Positions 1-64,000 of a stretch of DNA of 64,000 nt are shown piece by piece (the stretch's first letter is position 1; each line of letters begins with the position of its first letter). The notes beneath the pieces are model-generated. The model was not told the origin of the DNA. It ran no database searches and saw nothing but the letters and a program-made list of their open reading frames with translations. Source of the stretch: Kappaphycus alvarezii (taxonomy: Eukaryota; Rhodophyta; Florideophyceae; Gigartinales; Solieriaceae); contig NADL03000696.1 in the NCBI GenBank assembly GCA_002205965.3, positions 1,025,501 to 1,089,500 of the forward strand, written 5' to 3'. Made by a program: the position numbers and the translations under genes.

Positions 1-3000
1 TACACCAAGGTTTGTAAGGCGCTCAAGGAGGAGTTCGGAGCAAAGCATGAGCCACGGAAGGCAGTCGAAGAAGCACTATCTCTAGCCATTGCGCTCAGGG
101 ACGACTTAATTTCGTTTGGAGAGAAGGCTGATTCCGCATATGAGAAGGTCGGGTTCTCTAACGAACAGAAGTTATTCTTTCTCTTCAGAGCTGCCGTCAT
201 TGATCGTGAAGTGCAGATTTTCGTAGTACTGCATGCTCTCAAAACGTACCAGGAGTTTAAGAGATGCTTAGCGGAGTTTCAAGGGACCAAAGAAAGATTT
301 GGGATGCAGCATTCGCCCTCACGCATTTCATTCCCGGTGGGGGACGAACGGGTCCTTATCGGTGAATCTAGGCCGATGAAAGGGAATGGGACGGAAGAGA
401 AGCTTGACTTGCATGCTTCTCAGCTTGCTGACCTCCACTTGATGATAAAGAAGGGTAATAACCCTTCACCGCATGCAGACACTGGGAATGAACGACAAGT
501 CTATGGCGCTCCCGTCCGTGGAGAGGTCCCAAAGTGTGCATACTGTGGCAAAAGAGGTCATACAAGTGATAATTGTTGGAAGAAGCAGCGTGAAGGGAAG
601 AAGTGTGACTTTTGTGGCAAAAAAGGGCACACCAATGACGACTGATGAACGAAACAGCGAATAGAAAAGAAGACAGAGGAGAAAGAAGGAGATGACGAGA
701 AGATTACTGTTATCCAAGAGGAGTCAGCCCCTCGTGGGGAGACGATAGCCGCCGTGCGCAAAAGCAGAGACGGTGAGCCGTTGCCTAAACAGCGGGCTGT
801 CGACGGCCCCGACTTCTGTCGTATCCCAGTCATTTTAAATCCTGAAGTAAGCCGGCATCAAATCCGATCTCCCGCCCAAGTTCCATCAGAGGTGTGGTGC
901 AATACCAGCTGAAGGCTAGTAAAGCCACTTGGGTGTTCGAATCCCACTTCCTTGGTAGTGTGGTAGAGCTTGGTGGGTTAAGGACCCAGAGTTTTGAGGT
1001 TAGAACTCACTAGGACGTACTGTCACTTTGTAGCGTTGAACGCTAGGTTGGGTTAGGTGAACCAACAAGAAACACACCCAGAACAGGGAACCGACCACGG
1101 GTCAACCTGAGTAACGAAGATTACTACGGGGCTCTTTTGCCCAAGTTGCAAAACAGTGGCAGTGCTGAATAGTTGCAAGTATGGGATATCCCAGCGTAGG
1201 CAGTTGGTTGGCCTTTTACTTGTCGCGTCGGCATGGCCGACGAAGCATAAATACTATCAGTAGGTAAAAGTTAGGCTAGTCAGGGTAGTTAGAATAAATA
1301 AAGGTTAAAGTAAAATTAACAATAAAAACAGTGTATAACACCAACAGATGGCTATGCATGCCCGAGCTGGTATAGTGAGCCGTTGTGGCGGTTGCCAATC
1401 GTGAGACTTTCGCCATGTCGAATACACTTCCTTACTGCAGGCAGAGCCTTACATGGATTCCCGCGACATGGACTTTCCATGGGTCCAGACCCGTCGGTTA
1501 CTGTAGGAAACCAATGAGGTTCCCAAAATATCCAAAATAAAAGGGGGTTTCCAGCATCCATGAATAGCGACTACGGGCTCAATACGCACCGTCATGTGCA
1601 CGTGGGCTCGAGGCCCGATCAATATGCAGGGGTCTGCGTGATCCATCGAAAATAGCCAGGTACTACAAGAGGTACAAGCCAAAAAGACCAAGTCGAAAAA
1701 AAAGAGATCCTATCGCAAGAAGGGCACAGCTGGGAAGAAATTGGAAGGATACGTCGAGCACTATGAAGCCCTTTCCAGCTTGGCTCAGGCAAATGCTGGC
1801 ATCAACTTCGGCCAACTCCTGCGTGGGATGTAAAGGATGCACAAAAATCCCTACGCAGTCTTTTGAGGAGATCACCTCGTGTGTCTGCAGTTACCAACCA
1901 TGGAATGAGCGCTGCGATCAACGTTGATATGCTTGAGGAGGTCCCACGTAAGTTGAAACTAATTGAGACTAAGGTGTATGGCATAGATTTCCATGAACTC
2001 TTGGACACCTGGGCCATTCCCAACGTGTTGCCCCTCAGGTTGCTTGAGGAACTTGGTGTCAAGTTGTCCGGAGCCCGAAGCCTTATCAGCGTAGCAGACA
2101 ACCAGACGGCAATGGCCTACAGAGATGTTAAGGGAGTACCGGTGACCCTAGGGTCATTAACCGTTCCGCTCAATTTCGCTGTTCTTGCCGACTCCCCCGT
2201 CGATATTATCACCGGAAACCCGTCCTTGGAGGCGCTCGGCACTTTCGTTGATATGCCCATGCAGATGGTCTCCTTCCGGGTCGGGTTTGGTCGCGACACA
2301 ATTAGGAGTGTCCTGCCTCTCGTCCTTGAGGACGTACATGAGCAGGGTGAAGAGGAGGGAGAGTTCACTTCGAGCTGGGAGGAGGACTTTAACGGATTGG
2401 CAGAAAGAGATGCGAGTTACTAGTAAGTAATGGCCGGGGTCGAAGAACCAAAAGCGGAGGAGGAAGGCGATGAGCAAACATATGTTATTTGCATCCGTGA
2501 GGTTGAAGATGTGGAGGTGGCGCTCATTGACAACGAGCGGTCATCCGAAAAGGAAATAGCGGTCGAAGCCGAGATGTAAACGGCCCGCCAGGCCCTTCGC
2601 GACGTCGAAGAGCTAGGAGAGTTGGATGAACATCATGCTGCGTTGTTGGTGTCTGCAATCAAACGTATACCACCAGACATACAGAGGAGGTTGACTACCA
2701 TGTTGCTGCGAGGTGAGAAAGTCATTGCGTGGAGTGTTGACGACATCATTCCGGGCAAAGTGCCGTACACTCACACCTTTGAGCTGGACGATTACACTCC
2801 CACCTGTGAGCCACTGAGAAGGACGTCACCGAAGCACAACGTGGTCATCAAGCAAGAGGAGGAAAAGATGTTGGATGCCGGAATTACCATGCCTTCCAAC
2901 TCCCCCTGGGGATTCGCAGTCGTCATCGCCAACAAGAAGGACGGTTCTCCACAATTCTGCGTCGACTTTTGTCCTCTGAACAAAAGAATAAAAGCAGACC

Positions 3001-5700
3001 GGTGGCCGATACCTAAAATTGAGGAGTTGATTGATGCTATGTTGGGCAGTCGGGTGTTCACAAGCCTGGACCTCTTTACCGGGTATTGGAACATCCGGCT
3101 AGACGAAAAAGTCCAAGAGATGACGACGTTCAGATGCAGACTTGGCTCCTTCTGCTTTCAAGTACTGCCGTTCGGAGTAAAGAACGGGCCGTCCTGTTTT
3201 CAGCGGGTCAGCACGATCCTCTTCGAGGACCTTCCCTTCGTGATCGTCTATATTTACGACATCGTGATAAAGTCTAGCACGTGGGAGGAGCACTTAACTC
3301 AGGTGGGAGTCGTGTTGGGGCGCCTTCGGAATGTCAGATTGAAGATCAAGCTGAAGAAGAGCGAGTTTGCGTGGAGAGAGATCGCGATGCTGGGCCACAT
3401 AGTGAGCGGGATGACGGTACGCACGGACCCGCAGAAGGTGGGAGCAATAACCAACGCCGACCCACCAAGCACGAAGACAGAACTCCAGTGGTTCCTTGGT
3501 ATGGTTTCGTACTATCGACGGTTCGTACGGGGCTTCGCGCACATCGCGGCCCCATTTCACGAGTTGAAAAGTCCCAAGGCGGAGTTTAAGTGGAAACCGG
3601 AAGCCTAAAAGGCGTTTTCATCCTTGCAAAAAGCAATGACCGAACCCCCTGTGCTGTTACTGCCCGACATTGCAAAGCCGTTCATGGTGTACACCGACGC
3701 ATCCAAGGTTGCGGTGGGCGCGGTTTTGACGCAAGACGACGAGGAAGGCCAGGAGCACCCGACACAGTTTTTCAGCCGTACGTTGCATATCGCAGAGAAA
3801 GGGTACACCACTTTTGAACAGGAGACTCTTGCGGTAATTTTTGCATTGAAAAAGTTCAGGCCATACTTGTTGGGTGTCCCCTTCGTTCCTTTCTCCGACC
3901 ATGAAGCCCTGCGCTCAGCATTCTCGAAGAAGGACATCCACGGGCGGTTGGCCAGGTGGCTGGAAATCATGGCGGAATATGAGTTCGAGATCCGCCACAG
4001 GCCAGGAACGCAAAATGCAACCGCCGATTACCTTTCCAGAACTAGATCGGTTCTGGAGGAATCAAGCCGTATATTGGAGAAGAAGGTAGAACAGTACTTG
4101 GCAAAGGACAAAGTGGTGGCAGTAATCGACGTGACGGAGAACGGGGGTGCGTATGAGGAAGGGCTTGAGCAAGTCCGAAGGTACCTTACGAATATGAGCA
4201 CAAAAGGCATTGCCAAGAAGTATCGACGCCATGCTAAGGTCTATGTTGTGTCTCGGGGGTCCTGTTCCGTCGGGTGGCAAAAGGATTACGCGTGGTGCCA
4301 CCGATCGAGGCAAGGCGGGGCTTGTTGCAAGCTTGTCACGACATGGCTGGACATTGGGGCTCGAAGGCGACTCGGCAGTTCATCGGAGAAAGTTTTTGGT
4401 GGCCGGGCGTGAACAAAGACATCCAAGAGTTCTGCAAGTCATGTGATGAGTCCCAAAAGACGGCACCTGAGAACAAATACGAGTCGCAGCTGCACCAGCC
4501 TGTGAGTGGTCTGTTTGCAACGTTCTCGTTGGACTTCGCGGGAACTTTGCCGGAGACATAGAATGGTAACAAGTACATTCCGGTTGGAGTCGAACATCTG
4601 AGTGGATGCCGATAATCAGGCCAACACAGAGGGAGAATGCAGACGTCGCGATTGATTTTGTCAAAGAGGAGGTGCTCGAGCAGTTTGGTGCCCCTCTGCA
4701 AGTGGTGACGGACAACGGCCCTGCTTTCATCGCGACAGCCTTTAGCCAGTTCCTAAGAACCAATGGAATGGAGTGGAAGCCGGTAAGTGAGTATTTGCCT
4801 CATGCTAACGGTAGGGCCGAACGCATGGTGGAAACAATGAAGAGAGCATTGGGCAAGATAGTGTGGTCATGCAACACAGACTGGGACGACCTCATCCCTG
4901 CAACGGTGCAAATGTATCGTGCACGCAAGGGGAAGGATGGCGTGTCCCCATTCGAAGTGATGCTTGGGGTGCCACTTCGTTGGACCCTGAGTTACGTTCC
5001 GTTTGTTGACTCTGTGGATAGGGACCCGAACCACACAGACATAAGGCTAGTCTAAAAGGCCCGCATGTGGGCGCAAAGAACAGCGAGGGAGAGGCCGTCC
5101 TTGGAGGAGCAAATTATGCGGGATCAGCAGTTTGTTGTGGGTGACTTTGTACTCTTGCGGAAGACACGAAAATCCAAAGCGCTCATCCCCAAGTGGCTAG
5201 GCCCGTATATCATCGTAGAAACCAACCATCCGACGTACAGGTTGAGAACTGCGAATGGACGTACAACGAGGCGTCGTGTGCATGTCCGGCGCCTACACCA
5301 CTACACCAGGAGAGAGGGCCCGATGCAGAGTTCTCATTAAACGACGGTACATGAGGAGGTGCAAGCGTTGGGAAGGACAGGCGCTCCACATCCGGGTATT
5401 GCGCAGCGAAGGGTGCGAATGGTGACGGTTCGAGACTTCCGGTACTCAATTCAGCAACGTTCAATCGAAACGCGTCGTCCGTGTTGTGAAGTCTGCGGTA
5501 ATAGGACGTGGGTATGGTATTGCAATACGTGAGCTGGAGGGTGAAGAGTACTGTTGATGAGGTGAGAGAGTAGCAAAAGAGAAGAGGGAAGCCGGGAAAG
5601 AGAGTTTGGGTCGTAGTTGGGACGTTTGGGCTGAGGAAAAAGACGGTGTTTGTTATACAAACCGCGAGGGCGCGGTTTCGGCTTTTGGAGGCGGATGTTG
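1..5700 (+). mobile_element. Ty3/gypsy-like LTR retrotransposon fossil, 5' end outside window
   Basis: Decayed element read on the + strand. In order: the end of a gag with two CCHC-type zinc knuckles (about 530-642), a protease-like region (about 1860-2420), reverse transcriptase (about 2620-3600), RNase H (about 3650-4030), an integrase zinc-binding region (about 4300-4480), integrase core (about 4600-5050) and an integrase C-terminal region (about 5090-5335). The order RT, RNase H, integrase is that of Ty3/gypsy. It is broken, with roughly half a dozen or more breaks, and carries a foreign repeat between gag and protease. No LTR pair is visible because the left end lies outside the window and no clear right LTR was found, so its age cannot be estimated here. 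The right limit is approximate. Confidence 0.9.
892..1640 (+). mobile_element. SINE-like interspersed repeat, copy A, inserted in the Ty3/gypsy fossil
   Basis: This stretch matches 29710-30420 over most of its length, on the same strand, although the host elements run in opposite directions. It is therefore an independent insertion. The first about 130 bases hold two tRNA-like units in a row. The first has an anticodon-arm-like hairpin and a T-arm with a good B box (GTTCGAATCCC, near 935). The second starts GTGGTAGAGC (A-box-like, near 958) and continues with an anticodon-like stem GGG/CCC and a second T-arm-like hairpin. The remaining 600 bases have no ORF. Boundaries are judged from where the two copies stop matching, so the right end is soft. 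A tRNA-derived SINE is the likeliest class; a different non-autonomous element is possible. Confidence 0.6.
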
Positions 5701-7490
5701 GCGCTACATCTGAGACATGGTGCATTGCCACGTGGTGCTTTGCCACACAGTTGAGTGGAAGGTGCTGACTCGGACTTGTTGAGAGTTTCAGTTGTTTCGC
5801 CGCGCTCTATGAGCCATCAATGCTGTGCGCCCTTTGGTATAAGTAAAGTTGTATTTGCTAATCCCCTGAGAGAGGAGGGGATGAGCAATGTTTTTTTGGG
5901 GGTTTTAGGTTTTGTTGCTCCGAAAAGCCTTCTTTACTTCTATTTGAACGTTGTGTATTAAGTTGGTGATCTCAGTATGGGGCCGCTTTTCTGTGTACGG
6001 GATTTCAGATTTTGCAATTCTACAAAGCAATCAAAATTCTTTCAAGAATTGCAGTACTCTGGAGAACTACCTGTTCACCTACGCTGATGAGCGCATGCCT
6101 CTTCGCTGGACTTTTATGCAAGAAAATGCATCGATTCACCCATCATGCTGTCGCCGGAATGGATGAGAGAACTTGAACTCTGAACTTGCTTTGCTTACAA
6201 ATACCTTCGATTATAATCCTATAGTAAATATCTGTGAGATACTGGTGAGTTCATTGTACGCTGAAAATCTCCAGTCCTGCAAATTTGGAGGACTTTAAAG
6301 TGCTATGCGAGATGAATGGTCATAATGAGATCACAATTTGATCAATAATCTTTATAACAGCATGTATAAGCGCTGTATGCAGGTGTTTGAGATGCAGGGA
6401 GCGGAAATGAACTTTTAGATTATTTTCAAACCAATTTCTTGGTTCCATTGAAAATTCGACCTTCTCTTTCTATCTTAATTTCATGACAGGAAATTATGGT
6501 TTGCGATGCAAAATTTTCTGTTCGGACAATAGCATAAAATCTTGTATTTTTATTATAATTTCTTATTGCGATTCTAATCAAACATTTTTTTCTAAACTTG
6601 CCAACCAAATCAACTCGCACATGCATCTCCATGGGTGGTACTACTCTAGTTTCGCATACATAATAACATATGAATGGTTTCAATCTAATTACTCTTACCA
6701 TACAGTCGTTGACTTTATTTAATTTGAGGAATTTAGCATTTATTCTTTTGTGGAGAAATTATCTTTCATTATTTTGAAGAAAACCTGAACTTTCAGTACT
6801 ATCGATCTGTCTTAACCAAAAAAAACCTCATAAACGGTCCAGTTGACCAGTTGACCATTTCTCAAAAATATGGGACTAGGATGGCTTCCTCTATGATTAG
6901 TCCGAAGGATATCATCTTAACGGCTCCAAGTGACATTTCCCCTAAATATGTGGAGAAGAACAGTATTTTCCAGTAATGGACCAAAATACTTCATAGTAAC
7001 AGGTCTAAATAACTCTTTCCCCTAAGCAAACGAGTAAGCTGTAGAGTATTGATACAAAAGCTTAGTAATCGCTCTTTATATTGTATCTCTGAATGGGCCT
7101 GGTATTTTCAGTGAGGCATAGAGAGTATCGTATCAAGTCGATAGAAGAGTCAACAACCTAATCTGAATGACAGGAAGGTTCGAAAGTAGGAACTTGGAAA
7201 AGTCTATATAAGGGAAGCCTATATCAGAAATCAGTAGAAATGAATAAATAATACCCAAAAACAAAAAGCCTTAGCGAATCAATTTTTGCAACAAAAATAT
7301 CACAACGAATCAATTATTTCAAAAAAAAATACCGTTCAATTGTTTTTATCGTGAAAGCGTAGATAAAAAACTACTTTGACATATGCTAACCTTTCTTTCA
7401 ATCATTAAAACACCCATAATATCCCCTACTTTGACAGTTTCATTTATGACCTGAGAAATCATTGAAATTGATTTAAATCATGTCAAGCTC
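5700..7490. other. AT-rich spacer without recognisable gene
   Basis: The first few hundred bases may still belong to the retroelement's 3' flank. The rest is AT-rich with only short ORFs that show no family resemblance, and I see no structured RNA or tandem repeat in it. Confidence 0.5.
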
Positions 7491-7493
7491 ACT

Positions 7494-7650
7494 ATTGTAC
7501 TACTGTACAGTAACGGTATTACTGTACAGCCCACGACTTTAGTGTAGTACAATGGGCAGTCCAACTGTAATCCATCGGCAGAGCAGATTTGGTAATCATT
7601 TTTTGATCTGATTCATTGCTAACCAGCAGGCACTGTACTGTACAGTAAGA
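7494..7650. promoter_or_regulatory. TACTGTAC-type palindrome cluster (orphan)
   Basis: Several copies of TACTGTACAGTA-like palindromes occur here (near 7500, 7527 and 7635). The same motif clusters upstream of several host genes in this window, but no gene is recognised next to this one. It may mark a lost or unrecognised promoter. Confidence 0.3.
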
Positions 7651-7659
7651 GCAATTTTC

Positions 7660-10600
7660 GCTTGTCGCCCACTATTACTCTTGGTACCGTATAACCACCC
7701 GAGAGGGCTTGGGGGCTTGTAATCTGGAGCACTCGGCCCCCAAATTGGATCTGATATTTTCGCTGGTGAAAGGCACCCATTGGGCCAAGTGTTGACTTTA
7801 CTTATCTCTAACTTGCATCTCCCTTACTTGGCTGACCCAAACTTTACTCACCCGCCGTCGTAGATAAACCTAACCTAGCTAACTATTATTTATACCTACT
7901 GGCCACTAGCGCCCCCGGTTAAACAGCCACCCCGGTGTTGGCCCTGAACTTGACTCCGAACTTCCGCCTTTGCAGAAACCTTGCCAACGTCATTTTTGGC
8001 TATAGCCACGTTTATCCACCCGGGGCCCCATTTTTTTTCCTCGGCTCCATCTAATATTATAACGCCCCTTTTTTGTTTGTTCGTGATATTTATCACACTT
8101 GGCCCCCCGGACTCTGGGTCTATATACAAATAGGAACTCCAAGATTATCGTTGGTGACAACATACTTATCTGCAAAGGATATATTATCCCAAAGGAGATA
8201 TTCAGCACTACTGACCCACAACTACATCTTCTTTATCCATTATTACATCCCTGATGTCAACAATTCTTTAAATTCGATCCTTACCAAGATTCAAGCATTC
8301 CGTGGACCACGGTCCGGCGTTACAACCCGAAGGACAAGTATACCATTCAGCCGTCCAAAGAATCACACCCGCTCTTCCAGCTCCACCTCTTCTCGCCACT
8401 GGCGTGCTGTCCTACTCTATCGCAGGGTGTTTAAAGAGAAAGAGGGACGCAAACACCTTGTGGGTCTTGGTGTGTATGTGTTAGGTTTCTCATTGTCTAA
8501 CGGTGTTCGTTTCTAGACGAGAAGAACTTCGCACCGCGCATTGCACTACATTCAGTGTCGCGAAAATTGAAGGTTTAGAGTAAGAGAAATCAGACGGGCT
8601 GCGTTAGTGATGAGTCTGAAAAAGGAAAGACGATTTTGCTTAAGGCAGACGAGTTGAATAGGTTTAAATAAAGTTGTAAATGCTCATTTTACCTCAGTGC
8701 TCAATATGGCCATACCTTTTACCGGCAGTAGACGCTTTCGACTATCTCTATCACATCTACTACCTACTAACTAAATTTTCTGGCAGAAAGTTCTGCGAAC
8801 GATCTTAGTGACCGTTACACTACCACTGTCCTCGTAAGCATCGCTAACAGAAAAAAAGGGTAAAGAAAATATAGAATACACAGGATAGATTTTGTACTGA
8901 AGGCAAATATTTACACTGCATTAATGTAAACAATAAATATATAGATTTAATGTAATCTTTATTGCGATATTTTGGATAGCACTGCACATTATTTAGATAA
9001 ACTATTTTAAGTTGAATTTAATGCTATTTGAACCGCAATTCCAAACTATATAAGATGTTCACACTTCATTCCTGTAAACCACTCAAAAATGAATAAAATT
9101 TCAAAAAATAAGTTTAGAGTGCGACTTCAGGATAGCAACACCTCCTTTTCGTTCGATCTCACAAAAATTAATCAATATAATTTCACTAGTCTTTTTACGC
9201 ACTTTTCCTATCCAGTACTTTAATAAATCATTTCGGCATACTGTTAAGAAAATTCTTATCCAAAATTTGATCATATCTTTCCCATGTCTTATGTAAATTT
9301 CGATTATATCTCTTGAGCAAAATGTATCTGATTACTATTGTCATAAACATCCGGGGTGAGTGTTATCCAGACATTTTCTCGAAGATTAAAGTCTGTGGGT
9401 TATGCTGACTAAAACATTACGCGGTTCACATTGATCCCAATCGATCAAAATGAGAAAATTGTGTAAAGAATTGAAGAATTGTCCTGCGTAAGTACAACAT
9501 TAGTCGGGTAAACTTGTCAGTATAGTGTAGTAGATAGCCTTCCAAAATAGTTTTTCATTCAAAGAGTAGTGGTTCCCTTACAACACAATCAATTTTGATA
9601 ATTCTTAGCTAGAAAAACCGATCCACACCATCACAATTCCCCCACTGACTCTTCGAGTTGATAGAATAATATTTTCATTTCTAAATATTAAAATTATAAT
9701 AAATCTAGAAAAATGATTTGAATTCACATGGATTCATTAACCAAAAACCCGTTATTCTTGCGAGTAGTGTCAACAATCATCCTATCCGTCAAGATTAAAT
9801 GTTTATCATCAGACCAGACTACTAGATTTCATTCATGGTCTGTCTTGTTTTGATGTGTCCTGGCCCATTCTTCACCGCTCAGTTTGTGCTCCTTTGTTAA
9901 AGATGGCTCCCTATTAAACATGGAGTAGACCAAGTCCTATGAGCTCGATAAAGTCCTCTAAACTTTTTCACGACGGAAAAAATTAGTTCGTTTTTCTATA
10001 GGGATACTGACGCGCCAGCGTTGGAAGCGTTCCCGAGAAGTGAGCTGGTACCGGCAGGTGATGTTTTTTTATTTCGGGTGTCGCAGTTCTTTCGGGATCG
10101 GTAACAAACCTTGAAATAACATTTTCTTTCTCGATTGATGTGTTGTCTAATAGCCCGATTTCTCAGCCTCTCATTCGCCAGAGCAAGGGATTTTCTCTTC
10201 TTCTTTTGTCAAGTTGCTTCCCTTTTTACATTTTTTATGATGCTGGTAGCGTGATTTCCACCTTTCTTTCCTAATACTCCTTTTCCGAATGCGCCTTAGT
10301 CAATTTCGAACTCCGCTGTACGTTCATTGGTGATCGGTCCTTTTCGAATATGTTCCTCCATACCAAAATTGCCGCAAGCCTCCGTACTCTTGACCGCCGG
10401 CACTGGATTGTCGACGCACGGGCCCAGTTCCATATGCACGGAGTCTGCACTCCCACCTACCTCCTTGCTCATACATTTAAACTCTCGGATCTCTTCTGCG
10501 CCATTCTAGCTGGCGAAGAGTTTGATCCTTCAACGTTCCTACAAGACGCTGCACGTGTCGTTTTTACCGCTTTGTAGCCTCACTACTGTACCCTTGTGCG

Positions 10601-11220
10601 ACCAGGGGTAGTAGTCAGTAGCGCGTAGGTAGGCTAGGTACGGTAGGCTAGGGATAGGGAAAATAAAAGATTCTTTTACAAAGAGGGCCGGGGCCGAACA
10701 CCTCGGGAAGACAACGGACGGGTGCGTCTACGCTGTTCAAACCTCTCTCTGTTGTTGTGCCGGAGGTAGTAACTTTATGGCATCAGTAAAACGGGTGGGA
10801 GAGTGTAACGGGGCGGCGCACTGTAGATATACCCAACGTCAACGGTACTGTAATTTTCCTTACAGTAACAACATGACAACTTCTCGGCCATGACGCGACA
10901 GCACGGATTCCCTATCCACGAAAACGAGTAGAACTAGGTCTCCCTTCCCTTCTTCCAAGGTGGACTAAAACCCCTAATCTCCTTTCCTTCACGGAGCTGC
11001 AGCCGCCAGCATCATTGATTCAGCTGTATATTGCGCTGAGACAGCCTCCTTCACCACCTCTCGCTCCTCAGCCCATCTAGGCCTTCATTTCCGAGGGTAT
11101 GACGACTTCCTCATGGTCCAAGCACGGTCGCATCACGGTGAGTTCCTCCCCTGCCCCCCGGCCACCCATACTTCGCCTCCCACGACCTTTGATCCCTCGC
11201 ACCTGTCATCCTTGCAGTCA
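7660..11220. other. No assignable gene; mixed AT-rich spacer
   Basis: The part around 7700-8500 is more GC-balanced and has two overlapping short ORFs (7896-8129 on -, 8073-8516 on +) that I cannot assign. It could be debris of an LTR or leader region. 8520-10250 is AT-rich and empty. A 75-codon ORF at 10350-10577 looks protein-like but matches nothing I know. 10600-11000 is intergenic sequence with a few TACTGTA-type motifs. Confidence 0.4.
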
Positions 11221-11229
11221 ACCCCGTGC

Positions 11230-12200
11230 GCAAATTTACCTACCTAAAACGGGTGCTGCAAGACGCGACGGCCGACGCCCATTGAGAAGACAAGTATTGG
11301 ATTGCCGATCCCATTCCCTCGCACGACTGGACCCCAGCCGCCCTTCTCCGCATCCGTGGCCAGGCCTTTCGCCGTTGCCCGGGCGCACCTTCCTCACTGC
11401 CCACCCTGCCACCGCGTCGGTCGCTAAGGCGCACTGGCCCGTCATGCGGCGACGCCATGTTGGACTGCCTGTTTATTCCGATTCCCGCTCGCTCAGCTGC
11501 CTACGCTGCCACCAGCCCTAGGATGCATGGGGAGACCATGCAGCTGAGCACTGCCCACACGGATTTGGCCGGCTCCACAGGCACCACCTCCGCAACGCCA
11601 TCTTCTCTCAGCTTGTGCGCGCGGCTGGGCTCGATTGCCGGCTGAAGGCCGCGCTCTTCGTCCCCGGGACCGAACTCCGGCCCGCAGACATCCCCGTCTA
11701 CCCCTTTTCCCCGCAGGTCGGCCCGCATGACCGTCCTGCTGCATGGGACATCGCCGTGGAGTGTCTCTTCAAGCCTTCCGCCCTTCCAAAAACTGCCCAA
11801 GTCTCCGGTGGTGCCTCAAGCGCGGCCCATCGCTCGAAGATCTTGGACTTCGAGCGAAAGATTTCCCGATGCGCTCCCCCTCAACCTGGTCCCCGAGCTC
11901 TCGGCTTCCGGTTCCAACTGGTCGCCTTCGACTCGTTCGGCACACCCTCCCCTGCCACCATCATCTTCCCTGAAGACTATATCCCTGCATCGTCCGCTGC
12001 TACCACACGACCGACAATGTGATCCGCCGACATATCTACCAGCGTCTCAGCACTGTCATTTGATCCTCGTCGGCCTAGGCTGTCCCTTCCCGTGCTCCAT
12101 GGGATTCCGCTAATGTGACTCAACCGGGTAGCTCTTTGAGCATTGAATACGGTACAGCCCGTCAGTGCTTCCCGCGGGAAACACAAATATTGTGAAGAAG
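11230..12200 (+). mobile_element. Non-LTR retroelement, 5'-truncated copy (C-terminal domain)
   Basis: The remnant corresponds to the C-terminal part of the polyprotein carried by the copy at 23140-25760. Shared markers in order are HWPVMRRRHVGLPVY, a CxxC pair in LSCLRCHQP, a GDHA motif followed by a Cys and a His-rich stretch, then GTELRPADI and, near the end, FDSFGTPSPATI. The CxxC, GDHA and C pattern resembles the zinc-binding C-terminal domain of certain non-LTR reverse transcriptases. No RT domain is left in this copy, as expected for a 5'-truncated LINE. The reading frame changes several times, so it is a dead copy. Its 3' end meets the 3' end of the opposite-strand copy near 12200. 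Confidence 0.7.
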
Positions 12201-12239
12201 TTTAATGCGTTCAGTGTCTACTGTGGACTGCGCACGTCC

Positions 12240-13060
12240 TAACTATACGGTTAAGATCTAACCGGATGTACTTCGTCGTCCATGCGCATCGGTGCTCGCG
12301 ACAGGATAGCTTCAGCGATGGAGGACCAGAGGGTGCAACTCATTCGCTGCTAGATACGGCGGCGGATAACGCCAGGTGTCGAGTGACACTTGGACGCGAT
12401 CCGCGGAACTAACTCCTCGATAAATGCAATAGTTCCAGGGGAAGGGGCACCTAGGGAATCAAACGCCAGAGGTCGAAACGTGAAGTTTGGCGTGTAAGGC
12501 GCAGAAGATGGGCCAGTTGAGGGAGCGGGGAGGCGTCGGGCGATGTTGCGTTCCAGAGTTGTAACCTTGTCGCGGGCCGCCAGTTCAGCAGCGCCTCCGG
12601 CAACCTGGGTCGCCTTGGTGCGAACTGCGGCCTTGAACGGTGAGACGACAGTGATGTCACAGGCAATGGGGCGTAACGTTGTGCCTTCCGGGGTTGGGGT
12701 GGTTGCACGAGGATATCGGCGGCCCGGAGCTCAGTGCCCGGGACGAGGAACGGAAACTCTTGCCGAGTATCAAGACCCGCGGCGCGGGTAACGTGCGCCG
12801 CAATCGCGTTACATAGCGAGTTATGGCGGTGGCGACGGCCGAAACTAGGGCAGCAGAGGACGGCGGCGTGATCCCGAGGGTGTCCAAGGGGTGGTCACAG
12901 TGGTGGCAGTTGAGGGCCATGGAGTCATCATACACTGGCAGTCCGAGGTGACGGCGGAGCATGGTCTGCCAGTGTGTAGTGTGCACCTTCGTAGCTGCCG
13001 TGGGGTGAGCGAAGAGAATCGCCGCAGCGGGCAGCGGGGCTGCGGTACCGTACAGTTTGC
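12240..13060 (-). mobile_element. Non-LTR retroelement, 5'-truncated inverted copy
   Basis: Read on the minus strand, this copy starts near 13060 with an Ala-rich stretch and HWQTMLRRHLGLPVYDDS, followed by the CxxC pair (CHHC) and PLD. It continues with the downstream FDSLGAPSPGTIAF block and a C-terminal segment ending in SRAPMRMDDEVHP near 12260. The last block shows where the element's ORF ends. It lacks RT and is frame-broken. It lies tail to tail with the copy at 11230-12200, and its truncation point falls beside the motif cluster upstream of the LAS1-like gene. Confidence 0.7.
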
Positions 13061-13145
13061 GGCACAGCCCTTGTCTAGCGTTGAAAATATCTTGCTCTAT
13101 TTAGTTTTACTCGATTGTACAGTACAGTGCGGTACATTACGGTAG
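13043..13145. promoter_or_regulatory. TACTGTAC-type motif cluster upstream of LAS1-like gene
   Basis: Copies of GTACAGTAC and relatives (near 13046, 13116 and 13130) lie 60-160 bases before the ATG at 13207. The placement suggests a promoter element; the function is inferred only from recurrence at other genes. Confidence 0.4.
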
Positions 13146-13206
13146 TCGGAGAAGAGGACTGGTTTGCTCCTAGACCCTTTTTTTTCCCCTGGCATCCTTG
13201 TCGAAC

Positions 13207-14274
13207 ATGCCGAGACCAAAACAGAAGGACGGCTTCCGCTTGATGCCATGGGCCGACTGGGCCGAGTGGCTCGAGGTCAAGGACATGGTTGAGTCTGGTC
13301 GCACAACAGATGCAAAGCGCAAGCTGACAACATTCATGCTCCGTCGAAGCTCCGCCGTCCCTATTGCCATGATCAGCACCATTTCTCTCATGCATCAACT
13401 TGAGAATCCCTCCCCCGACCCTTACACAAACCGTCTCGCCCTTTCTATGACTATCACCCGCCTGGTCAATGGCACTACGGATCAATTCCAACCGCGTGGT
13501 GAGCGCTCCGTAGCCAGAAGTGTCGCCTATGTTGCAACGGAATTAGGAATGCCGTTGGAACTAGTCGAGATTAGACATCAAGCTTGTCATAACGAGCTAC
13601 CCAACTTGTCATTTCTCAGATTTGCAAGCAAAGATGCTCTTGCCTGGTTGAAGGATTGGTATTGGGAGCCCCAGCTGCGGAACATCTGGCCTTATGTCAA
13701 ACACTCAAGCTACGTCCTGACAAAGAAATTCAAGGACGAGATTAGTCCAACAGAACGTGAGCTCCTTGACTCCGAACCGAAACAACCTCCAGCCCGCGAA
13801 CCCGTATCTATCATCTTGAAAAGATCTGACGACCGCCTCGAAAAGGTAAAGGAACGAACCATCGCGCTGAAGGACCTTCTCAACAAGAAGGAAGCGCGGC
13901 CACACGCCCCACTTGTGTCGATGAGCGTAAAGGACTGGGGTTCAAGAACGTTTGGCCTTTTACCAGGTCAACGATGGGTACCACGCTCCTCCCAGTTTTC
14001 CGCAAAACGCACGACTATTCGATCCAATGCAAATGAAGACAAAGTTTTACGGATTGACGACATTGATTCCAATCAAGACAAAAAGATTGCTCATGTCAAC
14101 TACTCTGCAAAATCGCCTTTGGCAGATGAGATAAATGACGCCAACGTCGTTCACATGAAAAACGAAAAAGGTCTGAGCGAGAACGAAAAGCCGCTGTTCC
14201 TGAGCAAAATAGCGCAATTTCAATTGATAGCTGCAAAAGCTGGGGCTACGCAGCGCGAGGCCAAAGATCTGTGA
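13207..14274 (+). CDS. LAS1: Las1-like HEPN endoribonuclease for pre-rRNA ITS2 processing
   Basis: Intronless ORF of 355 codons. Las1 cleaves ITS2 of pre-rRNA in the nucleolus, in complex with the Grc3/NOL9 kinase. The N-terminus has the family signature MPWADWAEWLEVKDMV, then a block with RRSSAVPIAMISTISL, and IRLVNG-type residues (TRLVNGTTDQ). The HEPN RxxxxH motif is present as RHQACH (R123, H128), followed by NELPNLSFLR and a Trp-rich ALAWLKDWYW block, all in the expected order. The C-terminal half is low in known motifs, as is usual for Las1. The ATG at 13207 is chosen over the earlier in-frame TTG. No frame break is seen. The next gene is convergent and its stop lies 92 bases downstream. 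The upstream region holds a TACTGTAC-type cluster. Confidence 0.9.
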   Translation: MPRPKQKDGFRLMPWADWAEWLEVKDMVESGRTTDAKRKLTTFMLRRSSAVPIAMISTISLMHQLENPSPDPYTNRLALSMTITRLVNGTTDQFQPRGERSVARSVAYVATELGMPLELVEIRHQACHNELPNLSFLRFASKDALAWLKDWYWEPQLRNIWPYVKHSSYVLTKKFKDEISPTERELLDSEPKQPPAREPVSIILKRSDDRLEKVKERTIALKDLLNKKEARPHAPLVSMSVKDWGSRTFGLLPGQRWVPRSSQFSAKRTTIRSNANEDKVLRIDDIDSNQDKKIAHVNYSAKSPLADEINDANVVHMKNEKGLSENEKPLFLSKIAQFQLIAAKAGATQREAKDL

Positions 14275-14366
14275 CGCGCGTATTTTTATGTACATTCCTT
14301 GTTGCATGGAGAGGACCATTGAACTGCAGACGCCCGTGCTAGCCAACTGCCCTGTGGGACTGACTA

Positions 14367-16824
14367 TCAGCTTTTCGCGTTGGCACATGAAAAGATGTCT
14401 TGGCATCTGGACCAATTCCCGACAGCTTGATGTTTGAAGAATTCACCCCGAAGACGTATTCGTGAGTACCTTCCTGGTCTCCAGGTACCTTTTTGAACCA
14501 TCGCGGCTCCCATTTTACACCTTCGGCGTCCATATCCCGCCGCCTTTGCCTCTGTCCCTCCTCTAAAGCCGTCTTGTAGGAGGATGCTTGCGCATATTCT
14601 CCGTTCTCAAGAGCCCTTTGGTCGGGCCTCAGCCTGCTGTCGGTTGGGGCAACGAATGGCCGTTCCTCATCTCGTACTGGAGCATTCAGGGAGATGGCCC
14701 ATTTCGTCATGTTGTACGATTGAGACGCGTTGTCATCTGGCCGATCAGCAACCCGCCAGATAACATTCTTCTTATTCTTTGGCAGCTGTTCGTAAATGCA
14801 ATCAGTCCAATTTCCGCCAATCTTAATTTTGATGCTCCGCTCGCATCATATATCGTTCCCTTGATTGCTCCAAACGAGCGAGAGTCACTCATCCAGCCGG
14901 TTTTCGCAAAGTTGACTACACATCGACCCCATTGGTCTTATTAACGATTTCCATTTCCCCATAGTTGTCGAGCCACATGGTTCCGATGACGATATTATGA
15001 ACGCAGGAGGTAACTTGCTCCAGAACGTAATGGTCCCCGTACTCTGGAAATTCTATATGGTTCAGGCCTGTCGGAAAAACTTCGAGGCTTTTCCCCAAAA
15101 CTTGTTCTTGATCTCTATGCTGTTGTAGTATTTCCACGAGGCACCAGAGCCCTCAGCATAGCATGCCGATATGGGGGGATGGTGGCTAACTTGCTCTGCC
15201 ACAAATCGAATTCCCTTCCCTTTGTCCGGCATTATAACGCAAGCAGTCTCCCCAAGTAGAGGGTTAAAGGGCTTGCCCATTCTACCCTGCGTAGAGCTGT
15301 AGTGTGAAATAACCATTGCAGCTACGTACATCATACGCCTATTGGGATCTGGCTCCGCAGCTCCTTTGTCCAACAACTCAGAGTACTCAATGTCCTCAGC
15401 AAGGCGCTGCAAGAAGGAGATAGGCTCATTCAACACGATTGGAATGCTAATTTTCGATAAATCCTTGCCAACGGCGTCCTTCAAAATCGAAAACACGTTC
15501 AGAGTCTCTTTTTTGCCAGATATATTTGGCAGTCTTGTCCGCCGTCCTCTGAAGCCCTTCGAAATGATCTTCGTATCTACTCGCTTGACTTCCCCTGCCG
15601 TTAACCTTCTTTCCGAAGAAGTCGCCATATCACCTACTCCCTTCCCGCGATTAAGACCGCGTGCCAGAGATTCCCTTTCATCAAGGGTCTGTTTTTTCGC
15701 AAACGAGGCACGCGAACTTGCCGCACGTGACAATGCATCAAAAAACTCCAAGTCGCTGTCATCATCTTCCTCATCGTCATCAATTTCCCCAACCTTGCTT
15801 GCGAGCCTTGCCGGACTAGTGGGAAACATGGGCAGGCCCTCTGCCATGACTCTCGTCAGATCCGCCTTCATTCTACGCTCAAAGAGTTCATCGTTTGTCT
15901 GTAAAACATGAAGACACCAGGTGACGAGATCGATAAGGCCCTTTGCTGAGGCCTGCACAGGCTGGTCCATGGCGTTGCCTGAGGAATTGCGATCTTTAAA
16001 GGCAGCTGCGACCATTTGCAGAAATTCCGTGTCATCTTCTGGGACGGCGCCAGGCTCTACCCATTTGTGCCTCCAACAAGCCAAGATACGGTGGAGTTCA
16101 GAGAGCAGTGCGGTGCGACTCTGCTCTGCCTCCTTCAATCCGTCGTCCTCAAGGATACTGTCATCACTGTCATCTATAGCATAGACATTGTCGCGCATCG
16201 AGGGGCCATTCGGGGTAGGTGCTTCCAGTCCTTCAGCTGTTACCTGGATATCGTGTGTCGAATGATGATTCGCGGATTGTTTCGCCCTAGACACTGCAGT
16301 CTTGATCAAGCCTCGAAAGTATTCGTTTGAAGCATTCATTGCATCAACCCATTCATCTCTCTCTGCTTCACTCTCGGCACGGATGTGAAAGACATCGGCA
16401 CCAACATCAATGGCAAAGCGAGTTGGATCAGAATCATCGGCAGTAATGACAGCAAATTGCAATGTTATAGAGCCCTTGATATCACGTTCTTTCTCGTCCT
16501 TACTCGTCTGGCGTTTCAAAAAGTGCAACTTTCTACGGACTTTCCTGATCGACTTTGGCTCAACATCTCCAATGGAATCATCGCTGCTATCGCGGTCTAA
16601 ATCATGAGGGCAGCATATGTGAGGACTCCATTCTCCAGGCAGAACTGACGATACTTCCAGCGTTTGAGTACATTTGTATATTTGAGGAGTGTGCCTTGTT
16701 TATGAGGGGCGACACCGACATTAGAAGTTAGAATGTGGAGCTCATCCTTGGGAACGGTGAGCGTGAAGACGGAAGAACTGCCGTTGGAACTGCGACGGCG
16801 GTGAAGGACATTACGTAGACGCAT
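14367..16824 (-). CDS. Oxysterol-binding protein-related protein (PH + ORD)
   Basis: A lipid-transfer protein of about 820 codons, apparently intronless. The N-terminus from the ATG at 16824 is basic. A PH domain follows (about residues 35-150; KQGTLLKYTNVLKRWKYRQF), which in this family binds phosphoinositides at membrane contacts. A long acidic linker precedes the OSBP-related domain, which has FNPLLGET, the family fingerprint EQVSHHPPISA (near 15175-15196), and the C-terminal TDSRLRPDQRALE block. The reading frame changes about five or six times (near 16612, 15097, 14900, 14833 and 14457), and each change is repaired by one extra base, so I read them as sequence deletions rather than introns or true decay. 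A decayed gene remains possible. The stop proposed at 14367-14369 assumes the last frame change. Confidence 0.85.
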
Positions 16825-17198
16825 GGGTACGATGCGTCGTGCCGCCGAGCGAAGCGACGGGGACAGGGGAGGGGAGCGGGGTTCCTTCGGAGACGCCAGG
16901 ACGAAAAGAAAAAATGGTAGAAGGTGTAGCGATGGCAGGTGGTGACTAACTGGGGGAAGGAGTTGACGGAGGGACAAGGTGATGGGTAAGCAAGACTTTG
17001 TGGTGAGGAAACAGACAAGCAGTTTTATAGGGATGGGTAGGCAGGGTGCAAATAAAAGGAGTGAGTAAGAGAGGGATTGTGCAATGCCCACGAATGGCAG
17101 AATGATTTAGAGGCGAGTGCTGCTAAGGGAGTGAGGTGGTTGAATACTGTGGGCGTCGGAACTGAGTCTTGAGGTCCTCTGCATTGAGCTATGTTTAT

Positions 17199-17757
17199 GT
17201 ACAGTAGTAAAGTACTGGTACAGTAAAACGTGAATGAATAGCTTACAACAAACCCTTTGCGGTTGATTTGAAACATTGTTTTGAGCAATTCGGAATAATT
17301 TTCATTTTATTCCATGATTGTCATCGAATGGGGAAACATACCCTACTCTACGGCAGTCATGTTAGCATCCTCCGCAAGGACAAGACTAGACTAGCTAGTA
17401 GAGGGACCGTACGGATACCTTTTGGCCGTCACATGCAGACAAGTGTTATCATTACAGTGGTACACTTTTGTATGACAAATTTTGTGTGCTTGCATTCTTT
17501 CGGGCCATTTTGAAGCAAAAGCTATCTACTTACAGTTTGCACCGAGCCAATGAGTGGATACAGTCCACCATCATCCCCAGTCACCAAAAAAGAACAGCAA
17601 TGAACAGTCAGAACATACTGTACTATATCTGTCAAAAAAGTACAGTTCAAACCGGATTGAACAGTGTCGTACTGTACCGCTTACGCTGGATGACTCGACA
17701 AATACTGTACTGCGGTACTGTACACTACTGCTTTTACTGTACGTACGTAAAGTACAA
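17199..17757. promoter_or_regulatory. TACTGTAC-type motif clusters in the divergent ORP/CBM48 spacer
   Basis: Many copies of TACTGTA, GTACAGTA and overlapping palindromes lie at 17199-17229 and 17613-17757, between the divergently read ORP and CBM48 genes. The rest of 16825-18213 has no recognisable gene. The long open frame covering 17554-18433 before the CBM48 ATG is T/C-poor low-complexity and not convincing as protein. Confidence 0.4.
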
Positions 17758-18213
17758 CCCCAGTTTGACTCAACCAGTCAACGGTCCGCATTCATAACCA
17801 AACGAAGGAATGCAAACTTGACACAACCTCTCTCGAACGCTTGTAATAAAACCAAAAATAATGTCCCATTTTATTTCACATTCCCTTCATTACACGTTTG
17901 CCACGTAACCCTGACGCGCTCTACCACAAAGAAGCTCATTGAGCACTTTTCATCGGTTGTGTTCTTTCGTTGGCAATCGAGCCCTCGGCCATCACCACCG
18001 GCATTCACACCTGCTCCCAATTGCAGACATGAGCAAAATCCGCTTGCCATATCCTTCTGCAATCAGCACTTAAATGCAACAAGATCCGACATCGTCTTAT
18101 CCATAAAAACCTCCTCTCAACATATCCGTATCCACAACCGCAGTACTCATGTCTGTCGTACTCTACTTCCCCTGTTGCCCTTCTTCCTTCTTTCCAGTTC
18201 TCATGCCTCCAGC

Positions 18214-18971
18214 ATGAACAAAAATAAACATCTTCCACATCAAGCAATACTCCTGAACATTGACCCCCCGAATCCCGCATCTGCCCCATCTCCACCTCCC
18301 ACTTCCATTTCAAAACCAAACGCCATTCCTGTTCGCACAGAATTTGTCTTTACGTCCCAACAACCCCACTCCTCGGTCAACCTCTGCGGCGACTGGGCCG
18401 ACTGGACTCCTATTCCAATGACCCTCGAACAGCGTACGTCTCACCATCAACACCCACCATCATTACCTTCAACTATCAATACCGAGAGGAAGCCAAAGCC
18501 AAACTGCTCACTGACACGCCTCCCACTTCTCCCCTCCAGCTCATATCTGGTCTGTCATTACCACCGTCCCATCCGGCCATCGCCAATTCTGTTACCTTAT
18601 TGACGGCAACCCCGTCATATCCCCGAAACATCCAACCAATCCCAACACACCCTAAACTGGCGTACAGTCCGTGGACCTCCCACCCGCCCTCGACACTCTT
18701 TTCACCAAACGCTCCACGTTTTATCCCGACTCACCTCGTCACCGCCATCCGCAACGCCGTTCGTTCGTTATTCCATTCCGATCCTTCTTACTTCAATAAG
18801 AGGTATCGCTCAAGACATCGTCTCTCCGACATGGAAACAAACTGCCCGTCACCTCCAAATGCCCCATCACGTACCTGTCCAACCGTCGTCTCGTTGCTCC
18901 TCTTTGGTCTCGGGTCTCTATCCTTGGGGGCTCTTGTATTTTCCGCCGCGTCGCTGTGGAGGGACCTCTAG
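18214..18971 (+). CDS. CBM48 (AMPK-type glycogen-binding) domain protein, possibly with C-terminal membrane anchor
   Basis: Exon 1 (18214-18433) encodes a Pro-rich N-terminus and the first half of a CBM48/AMPK-beta-like domain (VNLCGDWADWTPIPM). An intron with GTACGT donor and CCTCCAG acceptor (18434-18539) is followed by the second half, PHIWSVITTVPSGHRQF and YLIDG. These are the usual strand pairs and the aromatic residues that contact alpha-glucan. In the strict frame a stop follows at 18653-18655. In another frame the sequence runs on to 18971 and ends in a strongly hydrophobic segment (VVSLLLFGLGSLSLGALVF), which would be a tail anchor. One or two lost bases would join the two parts; this is inference. 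It could bind starch or glycogen at a membrane. The true C-terminus is uncertain. Confidence 0.6.
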
Positions 18972-19336
18972 TCTGGGCCCGTCTATATATGTAAAGTTTC
19001 CAGCTTTACCTTGCTTTCATCTCCCCGTTACCTTTTTGCTTTCGTTTCGTTTCCCTCGATCACTTCGTCTTCCAAACATCATGACTGTCTTCATCTTATC
19101 ACTAGTTTCGTTTCGCTCCACATCCCCTCCTCCATCTCTAGTCCACAGCTCCGCTCCCTCGTCTTTCTTTTCGGGCAGAGCCCTTTTCTACATCTTTCAA
19201 AGATGAAAGCCTCCCCCGAACTCATCGTTATGCACCTCGTTCTCTATCTTTCCACCGTCGATCATCACAGCCAGTCTCAAGCGACTTGACACGACCCCAG
19301 CAACTTGCCTTTGCATCACTTCCTTGGTTTTTTAAG

Positions 19337-22018
19337 ATGTTTTATTCGCATATCGTCCTCACAAAGAAGGTACTCCCTCCCTCCCCGACTACTTTCTTGA
19401 TTCCTTCTAGGACTGGAACATTGCACCAAGCGGATGACTCTGACCACAAATATCTTTCTTACCACTGTGATATTGTCAACTTGGTACGTTAGGGACTCTT
19501 GGGAAAGTTTGGGTCGCTGCCACATTAGGCGAGTCCCGAGTACCTAAATCTTTTGCGTCCACCGCCAAAATCCAGGTTCTTTGCAAAAACATAGAGGAGC
19601 CAGCCGCACCGTTCGCCTTGCGTCTCTCCTCAGCTTTATTGCTCGGCGTCGTTCGTGTTTTAATCGCAAGTCCGCGATAATCCTGGCCGATGTCAATTCC
19701 GTAATGAGGGCAATCAGGCGCTTTAATGCCTCACAATCAGCTCGAAGAACAGGAGAGAAGAGGCAACGAGAACAACTTACGCCCATCTCTGAGGCAAATC
19801 GCATTTCTCTCCAGGACGGAGAGGATATGGCCCGTTTTGATGCTATCACCTTGCCCGTCAGGAAGAAGCAAAGACATCTGCAAGCCATGGAAAGGATGGT
19901 GATAGTCGCGGCAACAAATCCCCAACAATTTCCTCAGGGGATTTTCTGAGTCAGGGTTCCATAATGCTTGCAGAAATGTCCCTCGGAGACAGTGCTCACC
20001 TCGATGTTCTGACTGCAATGGAGACGATCTTTCCATCGATCGTAGTCCCACGGCTAGGTGAGCACTTGTCATCAAGACTGAACAGTCCAAATCCAAACCG
20101 AACCTCTGGTAGCGAGAGGCGGCTTGCGTACAGAGCTAGAGAGCAAGACATTGCACTGTCAAGTCCCACTGCCAATCTTGGCACTGACATTTTTCAGAGC
20201 GATCTGCGGGTCAGCCTTCACTCAAATCCTGTATCCGACGCGGAGGTTTCGCAACCGATGTGGGACTCCAACTTGGGCGGCACCGTGAATCAAGGCGGTG
20301 TCCCTACCTCGGGCTCCAGCGATCCCTTACAAAACCAACCCATAGCACAGGAAGACGGTAATCCAACTACTACGCCCCAGAATCCCATATGTTCTTCGAA
20401 CCGTTACAAATCGAACCTCTTGACCTTCATGCTGTTGACGAACCGCTAGCACAAAGGCCACGGGAAAACAGTGGGACGGGTCTGCGGTGCGCCAGTCAGT
20501 GTCCGCAGGTGTTCCCTCTACAGACGAAGAAACCGGTTACTCCGTCCTCCACAAGGTACAGTCGGAATGAAACGTGTGCAGTCTGCTCCGCAGTCAAACT
20601 CGACGAAGAGGCGGAGACTATCTATGGATCAATTTGACGACGTTACAGAATTTACGCCTGCCCAGGTCAGAATTTATCCGTGACCATCGGACATTGTACT
20701 CGCGCCGCACGAGGAGCGTGTTTCTACTAGAAAGAGCCGCTCCAAGGAGAACGCAAGGCGAGATAATTTGACCCTTCCTAGCTTCCTGAGAACATTCTCA
20801 CAGGAAATTATTGATCTGTGGCACGCAGTTGTCGAACCACCTTTTGGCGTCCCTAGACCGCAGGCATCGTCGACAGCAAATCCCACAGTTCAGGCCCCCA
20901 GTGGATGCCCCAAAACAAAAACCCGCCCTGCTGATCACGAGCGTCAGCCGCAATACAATATCCCTATGATCGAAGAGGTTGAGGAAGCATCTGCCGTGCC
21001 AGAGATGATTGACAACCAAAGACGAGTCTCCGGCCTAGATATTGACCGCGCACAAGAAGGATCCAAATCAGCTTCCAATGATCATTTCTCCATTCCATCC
21101 CACGGTACCGACGGCAAGAGTAACCGTGTAAGCGGACAGGGTGGCAGTGGGGCGGTTTCGAGTAGTGGATCCGGTCGTGGCCTTGCGGATCTGATAGACA
21201 AGGTTCGTTACTTGCGTTCATGCATCATCGACATATTTCGGTTCTCACATTGTTTTCTCCAAAACTAACAACTCGCTTGCTGTACGTTGTAATTCTCGAC
21301 GTACATCCGTTGGATTCCTGCAAAAAGATTACTGCCTCTGATCACAGGGAGTACGAGATCGCCCTTCGATCGACTGAGAAGCAAAAATGTACGTCGTTCC
21401 AGGGTCTCGTCATCTACTTCCTACGTTACTCAGAACTCAAACTGACTGTATTTTCCACCACATCGCGACTCTATTTCGCAATGCTCGACAGCTTCTGCTG
21501 ATGTGGGTAGTGCAGTAGAGCATGGCAAAGACGCTGTGTCCCTGGAATCAAGGACGCTGAGGATAGTGCAAACAAGAAGTCAGGGGAAGCGCTGCAGACC
21601 TCTGAGTTTGAGCTGGTTGAGGAAACAGAAAAACCAGACATGGCCGAAACGGCTGGCGAGACGCCGGTCTCTGCGATCAATGTCCGGTCTTTCAAAATGC
21701 TCGAGTTGCTCCGCAAACTTGAGGATGAGAACGCGCAAGGATCGAACGCTGAAGTTGATGAAAAAGAAATAATAACGGTACCGTTGCTCAATTGACCTCC
21801 ACCGCATTCCACATTTACACTCAGGGATGAAACCTAACCAGTTACTCTGTTTTCGATTTATGCTTCGCCAGTTCGACAATTTGGTGCAGGGTTGTTCTCG
21901 CGGAACCACGGCACGAGCATTCCATAGCTTGTTGAATCTGGCGAGTGCGGGTTTTGTCACTGTGAATCAATCCGAGGCGTACGGCGAAATTTCGGTAACT
22001 CCGAGCAAACATTTCTAG
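19337..22018 (+). CDS. Cohesin alpha-kleisin (Rad21/Scc1/Rec8 family)
   Basis: The N-terminus MFYSHIVLTKK is typical of Rad21/Rec8. An intron (19370-19492, GT-AG) precedes GTLGKVWVAAT and then the helix and strand block with LRLSSALLLGVVRV, which in the family binds the SMC3 coiled coil. The middle is acidic, low in conservation and partly spread over several frames. A basic RRRLSMDQFDDVTEF segment and a block ending in TFSQEIIDLWHAVVEPPFG follow. The end (about 21829-22018) is a winged-helix domain (TARAFHSLLNLASAGFVTVN, AYGEISVTPSKHF) that binds the SMC1 head. At least two further introns are likely (from about 21202, and from about 21780 to 21826). Frame changes at 19493, 19658 and 21551 each look like one lost base. 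One in-frame TGA lies at 20681-20683. Mitotic versus meiotic type cannot be decided. Confidence 0.85.
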
Positions 22019-22036
22019 GTACTTAGACAGCAACCT

Positions 22037-22576
22037 TTACTTCTTCTTCTGCTTCGCGAGTTCATCCCTCGCTTCAAGGATTTTTCGATTGATGTAGTCG
22101 TGATAGTTTTCAACACGGATCTCGCCGATTTGACTTTGGCATACCTACAATTACAGAGAAGTCCGCCTTTTCATTGTCAGTTGAGCAATCGAACCGGCGA
22201 AGCGCCTGATGAAAAGAGGAAAGTATAGTACTTACAAGATTCCATGAGGATTCTCCTGCAAGAGGCGAACAGTTGGATGTGGATCATCATCGCGACGAGT
22301 TCGGGGACGACGAGCAACCTTGAAGAGCAATCCTTCACCTCGAGCAGAATCAGAAACGAAGGATCGGAACCACCAGTTGTGGCGAGTGTTTGGATGATCC
22401 GGAGTGGCGCCAAACTCAAGAGCAGCAGATACCTGACCGTATAGACGAATACATGGAGTGAAAAGGAAGTTAGAGACATAGTTCCGAACCAAAAAAGGTA
22501 GGTCACAATGGATGGCAATTTGCGTGGAACTTACCCTCGGACCTTCAACCACCTCTTCGCTTTCGATGTCGGTCAT
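22037..22576 (-). CDS. Small three-exon gene, unknown function
   Basis: Read on minus: exon 1 (22576-22535) encodes MTDIESEEVVEGPR and ends in a good GTAAGT donor. An intron with a CAG acceptor gives exon 2 (22432-22236), which contains HNWWFRSFVSDSARGEGLLF and ENPHGIL. A second GTAAGT donor and a TGTAG acceptor lead to exon 3 (22145-22037), which ends in a lysine run and TAA. The predicted protein is about 114 residues, charged and largely helical at the C-terminus. The exon 2/3 phase works for the better-looking third exon only if one base is missing at the donor; the strict frame gives a basic, less protein-like tail. I do not recognise the family. Its stop lies 18 bases from the kleisin stop on the other strand. 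Confidence 0.6.
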
Positions 22577-22782
22577 TTTAAGTGGTGCGGTTGTGCGGAG
22601 ACAGAGATTTCAGAGTGGCTGCGATATCTGCTCTCAAACGAGTGGTTTGGACTCAGCCGGGTGGTTGCGGACTAATGGCGACCTTAAGTTCTATCTTCGA
22701 CTTCCATCGGCGTGTGGAGATCAACGGTACACCAAATCTTGAGGAAAATACCAGCGACTCGGCATTGAGAATGTTGAACTCC

Positions 22783-23062
22783 TGTACAGTAGAAGAGGTC
22801 ATTACAGTTGAGCACACTGCTGTAACGCAGACCAGACTTTCTGTAATTATGCACTGTTCCCGTAGTACCCCAGTTCGGCAGAAGTACAGTACTTTGAGCT
22901 AACACTTTGCTGTAATGCAGTTGATACTATCATGTACAGTGTACAGTACAGTACAGTACTACAGTATGCAGTACAGTCAGTCCTGCAGTGTACTGTACGC
23001 TACAGAATGAAGTAAAGTTTCTTTCGTAGTACAGTACTGTACAGTAGAGTACTGTACTACAG
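22783..23062. promoter_or_regulatory. Dense TACTGTAC/GTACAGTAC cluster upstream of the small spliced gene
   Basis: This is one of the densest stretches of the motif, including runs of overlapping GTACAGTACAGTAC near 22940. It starts about 200 bases upstream of the minus-strand ATG at 22576 and ends at the edge of a non-LTR element copy. Confidence 0.4.
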
Positions 23063-23139
23063 TCTGGCCAGAGTGTCACAGATTGCGATCGAGCAATGTC
23101 GGATATTTTTGACATAACCCACACAGTCACCGGGCGGAA

Positions 23140-25760
23140 CGTTTTGCCACCTTGTGCCCTCAATGCGGCTCTCCTGCTACCTCTGATGTAAAATGTTCCC
23201 TACGGGCGGAAGCCCTCTGTGCTGACGCTCGCTACGGTAAGGCTATACCCACCCTCCACAATGCCCCGTACTCAGACGTGAATGCCCCAAGCACCGTACA
23301 ACAACTCCGGGACCTTCACACCTCCCCGCCAAGGCACGTGACTCCGCTTCCCGAAGATGTCCTCCCGCCGCCTCCCCGCATCAGAAACGCTGAAGTCGCA
23401 AAGGCAACATGCCGCGTGCCACGTGACACCACAGCAGTCCCCGACCGCACGCCCTCTCGGTGGTTTTACCGGCTCTCCAAGACCCCTCTCAGCCCTGAAG
23501 CCGTTGTCACTGGCCTCAGTGTCTTAACGAAACTGGTCACCCGGATAGCAAAAGGGTACTTTCCGGACGCAGTCCTCCCCATTCTCACTGCTGCAACACT
23601 GTTTCCGCTCCGGCCAAACCCCGGGAAGTTTCGTCCAATTGCGGTCTGATCAGTACTTCGGCGCATTGTGACGAAGACACCTCGGCGATTGAAGATTCCC
23701 GCGACTTCCTGGCCCCTTCCAACTGGCCAATGGTATCAAGGCTAGCATGGATCCCATCGTCCATGGTGTTTGCACGTTGTCACGCCGGGTTTCCTCTGAC
23801 CTGCATGTGGCCACCGTGCTTATTGACGCCCGCAACGCCTTCAATTGCGTTGATAGACAGACAATGCTAGACGTCCTCCCACCTCGTGCCCCTTCGATCG
23901 CTCGTTTCGCTAACATGATTTACGGTCGGACCCAGCCACCTTTAATCATTCCGAACCGTGACCGAACTCTGATATCTGGTGCGCAGGGCACCCAGCATGG
24001 AGACCCTGCTAGCATGCTGCTTTGCGCTCCCGGTATCCAGCCACTCATCCAGCGGATATCCCTAGCTAGAGGACGGCATCTTCTTTAATCAGTGGTACGC
24101 TGATGACGGCACGGGGTCACTGGACGGACTCCGGAGAGCCCTTCGGTCCGTTGCCCTGGACGGCCCGGCTTTTAGCATATTCTTTAGCCACCAGAAGGCC
24201 CGCATTTACTGGCCGCACATCACGCCCTTGGACAGAGCAGCTTTCCTAGGCGAATTTCATCTTTCCGAGTACGCTGGTGACGGCTTCGATATCATCGGCG
24301 CCCCGATTAGTAACGGTACATTCACAAAGGCGTTCCTCCGTTACAAATTTGATGCGTGTCGACGCGTACTGAAGCTTCTTGGCCACATCCGCGACACCCT
24401 CAGGTCCGTTTCTATATGCACAAACTCTGTGCGTCGGCATGCCGCGTCACGTATTTGTTAAAACTTGCAAATCCAAGACACGCCTCTGAGCCCGCAGCTG
24501 ATTCGACTTCCCGCAGCGATCCGCCCATGAGTCATTTCGTGACGTCGCGCTCACGGACTCAGATTTGAACCAAGCGTGTCTTCCGTTGCGCCTCGCGCGG
24601 TCAGGGTTTCTCCCTGATTGACCCCTTTCTCCACGGGGCAGTAGCTGGCAGCCTCATGGATTCAGCCCCTTCCCTCTGCGCACCGCGTCGTACTCTACGG
24701 CGCGATCAGAAGTAGTCCTTCGAAAGCGCGCTCGCCGCGACAGGCCTTTCTGCTTTGTTGGCCAACTGAAATTGCCCCTTGGTGAGTTTGTACGCCGCCT
24801 CCACGGTGGTCTTTTCGTTTCCGAACTCGACCCCTTCGACCCTACCGCCCTTGCCGACAAGCCCGTCAACCTCCAAACACTTTTAAATAGGACTCAGCAT
24901 GAGGCCAGGGCCAAGGATTTCTGGGAGGATGATCTCTGGAGGAATGTATCATGCCTGCGACATCACCCTGCTTGTAGGACCCGTCGCCGGGTACTAGGCC
25001 CTGTCTTCCACCACAGTGGTGCCGCTGCTTTCCTCCAAGCGCATCCGAGGGCTGCCACAAAAGTTTCCGCCGCCCATTGGAGCGTAATGCTACGCCGCCA
25101 CCTCTCTACGCCAGTCTACACATACTCGATGCCGTTGAAATGTAACCACTGCCAGCAACCGCTGGATGTCTACGGTGATCATGCAGCTGACATCTGCCCT
25201 TCTGAGTTTGGACATCAGAACCGTCATGACTCCATTCGGAACGCTCTCGCCTTTCACCTCTTTCGCGCCATTGGTTCGGACACCCAGCTTGAGGTTCCTG
25301 ACCTCATCCCTGGTTCCGAACTTCGGCCCGGGGACATCTTTCTGCATCCTAGCGCCTCCCCCACTGGCGCCTGCGAGAAACTCACTGCCTGTGACGTTAT
25401 CATTACATCGCCGTTTACGCCGGCCGCCGCTGCAGGTTTGACACAAGTAGCCGGCGGCGCGGCTACCAAGAATATTGCTGGAAGATTCAGAAGTTGGAAC
25501 ACGAGCTTTGCAGGCGAATGCACCCTGTAGGATATTCCGGGCAAAACCGACCATATCTTTCAAATATTAGATCACCCCACATTTCCCCTCCCCTCCCTCG
25601 ACCCTTCTCGTGGTACTCGCGACCTTGTTGTCCAGTTCCAGCCCCTCGCTTTTGCCTCCCTCGGTGCCGCATGCTCCGATGCCGTCTGCTCCTTGAAGGT
25701 TTCATGGACCGGGCTGCGAAGAAATGACACGTCTCTTCCACCATCTTTCGCCCGCGTCTA
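23140..25760 (+). mobile_element. Non-LTR retroelement with reverse transcriptase and zinc-binding C-terminal domain
   Basis: The longest copy of the family. It starts with a conserved pre-RT region (PDAVLPILTAATLFPLRPN and GKFRPIAV, 23150-23650). The RT core follows with motif A (IDARNAFNCVDR), motif B (GTQHGDPASMLL) and motif C (QWYADDGTGS, near 24100). The C-terminal domain (24772-25530) has HWSVMLRRHL, the pattern CxxC-PLDVYGDHAADIC, and GSELRPGDI. The catalytic aspartates of motifs A and C are present. Stops and frame changes occur near 23650, 23730, 24085, 24460 and 25530, so this copy is inactive. A complete 5' end and an endonuclease domain were not seen. Confidence 0.85.
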
Positions 25761-26820
25761 CAGCAGAACTTACTGTTCAGTACTGTAGTTGCATCGCACG
25801 GTATGGTCGTCGGCAGCGATGGCCATCATTTCGCGCTTCACATCACGTGACCACTGTGGATCATACAGTTAGATCTTTAATTCAATAGTCGGTCAGTCAG
25901 TGTGCACTCGAAATGGCAAATGAGTGAATCAATTAACCTTTACCCAGACCACTGCCATAATTAATCTTATCCCTTCCAGTGCTGCGATCACCATTCCACG
26001 AACGCACAAGCACTAACTCATGCAAAGCAAGAACGGACAAGAGCAAACACAAGCTCAAGCACTGACTCTCGGACAAGGACTACCTAACACTCTAAGAATT
26101 CCGCGAAGAAAAGCACTGGAGGACGAGGATCGGTTTCGAGTTCAGGGCCTGTTTTTTTCCTACTCGGTTTTTTTGGGACTGCGCATGGACCCGACCGATC
26201 TCAAGAATTACACTCGAACCCCGCACCGAAAACTCTACGGGTACCATCTTAGTTTCCCCCGACAACATACGGTAGACCCAGACGGCTCTTTGCCGGGAGT
26301 ACGGAAAATAAAATGTTAATCCCACCAGTTGATGCAGTTGTCCAGAAATTACATTTGTCATCGTTTAATACTCTGCAGGAAATGTAAATAGTGACCTTTT
26401 CTTTCTAAAATGCATTACGAGGGGACCGTACGGCCCCGGCTGGACCTATTGGGGTTCAACTGTGCAGAATTTGCGCTGGTTGATCATGACGGCAGTATAC
26501 GAAATGGAGACCTTTAATTTGATTTTTAGTATATCGCTGCACGAATGCTGACACCATTGTACGAAGCGCGCGAAACTCCGTGAAGGCATGCTTTCCCCGC
26601 CTAGCGGCGGTGCAGTTGGCAATGTCCTGGAGGAGCTGGAGGCCGGAGATGTCGATCTGGGCACAAACGTCGATCGCCAAGGGGCAAGGAAATGGGAGTT
26701 CAGAGAGCTCAACATGGTGTACTATATTATTTTGTACCTTTTGAGGCCTACAGTTAAAACGTCTGAACGTTTAAAGCACTTGAAGTTGATTGGTTGGTTT
26801 CAGTTGTAAGTTCTATGATA
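25760..26820. other. Spacer without recognisable gene
   Basis: Short ORFs at 26020-26319 (+) and 26456-26680 (-) are open but resemble nothing I know. A TACTGT-type motif lies near 25775. Confidence 0.4.
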
Positions 26821-29800
26821 TGTGATAGAACTTATGCTGTCTCAACTTATCAAGCTACCAAAAGTACCCGTAGAGTCGTAGCCTCAGAACCTTACTGGTC
26901 AAGCTATGTCTTTTGGGTCGAGGACATCATGTACTTGGAGAAAGGTAACTCTATATAGAGCAGGTCCGTAGCAGGATATTGTAGGTAGGGGTACCTGTAA
27001 AGCTATGGTATCCTACTTCGGAAGAGTCGTTGATTGACAGTCTTCGAAGTGACGATGATTAGGGATTAGGGTTCACTTCGCATTCCCCTCCTTTGAAAGA
27101 ATTCGGGTTGCGATAGTCATTCATTGAACGATACTCCACACCAGAACACCCACTGTGCGACAGGGTGTGAAACAATTCCTTCGGTTGATTATCGCGTTTT
27201 CTTTCACTTTGGTCAATGAGTCTGCTGGATTGTATTCGCTGCAGATCCAACCTACATCACTGATCTACAATTCAGTATAGTCTTCTCTTATGGCGTGGTC
27301 ATCAATCATTAGGCGCTTCTCGGTAGTGATTGTGTTCTTTGTAATGAATTCGAAGAGCGACTTGGAGTCAGTGAACATACGAATATGAGTGGGGCGCTGT
27401 AGTATTGTGTCCAAGTCGTGTTTCACTGAGAACGTGTAGTCCATTGCTTCAGTGAAGGCGATTGTCTCTACACAGAGAACAGAGCGAATGACTTGACGAG
27501 ATTTGCGCGTGCCAAAATGCAGTACGTTGCACATATCGTTTTTGTCGCATAGTAGAATCAAGAATCCGAGTTTGTTGGAGAGATCATGGTTGTCTGCGAA
27601 GCTGCAATCGCTGTAGGCGCAAAGGTAGATAGATGAAGAGCCAAGTGGGCGCCGGAATATTCCATGATCAGGGTATTTGTGTCCTTGCCGGACGAATTTG
27701 TTGATTGCTTCTATGACGAACCGACTAAAACGGTTTTCTGTAACTTGAGATATCATATTACCTGCAAATACAATGCCTGGTCTGATGTACGAGATCCAAT
27801 GGAGTTATTGGCAAAGGTATCTGTATTCTTGAAAGTTGAATCCTTTGGCAAGGTTTTAGCCTGTTGAGGTATTGTGATAGGGAGAGATGGATTCCCTTTG
27901 GTGCTGTTGATACTTGTCTACCAGCAAAGGTGAAATTGTCCATGTTGCGTGGCCTGGATTCGAATTTTTCTTCTGTCATCTTCCTAATCTCAAGGAATTC
28001 ATTTGTGCCAGCATGAAAGCTGTCATCAACATAGTATCAAGGTAATCCTGCGGGTCTTCCGTGTATCATTCGATAGAGAAGGCGGGTTTCTAGAGTGCAT
28101 TGTTTCATCTCTACGTCTTCGCGAAGGTGTGTGGTGATAGTTGAGTCCCAATAGTCTCTTGCACCTGCTAATCCGTATAGTGTTTTTAACAATTTGAGGA
28201 GGTGTTTTGAGTCCAGTTGCAGTTCCTCGGGTGGGGTGACATAAAAATCTCGTAGTAGTTTAGCTTCGGATTGTTAATAAGCTTAAGGCACGTCTTTTGA
28301 CTATATCCTGAAGCTGAAGATAGCTTCGAGGGACATGATAATGCGTACGGAGCTAAGATGGAGCATGAAAGCCGGGTGTACAAAAAAAGTGGAGGTCTTG
28401 GTTGCCGAAACCTATCACCACATATCGCGCTCTATATAGTTCATTTTTTGTGCCTTTGTGTCTGATGGAGAGCACAAAACTACCTCCCATCATATTAGCC
28501 TTTGTCGGGAGCTCTTCGCGTATCACGACCTAAAAAACTATTCGGTTCAGCAATCCCTGAATTTCTTTTGCTCTTACAGCAGCAAAGCGGGGGTCCTTTT
28601 TACGGAAATTGTTGGGAGTGAGCACTCTGATGAGATATGACAGGAGCTGGGGTTGAGTATTTCGCGATGGAGTACAGAAAGTAATTGATGTGCTGTAGTA
28701 AGGAGTTTCCATCGCCCTTTGAGACTTGCATTGTGTGGTCAATAGAACATTTGGCCTCTTTGTCTTGGCGTTGCACCCATAATTATTTGTCTAGGACATT
28801 CGTTACTTCGAAAGGGCCTCTCCATTGCTTATTTTACCCCTGCCAAATATACAAGTGGTCACTAGAGTTGATTATGTATCCCGCTGCTGTGGGAACTTGT
28901 TCGCGGAATGTGTGTTGCAGTCGACGTTCTGCAGAGATGTCTGCCATCTCAATACGGGTAATTTACATCGCTCTCATGCTGTCTACATGTGACAAGAGGG
29001 GTGTGGAGTGGGGAGGGAAGCGAATAATTAAGCCGAACACAAGAATGGAGGGTGTCAAGCCGTCGAGACCCTGAGCATCGCTCATTGCCGTGACTGAGAG
29101 TTGGAGGGCAATTCTGTGATCGATACCGGGAACATCCTAGGTAATATTATTGAAAATTCTCCGCACTGGGGCATGGTACCGTTTCCCGCATTTCAATGCG
29201 TTGTTCGAGTGGAAGCAGACAGTTTAAGTTCGATTACGGTAGACTTGGCGAGGATTTCAAATTCTTTTTCGCGGAAGATGCTGGCTTGGTCGACAAGCAT
29301 ATTGTCTGGGTAGCCGAAATATATGGATACTCAGAAAACTAAAACTGCGTTCCAAATAGTCTAGACGGACTTGTATGGGAGTAACATAGCGGGGGAAAAG
29401 TGGGTAGAGAGGTATACCACATGCAAAGCAGCATTTCCTTGAAGCAAGCCGAGGTCGAGGGCTATCCCGTGGTTGAAAACACAACCGGAAGGTGGAAAGT
29501 TACACGGAAACGATGTGGGCCTTTGCTGTATTTTTTACCTGTGCTTCACGCTCTGCTAATCTGTTTTAGTGTAACCCAGGTTTCAGGTGATGTGCCGAGG
29601 GGCTTTATACGCAGCAGCAACTTGCACAGCCTCGATGCGGATGGGTTCCAGAAGTTATTTTGGAGAAGTTTCAATCCTTGTATGATATAGAAGATTGTGG
29701 GACTATTTATGTGGTGAAATATTAGCTGGAGGCTGGTATAGCCATTTGGGTGTCCGAAGCCCACTTCTTGGTAGTGTGGTAGAGCTGTGGGTTTAGAACC

Positions 29801-30790
29801 CGAGTTGAGTGTGAAACTCACTAGACGTGCCGTCACTTGTCTTGGCGTCGAACGCCTAAGTTGGGTTGGGTGAACCAACAAGAACACACCAAGAAACAGG
29901 GAACATCTGAGTACTGAAAGAAACTACGGGGCTCGTTTGTCCTAGTTACATGAAGGGCGGCAGTGCTCTAATGGTTGCAAGTATGGGGGATATACCAGCG
30001 TCGGCAGTTGGTTTCCGTTTACTCTGTAGTGTCAAAGCTTTCCAAGGTTAAATAGGTTAGCTAAGTTAGAATAGTCACTGTAAGAGTAAAGGTTAAAATA
30101 GAAATACAAATAAATTAGCTTTAATACAGTAATCAATGGTGTGTCATGCCACGAGCTAGAATGGTGAGCTTACTCTGGCATGGTGAGCTGTCTGCGGTCC
30201 CGTGATCTGCACAGGGTAAGGAACCCTATTACAGTGCAACATCCTTACAAATACTTACTGTGACGTATACCTTCCATGAAATTGGCCTTACACGTAGGCC
30301 ACAGTGACATTCCATGAGGCTCGATAACTAAACCAAAAATAAAGGTCGTAACAGACTACTTCTGGCGACGCAGAGCCAATGCGCACCGTCGGGCGCCAGA
30401 AATAATTGTCCCAAATTTGGTTGTAGGCCACGTGCAATGTCGACAGGGCCCAAGTACTACAATCCTATCGCACGTACATGTGCCGCTGAAGTCTGGTGAT
30501 GGGTAATTTCCACCCGTATCGACGACTAGGGAGTAAGTTCTCAACGTTGTCCGCTACGAGGACATGCTTATCCAAGATTTCCAGTCCGACGAGTAGCGGT
30601 ACACCTACATCGACAAAATCGACATAGAATTCCAGAAACGAGTTGTCTGGAGTTAGAATACTTGTATTCATTGACCCAAAGATGATAAAGAAGTTCTCGC
30701 CAAACTTTAAGTTTTGGTCGGAGGGCTGAAGCTTGAGCTTCCGCTTCATCGCACGGCAGAGAGCTTTTGCTTGAGGGAGTCCGATACATT
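26820..30790 (-). mobile_element. Ty1/copia-like LTR retrotransposon fossil
   Basis: Read on the minus strand the parts appear in copia order: protease region (about 30790-30465), integrase (about 29690-28700), reverse transcriptase (about 28420-27760) and RNase H (27756-27265). The RNase H part is the clearest. A sequence of about 110 bases at 26955-27075 also occurs at 33764-33865 and is probably part of the element's LTR, so the element may originally have reached to about 33.9 kb. It is broken in many places, contains a SINE-like insertion between protease and integrase, and the PIF/Harbinger element to its right may be a second insertion. No gag was recognised. The two LTR-like pieces are clearly diverged, which suggests an old insertion. 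Confidence 0.8.
29710..30420 (+). mobile_element. SINE-like interspersed repeat, copy B, inserted in the Ty1/copia-like fossil
   Basis: This is the counterpart of 892-1640. Shared landmarks are TGGTAGTGTGGTAGAGCT near 29769, GGTGAACCAACAAGAA near 29867, ACTACGGGGCTC near 29924 and GGTTGCAAGTATGGG near 29963. The second tRNA-like unit is better preserved here: a 7-base loop between GGG and CCC, then a T-arm-like hairpin (TGAGT/ACTCA). The first unit is more degraded than in copy A. No ORF. It splits the protease and integrase regions of the surrounding element. Confidence 0.6.
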
Positions 30791-31239
30791 ACGGCTGTGC
30801 ACCAATGTTAAGGCAGGCGCCATTGAAATGTCGGGATGTGTTAGTTAAGCCCGTTATGGAGTAGTTGATCGGGATGTTAATGCGGTTACAATATGACGAG
30901 TATAGCTTTGGCTTTCCACTTCTTCAACCTGCAGTATGGATGGATGTTATTGAGTCTGGTGACTGAGGTAAGATGACATACGGTGAGGGTCGTGATGAGA
31001 CGAATGGGGACGAGATGCAATCGGGAGGCATACAACAGTGGGAAGATTCGGAGACAAGAGATGGGAGTGATGGAGAGGTGTTGTAAGGGGAGAGTATCAG
31101 TGAGGGTGGGGCTTTTGAATGGATGACTTAGACGAAGGGAGTATCCTCTCTCAACAAATAACCGGAAAATCCACGTGTATCGACAGGATGCGCTGCGCTG
31201 TCGGACTTTACAATGGCGCCATCATGGCCTAACACTTCT

Positions 31240-31888
31240 ACAACGTGTTCCGCAACCCCAATTACGTCATTGGCAAGCCCTTCCCTCACCCCAATACATT
31301 CGAGTGGCTCAGAAGAACGACGTCTGAGCTCGATCCAGTCCCTGCGTCACCACCTGAGAATGTACAGTCCACCCCACCCAAATGGAGAATGCTGCCGACC
31401 GCAGTGATATCTCACGAGAGGTACAGTCCTTCGAACAAAACGACAAGGAGAATATCCAGGAAAATACTGAAGACACCCAAGTCCGTCGAAAGAGAACGAT
31501 AGCTGTAAAAGCAGCAAAGTCTTCAAAGAAAGTGAAGCTTGATGCTGAAAACGAGGACGGTGCCATCAAGTCCGTTATGAACTCTTGGACCAAGAGGTTC
31601 GCGGAGGAAATTAGCGCATCAATTGAGGCGCCAAATGTTCGCTCCCATATGGGTCTCGAGCAAGCGCAAAGAGAATACATGCACCGTAAAGGAGAATATG
31701 AGTTGGAGTCTGTAAGAGTTCTGTTCAAAGAACTCGACCAAGGTAGCCAACAGTACAAAAAGGCACTGAAAAGGAAGCGTCTAAGAAAGCTGCTTAGAGA
31801 AGAGGAAAGCGAGCAAGTTACTGACGGTGCTACTCAAGATCTTGACGATAATGACTCTATTCAGCCTTCTTCCTCAGCACTACCTTGA
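31240..31888 (+). CDS. PIF/Harbinger accessory DNA-binding-type ORF
   Basis: The 168-codon ORF at 31382-31888 is highly charged. Its RRKRTIAVKAAK segment followed by a Lys-rich and coiled-coil-like C-terminal half resembles the C-terminal part of the Myb/NAM-associated proteins that accompany PIF/Harbinger transposases. A frame just upstream (from about 31240; NVFRNPNYVIGKPFPHPNTF) probably belongs to the same protein, displaced by a frame change near 31380. It sits tail to tail with a Harbinger transposase remnant on the other strand, which supports the pairing. In this superfamily the second protein helps bring the transposase to the element's ends; that role is family knowledge. The N-terminal SANT-like helices cannot be confirmed by eye. 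Confidence 0.5.
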
Positions 31889-31962
31889 TTTTTCTAGTAC
31901 TAGTCAAGATTTCCCCTCCCATATCTATCCCAGATAGCATCCGCCAATGCATTCTTAAGCAT

Positions 31963-33100
31963 TTAATGATCGCGTTTGTCATCAATGCCGTCAGCATTTT
32001 CACGATAAAAGTCTGCAGCCGCATAGGACTCATTTGGTGTACTACTAGTTCTCAACGAGACAAGAGAAACATCTGGATCAACGCTGACGGTATTATTAGT
32101 CCCCATGTTTCCATTCCTTTCGTGCTCTTCAATGATCATATTGTGCGAAATAATACAGACACGAACGATGTAGTTCATGTCTTCCGTGTACCATATTCTT
32201 GACAGATTGGCTAGAATATGCCGGCGACTAAATAGCATGGCATAGAATCGTTCTGTTCCTTTTCGAAACGCCTCCTGTGCTTTTGCAATGGTTTTATCCC
32301 TCTTCGTTTTGGGTTGGAATTAGTTTTGAGAAAGATCCGAAACGGCGGATGAATTCCATCCACGAACAGTAGAGCCACTGTATGACGCGTCCGGCCACTT
32401 TCACCTCAGGTTTGAATGGCGGCCACACTCTGACCCGAACGTCACTGAAAAGCGGTGAGTAATCCAGTATTTTCTGACGTTTATAGCGCCTGGAAACCCA
32501 AACTTGAGGCGCCAGATTCAAAAATCTATCGTCGCAGATGCTATCGCGTCGGAGCTCTGGGTCCCCGGACTTTCAGATGTTTCGTATCTGATCTGCGACT
32601 GCGCAGCAGTGCAGCTTCCATCCAGGGCAATGTAGAGAACCCAGAGCTCCGTGAAATCCTAACTTCGTGTGACATTCAATAATGAGCTTTACGTCGTCTA
32701 TTGTAGGCCTTCAAAGATATTCATCTTCGAAGCGATTGCAGACGGCGCGCACAAAGCGACTCCGGCGTTCTTAGTGCGTTGGCTCAGAGAGACGTGTAAA
32801 TTATGTCAAAGCGTGAGAGCCAATACCAAGACATAGTTGAAGTAACGCGGCCACTAGCTTCTGATGTGTAGTAGCAGATTTTCTCCCGATTCAATCTACG
32901 CCCTCCCAGAAATAGCGGTCAACTTCAAGTACGCCGTCGTGAAAATAATTATACACTGCACTCAACATACAAAATCGCCTTTCAAACTCCCTTTCCTAGA
33001 AAAAAGGACCCAGTTCTACAGTTGCATCATTGAGGCTGGACTCATCAATAAAATAGGCGTCGTGGATGTTACGACCATCCTGGGAGAGATCCACCGTGCC
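31963..33100 (-). pseudogene. PIF/Harbinger transposase (DDE_4-like), decayed
   Basis: On the minus strand the family's blocks appear in order: a THQKLVAALLQLC block near 32850, RFEDEYL and RPTIDDVKLI (about 32740-32690), GFHGALGSLHC (about 32660), PLFSDV near 32460, LFVDGIHPPFRIF (about 32370), AKAQEAFRKGTERFYAML (about 32290-32240), and IVRVCIISHNMIIEEHERN near 32150. The second catalytic Asp (VDG) and the Glu of RKGTER are present. The first Asp, normally in GSIDC, reads His. Several frame changes and stops interrupt it, so it is dead. Terminal inverted repeats and the 3-bp target duplication were not identified. Confidence 0.75.
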
Positions 33101-33646
33101 TGCAGACACCGCGCCGTCGCTTTCGAACCCTTTCTCGCATGCCAAGTACGGTCGCCAGGAAAGTGGTTACCGTGGCCGCAACACCAGCGAACGGCAATGT
33201 CTCGCTGTAGTTGAAGAGCATGAGGGAGGCTTTCACAGTGGTTTCTGCGTCGAAGACACCACTGCACAGACTCTGCGACATCTGATTGATTCGTCTAGCA
33301 GAGCAACGCTGGAGAAGTCATCTCCTATTCCGTTGTGGCTTTTTACAGGTTTACCGCAAACCAATAACACACGACCACCTGGAACAGTATTTTTGCCGAT
33401 ACAGTGGGTACTACTATATAGTGCTACCCTCGTACAGTACCGAGATGGTGCACTATACCGAATTGGGAAATATATAGTTCAGAGCAAATCGAGCTTGGTC
33501 ATATGGAGAAGCGTTCGTCTCATCGGGGGAACGTTTGGAAGCTTTGGTGTGGGTGCTAGGAAGGAATCTGTAATGGGTTTGCTTTTTTGGCGGAGTTTGT
33601 CACGTTTATGGCTGAGTGTTTCGTTTGTTTCAAATACGCGCCATTT

Positions 33647-33674
33647 TTGTGCCACCGGGTTGATGGTGGCACAA
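33647..33674. other. Perfect 10-bp inverted repeat (hairpin)
   Basis: TTGTGCCACC and GGTGGCACAA flank an 8-base spacer. The hairpin lies just right of the Harbinger remnant and left of the LTR-like relic. It could be part of a lost element's end, a small foldback or chance. Confidence 0.4.
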
Positions 33675-33763
33675 TATAAAGGTTAGCACTATTCATCTAG
33701 GCACTTTATCGCGACCCCCCCTGTACACCGTTTTGCAGGTCTCCGAGTGGAGAAGCCTTAATA

Positions 33764-33865
33764 GGATACTGTGGATGGGGATACTTGTTAAGCTATGTTA
33801 TCCTACTTCTAAATATTGGTTGAATTGCGGTCTTCGAAGTGGCGATGATTGGGGATTATGGGACG
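33764..33865. repeat. LTR-like relic shared with 26955-27075
   Basis: Shared blocks include AGGATA-T-GTGG/GTAGG, AAGCTATG-TATCCTACTTC, and GTCTTCGAAGTG-CGATGATT-GGGATTA. It probably comes from the LTR of the nearby Ty1/copia-like fossil, either its far LTR or a solo LTR. Confidence 0.5.
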
Positions 33866-33879
33866 CTTCCTCACAAGGC

Positions 33880-34610
33880 CACTTACAGTACGACGTTTAG
33901 TGAGCATATACAGTACTGCAAACAATGATACGATATCTACGCTTCGGTACAAATTTACAGGATACCAACCCACATATCCACCACAGTAAATTAACCCCCA
34001 TTTACACAATACTGAGAAGATAATATTCACTCGTTATTTACCTGTTTTGTACAGTACACGGGGGGTGTACAGTATATTTAACGGGGGAAAATTTGGGGTA
34101 ATTTATTATTTGGAATGTACTGTAATGTCATTTCTTGGAGTGAGGCCACATGTTCCAGTAGGGATTGAGGTGAGCAGTGTGTTAGGTTTACTGTACAGTA
34201 CAGGAAAGAAAACTTGGACCTTTATGTACTGTAAAGATTTATTGCACATGAGGCCTGCAAAAAAGACGCAACCCGACAAGGGCTGAACTGGGGAAATTTT
34301 GGGTAATTTATTAACTGGAAAGTACAGTAATTTCATTTCTGAACAACGGATGCCTACTCCAGCAAAGAGGACGAAAGAATATACCCCAAATGAAATCTCG
34401 GCGAGCCGAGAAAACAGGGCTAAAAAACTTCTGGTGTGAGCGATGTGCTTACAGTAAGTGACGACGACAGCGACGAATTCTCGAAGTGAACTATTTTGAG
34501 TAAGAAATGTTGCAGAAGTCTTCTGTGCGGCGGGGTCCAGCTGAAGGGACCGCCAAAGAGAGTAATTACTGTACCGTAGGATTATGTCGTTACAGTGCGT
34601 TACAGTATTA
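33880..34610. promoter_or_regulatory. TACTGTAC-type motif region with a diverged direct repeat
   Basis: The motif recurs at about 33885, 33911, 34050, 34067, 34118, 34191, 34227, 34322 and 34568-34605. A diverged direct repeat of about 55 bases occurs at 34083-34140 and 34290-34340 (shared GGGGAAA-TTT-GGGTAATTTATTA), each copy ending in the motif. No gene was recognised beside it. Confidence 0.35.
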
Positions 34611-34619
34611 ATTAAAGGA

Positions 34620-35110
34620 AACCGTCGCCACCGTTGTGGCGGCTCCAGCCCCGTTGGCGCGGATAAATACTTCGTTGCCAGGTTTCCGCGCCGTTCTCCC
34701 TCCCGCAGACACAGAGGTTCTAAGTTTTAGTCTACGAGTAAAGTAGCTGGAACTTACGCCGTTCGTAAAGCTCGGCCCCCGCTATCTCGCCCTTCCTTCC
34801 GCTCTAACCTACGCTCCTTTCGCTTTCTATCCGCTCTACACGAACCGTGTACAACACGGTCTTTGTGTGTGTGTGCGTGTGTTGTTGTGTAATCCATGGA
34901 AGATTACTATACTGTACTTATTGGTGTTGTAGCCCTAGTATCCGCGGATATGGGACAGCTATCCTTGAGGGTTAGCACCTCCGTGTGCTGTAATATCCAC
35001 TCGGTTGGACTGAGTGTGACCGCTGAGGGTCAATATATACCAGGCCGTTGAAGGCTGACGGAAGCCTGGAGAGAGGCATCGTTGCGATCAATTCTCACCC
35101 TAAGAACAGG
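34620..35110. other. GC-richer spacer, possibly LTR or promoter/leader debris
   Basis: The segment has a TATA-like GATAAATA near 34662, pyrimidine-rich stretches, a short GT microsatellite near 34865 and no ORF. It has the look of an LTR or promoter and 5' leader, but no partner copy was found here. Confidence 0.25.
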
Positions 35111-35149
35111 ATAGCAACAGCTAGTTTATACCGACAATAGAGCTGTCAT

Positions 35150-38100
35150 ATGCGGCACACTTTATCCCCATACCGTACGAGGGAAAACTTGTTTAACATA
35201 CAAAATGCACAGTAAGTAAAAACGTTTTTGGGGGCTCGTAAATATTTACTAAAATATACACTCTGAAACCACCTAGTTACAATGAAGAGGTGTTCCATGG
35301 CTTTACCTCTACTCTGCTTCGGTTGAAGCATTCAACCAAAAGAGGAAATGTGTCAAATTGGCACTAAAATCAAATTTTCTTGAATATTGGACATCCCTTT
35401 GAGGCACAATCAAGATTACCAAAGTTTTAGTACACTTAATTACCTCTTCATTTCACTAAAAGAAGTGAACGTATGTCATCCCCGAGTCAAGAGTGCAACG
35501 CCATGATTTCTCGTCGTCTTCTCTTCCGAGGGAAAAATTATGAAATCGATAATATATTTGTTGCAGACCTCATACTTGGAAATATGGTGCTAGTGCACAG
35601 CGAGGAGGAGAACTAGAGCGATGCCTGATACTTACTGTAGTTTGACGGATATGTGTCCTTTATGTTGGACGTCAAAGGTCGCAAGCATCTATTCCAGTCT
35701 GTAATGCTCAAGTTTTTCTATTGACCCTCTACTTCTGTCAAAAATGATTAATCCTACAACTGAATAGCACTTCGAAACCTTTTGCGTATTAATCATCGAA
35801 GTGGAGGGCGAGGAAGATGGAACGCGCTTTACAGAGAGCAGGAAGAAGTAGCTCGGCTTTATTGTGGTTACAAGGGGCATATGGATAGTTGACCCATCCG
35901 AACCCACTTCTTATGCCTAGATGATTAAAACGACCTTTTCTATGCACCGAGAATCCAGCCATACAATTTCGGTGCTCCCAAAACAATTTGTTCCTACTTT
36001 TTATCTTGTACAGGAACCGGTACGAAATCTCAAACAAATTATTAAATACGGAACTCATGATTTTGGAGCTAATATGGCTATGCGCGCAATATATTTCAAC
36101 TTTATGCTTTAAATAAGCGATTCGAGTAAGTTTAAACATAATATGGGCGCATGAAACATGATTTGGATACGTAGAAATTGTCTGATGCTACACTAAATCT
36201 TACTAAAGATCTCAAAATTGAGCTGCTCAGCTATAATGTGGTAAGGCTCGACTCCTCCTTCTTCTTGGTATATTATAATTTCTCGGAGGTCAGAATTCCT
36301 AACAATGACGATCCTTCCTGCAACAGTTTACTCTTTCTAATTAAGTGAGACCCTTCCACTGGTGTTCCGGATCTTGAAACTGAAGCCTCGTTCAGAACTG
36401 GTAATGCTAGGTATCATTCTAAAAGGCCGTTTTAATGAAATTTATTGTCAATTTAAGTATTAATGACCTCTCCATGTGTTTCCTTAGCTTTGTTGTACAC
36501 GAATACGGGGAAGAGTATTTTTAAGTCAACAATTAATTGCAAACTGTAACCACTAGTTAAAGATCTATTGGCCTTGAACAGTTTCAAGTTACGCGAAGAC
36601 AGCTCCTTTTTTTTCTCTGCTTTTAATTGCACAAATATCACGTACTGTAATTTATGCAATTTGTTACACATTTTCGATTCGAGCCAAAAAGATTATGCGT
36701 CGCGCAAAGGTTGCTTTCTTTAAACTAGAACGGTATAATTCAAAACACTACGACTTCCATGTCTGATTTACTACTTTCAAACGTGATTAATAGATATTCT
36801 ACGTTTTTCGTGCAGTGTCCGTAACAAATAAGACCCAAAAACCCATTGCACTAGCCTGTATTTTTGGCCGCCATAGTGATTCCACCATTCCTGTAAGGAA
36901 AGATTTATATGATAATGCATAACCTGATCTACCCTCTCTTTGATTTTTTATACCTTCTTAAAATGATATAACTACTGCATTAGTCTACGCAGGCTGTGTC
37001 GAAATAAAAATGTTATTAAAATGCTTTAGAAATTCTTGGAAGCAAAGAGCATTTTCCGATTAGTTAATGTCATCAAAGTGTCAGCGCGAACTACTTTAGG
37101 TGAACGAACTTGCCGATATTCGGCTCCTAAACTAAAAAATGAGATTTCTGGTATTATATGGGTGCGCTCGCCACTTAAAGTCACAGAAAGTTTTCACTCG
37201 GCGCAATGTCAGTGACATAGTGACCGAAAATGTGGGCATCGCCAAGGTATAGTTCAAAAATGGACAGTGTATCTAAAAAATGAGTCATTACTGCTAAGAT
37301 ATGTTGCAGATAAATCGATGCAAAAAGAAGGAACTGCGGTCAGGCGTGCGGAACTTTTCGCGATGAATTATGTCTTCAAAGTACGATACGTTTGTGAAAT
37401 TGGGACAAATACCCCGCCTGCATCAGTAAGACTCATACCAGAGCTGTTCTATTTCATACCGCAGCCGATGAATGAGGAAGAAGTAGAAAAGTTACGCTCG
37501 TTTTCTTTCGGTTCGCTTCAGAGGGACATTAAAGCTGTACTTGTTAGAACTTCGCTCGGGTTCATAGTTCTTTATATTACTTGCGGCGTTTTGGTCACTT
37601 GTTCGCTAGGCTGGTTGGTAAAATTCGTTGGGTATCAGTTCCAGTTAGGGAAGGCGTGGTTAGCACGGAACTAAAAGTTGTAAAAATCCCAAATGAGGAC
37701 ATTTCTTTGACTTGCTCTTATTTTTGTCAAGGTTCCAGTAGCGAAGGAACATGGGGTTGAGAGGTCACTCAGTTTCAGTCACATTCACGGAAACCTTTCC
37801 GTTTGAGGTGAAAGCAGACAGCTGGGCAACGGAAATCGGATGCCTATAACGCGGAAGATCAACACGAAGAACGCCGCTTTGAGTAGGATTGGCGGCTCTT
37901 TTTGAAGTTCAAATTTGGTTGAGTCTCGTAGTCATTAATTGCATTATCCTCAAGGTAGAAATTGCATACTTTACTTGGTTTCGCACTCATAATAGCAGTA
38001 GATTCTGTATTCAACTACCAGGAGCACTGATGAAATATGGTGTAGAGATACTTGTTAATGCTTTGTACTACTCAATTCATGTGTAGGAAGCAGAACAGTT

Positions 38101-41100
38101 TGGATTCTGCCTCTTTGAAGATGCAGTTGCAAAATAGTAAAATCGACTTGTATGCATCATTGAGTCAGAATTTAAATCTCCGGACCATCTCGAGGAGAAT
38201 TTATATATTAGGAAAGTTGATCTCGTTCTTGTCTTTCTGCTTCAACAGTTCGAACTATATCGTGCTCTATTCCGTTTTGTATTCTTCTCTGCGCGCAGTT
38301 GTCGATACGTGCTCTTTAATCTTGGCTTATTAATCTTCCATACTAGTTGCTGTAGTAAGAACATGGCCGTTTAAGTACTACCTGAAGTCGTTGCCTGAAA
38401 ACCTATTCACATAATACAGTTTTTAGACTAATATGTATATCTTACGGTAGAAACCCGGTGTTGGAATTAATTGGTGACACACTTGAAAAAGTTTAGTCCA
38501 TGTTCATGTCTACTTTCAAGTTTACTTGGGCTTACTTAGTGTCTTCATAAAGTCTTTTTTCCGAAGTTGACCTGAGTTTGGTGTCCATCGCGAGTCTTCA
38601 TGCGTCTTAGTCAGTAAAAAATTGGTGTATGTCTAGCTTACTGCCTGGGATTCGTCAAAATTATGCCATCAATGGGGTAAATCATTTATTTTTACTGAGC
38701 CACTCCTGTATGTTCCAGATGACAGGGCACTTTCTGCAGTATTAATTTGTGGCCTCAATTACATTCCTTGAGTCCATTTTCCTTCTGAAGGGCGGTGAAA
38801 CTGATTACTTAAGTAATGTAATTTGAGATAGAAAACTCTGGCATCTTCTCGTTAAATGATGCCGTCTTTTTTTCCGCTCCTGCTGTGGCCGGTATTTGCA
38901 GTTCTTATGTTTTGATTTTGGCCTTAGTGCTTGCCTTGATTTCAGCTTAATTGTTTACTACGCCCTTTGATGTCAGAAAAGGAGGTAGCACCGGAGCGAA
39001 CAGTGTTGCTTTCGATTGGTATACGTTCGCTCCCTTGTATATAGATGATTCTCGCGCACTATATGCAGCCTATTTGCTAATGAGGCTGAAAATTAATAGC
39101 TGCTTGCCTGGTTACTCATCTGAATCAAAAATTCCAGTGCTTTGAGCCCATTATGGCTAGGGTGCACAGGAGTTGCCCATTGCTGTACATTATGATACAC
39201 TCTATCATATTTTTTTCTCTATAGAGTAATATGCTGCAAGTTTTTGTTTACATCACATAGCGGTCCGGCGTTTTCTCCGAATCGATCTCCAATGTGCAGT
39301 ATAATTTATATTTGAAGTACCTAAATAAAAATTGGGACCTCGATAGCCGAAAACCTTCCGCGATCTTCCACCTCCTTACGTTGCAACCGAAAGTGCATAC
39401 TCCTCACGCTTAGCGCTATTCAGTTTCCAATCCACCATCACCTCTAAACTGTTCTCTCTTCTGCGCCTCAGAACCATAGTACCCGTACTTTAGCGATTTC
39501 GCTACTGTATCTCCCCTGTCAGAACAATCCTCGCATTATCTTTTCTTTTCAAAACTCCTGCTATTTGATTTGAACAGCAGATCTAGTAACCTCGCTATTC
39601 TTTTTGTTTGTAGACAGCAAAGATAGGTCTGAATACTCACTTTATGGTATATCAAATGTTGATTGATGTATGTTACGTTCTTTGGAACCTTTCTATTCTT
39701 TGGATAAATATCACTAAGAGATCAATATCCACCGCTCGTGGATACGGGAAATAACCATCATATCTTTGCTGATATTATTTTCTTATCATTACAACATTCA
39801 AATGAACAGAGGAAGGGTTGAAGCCGATGGCTATACATTTACTCAAATTTTCGCATATATGGATACGTGAATCTGCCTTTTAGGCTAGTTATTTTACCAA
39901 TATTACATGAATTTGTAGTCTTCTTCTTCTGTTGGCAGTTTTTCCTTGCTGGAGAGCGCTTTTATAATATTACTTCTTGAAATTTATAGTGATTTCGAAA
40001 AGGACAATAGTATTTCGGTTTCGACGAAGAAATGAAATTGAATACCTTGATGACATTAACTAAGAACAAAGTTTAATAAGAAACGTTAGCACGTTAAGAT
40101 GCTAATATGGACTTAAAATACCAAAAAATGCTACATGCTTAGTATGTTATGTAGATCTTCCACAAACTATGGATGATTAAACATTTTTTATGGAAAAAGG
40201 CAAAAAGAACAACTAAAATAACACTTTACAGTTGTTTAGTTCTGTTAAATATTCTTTTGAATGCGGCTCGGCCAGATTCGAGTAGATTAGAAGGCAGATT
40301 ATTTAGCTGTGGTATTGATTGAATAAATGAAGCAGAATATGGATGAACGACAGATGTTGCCGACGATATTATGAACCGCTGCGCAGCTCACTTGAAGCAG
40401 TTTCTTTTTTTGGACCGTATGCAAAATTCTTGATTAAATGAATGAAATATTTTAGAATCTATTTTTTTCGTTATACGAAACGATAAGGGATCAGAAGAAT
40501 TTTATTGTGGATATATAGAAGAAATTAAATCGAAGGGGTGTGTCTTGAATACATTGTGTACCAAGAAAAATAACATAAACGTCCTCTGTCACTCCAAATT
40601 CATCTTAGTAGAAACTAATATTAAAGGCGATGGAAAATTTCCCTATACGTTTATATTCATAAGCTTCTGTGTATTATCTAACATTTATGTGTACGAAATG
40701 AGTAGAAAGGGAATGGGAAAATAAGCGTTTGAAAAATGTAAATGTGCTGTAAAGTTACTCAAATGGTTTGGAGTTATAAGGGGTATGTTGAGAGATGAGT
40801 ATAAGATGGACAATACGATATGAGAAATAGAAAATTCGAAAACCCAACTCGTACCTACAATTTGCTTGAAAATAAAGCTGCAAATAGTGCTACCTTGTAT
40901 AAGGGTGTAGGCATGTAATTTTTTATGATAGACAGAACATATCACTGACTCCGCCTGAGGAGAACTTATTGAAAGTTTTTTTGTCGAATTCAACAAATTT
41001 ATTCATTAAGTATGAATTTAGTGTTGCATTTTTCATGCTCCATGCAAATTGGAGCTATATATGTTTCCTACTTTCCTTCACTTGATTTTTGCCAAGCAGA

Positions 41101-44100
41101 GGCTGGACCAGCGGATGGCAGATGGAACAGAGATATACAATGAAGCTGCAGTTACGGTGGTATTTTTTGTATGAAAACTTTGGTGATATCAAATAGCACT
41201 TTAATAATCAAATCTGACGACGATATTTTGAAATTTTGACAACAAACCAAATAATTTCCCTACCAATGTTGGCAGTCCCCAGGCATTCGGAGGACATACA
41301 AATAATCTCTGACTCGAATAATTTTCATACTTGGAAAGAGCGCAATCGTTCCATAAAGTTTCTAAGCTGATACAGATAGAGTGGCTCTGTACATTTACGA
41401 AGAGCGATTTCTCGGTAAAATAAAGGATTTAAGATCCAAAAACTAGAAGCTTAATGGATCAGGCAGGGCAAAAAAATATCCAAGACGCTGAATAAGTTTT
41501 TTGTGTGTGGACTGAGCGATTAAGCACGAATAAACCTGAATTACTGCCAATAGGCTGAAGATAAATATGAAACAAAGAATAAAAGCAGTATTATTGTCAA
41601 GTATCGATTTTGCCGAATGGAAATCAATTTTGCAATAGTCTACGAAAAGAATATTCGAATCTGGATTATGTATTCCATTTCAGTAAAGGTTTTCGGGAGG
41701 TAGTAAATTTTTGTTCTCCATGTGTTCCCTCGAGAAATTCTTTATCTCAGGAAACCTTTTTACTTCCTACTTGTCTGTATTTTTTCCCAGCTCATTCCAT
41801 TCTTGTACTAACGTTATGAGGTTGGAAACGGTCCCGTAGTTACAAGTGATACCAAACCATTTACCCCTAAAATGATATTTAGGCTCCCAGGCTTCCCTTT
41901 TGATCTAATAAAGCAATATAATCACGCATTAAAATGATAAAAGTCTGTAATTTGGAACAAGATATAAAACTTTGATACGCGCAAACCATTGAAACACCTT
42001 GTAGAATTGATGTGTCCTCAACAATCGATCAAGATGGTCACTACGTAAAATTACCGTAGTCATAAAGTAATGCTAGGGACGTGATAATTACTTCGTATAG
42101 TTTCGCGAAAATATTCCAAATACACTCTATTTCTATCACATAATAAATACATTTTATCACCTTACTTACTTTGAAAAGTCTGACGGCCTTTTCCTCGTGC
42201 TTGGGATGAAGCATTCTCATAATTCATTTCTTCGTATCTTCAAAGAATGCCTCACTATATTCTATCAAAAATGATCACGTAAAATCACACCAGATTGAAG
42301 AATAGTGACAAAGATTTGATTGAATGGAATTGAGTCCATTTTTTATATTTTTCATTTGGATATTTTATGAGAACCTTGCTTTAAATGTAGATACTTTCCC
42401 ACAAAAATATTTACTACATTCAATCAAATGTATTTATTCTCATTATATGTATTCAAACTTCATCAGTCTTTGCCTTATCCGCTCGTACTGTATCTATTTA
42501 CCAATATATTTATTTAATTTATTCGATCTATAACGCCTTAAACCTATCAAGATACATATAACAGAATTAAAAACTAGTGAAGCGAGATGTACCCCTTGTA
42601 AGTATCCAATGGACACAAGAATGTAAAGATTGGTCTAATATGACTATAAACAACATTATATGGAAGGTTGTAAAACATATAGTAACGCCTTCATCCGTTT
42701 ACTTCAGAATTCCAGAAATACACGTCCAAATGGCTTTCCGATCAGAACTCATTTTTGATAGAACGTGAAAAAAGCGATTTACGGTTTCGAGAATGCTTCC
42801 TAAATACTACTATCCCCGAGCGAGAATTTTCAATTATCGTCAGCGATACTGGAAAGATTATAAAATTTATCGAGAGCGTAAACAAGACATGATCTAGAGG
42901 CTGTAACAGGATAAAAAGTGAAAAAGTGAAAACTATGTAGCCCCCTTCTATTAATTAGCTGTTAAATTACCTGTATATGGCAAAACGTCATTTTTTCAAT
43001 ACCTGTATTACTCAGAGAAGAACTCTCAACATTGAACTCCACTTAGAATTTTACAAGAAAAATGATCTTTAGTAAATATAGAAGATACCAAATTTTAATT
43101 AGTTTATACGAGAACTCCGTCACCCAGATCCTTTCGAGTATTTTTCCTCGCAGAGCCCATTGCAAAGAGCTCTTCTTATTACACAGAATCAATGCAAGGG
43201 AAGACATTGCATTAAAATTTATGGTTACTACTTGAATTTAAACTCATAGATTCAATATCTCCATGCTTTTTTGGAACTTTTATTTGTTTTTCGACACTTA
43301 ATTATGAATTATGGAATGATAAACCCAATTTTAAAGTTTAGAGTACATTCCTTACAAAGCATTGGACATAAATACACAAATTCAGGTCTTCTAATACAAA
43401 AAAAAATAGATTCACCCCCTTTTACGGGAAAATTTCTTCCTTATTCATATTTGAAGAGATGATACATATAAGTTTAGTTCTAAACACGGACGAAACTAAG
43501 GAAGAAAAGAAAATAGTTCTTAGATTATTCTGCTAAAACCGTGTTGAATGGTTTACGCCGAGCGATTTGAAACAAAGTTTCCGGAAGATGAAGGATTTAT
43601 TTCCAGAATCTATCAGCAATTTATAGTTATCCACCTATAACTCTTCAAATCCTAATCGAAATTCGAAACAAAGGTTGGTAGACTGGAAAGCTTCGACTTC
43701 ATCATACATTTTCACTAGACATGATTCATATTACACTAAGTCAGTTTCATATTTAGGGGACAAGTCAAAAATATTCAGTAGCTTTGTTATTCAAGCTTAA
43801 TGTGTCTCTTTTCCGTTCAGAAGACTGCACATGTGGTTTTATCTAGATTTTGTCTTACTCTTCCAGTCTTTTTCGCATTAATCAAACATTAGGCATTTTA
43901 ACCTAGGACTCCGTTTTAAGTGCTTGAGAAGAAGAGAAATCTGAACTTTAGGACTCGATCTAGTTAAACTCTTTCACAAGCTGCACCTAGTTGTATGAGA
44001 TATTTGCCATTTATGAATTCCTCTACATCAGGAACAGCTTACCTCGAGATAATCTGCTGCTGTATTTCTACACATTTTTATGATCGTTACCAATGAATCC

Positions 44101-47100
44101 GTCCAATATTGGGTGTTCTGTCGACTTTTTTGAGATTTCAACTATTATTAATAATGGTGGGATAAATACTAACTGTCTGAATCTGTTAATTTATATCATC
44201 TTGAGTGGAAAAATATGGACTTAGAATTACCATTTTACGTAAATTGAAGTTTGAAATGTTGTTTTAAATATCCCGTTTGGGAGGAAAATCCCTTTCGTTG
44301 ATTCCATGTGTACCTCTACCTCTAAGTGCTTTCATCATACTATCCGATATTGATAAACATGACGAGGATAATCAGCTTCTAGCTGACTTCTACTCAATCA
44401 AACCATTTTTATCAATTTTATGGCGGCAAGTTACTGTTTTAATCCTTCAATGTATGTGCGCCAACTAATTCTTAATCTTTTCGTGGCGTTTAGGAAATTT
44501 TCCCGTTTCTGTAATATAAAGTGGAGTTACAAAACGATTACTGATATTCATCCGACTTTTGTGGATATATATATGCCTAAGTCATGGGTCATATCATTTT
44601 ATTTTGGTCTTTCTATTGTTCTATGGCAAAGCTGTGGTGTATAGAGCTACTTTTTCTGCCCCCAATGCCTATTATTTTTCCTCAAAACTTCTATATACTT
44701 TTCTCTGTTGAGTATTATTATATCTATTATTATATCTATTTTTGTATCTTTTCTAATTTTTAGCCCTATCTTGTTACTTTGGTTCGATTAATATGAGTTT
44801 TTCTAATATATTACTGATAATTTGATGCCTTTCATATTTATTAGTGCATTTTCACACCATCTGTACTCGAACGAATAAGCAAGGTCTGATGATGAGCTAT
44901 GGGATTATTTCTTGGTATTTGAAGCTACGGAAGTTCTCAGATAAATATAAGAGATAAGAATATTCATCTTTACAAATGCTTAATTTCCAAAATTTTATCT
45001 TTTATTTCGTTCTCTGTTCACCTTGATGCTTAAGCACAGAATCCACCCAGACCTTGAGAGTACAAATGATACATTGTCAATTCAGGAAAATCCAGTCGAA
45101 GTGCAATCTAATTTATATCAACGCGCAGAAAACGCGTTATTCGCTCTCTTAATCCCTTGATTTTCGAAATGTTTTGTTGAGTCGAATAAATTCCAGGTTG
45201 TAAAAATATTAAAAAATCATAGCGCATTGAAATTGAATTTGAATTTTTATCCATCTTTTTTATTGTTTTCTTTTTGAAATAATCATCTCGGGATAAATTG
45301 AAATAATTCCGATCAAAACTTGTTTTAAGCTAATTCGAAATACAAAGAGATACGTATTGTCATAAAAAAGCAAAAGTGAGTCGTGTGAACCAATGCGCCA
45401 AATTTCCAGTTTCTGTTGGGCTGTTCTATTCTCTAATTTCTTCACCAAGTTAGGACATGTTTTTTCGAGGCTAGCTCACCAGCATACTCAAGTAATTAAA
45501 TGCAAACCAGGAATGTAAAAGTAATTAGGCGAATATTTTTCTGTAGGAAATTGCCTTTAACCTTGGTTTATAGCTTCAATAAACCCAAAGAAGACGTATA
45601 AAGAATTATATAAACGTATCGCAGCATCATAGATGGTAAAGAGCAAATGAAGTATCGACTAGACAGTGGCGCAACTCAGAGCGGTTCTGATTGGTTTCAG
45701 ATTCGGATCAGTATAAACTCATGCTGTCGCAGACCTTTATTTTTTCTTTGAGATAAAATGGATGTGATATTGCTCTAGGGTATAATGTATAATGATATAT
45801 TAGGACAGAGGAACAGTGAAAGGGGAACAGCCCAGAAATTTAAATGTCCTTGAACGCGAAGGGGGGCTAAATTGATGGAAAGTTACTCCTATTGCAACTA
45901 ACTTGCGGTAACTGTCTTTTTATGGCGTATAAATACCGTCCCAAATACTTTTCATGGTGACCTTATACGCACATACTACTTACCCGTTTCGACACTTTAG
46001 ATCTTTTCTGTACCTCTGAACTCTCAACCCTTATTTTCAAATGCAATACTTTTTATTTGATACAATTATTCCAGCTATACACTGTAATGCGCTTTAAACT
46101 GTCGATCGGTGAGCAGAATTCCTGGCACCAGTTTGGAAAACCTCTGGAACGCGCACAACTGTAAAAGTAATTATCCTAAAATTCCTTTCTGTAATATTTC
46201 TCTTCGATATTCTTTCATCACTCTAAAATGCCAAGAAAGCACAAATTAACTGGAACTTTTTGGAAGTCAGGAGAATAGTATAATGTACCAGCCCCTTTGT
46301 TCTATTTTTTGAAAAGTTCCTTCAAATTGGTTATATTTTCATTGGTTGATATTTTAGGAAACAATACAATCACGTGACGTGCCTCCGTTTGTTTCAAATC
46401 TGCTTCAGACGTAATTTGCATTCTTTAGATTTTTATTTAAGATTGAATGACTGTCAATATCAGACCTTTTCATTTGCACGAGTAATTTCTATTTGTGAGA
46501 ATTAAAATTCAATTGAAATTCTGATATCTGTCTATTATCTTTGAATTACATCAGATTTATCTAAATTGAAATTTTTTATTAAAAGCCTAACAGACTTCTT
46601 TACGCTTACTACAATCAGGTCTTAAAACTATAACTCGACGATCAATGGACTTAATCCTTCTGGAGGGTAGTATTCTTCCAAAAAAATCATTTACTCCGAA
46701 AGTTGACAAATTTAAATGAAATTCCTTCACAGTAGTTTTACATTCTATGTGTTTCTGGAGTACGATTTATGCAGATCAATATCTTGATGAAGAAAATAAG
46801 TTTGAAATTTTTCTGGATAAAATAAACTATTTTTCAGAACTGTATCTATTAATCTATTCAATTTATACATAATGATTCATTGCCTAAATATTCTTGAAGA
46901 GGTGTAAAATATAATTAAGACCATTTTTCAAGCCTGGTCAAGCGAAAATTTCAGCACGTCGGTTAATTATTCGCTTGACTCAGTTATTCTTTTGTAAGCC
47001 CATTTTCACTCCAAGTTCTGTCCGCTTACCAAAAATGCGTGATTTATACATTCTATTTTCCATAGTGATGATGGCGTGTTCCATCCATTAATGAAACCTC

Positions 47101-50100
47101 CCGGACATAATCATCCCTAACATGTCACAACGTAACGATATACTATGCTTAATATATGGATCACTTTAGCGGATCAAACTGCACTTCTGAAGAATTTATG
47201 AAATAAAAATATGTTAATTTATCTCAATCAGTACATTTCCCTCTCGAAACAATTGATTAATTTAGTTACATTAAATCACCCGGAAAACTTTTTGCTCAAT
47301 TCTAATCGCGCTATTGAATCCAAACTAAACTACATTAGTGGCTGATTTTTTTCATTTACAGCGGTAAAGAATTTTTGAAAGCCAACTGATAGGCTTCGGA
47401 AATTGTTAAGTATTATGCATGCGGAAAGTATGATCGAGCCCCAGAATTGCATTCCGTCCCTTAAAATATAAATATCTATATCGCCTGATAAGTCATAAAT
47501 GGTAACTTGAATCAGCGGAAAATTTTACTTTATCTTTGCATGAATTCAGAAGATTATGATGCCGTGTTTGGCTCAAAAGATTAAATTGATTCCCTGCGTC
47601 AGCAGTAAAGACAGAAATGGGTGAACTAGAGCAATAAATGTTTATTATATCTCTAAATTCATAGAAACTTTCTTTGAGATATACCAATAATAAAATTAAT
47701 AGCTTAATAATTGTACTCCTAACTGAATAAATAAGTATATTATGCCTTACAAAAATTCAGTAATTAAACTGCAATTAATTTATAAGTTAAAAATTGTAAG
47801 GAAGTATCTTTACTGACGCCTTTTACATATATGCAACTACGCCTGGAAAACACCTTAATTCCTTGCGTACTTCCTGATAGCATTTTACCCTTTCATCCAG
47901 CAGTATCCCTTGCCCTGTATCCCAGCCTATCCCAAACCATGCATCGTAGGCTGTTGTGAGGAGGCAACTTATTTAGATTTCTTTCAACGACCAATGCCCA
48001 TATTTTCAGTCGCTGAAGTGTTTTCTTCGATATTTAAAGGGTTCTGTTCGTTCTTTAAGGGAGGGGGTGGTGTTGCTCAACCAGGATATTAGCTGCTTCA
48101 GCTAAGTTGTGAAGGTAATTCAGGCTGGACCGAATATTAATAGGATGGGAAACTGTTGAAGGGGGAAATGGTGCAGTTTCTATCCATTTCCATGTGCACT
48201 TTATCCATCAAATTACAAATAAGCCGAGAATTTTAAACATTTTAAAAATATAGCGGTTTGATTGCAGTTTTTACCGCACTAAATCGTCAAAATTCTGCAA
48301 TTTCGCTCAAAAATATTGCAGAATTATCCAATGATTATTTTACAGTATTTCAATCATATTTTTCCAGTCTGGATTCATTTTGGTTTCACAATCTTTCGAT
48401 TAAAAGTAATCATATTTATTCAATTGCGAGCTATAAATTTTAATTTAAAGCTTCACTCATACATATCTGAATATTTCTGGCTAAAAATGCGTAATAGCCA
48501 TATTATATCAATAATATTTGGCAGTGTGGCATAATCATATTGGCTTAAATCACTATTGATTCCTCTATTTTAAATTATTTTGGGTTGTGGCTACCTAGAT
48601 ATTATTTAACCATATTGGTTTTTATCTCTCAATAGGGCTGGTAAAAGAACCCAGGGAAAGTTCAATCTCTCTTTCCTGTCCTTTACACCAGAAATTACCT
48701 AAAAATATACATTGAAAAGCTTCATGTCGACAATAGACTAACACTGGTTTCTTTTTCGCTTTAATTCAAGATATCAATGATTTTCATCCTCTGAAATTTA
48801 AATCTTTACAAAATGTGCCTCAAGCTACTGCAAAAGGGTACTTTCCAATACCTTTTGTTATTAACTGCAAAATGCTATCATCGACGCCACTCCTTTTGTA
48901 TATGTATTTCGCTCTCTATATTTTATTTTAATCGGCTCCACTTCTGTTTAACACAATAGAAAATGATCGGAGATCATAAAGCACTCATTTAACATCAATG
49001 ATATGAAATACTTGGTTTGATGGCTAAAAATCAAAAAATCAGCAAATGAATCCATTTTTCGGAAAAATGTTCATTCCTACAATTCAGACAAATTTTTTAA
49101 TTGAGATATGTCCTTCTCTTATAATTTAGCACCAAACCTGTGGGTACAACTGCTTCATCCGAACAGTAGAGGTAATTAGTTGTCTGTTGCGTTTACATTG
49201 GTTGCTTTCAGTAATGAACATCTTCACCTCATAGTTCTTATCTTTCAATCTCACCTCTACAATGTGGGTAACATTTCAAAAGGTATAAAATTAAAGGACA
49301 GCTCTGAACTTATTTGTAACTTTCTAAACGGTTCCCTAAACTGAGCGAAAGTTGTAATGGCGTTTATGGTGATTAAGCCGAAACTTTGGATTTCCTCTAT
49401 CATTTACGACATTTCAATCACTAGATAGAACGAAGCAGTGTTTAAATCCATTTAAACCTCTAATTTAGCTTCAGAACACGAACGCAATCTATTGGGAGCC
49501 CAAAAGCTTTTGAATTTCTCGTTACCACCGATCAATTCAGCTTAAGACTTCAAATAATTTTATTCCCGTAGATTCCCGTCAGTGGCATCATTCAAAGCCA
49601 ATCAATGCACTGGAAATAAAAAATAGTCTACATCCTGCTACATAATCATAGTTCTGATCCATAATTTTTTGCTGGGTACTTTTATGATCATGCGTGTGAT
49701 GAGTCCTGATATAGAGAGGATAAATAATTTTAAACTGTCTCATATATGTTGTTGGAAAGAATAAAAATGGACTCTAAAGGATCAAAAGCACAGGAATAGA
49801 GACCTAAAATTTACATAGAACATAATTTTAGATAAGATGTTGGAAAAATCTTCATTCCTGAAAGTTTGGAAATAATTGACATAACCAGATGCCATAGTCC
49901 TAAGAGCCGTCATTCTTCTCTCGAAGAAGACTGTATACAGATCACATCAACAAAGATGCTACCTGATGTTCAAGTCAGGTCATCTCTATACTAATTGCCT
50001 AAACCAAAAGTCGCAAACACTTTAAAGTCCCTGTTTCTCCTAGTAAAATCTTTTCTCAGATCAAGTTAAAAGCTTAAAACCGCTCATATCCTAAATATGT

Positions 50101-51420
50101 CAGTAAATTTGGCGCTTTTGTAAATATGAGAAAGGCAAATATGTCATAAATTGCTTCCCTTCCATGAATTGGAATGGTTTATTATATCTCAGGGAAGACA
50201 GTTATTTTTTAGAGCGGGTAGCTCGGCAAATTGACAGTGAGATTTTTATCACTTTTATATTTTTCTGAGTATTTGAAGATATCATCAGAGGTAAATATGC
50301 AAGGTTTAATATTTCGAAGGGCTAAATTTAGGAATTTTGCCCAATTGCAGATAAATGTGCGCACTATTTTGTATTCATCAATCTTTTAAAGTACCGTTCA
50401 GTTCTAACATGAAATATGAAGATTTAGAGGATTTAATTCATGCCATAAATATAAGAAAAACTTTTCTAAAGAAAATTTATTACACATTATTTTTAGATGC
50501 AACTGTGATTTTTGAGTTGAAAAGGTATGTTTGCAGCACTCGCCTACATGACATTACTTTTATGTGCTGAAAATGCCATCGTGGCCATTAAAATAGAAAC
50601 ACGGTACAGAGACGTGTCGGACACACGACAATCTTGGTTTGATTTTTACATGTACAATACTACTGAATAATTAGAAATCCACGCAGGGATACAGGCAGAA
50701 ATTTTGTCATATTTCTTTTATGAACAATCCCATTGAACTAATTTAAATAAATTGGGCTATTCTTTATATATTTATCCTTCGTTTTAAGACTTGATCCAGG
50801 AGGCAACTGTACTTTTCCGCTTGAAACTGCCCCATGAAGGGTTTTTCGTGAGTATAATGGTTCTATATAAATCTTAATTACGCCTTCGAACTTTTCAGTG
50901 ACGTCTTTTTACGAAAGACCAGTTTTCCTTTTTCCCTTTTTGAAAACTTTACCTCGAAATTCTTCCCCTTTATGAACACCCTACTCACTTTTTATCTCCA
51001 TTTTTATTTTATATCAAAATATTTTGGTTATCACTTTTTGAAAGAAACTTTTCAATTTGTGATAAGCTCTTCCTCTAAAATTACTTCCATCATAATTTCT
51101 TGTAGATATTTAGGTAATGACCACAGATTGGAGCACATCTAAGACGACAGTACGGCCTCTCACTTTTATGCAAACATGGCCGTGAAAACTATAGATTGCA
51201 TGCGCCAATTTTAAACCTCAGTAGCAGCTTCGTGAATTATCATCCCTTCTATCAAGCAGCTCGTGAGCTAATCTGCACACCCCCTTAGTTATCTATCAAG
51301 ATGGTCAACCTCAGCTCCTCCTGCATTATTAAAAAATCAATCAGGGCCCCGGCCTGCATCATCGGCCTGTATTTGATGGCTAGTGATCCTACAGACTAAA
51401 AGAATACCTCAAGAGGTTAC
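35150..51420. other. About 16 kb AT-rich block without recognisable genes
   Basis: Base composition drops sharply to roughly one third G+C or less by eye, and stays there. ORFs are short and scattered on both strands with no family resemblance; the longest, 37267-37674, has a hydrophobic C-terminus but no recognised motif. I see no transposon protein, tRNA, rRNA, tandem array or CRISPR-like repeat in it. Only trivial repeats occur, such as a duplicated TATTATTATATCT near 44710. Confidence 0.6.
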
Positions 51421-52300
51421 AGCATAATTGCATAAGGGATTAGGTTCATATCCAATTCGTCTAGGAGGCAGAGGAGGAAAAATAGAATGATGTTGTTGAG
51501 GAAGACTCTGAAGATTAGCGGGACTGGTTGGACCAGTGGGAGCCGTCGGGGTACAAACGTGGGGACTTTTCTGTGTCTTGCGAAGGAGAAAGTGAGTGTG
51601 AGGTTTTCATCGTAATCTCATACTTCTCTGTTGGGAATGGAGGGCATGTTGGCAATTATGAGGAAAAATTGGATGATTTAGATATGTCTGCGGATTCTCT
51701 CTACGATCATGAGACGTTTGAGGTATTTTGTAGGGATTGTATTGGAAGTATTGATACTATGGGGTAATTGTTTTTTTTCTGACCTAAAAAATGATGTTTT
51801 TGAATAGTTAATGTAAAGTCTTTTTCGTCACCAAATTTCCTCGGATGCATTTCATGGTATTTTGTATGTAGTTTGAGATTTTATTGCTGGCCGAAAATTC
51901 TATGTAAGCCGAGTGAGCCACTTCCTTTAGGGGAAGTCAGGAAAGTTGGCAGACAACTTTAAGTGAGGACCCAAACAATTGAGAAGTTGAAATTCAACTT
52001 CTGAACTAATGTGTGTCTCGTTCATGGTTTCTACAGAGGACAAATGGTAAGACCTGCTCGTTCCAGACCCATTTGTGGCCTCTTGACCCCCGTCCTTACC
52101 CACCTCTTCGCGTTCCCACTACTATAGTGAGGTAGTACTTTTTCGCTTGCAACACCTTCGTCTAGGGGTAGTTCATAAATTCTACTCCTCGCTGACTTAT
52201 TCCTATCAGGGTATTCGGCGTGAATATTTGCACCTATTCTAATATTTTTCCACCACAGTGCACATGTTTCCAATATTCCTCTGTCGAATAACTATCGTAT
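51420..52300 (+). other. Acidic ORF of unknown origin
   Basis: An 80-codon open frame (51528-51767) encodes an acidic peptide (DQWEPSGYKRGDFSV near its start). Upstream frames also look Glu-rich, so a longer broken coding region from about 51460 is possible. No family recognised. The remainder holds nothing clear. Confidence 0.2.
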
Positions 52301-52379
52301 CTTTTTGCGTTCTTTTCAGTAGTGAACATTTTCAATGATTGCTTCTTCTGGAAATTATTTGGTGCAGAGGAGGTTATTT

Positions 52380-53275
52380 TCATCTACTCACCACGACCGC
52401 CAAGTGAATCTTTTGGACCGGGGTTTGGCAGATATGCCCGTCACCCCGTCTTAGGGTCACGAGAGGGTCTTCACCGCACAAGACCGTATATCCGGGTATG
52501 GGAAGCCACGGAGGGACTGACTTTTTTATATAACCTTCATCAATTACCTCAGGCAATCGAACAGGGGATTCAAAACTTTCAACCTGGTGAACTCTCTGAA
52601 CGCAACCCGACCAGCGAAGTACAGAAGGTACTAACCCTTCATAGCTACTTTCTCTCGAGGCATACTCGTCTTCATGCCCATATGTACTCTCGGGGGTTGG
52701 CATCCTAACGCATACACCGTCATATATCAAGTGGAAAGAAGCGTAGGGTAGGGCTATGGAAACAAAAGATAAAGTTCCCGGGGTGTACATGCAGTGGAAT
52801 GCTGGCGCCGCTAGCATTTCCAATGCGTCCTGCCTGATAGCTGGCATCGAGCCAAATTTCTAGCGATTTTAAACCGTTTTCGAACCGCCTCCCTATTTCG
52901 TCATGCAGACTACCAATTATTTGATGCATTTTGGACCGGATATATCTTCCAAGAGTAAGACACCCAAACCTTTCCCCCTTTTGGAACACATGCGCCCCAA
53001 ACATAACCGAAGCATTTTCTTTCAAAGACGAGTACCGTACTGTTGCGCATTGAGATGATTGAAACTTCCAAACAATCCTGCTCACATAGCTGTTGGTCTT
53101 CAGATTTCATGTCAATAATAAGACCCGTACAGCAATCTATTACTGCAAAGCATTCAAATGAGTTTTTATGGTGCGCATCGCTCGTCATTACGTGAGCCGG
53201 CAGAATAAGAGCCGAACAACATTTCGTGCGGGCTTTTTTCTTGCCTCGAAAATTTGGACCGTTCGTTTCACTCAA
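52380..53275 (-). other. Overlapping unidentified ORFs, possible broken coding region
   Basis: Three minus-strand ORFs of 121, 121 and 155 codons overlap in different frames across this stretch. Parts look protein-like (for example GAHVFQKGERFGCLTLGRYI and SEDQQLCEQDCLEVSIISMR), as if a single coding region had changed frame more than once. It is more GC-balanced than the desert to its left. I do not recognise a family. A transposon protein is as likely as a host gene. Confidence 0.25.
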
Positions 53276-53459
53276 GTGATATTCTGCCCAACAGGCAAAG
53301 CGTTACAACTCTCGGATGTTCTCTACAGCCGGGTATCCACTTTCTTGCAACGACTTGTACCATGGCTGCTTACTACGAGGCCCAAGCACTACTGGGCCTT
53401 TGAGCTCCAAAAAAAGCTTCTCAAGATGTCCTTGACAGCTGGTTAGTATTGCTCAATCT

Positions 53460-56400
53460 ACGACATCAAAAGAATGTACTATTAGAACTCATTTCTCTCG
53501 TTCCGCTGGGTCCATACAATCTTTTTTACAATCAGAATCCAATTTGGCCGTAAAGTTGGTTAGTATTTACAATTCCTAGTCCGCTCTGAACATCGCGTTA
53601 CTCTACATCCCAAAGTTCAGGAGGTATCAAGACTATATCACCACGCATGCCAGGTCCCGACTGGTCCCAGTACCGATATCCATTCTTGGCGGGTGATACC
53701 CGGAGGAATTCGCGGTGCTGGCAGACGTGAGCAGGCACGTCGCCGTTCGAGCCATGGAGGCCGTGGAGCGGGTTCGATCTGTCCTTACGCAAAGGTACGC
53801 TGCGGCGACGGTTTCGTGCAACGCAGCATGCCTTACGGCTGGCCTCACACTAGCCTTGTGAGATCGTCCCACCTGACCCTGCCTCCTCTTCAGACTCTGT
53901 AATACACCTACATCTCTAATCAGTAAAACATCCCAAACTCCCCCCCTCTACATCCAATGGTTGACCTACTTTTTCGCCTTCCAGATTACAGAAAAGACCC
54001 AAGATCAGGTCGCAGCCCTTCCCTCATCGTTCGTATTGCCTACAAGTATAAATCTCCTCAATAACAGTTACTGGGTTAGTGCATAAGTAAGGTATACATA
54101 AGGCAGGATAACAGGAAGTCGAGAGGAAGGCCGCAAACTATGGGCGGACTTTTCGATGCCTAGGCGGCCTTTACAGTACTTACAAAGAAGTACTTCAAGC
54201 CTCAGACGTCCATGGAGAGTAGTATTGGATGTAGTCGGGTCACTGAGGAAACACCGTGATCATCCTAAAGAAGAGGGCTTTTCCAATTTATTAACGCCTC
54301 CTTTTTATCTAATACCATAACATCATCTGAGTCGTAATCGAGTTGGTTCTTGAGGGAGCAGTTATCATGGACAGTGGTACCCATACTGAAGGGGCTCCCA
54401 TTGGCAATTTGGGGATGGAAGAGGCCCCGGGAGTCCAGAATAGGAAGGGGTCAACTATGCACAATTAGCCTATGTCCGTTTGTGATTTAATTAACACATC
54501 CTTCTGCCTTTTCCTGCGCAAACGTACTGTACCTCTGGTACCCTTATAATTCCTTTCAACCATCGACAAAACCAGTTTCAGCAAAGTAATCAGTTGCTAG
54601 CCAAGAAAAAGCTGAAATCGCTGTTTTCCCAATATCGAATGTTACCAAGTGTATTAAATCTTTTACATAATCTGTACTCCGCGATGCCGTTGTTGTTGCA
54701 AAATTCAAGAATTCTGTTCTCGTTGGCCGGACCTGCTCAACTACTCGCCGACAGTATAAACGTAGCCATAAATACAAGGTTTCACTGCAGCTGAAACCCA
54801 GCTTGAGCTCAGCATGGACCATTGGCGAGTAATTCTCTACGTCGAGGAGCAGTGAATCCATGCACAACTCCAAAATTCGGATATTTAAATACCTCATCAT
54901 CGCGATTCCGCCTCAGTTCCATGAGCTATTACTGTCTCAGTACCACGATAGCTGTCAGATCTTGTAGTATTGTGTGGCCAAAGCAGCGCGGCAGAGGCTG
55001 AGCATTTGGACATATGTTGAAACCCTTACTTCGTGGTGGGATTCGCGTACATACGGGCTCGCTGGAATCTACTCGTTCCTTTATTTGTGTTTAGAGCGAG
55101 TTTGGCCAATGAAGAAAAACCCCAGAGTATGACCAGCGGGGATATGGATCGGCAAGTAGTGGTTTCGTACGTGACGATTCCTAACGGGCGACGATGGACG
55201 AGCTTGGTGGTTGGTGTTCTCCTCGGCTCCCATCCTGTAAATTCAGTCAGCTAAAAGTAAAAATTCCCTGCGCTTCGGAACCTCATTGTTCTGTTGCTCA
55301 AGTATCCTGCATGCAAAGTTACTTGTGCATGAGCATCAGTGTTGTGAGTTTGGTTTAGCGCAATACAAAAAAATAAGCTCAAAGCATACGGTAGCTCGTA
55401 CTCTTAGTCAAATGTGATGGGAGTAGTTGCATCTACCGAGGCTAGCTCGTACCCCTAGCTTGCGGCCGCAGAAAAACTGAAACGAATTCGACAAGGTGTT
55501 CACTCTCTAAAGCTATAGAGTTTGCTATTTTGAATCATGACAACGGATATTTATGAATGGATATTCATGAGCGTACTCAGTTTCTCGACGGCGGCCTCGG
55601 TGCATCATAATCAAACTAACTTTATAACAGGAGCTTGCTTTTCGAGCACCGAGAATATGCCAAATGCCCTGGACCTGTTCGGCTTGTGGCTAGCGGTCCT
55701 CCACTTTTTTAGGTTCACACGAGTTGATTGGGTTTCAGTCAGCAAATCTGTTACAGGAAATGAATTCCCCGTGTTTCCCCTTTCCGTAAGGACTGTGGAT
55801 GGCAAGTGCGACTCCGAACGGGAAACGTTGTTTCGTCATTGAAGGGCAAAATGACCGCGAGCGCCCCTGTTGGTATTGAGAAATAACTTTAAACTCTCTC
55901 CTGCCATGCGGAGGCTTTCTCCATTCAACTTTCATAGAGTAGGGAACAGGCGGCTTTGCCACTGTCTACACGTTTGCTTACCTGATGCTGTTGAGTTCAT
56001 GTGTTCTTGTACTCAACTGACCCTGTTTGGCGAAATGCACCTAGCAAGCGCAACAGTGCCTTTGAGCCAGCGTAGGCTGGCCATCCTAGGTATAGGGACC
56101 AAGCAAGATGTCGAGCCGCGTCGAATAGTACTTTGAACAGACAATCTGATTGAAAAGTTCCAAACGCACCTCTAATTTCTGCCTTGGGAGATGCATAGAG
56201 TTGCAACAAAACCAGTACTACACGGATGGCGACCGTGGAAAACCGCATGCACAAGGACGACACGCTTGGTGAAAACAAGGTAAGCTTTAACAAGGGCGCT
56301 GTAAAATGTAACTAGTCTGCATAAACTATGGACCACTGTAATACCGCAGCAACTGGAGTCTCTCGAGCGCGAGTCTTGTAGCGGCTGAACCATCAGCCTC

Positions 56401-56630
56401 TGTCACCATTGCGGAGTGTACCAAGATGAACTTTGCGAAAAAAAGTCACATCACAGAGACCAGCGTAGGGACTAGGTAAACTGCAAATCGCAAAACGATT
56501 CATGCGGTGGGAGGGGAGGAATTTCCGTCGAAAATCACGAGCGTCCTCTACAAACCCAATGCTTTTCCAATACGTCCATCGGGATGTACCAAACCTGACC
56601 ACCTCGACAGAGTGGCCACCTGACCGCAAG
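53460..56630. other. No assignable gene
   Basis: Short ORFs occur (53633-53872 on -, 54556-54900 on -, 55537-55842 on +, 55997-56293 on -) but none shows a motif I recognise. Composition is intermediate between the AT-rich block and the gene island to the right. Confidence 0.4.
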
Positions 56631-57839
56631 TCAAACGGCGCCACCCTTTGCACCCAGGCCGAAAATGTCGGGAAGATTATCCGGCCAGCCATTTTGCTTG
56701 GATTGAAAGTAGTTGAAACGGTACATCCATTCCCTCCTGCCGGTGCTCGGGTCGAGCTTAAGTTCAAACCAGCGCGGGGAATACGCGATGCCATTCTGCT
56801 CGCATTCTCTCCTTCTGAGCCTCTGGTCGACCTCGAGCCTCTCCTTTTCACTGCTTGCCAATTGATAAAAGCCCCTTTCCCAGGCCCTCTGATCCGGGCG
56901 CAGCCTAGAGTCTGTCCTGGGGAGGTTGGATCCGCCGTCTGCATTCAAGGCCCATGCCCAGTTGGTCATGTTATGATTGGCGGTGAGGTGCTTGGACGGG
57001 CGCGACATGACGGTCCAGACGACGCGGTTATCGATACGCACTTGGGTGTTCCAGTTTCCGGTGAGTTTCCGGTGCACGTTTCCCTTTTCAGAGGCGGCCG
57101 TGGCGCATACCTTTCCGACAAAGTCCCGTGATGTTTCGGGTCGCCAAAGAAGGAGGCGGCGCGCTTGAGCTTTAGGGTGGTGATGTATGCGTTGTGGGTG
57201 ACTTCGCGAATGGTGATGGTACCGACGTTGTCGATCCAGATATCGCCGATGACGATGTTGTGGACAAAGGTGTGTGCTTGTTCATAGACGTAATGTTCGC
57301 CATCGTCAAAGCGGATATGAACGGGCCGGCCGGCCAGACCTCCATGGAGTTGCCTCTGAATTTGTTTTTGATTTCATGTGCGGTGTGATAGGTCCAGTGT
57401 GGAGCGGTGACATGAATGGCGCTCGTGGGGGATGGTGGGCGACCTGTTCAGCGACGAGGGAGAGTTTGTTTGGGAGATGCATTTCAAAGGTTTCGCCGAG
57501 GAGAGGGTTGAAAGGTTTTGAGGGACGACCTGCGGTGGCGGAGTAGTGAGAGATGACAAAGGCGGCGACGAGGGCGGCGCGATGGGGCCCGGAGGCTTTG
57601 TATGCTTGGTCGAGGAGGTGACTGTACTCGACATCCTCTGATAACCGTTGGAGGAAGGAGAGGGGCTCGTTGAAGAGGACGGGGAGGGTGATGCGGGCGA
57701 GGTCCTTGCCGATGGAATGCTTGAGGATGGACCAAAGGTTTGGTTTCTGAGGGGGACGGTTGCGGGAGGGTTTAAGATGGAGGGTGGTCTGGTTGGGAGG
57801 GGGTAGGTTGGATAGGATATGACGTTCATCGGAGGGCAT
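56631..57839 (-). CDS. Short oxysterol-binding protein-related protein (ORD only)
   Basis: About 400 codons from the ATG at 57839, comparable to Osh4/Kes1-type or plant short ORPs, which exchange sterol and PI4P between membranes. After a short N-terminus it has LWSILKHSIGKDLARITLPV, FLQRLSEDVEYS, KPFNPLLGET and the fingerprint EQVAHHPP (near 57430-57450). A VYEQAHTFVHNIVIGDIWID block and the C-terminal PRTDSRLRPDQRAWE with PRWF follow. No PH domain. Three frame changes (near 57430, 57325 and 57090) are each repaired by one extra base and two lie in C-runs, so they look like sequence deletions. It is a paralogue of the longer ORP at 14367-16824. Confidence 0.85.
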
Positions 57840-57910
57840 GTTGAAATGTTGAAAGCGGAGGAGGAGGGCGGGGGTAGGGGACGGAGGCAGGGGAATGGGA
57901 ATGTATGGGA

Positions 57911-57923
57911 GGGGGGGGGGGGG
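57911..57923. repeat. G13 homopolymer upstream of short ORP
   Basis: A run of 13 G lies about 75 bases upstream of the ATG at 57839. Its length is uncertain if the consensus has homopolymer errors. Confidence 0.8.
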
Positions 57924-58057
57924 TTTGAGTGTTGTTGTTGTGATTGTATGGGCGGGCGGCAGAGCGAGAGTTGAATGAACGAGTGTGGTGGATATTGAGT
58001 TGAGGTGAAGGTGCCTTGCCTTGTTCCCAGGGAGCTCCCTGGTCGTAGACACACATT

Positions 58058-58192
58058 GTACAGTACAGTACCCTTGAGCGATGGCCAGGGGCCACTCTTC
58101 GCAAAGTAAGTCATGCCCTTCCTGTACCTAGGCTCGTGAGTAGGAGACCCTTACAACTGCTGTACAATACTGTACAATACTGTACTGTACGG
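58058..58192. promoter_or_regulatory. TACTGTAC-type cluster upstream of short ORP
   Basis: GTACAGTACAGTACC near 58059 and a run of TACTGTACAATACTGTACTGTAC at 58153-58188 lie 220-350 bases upstream of the minus-strand ATG at 57839. Confidence 0.4.
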
Positions 58193-58559
58193 CAAGAGTC
58201 TGTTGGGCCCTTGTGAAAGCCGAATGACGGTGACATGCGGTTGTTGACAATGAAATTCACACACGAGTCATGTCCAGGGCCATCGGTCGCTGTGCTGCCC
58301 CTGTTGACGCATGGGCCCAATGTGACACGTATGATGGTGTCACCAGCAATGCACGGCGCATTGCCTTGTCACAAACATGCTCCTCGTACACCAAAATCAT
58401 TACAGCGCAACAGCATTACAGGGGGACTCTTGCGCATGCTGCAATAGCAAGGGTGGCCAGGTGCGGTAGAGGAGGGGGTCGTATAGTGTGCTGTGGAATC
58501 GGTTGTGCCGTGCAACGTTTATAGAGCAAACGTCGGGGTGTCCTCACGCTACAGATACA

Positions 58560-59163
58560 TTATACTGTACAGTAAAGTACAGTAGTGTGGAAAGCCGCTC
58601 CACTTTGCCCGTTGTTGCATCGCAAATGGTGAGGGGGTACGCACGGTAAGCGCCGTCAAGCATGTGGGCTGTTTGTGGACAAGCTTGTTGAGGGGTAGTG
58701 GCATGAGGGGTCGGGGGTTTTCGGAAAGGCCGTTTTCGTGCAGTGCATTACTGTGCATGGAGAGTGGCGAGTTTGGAAAAAAGATTACAGTTGTGTAGAT
58801 GGCAACACTTTGGTGGCATACGTGTCCAGCAATTTGTCCCTCATTTGCATGGAACTGTACCCTTGGCATGGAGATTGCAACTGCGGCAAAGTAGTGCTAC
58901 TGTACGGAACGGTGGTGGTTTGGGTGGCAATGGCGTATGCCAATCGGCGGCTAGGTAGCGGCAGGAATATCCACACGACAGTGCACGGCAGCCATTTAGA
59001 ATATTTGTAATAATTTCTTAGTGGCGAGACGGTGTCCAAGGCGGTAGAGTACAGTACAGTATTGTACAGTACAGTACTGTACTGTATATGTGGTGACAAA
59101 AGGCATATGAAAATGGCGGCATGGGTTGCTGCGCGCACCTTTTGACGTACAGTAGTGTACAGT
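58560..59163. promoter_or_regulatory. TACTGTAC-type clusters between short ORP and the Hc1-like gene
   Basis: Clusters at 58562-58586, 59049-59095 and 59146-59163. They are over 1 kb upstream of the Hc1-like ATG, so assignment to that gene is uncertain. Confidence 0.35.
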
Positions 59164-59169
59164 GATTTG

Positions 59170-60367
59170 CAGACAAACGCGACAAGGGTCAGGGTTGGGG
59201 GGGGGGTGGGCGCGAATTAAAAATGAAAGGAAATGGTCCGCGGGGCAGGTACGGTAGGGCCGTAGAAAATCGGACAGGTTCCAACAAATCTCGCATGCAG
59301 TCTTTTTTTTTGTATCTTGAAAAAAAAGCGGCGGGCAGCCTATCACAGTTCCTAGGTGGCACCAACGAGACAGCGCGGAAACGGGCAACTGACGAGGCGC
59401 CCAAAAGTGCAACATGGAAATTCCAAACGGCATCCGGTGGAAAAGTAAAAGAAAACAGGATAGCGTGCCAGAAATATTGGAAAATTAGAAACTGTGCGGA
59501 AAGAAAAAGGGCGCGCTTTTGCAGCAAGAAAAAAGGTGCAGTGTGGGCCATATGGACAGGGTGGGATGGAATTGGACATTTTTAGTTGCAGGGGAAAGTA
59601 AAAAACCGTGGAATATGGGCGGGATGAGGAAGAATGTGGACCTATTGGGAAATTGGCGGGAGTTGGAAAAAGGAAAAAGCATGGAATAATGTGAAAATAG
59701 ATATTTTGAAAGGGCATACAGGATGAAATGGACCGATAGGGTGTGGGATTGGACGATGGGACCAGAGTGATGTTGTTGACGGCGTGGATTGTGTGGAAAG
59801 GGCGAGGCGAGGCGAGGCGGCAGAGCGGGCGGGGCAGAAATTTTTGGTATATACATGCATGGCATGGTGTTTGACGGCAGTCGTCGCCATCGCCCTCCCG
59901 CCCTGTTTGCCCAGCCACCCACCTGCGTCTTGTAGAAACACAGCCACTGTTGTTGTTGACCGGATTGCAATTATTTTTTATTTATTGTGTGTATTTGGCG
60001 GCCCTGTTTGGAAGCCGTTTGACAAACACCCCTCCTTCCGCACCTTTTTCGCTACTGTCAAAGGCGCCCCGCCCCGCCCCATCGCCACCACCCTCCCTGC
60101 CGCCATCCTCTTTTTTTGCTTTTTCCACTCAAAATAACCAACAAGCTCCCTCTACTCACCCGCCTCGTACTGTGTACTCCTCAACCCCCTCTCAACGCAT
60201 CAATTTCTCCATCTCGTTCCAAACCCCTCTCAACTCCCTCCATTCCCACTCCATCCATCCATCCATCCATCCATCCACACTGCATCCTTCCCATCCTTCA
60301 ACCCTATCCCTGCCCCTAGCCGTACCCTACCCCTCCACCCCCCACCACAGTCACTCACCAACCCACA
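59170..60367 (+). promoter_or_regulatory. Upstream region of the Hc1-like gene
   Basis: No convincing ORF. It has a GGCGA triplicate at 59801-59820, pyrimidine-rich stretches from 60040, and a CCAT microsatellite of six units at 60251-60276. This is probably a promoter and 5' untranslated leader. Confidence 0.35.
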
Positions 60368-60562
60368 ATGGACAAGCTCCAAAACCTCAAGGAAGTCATG
60401 GACGCCGTCTCAAAGGACAGCACAAAGTTTTTCGAAAAAGGAAACAAGGCCGCCGGCACCCGCGCTCGCAAGAATCTACAAGAGCTGAAAAAACTAGCTC
60501 AGGAACTTCGTGTCGCCATTCAAGAGACAAAGGCCAATATGACCAACACCGTCGCAGAGTAA
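60368..60562 (+). CDS. Hc1-like (bacterial histone H1-type) small basic protein
   Basis: Complete 64-codon intronless ORF starting MDKLQNLKEVMDAVSKDSTK. It matches the Hc1/histone-H1-like family over its whole length: an amphipathic N-terminal helix, the hallmark GNKAAGTRARKNLQELKKLA (residues 25-44) and a second helix ending in AIQETKAN. The family is known from Chlamydiae (Hc1) and Bacteroidetes, where such proteins bind and compact DNA. Here it has no Lys/Ala-rich tail. It sits between a eukaryotic ORP gene and mL46, so simple bacterial contamination is unlikely. A long CT-rich leader precedes it and an AATAAA lies near 60913. The role (chromatin, organelle nucleoid or other) is unknown. 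No targeting peptide is obvious. Confidence 0.8.
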   Translation: MDKLQNLKEVMDAVSKDSTKFFEKGNKAAGTRARKNLQELKKLAQELRVAIQETKANMTNTVAE

Positions 60563-61124
60563 TCCACCCAGCCTCTCCCTCCCCCTGTGACTCCCTGCAC
60601 AGTCACGAGATTTGGCCCCATCTACCGCCGAATCCCGCTTCACCTCTGCTATAAAACTCTCTGCCAGGCCCACTTGAACCACCGTGCAGGTTGTCCTCCT
60701 CCCTTTCATCCCCGTGGTGATGTGTGAATTGTCCCTTGTCATGTCGTGTCTTTCTGCTCTCAACACTGCGAAAAATACAAAAAAAACAAAAAAAATCAAG
60801 CAATGCTTTCCTGGGTTGGTAGCTGTCGCCATGGCCCTCCTTGTATCCAACTCTCCTACCCTGCCTCTATCGCTCCTGCCGTTTGTGTCTTCCCACTTGC
60901 CCTCGACCTATCAATAAAACACAAACACCTACGACTGCTTGCTCCATCCCCGCTCTCGCTCTCGCTCACCACTCCCCTCGTACCCATGCCTCAAAAGTCC
61001 TGACAATCCTATGCCACACACGCTCGCTGCAAACCCGCTCTTCCACAACTCACACCACACAATCCCCCGCTTCACCACCAAACTCAAAACATATCGGCAA
61101 CTTGAACCCCTACACAACTCCCAC

Positions 61125-62090
61125 TTACACTACACCAAATACCACTCCCCAGCCTTTATTCTTGCGCATATCCTGCGTCAACACTATGAAAAACGATACC
61201 ACATCATCCCATCGCGTCTGCATCCTTTGCACCACCATCCCCCACATCCATACCCCCAACAACACCGCCTCCACAGCCGTGTACACCTCGTCCCCAACCG
61301 CCGTTCTCAGCTCGCATTTACGCGCCCACATCCAATCCACGCAGTTTCTCACCCCGCCCAATTCCCCTTGCACCCACATCCCACGGTAGAAGAATATCTT
61401 CACTCCATACACGTCGTGTTTGGTCTGATACCGTACCGGGTATACATGCTCTAGATGGCACGATGGGCTATTGCACACAAAATGAATCTGCGGTCTCGTC
61501 GCCGCCTCTGTTACACCTTTATACGCGCGCTCTGCATACTCCACCATGGATATGTCCTCGTCTGACACCAGCACCTGTGGGAATTGAAAGTGCGTCGCGC
61601 TGTCACTGCGTTTCACCACCAGGTACAACCGTTCATCCAACGCCCGTTCCAAACTCTTCACATCATTCCTTTCATCTGCCTCTGTATCACGTGAAGCCGG
61701 CGTATACATCTCTGCGTAAGCATCTTCAAACGTCGGCTGCGTCTTGCCCTCGACGATATCCTTTTCCGATAGAAACATCTCGGCTGGTAACGCACGTGCA
61801 TTGCGTTGACGCGCGAGGAAGCGGTCCGTCAGGTACTGTCGTTCAAATGGGTGCAGTTGAGGCGTGATTAAAGGGTAACGTTCTATGATGGCGGCACTGG
61901 CTAGACGCCATGCATTGGTGAATGATGAGGCGGGGTCTGCGGGCTGGCTTGCGAGACGTTGCACCTTTTGCTTGAGTTTGCGGAGCACATTGCGGCGTAC
62001 TATGTTGTGACGGGCGGCATAGGTGCGGTGGGGGGCGCAACGGGTGGCGGAAAGGCGATGGAGAATGGGCTGGAGAGTTGGTGGGGGCAT
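61125..62090 (-). CDS. MRPL46: Mitochondrial large-subunit ribosomal protein mL46
   Basis: The ORF is open from 62288, but the ATG at 62090 gives a typical basic, Ser/Arg-rich mitochondrial presequence (about residues 1-50). Family blocks follow: AAIIERYPLITPQLHPFE (66-83), a FLSEKDI segment near 106, and the Nudix-like fold with ERLYLVVKR (143-151), FQFPQVLV and YAERAYKGV. IHFVCNSPSCHLE (182-194), KIFFYRGMW and VDWMWARKCELR (221-232) come next. About 240 residues match; homologues usually end shortly after the EVYTAVEAVL helix, whereas this frame runs on for about 80 residues, so a lost base near 61295 and an earlier stop are likely. The protein is part of the mitoribosome central protuberance region. 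Divergent from the SDR gene, 353 bases apart. Confidence 0.85.
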   Translation of the reverse strand: MPPPTLQPILHRLSATRCAPHRTYAARHNIVRRNVLRKLKQKVQRLASQPADPASSFTNAWRLASAAIIERYPLITPQLHPFERQYLTDRFLARQRNARALPAEMFLSEKDIVEGKTQPTFEDAYAEMYTPASRDTEADERNDVKSLERALDERLYLVVKRSDSATHFQFPQVLVSDEDISMVEYAERAYKGVTEAATRPQIHFVCNSPSCHLEHVYPVRYQTKHDVYGVKIFFYRGMWVQGELGGVRNCVDWMWARKCELRTAVGDEVYTAVEAVLLGVWMWGMVVQRMQTRWDDVVSFFIVLTQDMRKNKGWGVVFGVV

Positions 62091-62443
62091 TGGATTTTGG
62101 CGAGGGATGGCTGCGGACTCTTGTGGGGGTGGAGTGGGGCGGATCGAATGAAACGCCCGACCTTGATCAAGGAAGGGCGGGATCGGCGCGCGGTGGCGAT
62201 GGCGATGGCGGTGATCCAAAGGTTTATTTACAGTGTAAAGGGCCTTGCAACAAGTATTGCAGCAGATCAAAGCAGCCAACGTAGTCATCCGCTAGCTAGG
62301 GCAGCATCTTTGCATCAACACCTCAAACAATACCGCTTATAAACTAACCTCTTCAGACCCCCTCCCATCCCTCCACTCCCCCATCATCCTCCTCTCCACC
62401 ACCACCAATCCACCCATCCATCCATTCATACACCCCACCTCCA

Positions 62444-63363
62444 ATGGCCACACTCATCATCATCGGCGGCACCGGCGAACTCGGCCGCAAGACTGTCCAA
62501 GCCGCTCAATCGACCGACCATTCCGGCTGGTCGGCCAACATCATTGCCACCTACCACAACAATCCCCCCCTCACTACCACTCCCGCGTCACATGGACCCC
62601 GCTAGACTGCTCCGATCAAAAGGCAGTTCGCTCTCTCATCGCCTCCCAAACCGCCCTCGGCGCCGTCATCTACTGCGCCGTCCCAAAACACGGCGGCGCC
62701 GCAGGAAAGGGCGGTGACTCGGTCCGCATCGGTATTGTCGATGATGTCGTCAATTGTGCAGAAGCTAGTGTTATGGTCGGTGCGCGTTTTGTCGCCGTCT
62801 CCACCGATTTGGTCTATGATGGTCAACTGCCTCTCGGTCAGCGCTATGTCGAGGATAGCATTCCCTCCCCGCTGAATGCATACGGAAAATACAAGGTCGA
62901 GATGGAACAGCGTCTGGGTCGATTGAGTGGCGGTGTCGTCATTGCTAGAACGAGCTTGATTTTGACCATGGATAAGGGCCCCGATTATGGAAAGGGTGTC
63001 AGGTTCGTCGTGGATTGTCTACAAGGAAAGCATGGTGAAATTGAGATTTTCACAGATGAGTTGAGAAATATGTCGTTTGCCGATGATCTCGGCTTGGCGT
63101 TGGTGGAACTGGCCAAAAAGGACTGCGCGTTTAAGGGCGGGGTCATCAATTTGGTCAGTGACGAGGTAACAACAAGGTGGGAGCTGACAAAAAGGGTGGC
63201 CGTAAAGTTAGGACTCGAAGACAAGCTAGGCGGGATCGTCAAGAGCGGGCTCAGTGCCGAAAGCGGGCTCAACCGCCCGTTGAACTGCGCCCTGTCGACC
63301 GAGCTGAGAAATCGCGTCCTCAAGACCAATATCCGCGGTCTCAGCGAGAGACTGCCTCTGTAG
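62444..63363 (+). CDS. RmlD-like / MAT2B-like NAD(P)-dependent short-chain reductase
   Basis: Extended SDR protein of about 306 codons. The N-terminus MATLIIIGGTGELG carries the Rossmann glycine motif (GGTGELG, 8-14). STDLVYDG marks the active-site Ser/Thr strand, and NAYGKYKVEMEQ holds the catalytic YxxxK. VIARTSLIL and a C-terminal substrate-side region follow (ELRNMSFADDLGLALVELAK, GGVINLVSD). This is the layout of dTDP-4-dehydrorhamnose reductase and the related MAT2 beta subunit; the substrate cannot be told. The frame changes once, at a run of seven C (62564-62570), and one more C restores it, so a consensus error is likely. Divergent from mL46. Confidence 0.8.
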
Positions 63364-63410
63364 CAAACCGCCCCCAAACTCCCACACCCTCCGCTCACAT
63401 GACCGTTACA

Positions 63411-63727
63411 TCAAATGCATACTAGTAGCGCTCCTCTCGTCATACGTACACCATCATTTGCACGCTTCCTCAACGCACGCATACGATATTCGCTGCTCGT
63501 TTTTACGCACCAGGTTTCGTCCATGGCGCCGCCATCGATAAAGTTAACTATCCATCCGCACTCCACCCCGAACCACTCGCCGTCCCATTCCATACGCCAC
63601 CCGCATTCGCTGCATAAACTCAACGCCTCCTCACTTCAATCCACCGCCCACCAGCAATAACACCCCCACCAATCGTCCCACACAAGCAGAATACACGTGG
63701 TATTTCTACATGGTAGCACGGTGGCAT
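63411..63727 (-). CDS. Small Trp/Cys/Gly-rich protein, unknown
   Basis: From the ATG at 63727 the frame reads through IPRVFCLCGTIGGGVIAGGR, then after a probable single lost base near 63628 continues as ALSLCSECGWRMEWDGEWFG and FIDGGAMDETW to a TGA at 63411. The total is about 105 residues, with a basic C-terminal tail (RMRALRKRAN). Composition looks like genuine globular protein and the convergent 48-base gap to the SDR stop fits the spacing of the other gene pairs. I do not recognise the family. An upstream start beyond 63727 is possible. Confidence 0.4.
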
Positions 63728-64000
63728 TTGCTGGTATGTAGTTTTGGCGCCGACGTTGTGCAGGGTGTACGCATGTGCGCGCGAGCAGTGGGCAGCGCGG
63801 TGCACGGGGACCGGTGTAGGGGATGTGGCGTGTGTAGGTGCGAGAGGGAGGTGACGGTTGTGCGTTTGCGGGGTGTGGAGGTTGGGTGGGAGCTGCGAGG
63901 GGTTGGAGGCGGTCGGTTGGGTGCTGTGTCGGATGAGTTTTGAGGCGGGTGTTGCGGATGGAGTGTGTGTTTCGTGGGCAATGTTTTTATCAATTGCTTC
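63728..64000. other. Nothing recognised at right edge
   Basis: GC-rich, with long open frames on both strands (63706-63993 on -, 63710-63943 on +) that look like low-complexity shadows. Confidence 0.3.

Follow-up and report, generated by a model that had tools for sequence, protein, structure and literature searches.

A three-gene family of Hc1 proteins in the nuclear genome of the red alga Kappaphycus alvarezii

The genome of the red alga Kappaphycus alvarezii carries three genes of the Hc1 family (PF07432), each in two diverged copies, and one of them lies in the window analysed here, a stretch of 64,000 nucleotides (C692:1025501-1089500, on a 1.14 Mb contig). The first-pass annotation of this DNA reported one Hc1 gene; searches of the whole assembly (336 Mb, 884 contigs), both with the protein and with the Hc1 profile (E <= 1), gave three genes at six loci. 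Judged by its sequence and surroundings, the window gene is a genuine nuclear gene of a eukaryotic alga, and the analysis suggests that the alga acquired a microbial gene and has retained it. The protein itself is a plain member of its family; what is unusual is its host, together with its place in a three-gene, intron-bearing, conserved nuclear family. We consider it probable, if well short of certain, that this family goes back to an old transfer from bacteria or phage, was subsequently kept under selection, and encodes a helical hairpin that serves as a small nucleic-acid-binding protein.

Among the openly available papers listed by literature searches, none was seen to report Hc1 in a eukaryote; eukaryotic members may already be deposited in protein databases. 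In the literature searched, the accession 'PF07432' led to one paper, on phages (PMC12619734), the accessible text of which places Hc1, of the same Pfam family, in four complete genomes of jumbo 'moraphages' and calls its function unknown. There the gene is phage-borne, whereas here it is eukaryotic and nuclear, and that text describes no eukaryotic Hc1. The sole mention of Hc1 in the accessible part of PMC4989314 is a table row on a chlamydia relative, and the 'HC1' of a Plasmodium calpain is, as far as the available portion of its source goes, an unrelated label. A conserved set of three nuclear Hc1 genes in an alga would demonstrate that a prokaryotic nucleoid-protein domain can be acquired and retained by eukaryotes, even though they have nucleosomes. 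It would also offer a tractable route to the role of the bare Hc1 domain, free of the chlamydial tail, which is pertinent to hundreds of bacterial and viral proteins.

The open reading frame of the window gene, from its ATG at 60368 to the stop codon ending at 60562 (+), specifies the 64-residue product MDKLQNLKEVMDAVSKDSTKFFEKGNKAAGTRARKNLQELKKLAQELRVAIQETKANMTNTVAE. The Pfam Hc1 profile aligned with residues 1-56 of this protein over profile positions 1-56 of 57, with a score of 77.5 bits against a cut-off of 23.5 (E 6.8e-22), and the second-best Pfam family reached E 0.058; the match is far beyond chance, and it bears out the earlier proposal that the whole protein is of Hc1 type. Four conserved residues of the family, G25, R32, R34 and R48 (window numbering), are present in the window protein and in both paralogues. 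Chlamydial HctA is defined by a lysine-rich, DNA-binding C-terminal tail. Likeness to it is found in the N-terminal Hc1 domain region, where positions 5-50 of the HctA model (NCBIfam NF051889) were matched; the two differ in length (64 residues against a 121-position model) and in the lysine-rich C-terminal half, which the window protein lacks, ending instead in NMTNTVAE. With the HctA model reaching 20.1 bits where its cut-off is 100, and the tail missing, neither the link to Chlamydiae drawn in the first-pass annotation nor a chlamydial origin is supported.

Because the lysine-rich tail is absent, 'histone' is a weak label for the window protein. Its net charge (K+R minus D+E) is about +4, that of paralogue 2 is -2 and that of paralogue 3 is +2, and a value of +2 was obtained for the three relatives counted; charges this modest are unlike those of a histone. 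With the eukaryotic linker histone H1 (PF00538) it has the name alone in common: H1 is a different Pfam family, is not among the Pfam matches of the window protein, and is encoded separately in this genome (two matches, at C651 and C848, beside 26 matches to the histone family PF00125); moreover, the AlphaFold2 model of the window protein is a two-helix hairpin, not a winged helix.

Table 1. Features of the window Hc1 gene and its surroundings (positions are those of the window).
Feature	Position	Strand	Basis
Hc1 coding sequence of 64 aa without introns, first of the three paralogues	60368..60562	+	Pfam Hc1 E 6.8e-22, full profile
Predicted helix 1, residues 3-24	60374..60439	+	AlphaFold2
Family signature GNKAAGTRARK, residues 25-35	60440..60472	+	R32, R34 in 142/142 aligned sequences
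Predicted helix 2, residues 27-63, with stripe R34-Q38-K41-Q45-R48-Q52-K55	60446..60556	+	AlphaFold2 and alignment
CT-rich leader, presumed 5' UTR, with (TCCA)7 array at 60250-60277	60140..60367	+	Sequence and tandem repeat
AATAAA, possible polyadenylation signal	60913..60918	+	Sequence only
Left neighbour: oxysterol-binding-protein-related gene, pieces in different frames	56631..58052	-	Pfam Oxysterol_BP 2.9e-43, 2.5e-26
Right neighbour: mitochondrial ribosomal protein mL46	61125..62288	-	Pfam MRP-L46 7.8e-06, 27 bits, cut-off 21.9
Next right: RmlD-type NAD-dependent reductase	62296..63363	+	Pfam RmlD_sub_bind 4.1e-23 and 1e-19

The two copies of each Hc1 gene are 87-96% identical over long aligned pieces, as would be alleles or homeologues. 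The window gene recurs on a second, diverged contig (C476) with matching flanks; the two copies differ by five synonymous changes and no amino-acid change, their proteins being identical, and the three 300-base blocks 5' of the ATG are 92.0, 85.8 and 90.9% identical between them (nearest first, ungapped). The copies of paralogue 2 are separated by two synonymous changes and one amino-acid change, at residue 65, beyond the domain. Paralogue 3 has a modelled GT-AG intron within the Hc1 domain, at ...FDKG^NKAAG..., and when its copies were compared the intron aligned with 31 gap columns and the exons without any. In the exons, an alignment counted by eye yielded four synonymous changes and two amino-acid changes, both close to the N terminus and not in the domain (translation from an upstream in-frame ATG would add a third). 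Over the three copy pairs this amounts to 11 synonymous and three amino-acid changes, with none of the three inside the domain. Two of the three paralogues bear terminal extensions, that at the N terminus of paralogue 3 being about 24 residues long, or 31 from the upstream in-frame ATG. By alignment, the window copy and paralogue 2 begin at the start point of the bacterial proteins and carry no presequence.

The window gene lies between eukaryotic genes (Table 1). Pfam searches upheld the reading of its flanks as a sterol-transfer protein gene and mL46, and the CT-rich leader and microsatellite noted earlier are there as well, the former visible in the sequence and the latter a (TCCA)7 array. 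An AATAAA also follows the stop codon of paralogue 3. GC3 is 0.625 in the Hc1 gene, 0.61 and 0.63 in the two right-hand neighbours, and 0.55 and 0.50 in two other genes of the window; of three relatives, the two bacterial ones have 0.84 and 0.68, and the one on viral contig L013 has 0.11. The GC3 of the gene fits that of its neighbours, but this is weak evidence either way.

Relatives of the window protein were found in bacteria and viruses. Hc1 relatives occurred in 146 of 167 genomes of Fibrobacterota (the phylum of a Chitinispirillales MAG) and in 237 of the 395 genomes drawn from Bacteroidota (the phylum of Pelobium). Chitinispirillales MAGs matched at 65% identity over residues 1-55, at 82% over residues 22-55, and at 66-67% over residues 8-59 and 7-59; among the matches listed from the 167 Fibrobacterota and 395 Bacteroidota genomes, the top identity over most of the domain was 67%. 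This is too low to mark any of them as a close donor, so the transfer would be old or its donor unsampled. The Hc1 profile matched two of 14 control genomes (Bacteroides ihuae and Methanosarcina acetivorans), one of them over the cut-off, and it had no match in the control cyanobacterium or the control alphaproteobacterium, so nothing here points to descent from plastid or mitochondrion. A scan of all genome contigs, in which exact 8-residue matches were required, confirmed relatives at eight of 159 stretches; under that same requirement, none of the eight was a chlamydial locus.

A scan of viral contigs with the single window protein confirmed 34 relatives among 72 candidate stretches, the best of them at 64% on the 429 kb contig L013, where phage genes adjoin Hc1, and a scan with an alignment found at least 503 relatives among at least 600 candidate stretches. 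When paralogue 2 served as the query of a viral scan, 15 stretches fitted the pattern and none was confirmed as a relative. Among 50,697 phage records four matched at E <= 0.01, including a 462 kb record at 63.6%. The window protein shares a GNKAAGTRxRK core, the invariant R32, R34 and R48, and the same start with the short Hc1 proteins encoded by Bacteroidota, Fibrobacterota and viral contigs, and at 64 residues it falls within their length range (55-69 residues in 139 distinct proteins, with start codons chosen by script). There are also differences: the algal gene is nuclear, exists as two diverged copies with a eukaryotic-looking leader and 3' end, and its protein is at most 67% identical to theirs over most of the domain; and the alga has three paralogues, one with an intron and two with terminal extensions.

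All 175 of the bacterial and viral loci fetched yielded sequence, representing 139 distinct proteins, which together with the three algal proteins gave a large tree of 142 rows and 59 columns, for which the program warned of long branches. In this tree the three algal proteins lay on one side of a weakly supported branch (79/74) and were loosely grouped with four viral rows on long branches (87/77); 24 Fibrobacterota rows formed a clade of their own (100/100), apart from the algal proteins; and the principal group, made up of 73 viral and five Bacteroidota rows (95/80), included L013 and excluded the algal proteins. In the best version of a smaller tree of 53 selected rows, the algal proteins did not form one clade; neither a constraint that made them one (p-AU 0.349) nor one that united them with Fibrobacterota (p-AU 0.31) was rejected. 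Since the small tree does not unite the algal copies, there may have been repeated transfers into the algal lineage, and the two trees neither single out Fibrobacterota as the donor nor dismiss them.

AlphaFold2 predicted the window protein to be a helical hairpin with high confidence (mean pLDDT 93.2, pTM 0.70), consistent with the two helices expected by the first-pass annotation. R32, R34 and R48 were invariant in 142 of 142 sequences, which had been collected for their similarity to the window protein, and within the same set Q38, K41 and Q45 were conserved at 95% or more, K55 at 90% and Q52 at 85%. On a 100-degree helical wheel, R34, Q38, K41, Q45, R48, Q52 and K55 share one face of helix 2, with R32 off that face. 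The structure alignment comprised the window protein and 52 of 53 diversity-filtered proteins, L051 being left out for want of coordinates. Of the 142 Foldseek matches to solved structures, where generic hairpins alone were found, none reached E <= 0.001, nor did any of the 294 matches in a viral structure library. The top row of the viral library was a Klosneuvirus KNV1 protein of 131 residues (BFVD A0A1V0SJN2; TM 0.84, 32% identity, E 0.019), which may represent Hc1 in a virus that infects eukaryotes.

Genes adjoining the bacterial and viral relatives gave mixed indications. We ran 17 of 30 neighbour families against Pfam or PHROGs by a named representative (11 of 15 viral and 6 of 15 bacterial), and one more via a close member. 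Seven of the 11 viral families run had no match, and two of the largest, present at 39 and 38 loci, were of no clear function, the 39-locus one being cytidylyltransferase-like. Of 109 viral loci, 30 (22 distinct Hc1 proteins) had a member of a DNA polymerase B family near Hc1 and 22 (20 distinct Hc1 proteins) a member of a UvsX family, both as raw counts. These replication genes give a weak hint toward DNA, weak because the counts are uncontrolled and the largest family is the cytidylyltransferase-like one. Bacterial Hc1 genes adjoined an ABC transporter in Fibrobacterota and MFS, bPH and cytidine deaminase genes in Bacteroidota, neighbours that give no pointer to DNA packing. A ribonucleotide reductase gene was seen within about 3.5 kb of Hc1 at L013, L102 and L121, three of seven viral loci partly scanned.

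We propose that the algal lineage received Hc1 long ago from bacteria or bacteriophage, this being the direction of transfer that we infer, and that the gene then diverged into three and gained eukaryotic gene structure. The excess of synonymous over amino-acid changes between copies (11 against three) would reflect retention under selection against amino-acid change. A basic-polar stripe has been kept beside a hydrophobic face, in keeping with a short hairpin that would self-associate while the Arg/Lys/Gln stripe of helix 2 touches nucleic acid at its phosphate backbone. The protein would then act as a small accessory nucleic-acid binder in the nucleus or cytosol, beside nucleosomes and H1; as the window copy has no presequence, either of these locations is more probable for it than an organelle. 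A bolder version, to which we give rather little credence, holds that the alga domesticated a bacterial or phage nucleoid-protein family for its own chromatin or RNA handling, as a second, non-eukaryotic layer of DNA packaging.

Other accounts of these genes compete with transfer and retention at different points. The most sceptical holds that the window gene is bacterial DNA in an algal contig, through contamination or chimeric assembly, and it draws on the likeness of the protein to bacterial ones and on frame breaks in two genes, on account of which the assembly may hold errors. It fails because the gene stands on two diverged contigs with matching flanks, a paralogue bears an intron, and eukaryotic genes lie at either side; in addition, no bacterial match among those listed from the 167 and 395 genomes exceeds 67% over most of the domain. 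We rejected this account as having next to no chance of being right. What stands of the transferred gene put forward by the first-pass annotation is an Hc1-family gene within a eukaryotic nuclear genome, the relatives found being bacterial or viral; its chlamydial connection is not supported. A different question is whether the gene came from a DNA virus, a huge phage or giant virus, and not directly from a bacterium. The 64% match on L013 and the 63.6% match in the 462 kb phage record are among the closest single matches, Hc1 is frequent in viral contigs, and a Klosneuvirus protein heads the viral fold list; against this, the neighbours on L013 are phage genes and the hosts of phages are bacteria, not algae, the large tree puts L013 in a group without the algal copies, and the E-value of the Klosneuvirus match falls short of significance. 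We regard a viral source as unlikely.

Two further accounts accept the capture and differ from ours over what the protein does. The algal protein might be a captured hairpin oligomerisation module that binds no nucleic acid, inherited the name histone from chlamydial Hc1, and plays an unrelated protein-protein role in the alga. A protein without the lysine-rich tail, of charge near neutral (negative in paralogue 2, +2 in three relatives), for which structure search yields generic hairpins and whose bacterial counterparts have neighbours unrelated to DNA packing, is what this account would expect; it is harder to reconcile with the three arginines found throughout the 142 sequences collected for similarity to the window protein, with the stripe along one face of helix 2, and with the replication genes near some viral Hc1 copies. 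We hold it to be the lesser possibility, one still to be reckoned with. That the protein serves an organelle nucleoid, in plastid or mitochondrion, as the first-pass annotation suggested, seems to us quite improbable: the host has light-harvesting genes and paralogue 3 has an N-terminal extension, but the window copy and paralogue 2 start where the bacterial proteins do, and the extension of paralogue 3 contains acidic residues, which, judged from its sequence, would be unusual for a transit peptide.

Other genes of the host were characterised alongside. The light-harvesting family PF00504 had 22 matches in the genome, pieces and copies counted, and we examined two of the proteins. For one, a Galdieria sulphuraria chain was the best match at 211 bits, followed by the next at 186; for the other, 9vfj, Porphyridium 7y5e and Galdieria chains were nearly equal (181.7, 180.4 and 180.2). 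The accessible text of PMC12083527 assigns 9KC5 to Galdieria and 7Y5E to Porphyridium purpureum. Both algal proteins seem to begin with a simple transit peptide and to have no signal peptide, which is the arrangement seen with a primary plastid. PF04082 had no match in the algal genome and none in the 14 control genomes. A search with uL3 returned top chains close together in score, which we take to be plant, yeast and alveolate. The uL3 gene itself (C627:697781-698834) and the oxysterol-binding gene to the left of Hc1 (56631-58052, -) both show abrupt frame changes and continue in neighbouring frames; these breaks may be assembly indels or mark decayed copies. About 40 kb from this oxysterol-binding gene, at 15065-16699 (-), is another of its kind, which includes a PH domain.

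Elsewhere in the window, a retroelement at 1767-4409 (+) comprises an aspartyl protease (weak, below cut-off), a reverse transcriptase (RVT_1, 2.1e-22) and an RNase H (RT_RNaseH, 1.4e-35) in adjacent open reading frames. A block at 39000-51000 is AT-rich, with 33-36% GC per 2 kb as compared to 37-60% elsewhere; no open reading frames of at least 200 codons were found between 34.7 and 56.4 kb, nor repeats of at least 60 bases between 34 and 53 kb. Finally, the near-palindrome TACTGTACAG has 12 matches on both strands at seven places in the window, including 7501-7647, 23035-23046, 34189-34200 and 58563-58574, where shuffled sequences lead one to expect 0.04, and arrays of the related GTACA unit lie at 59044-59086.
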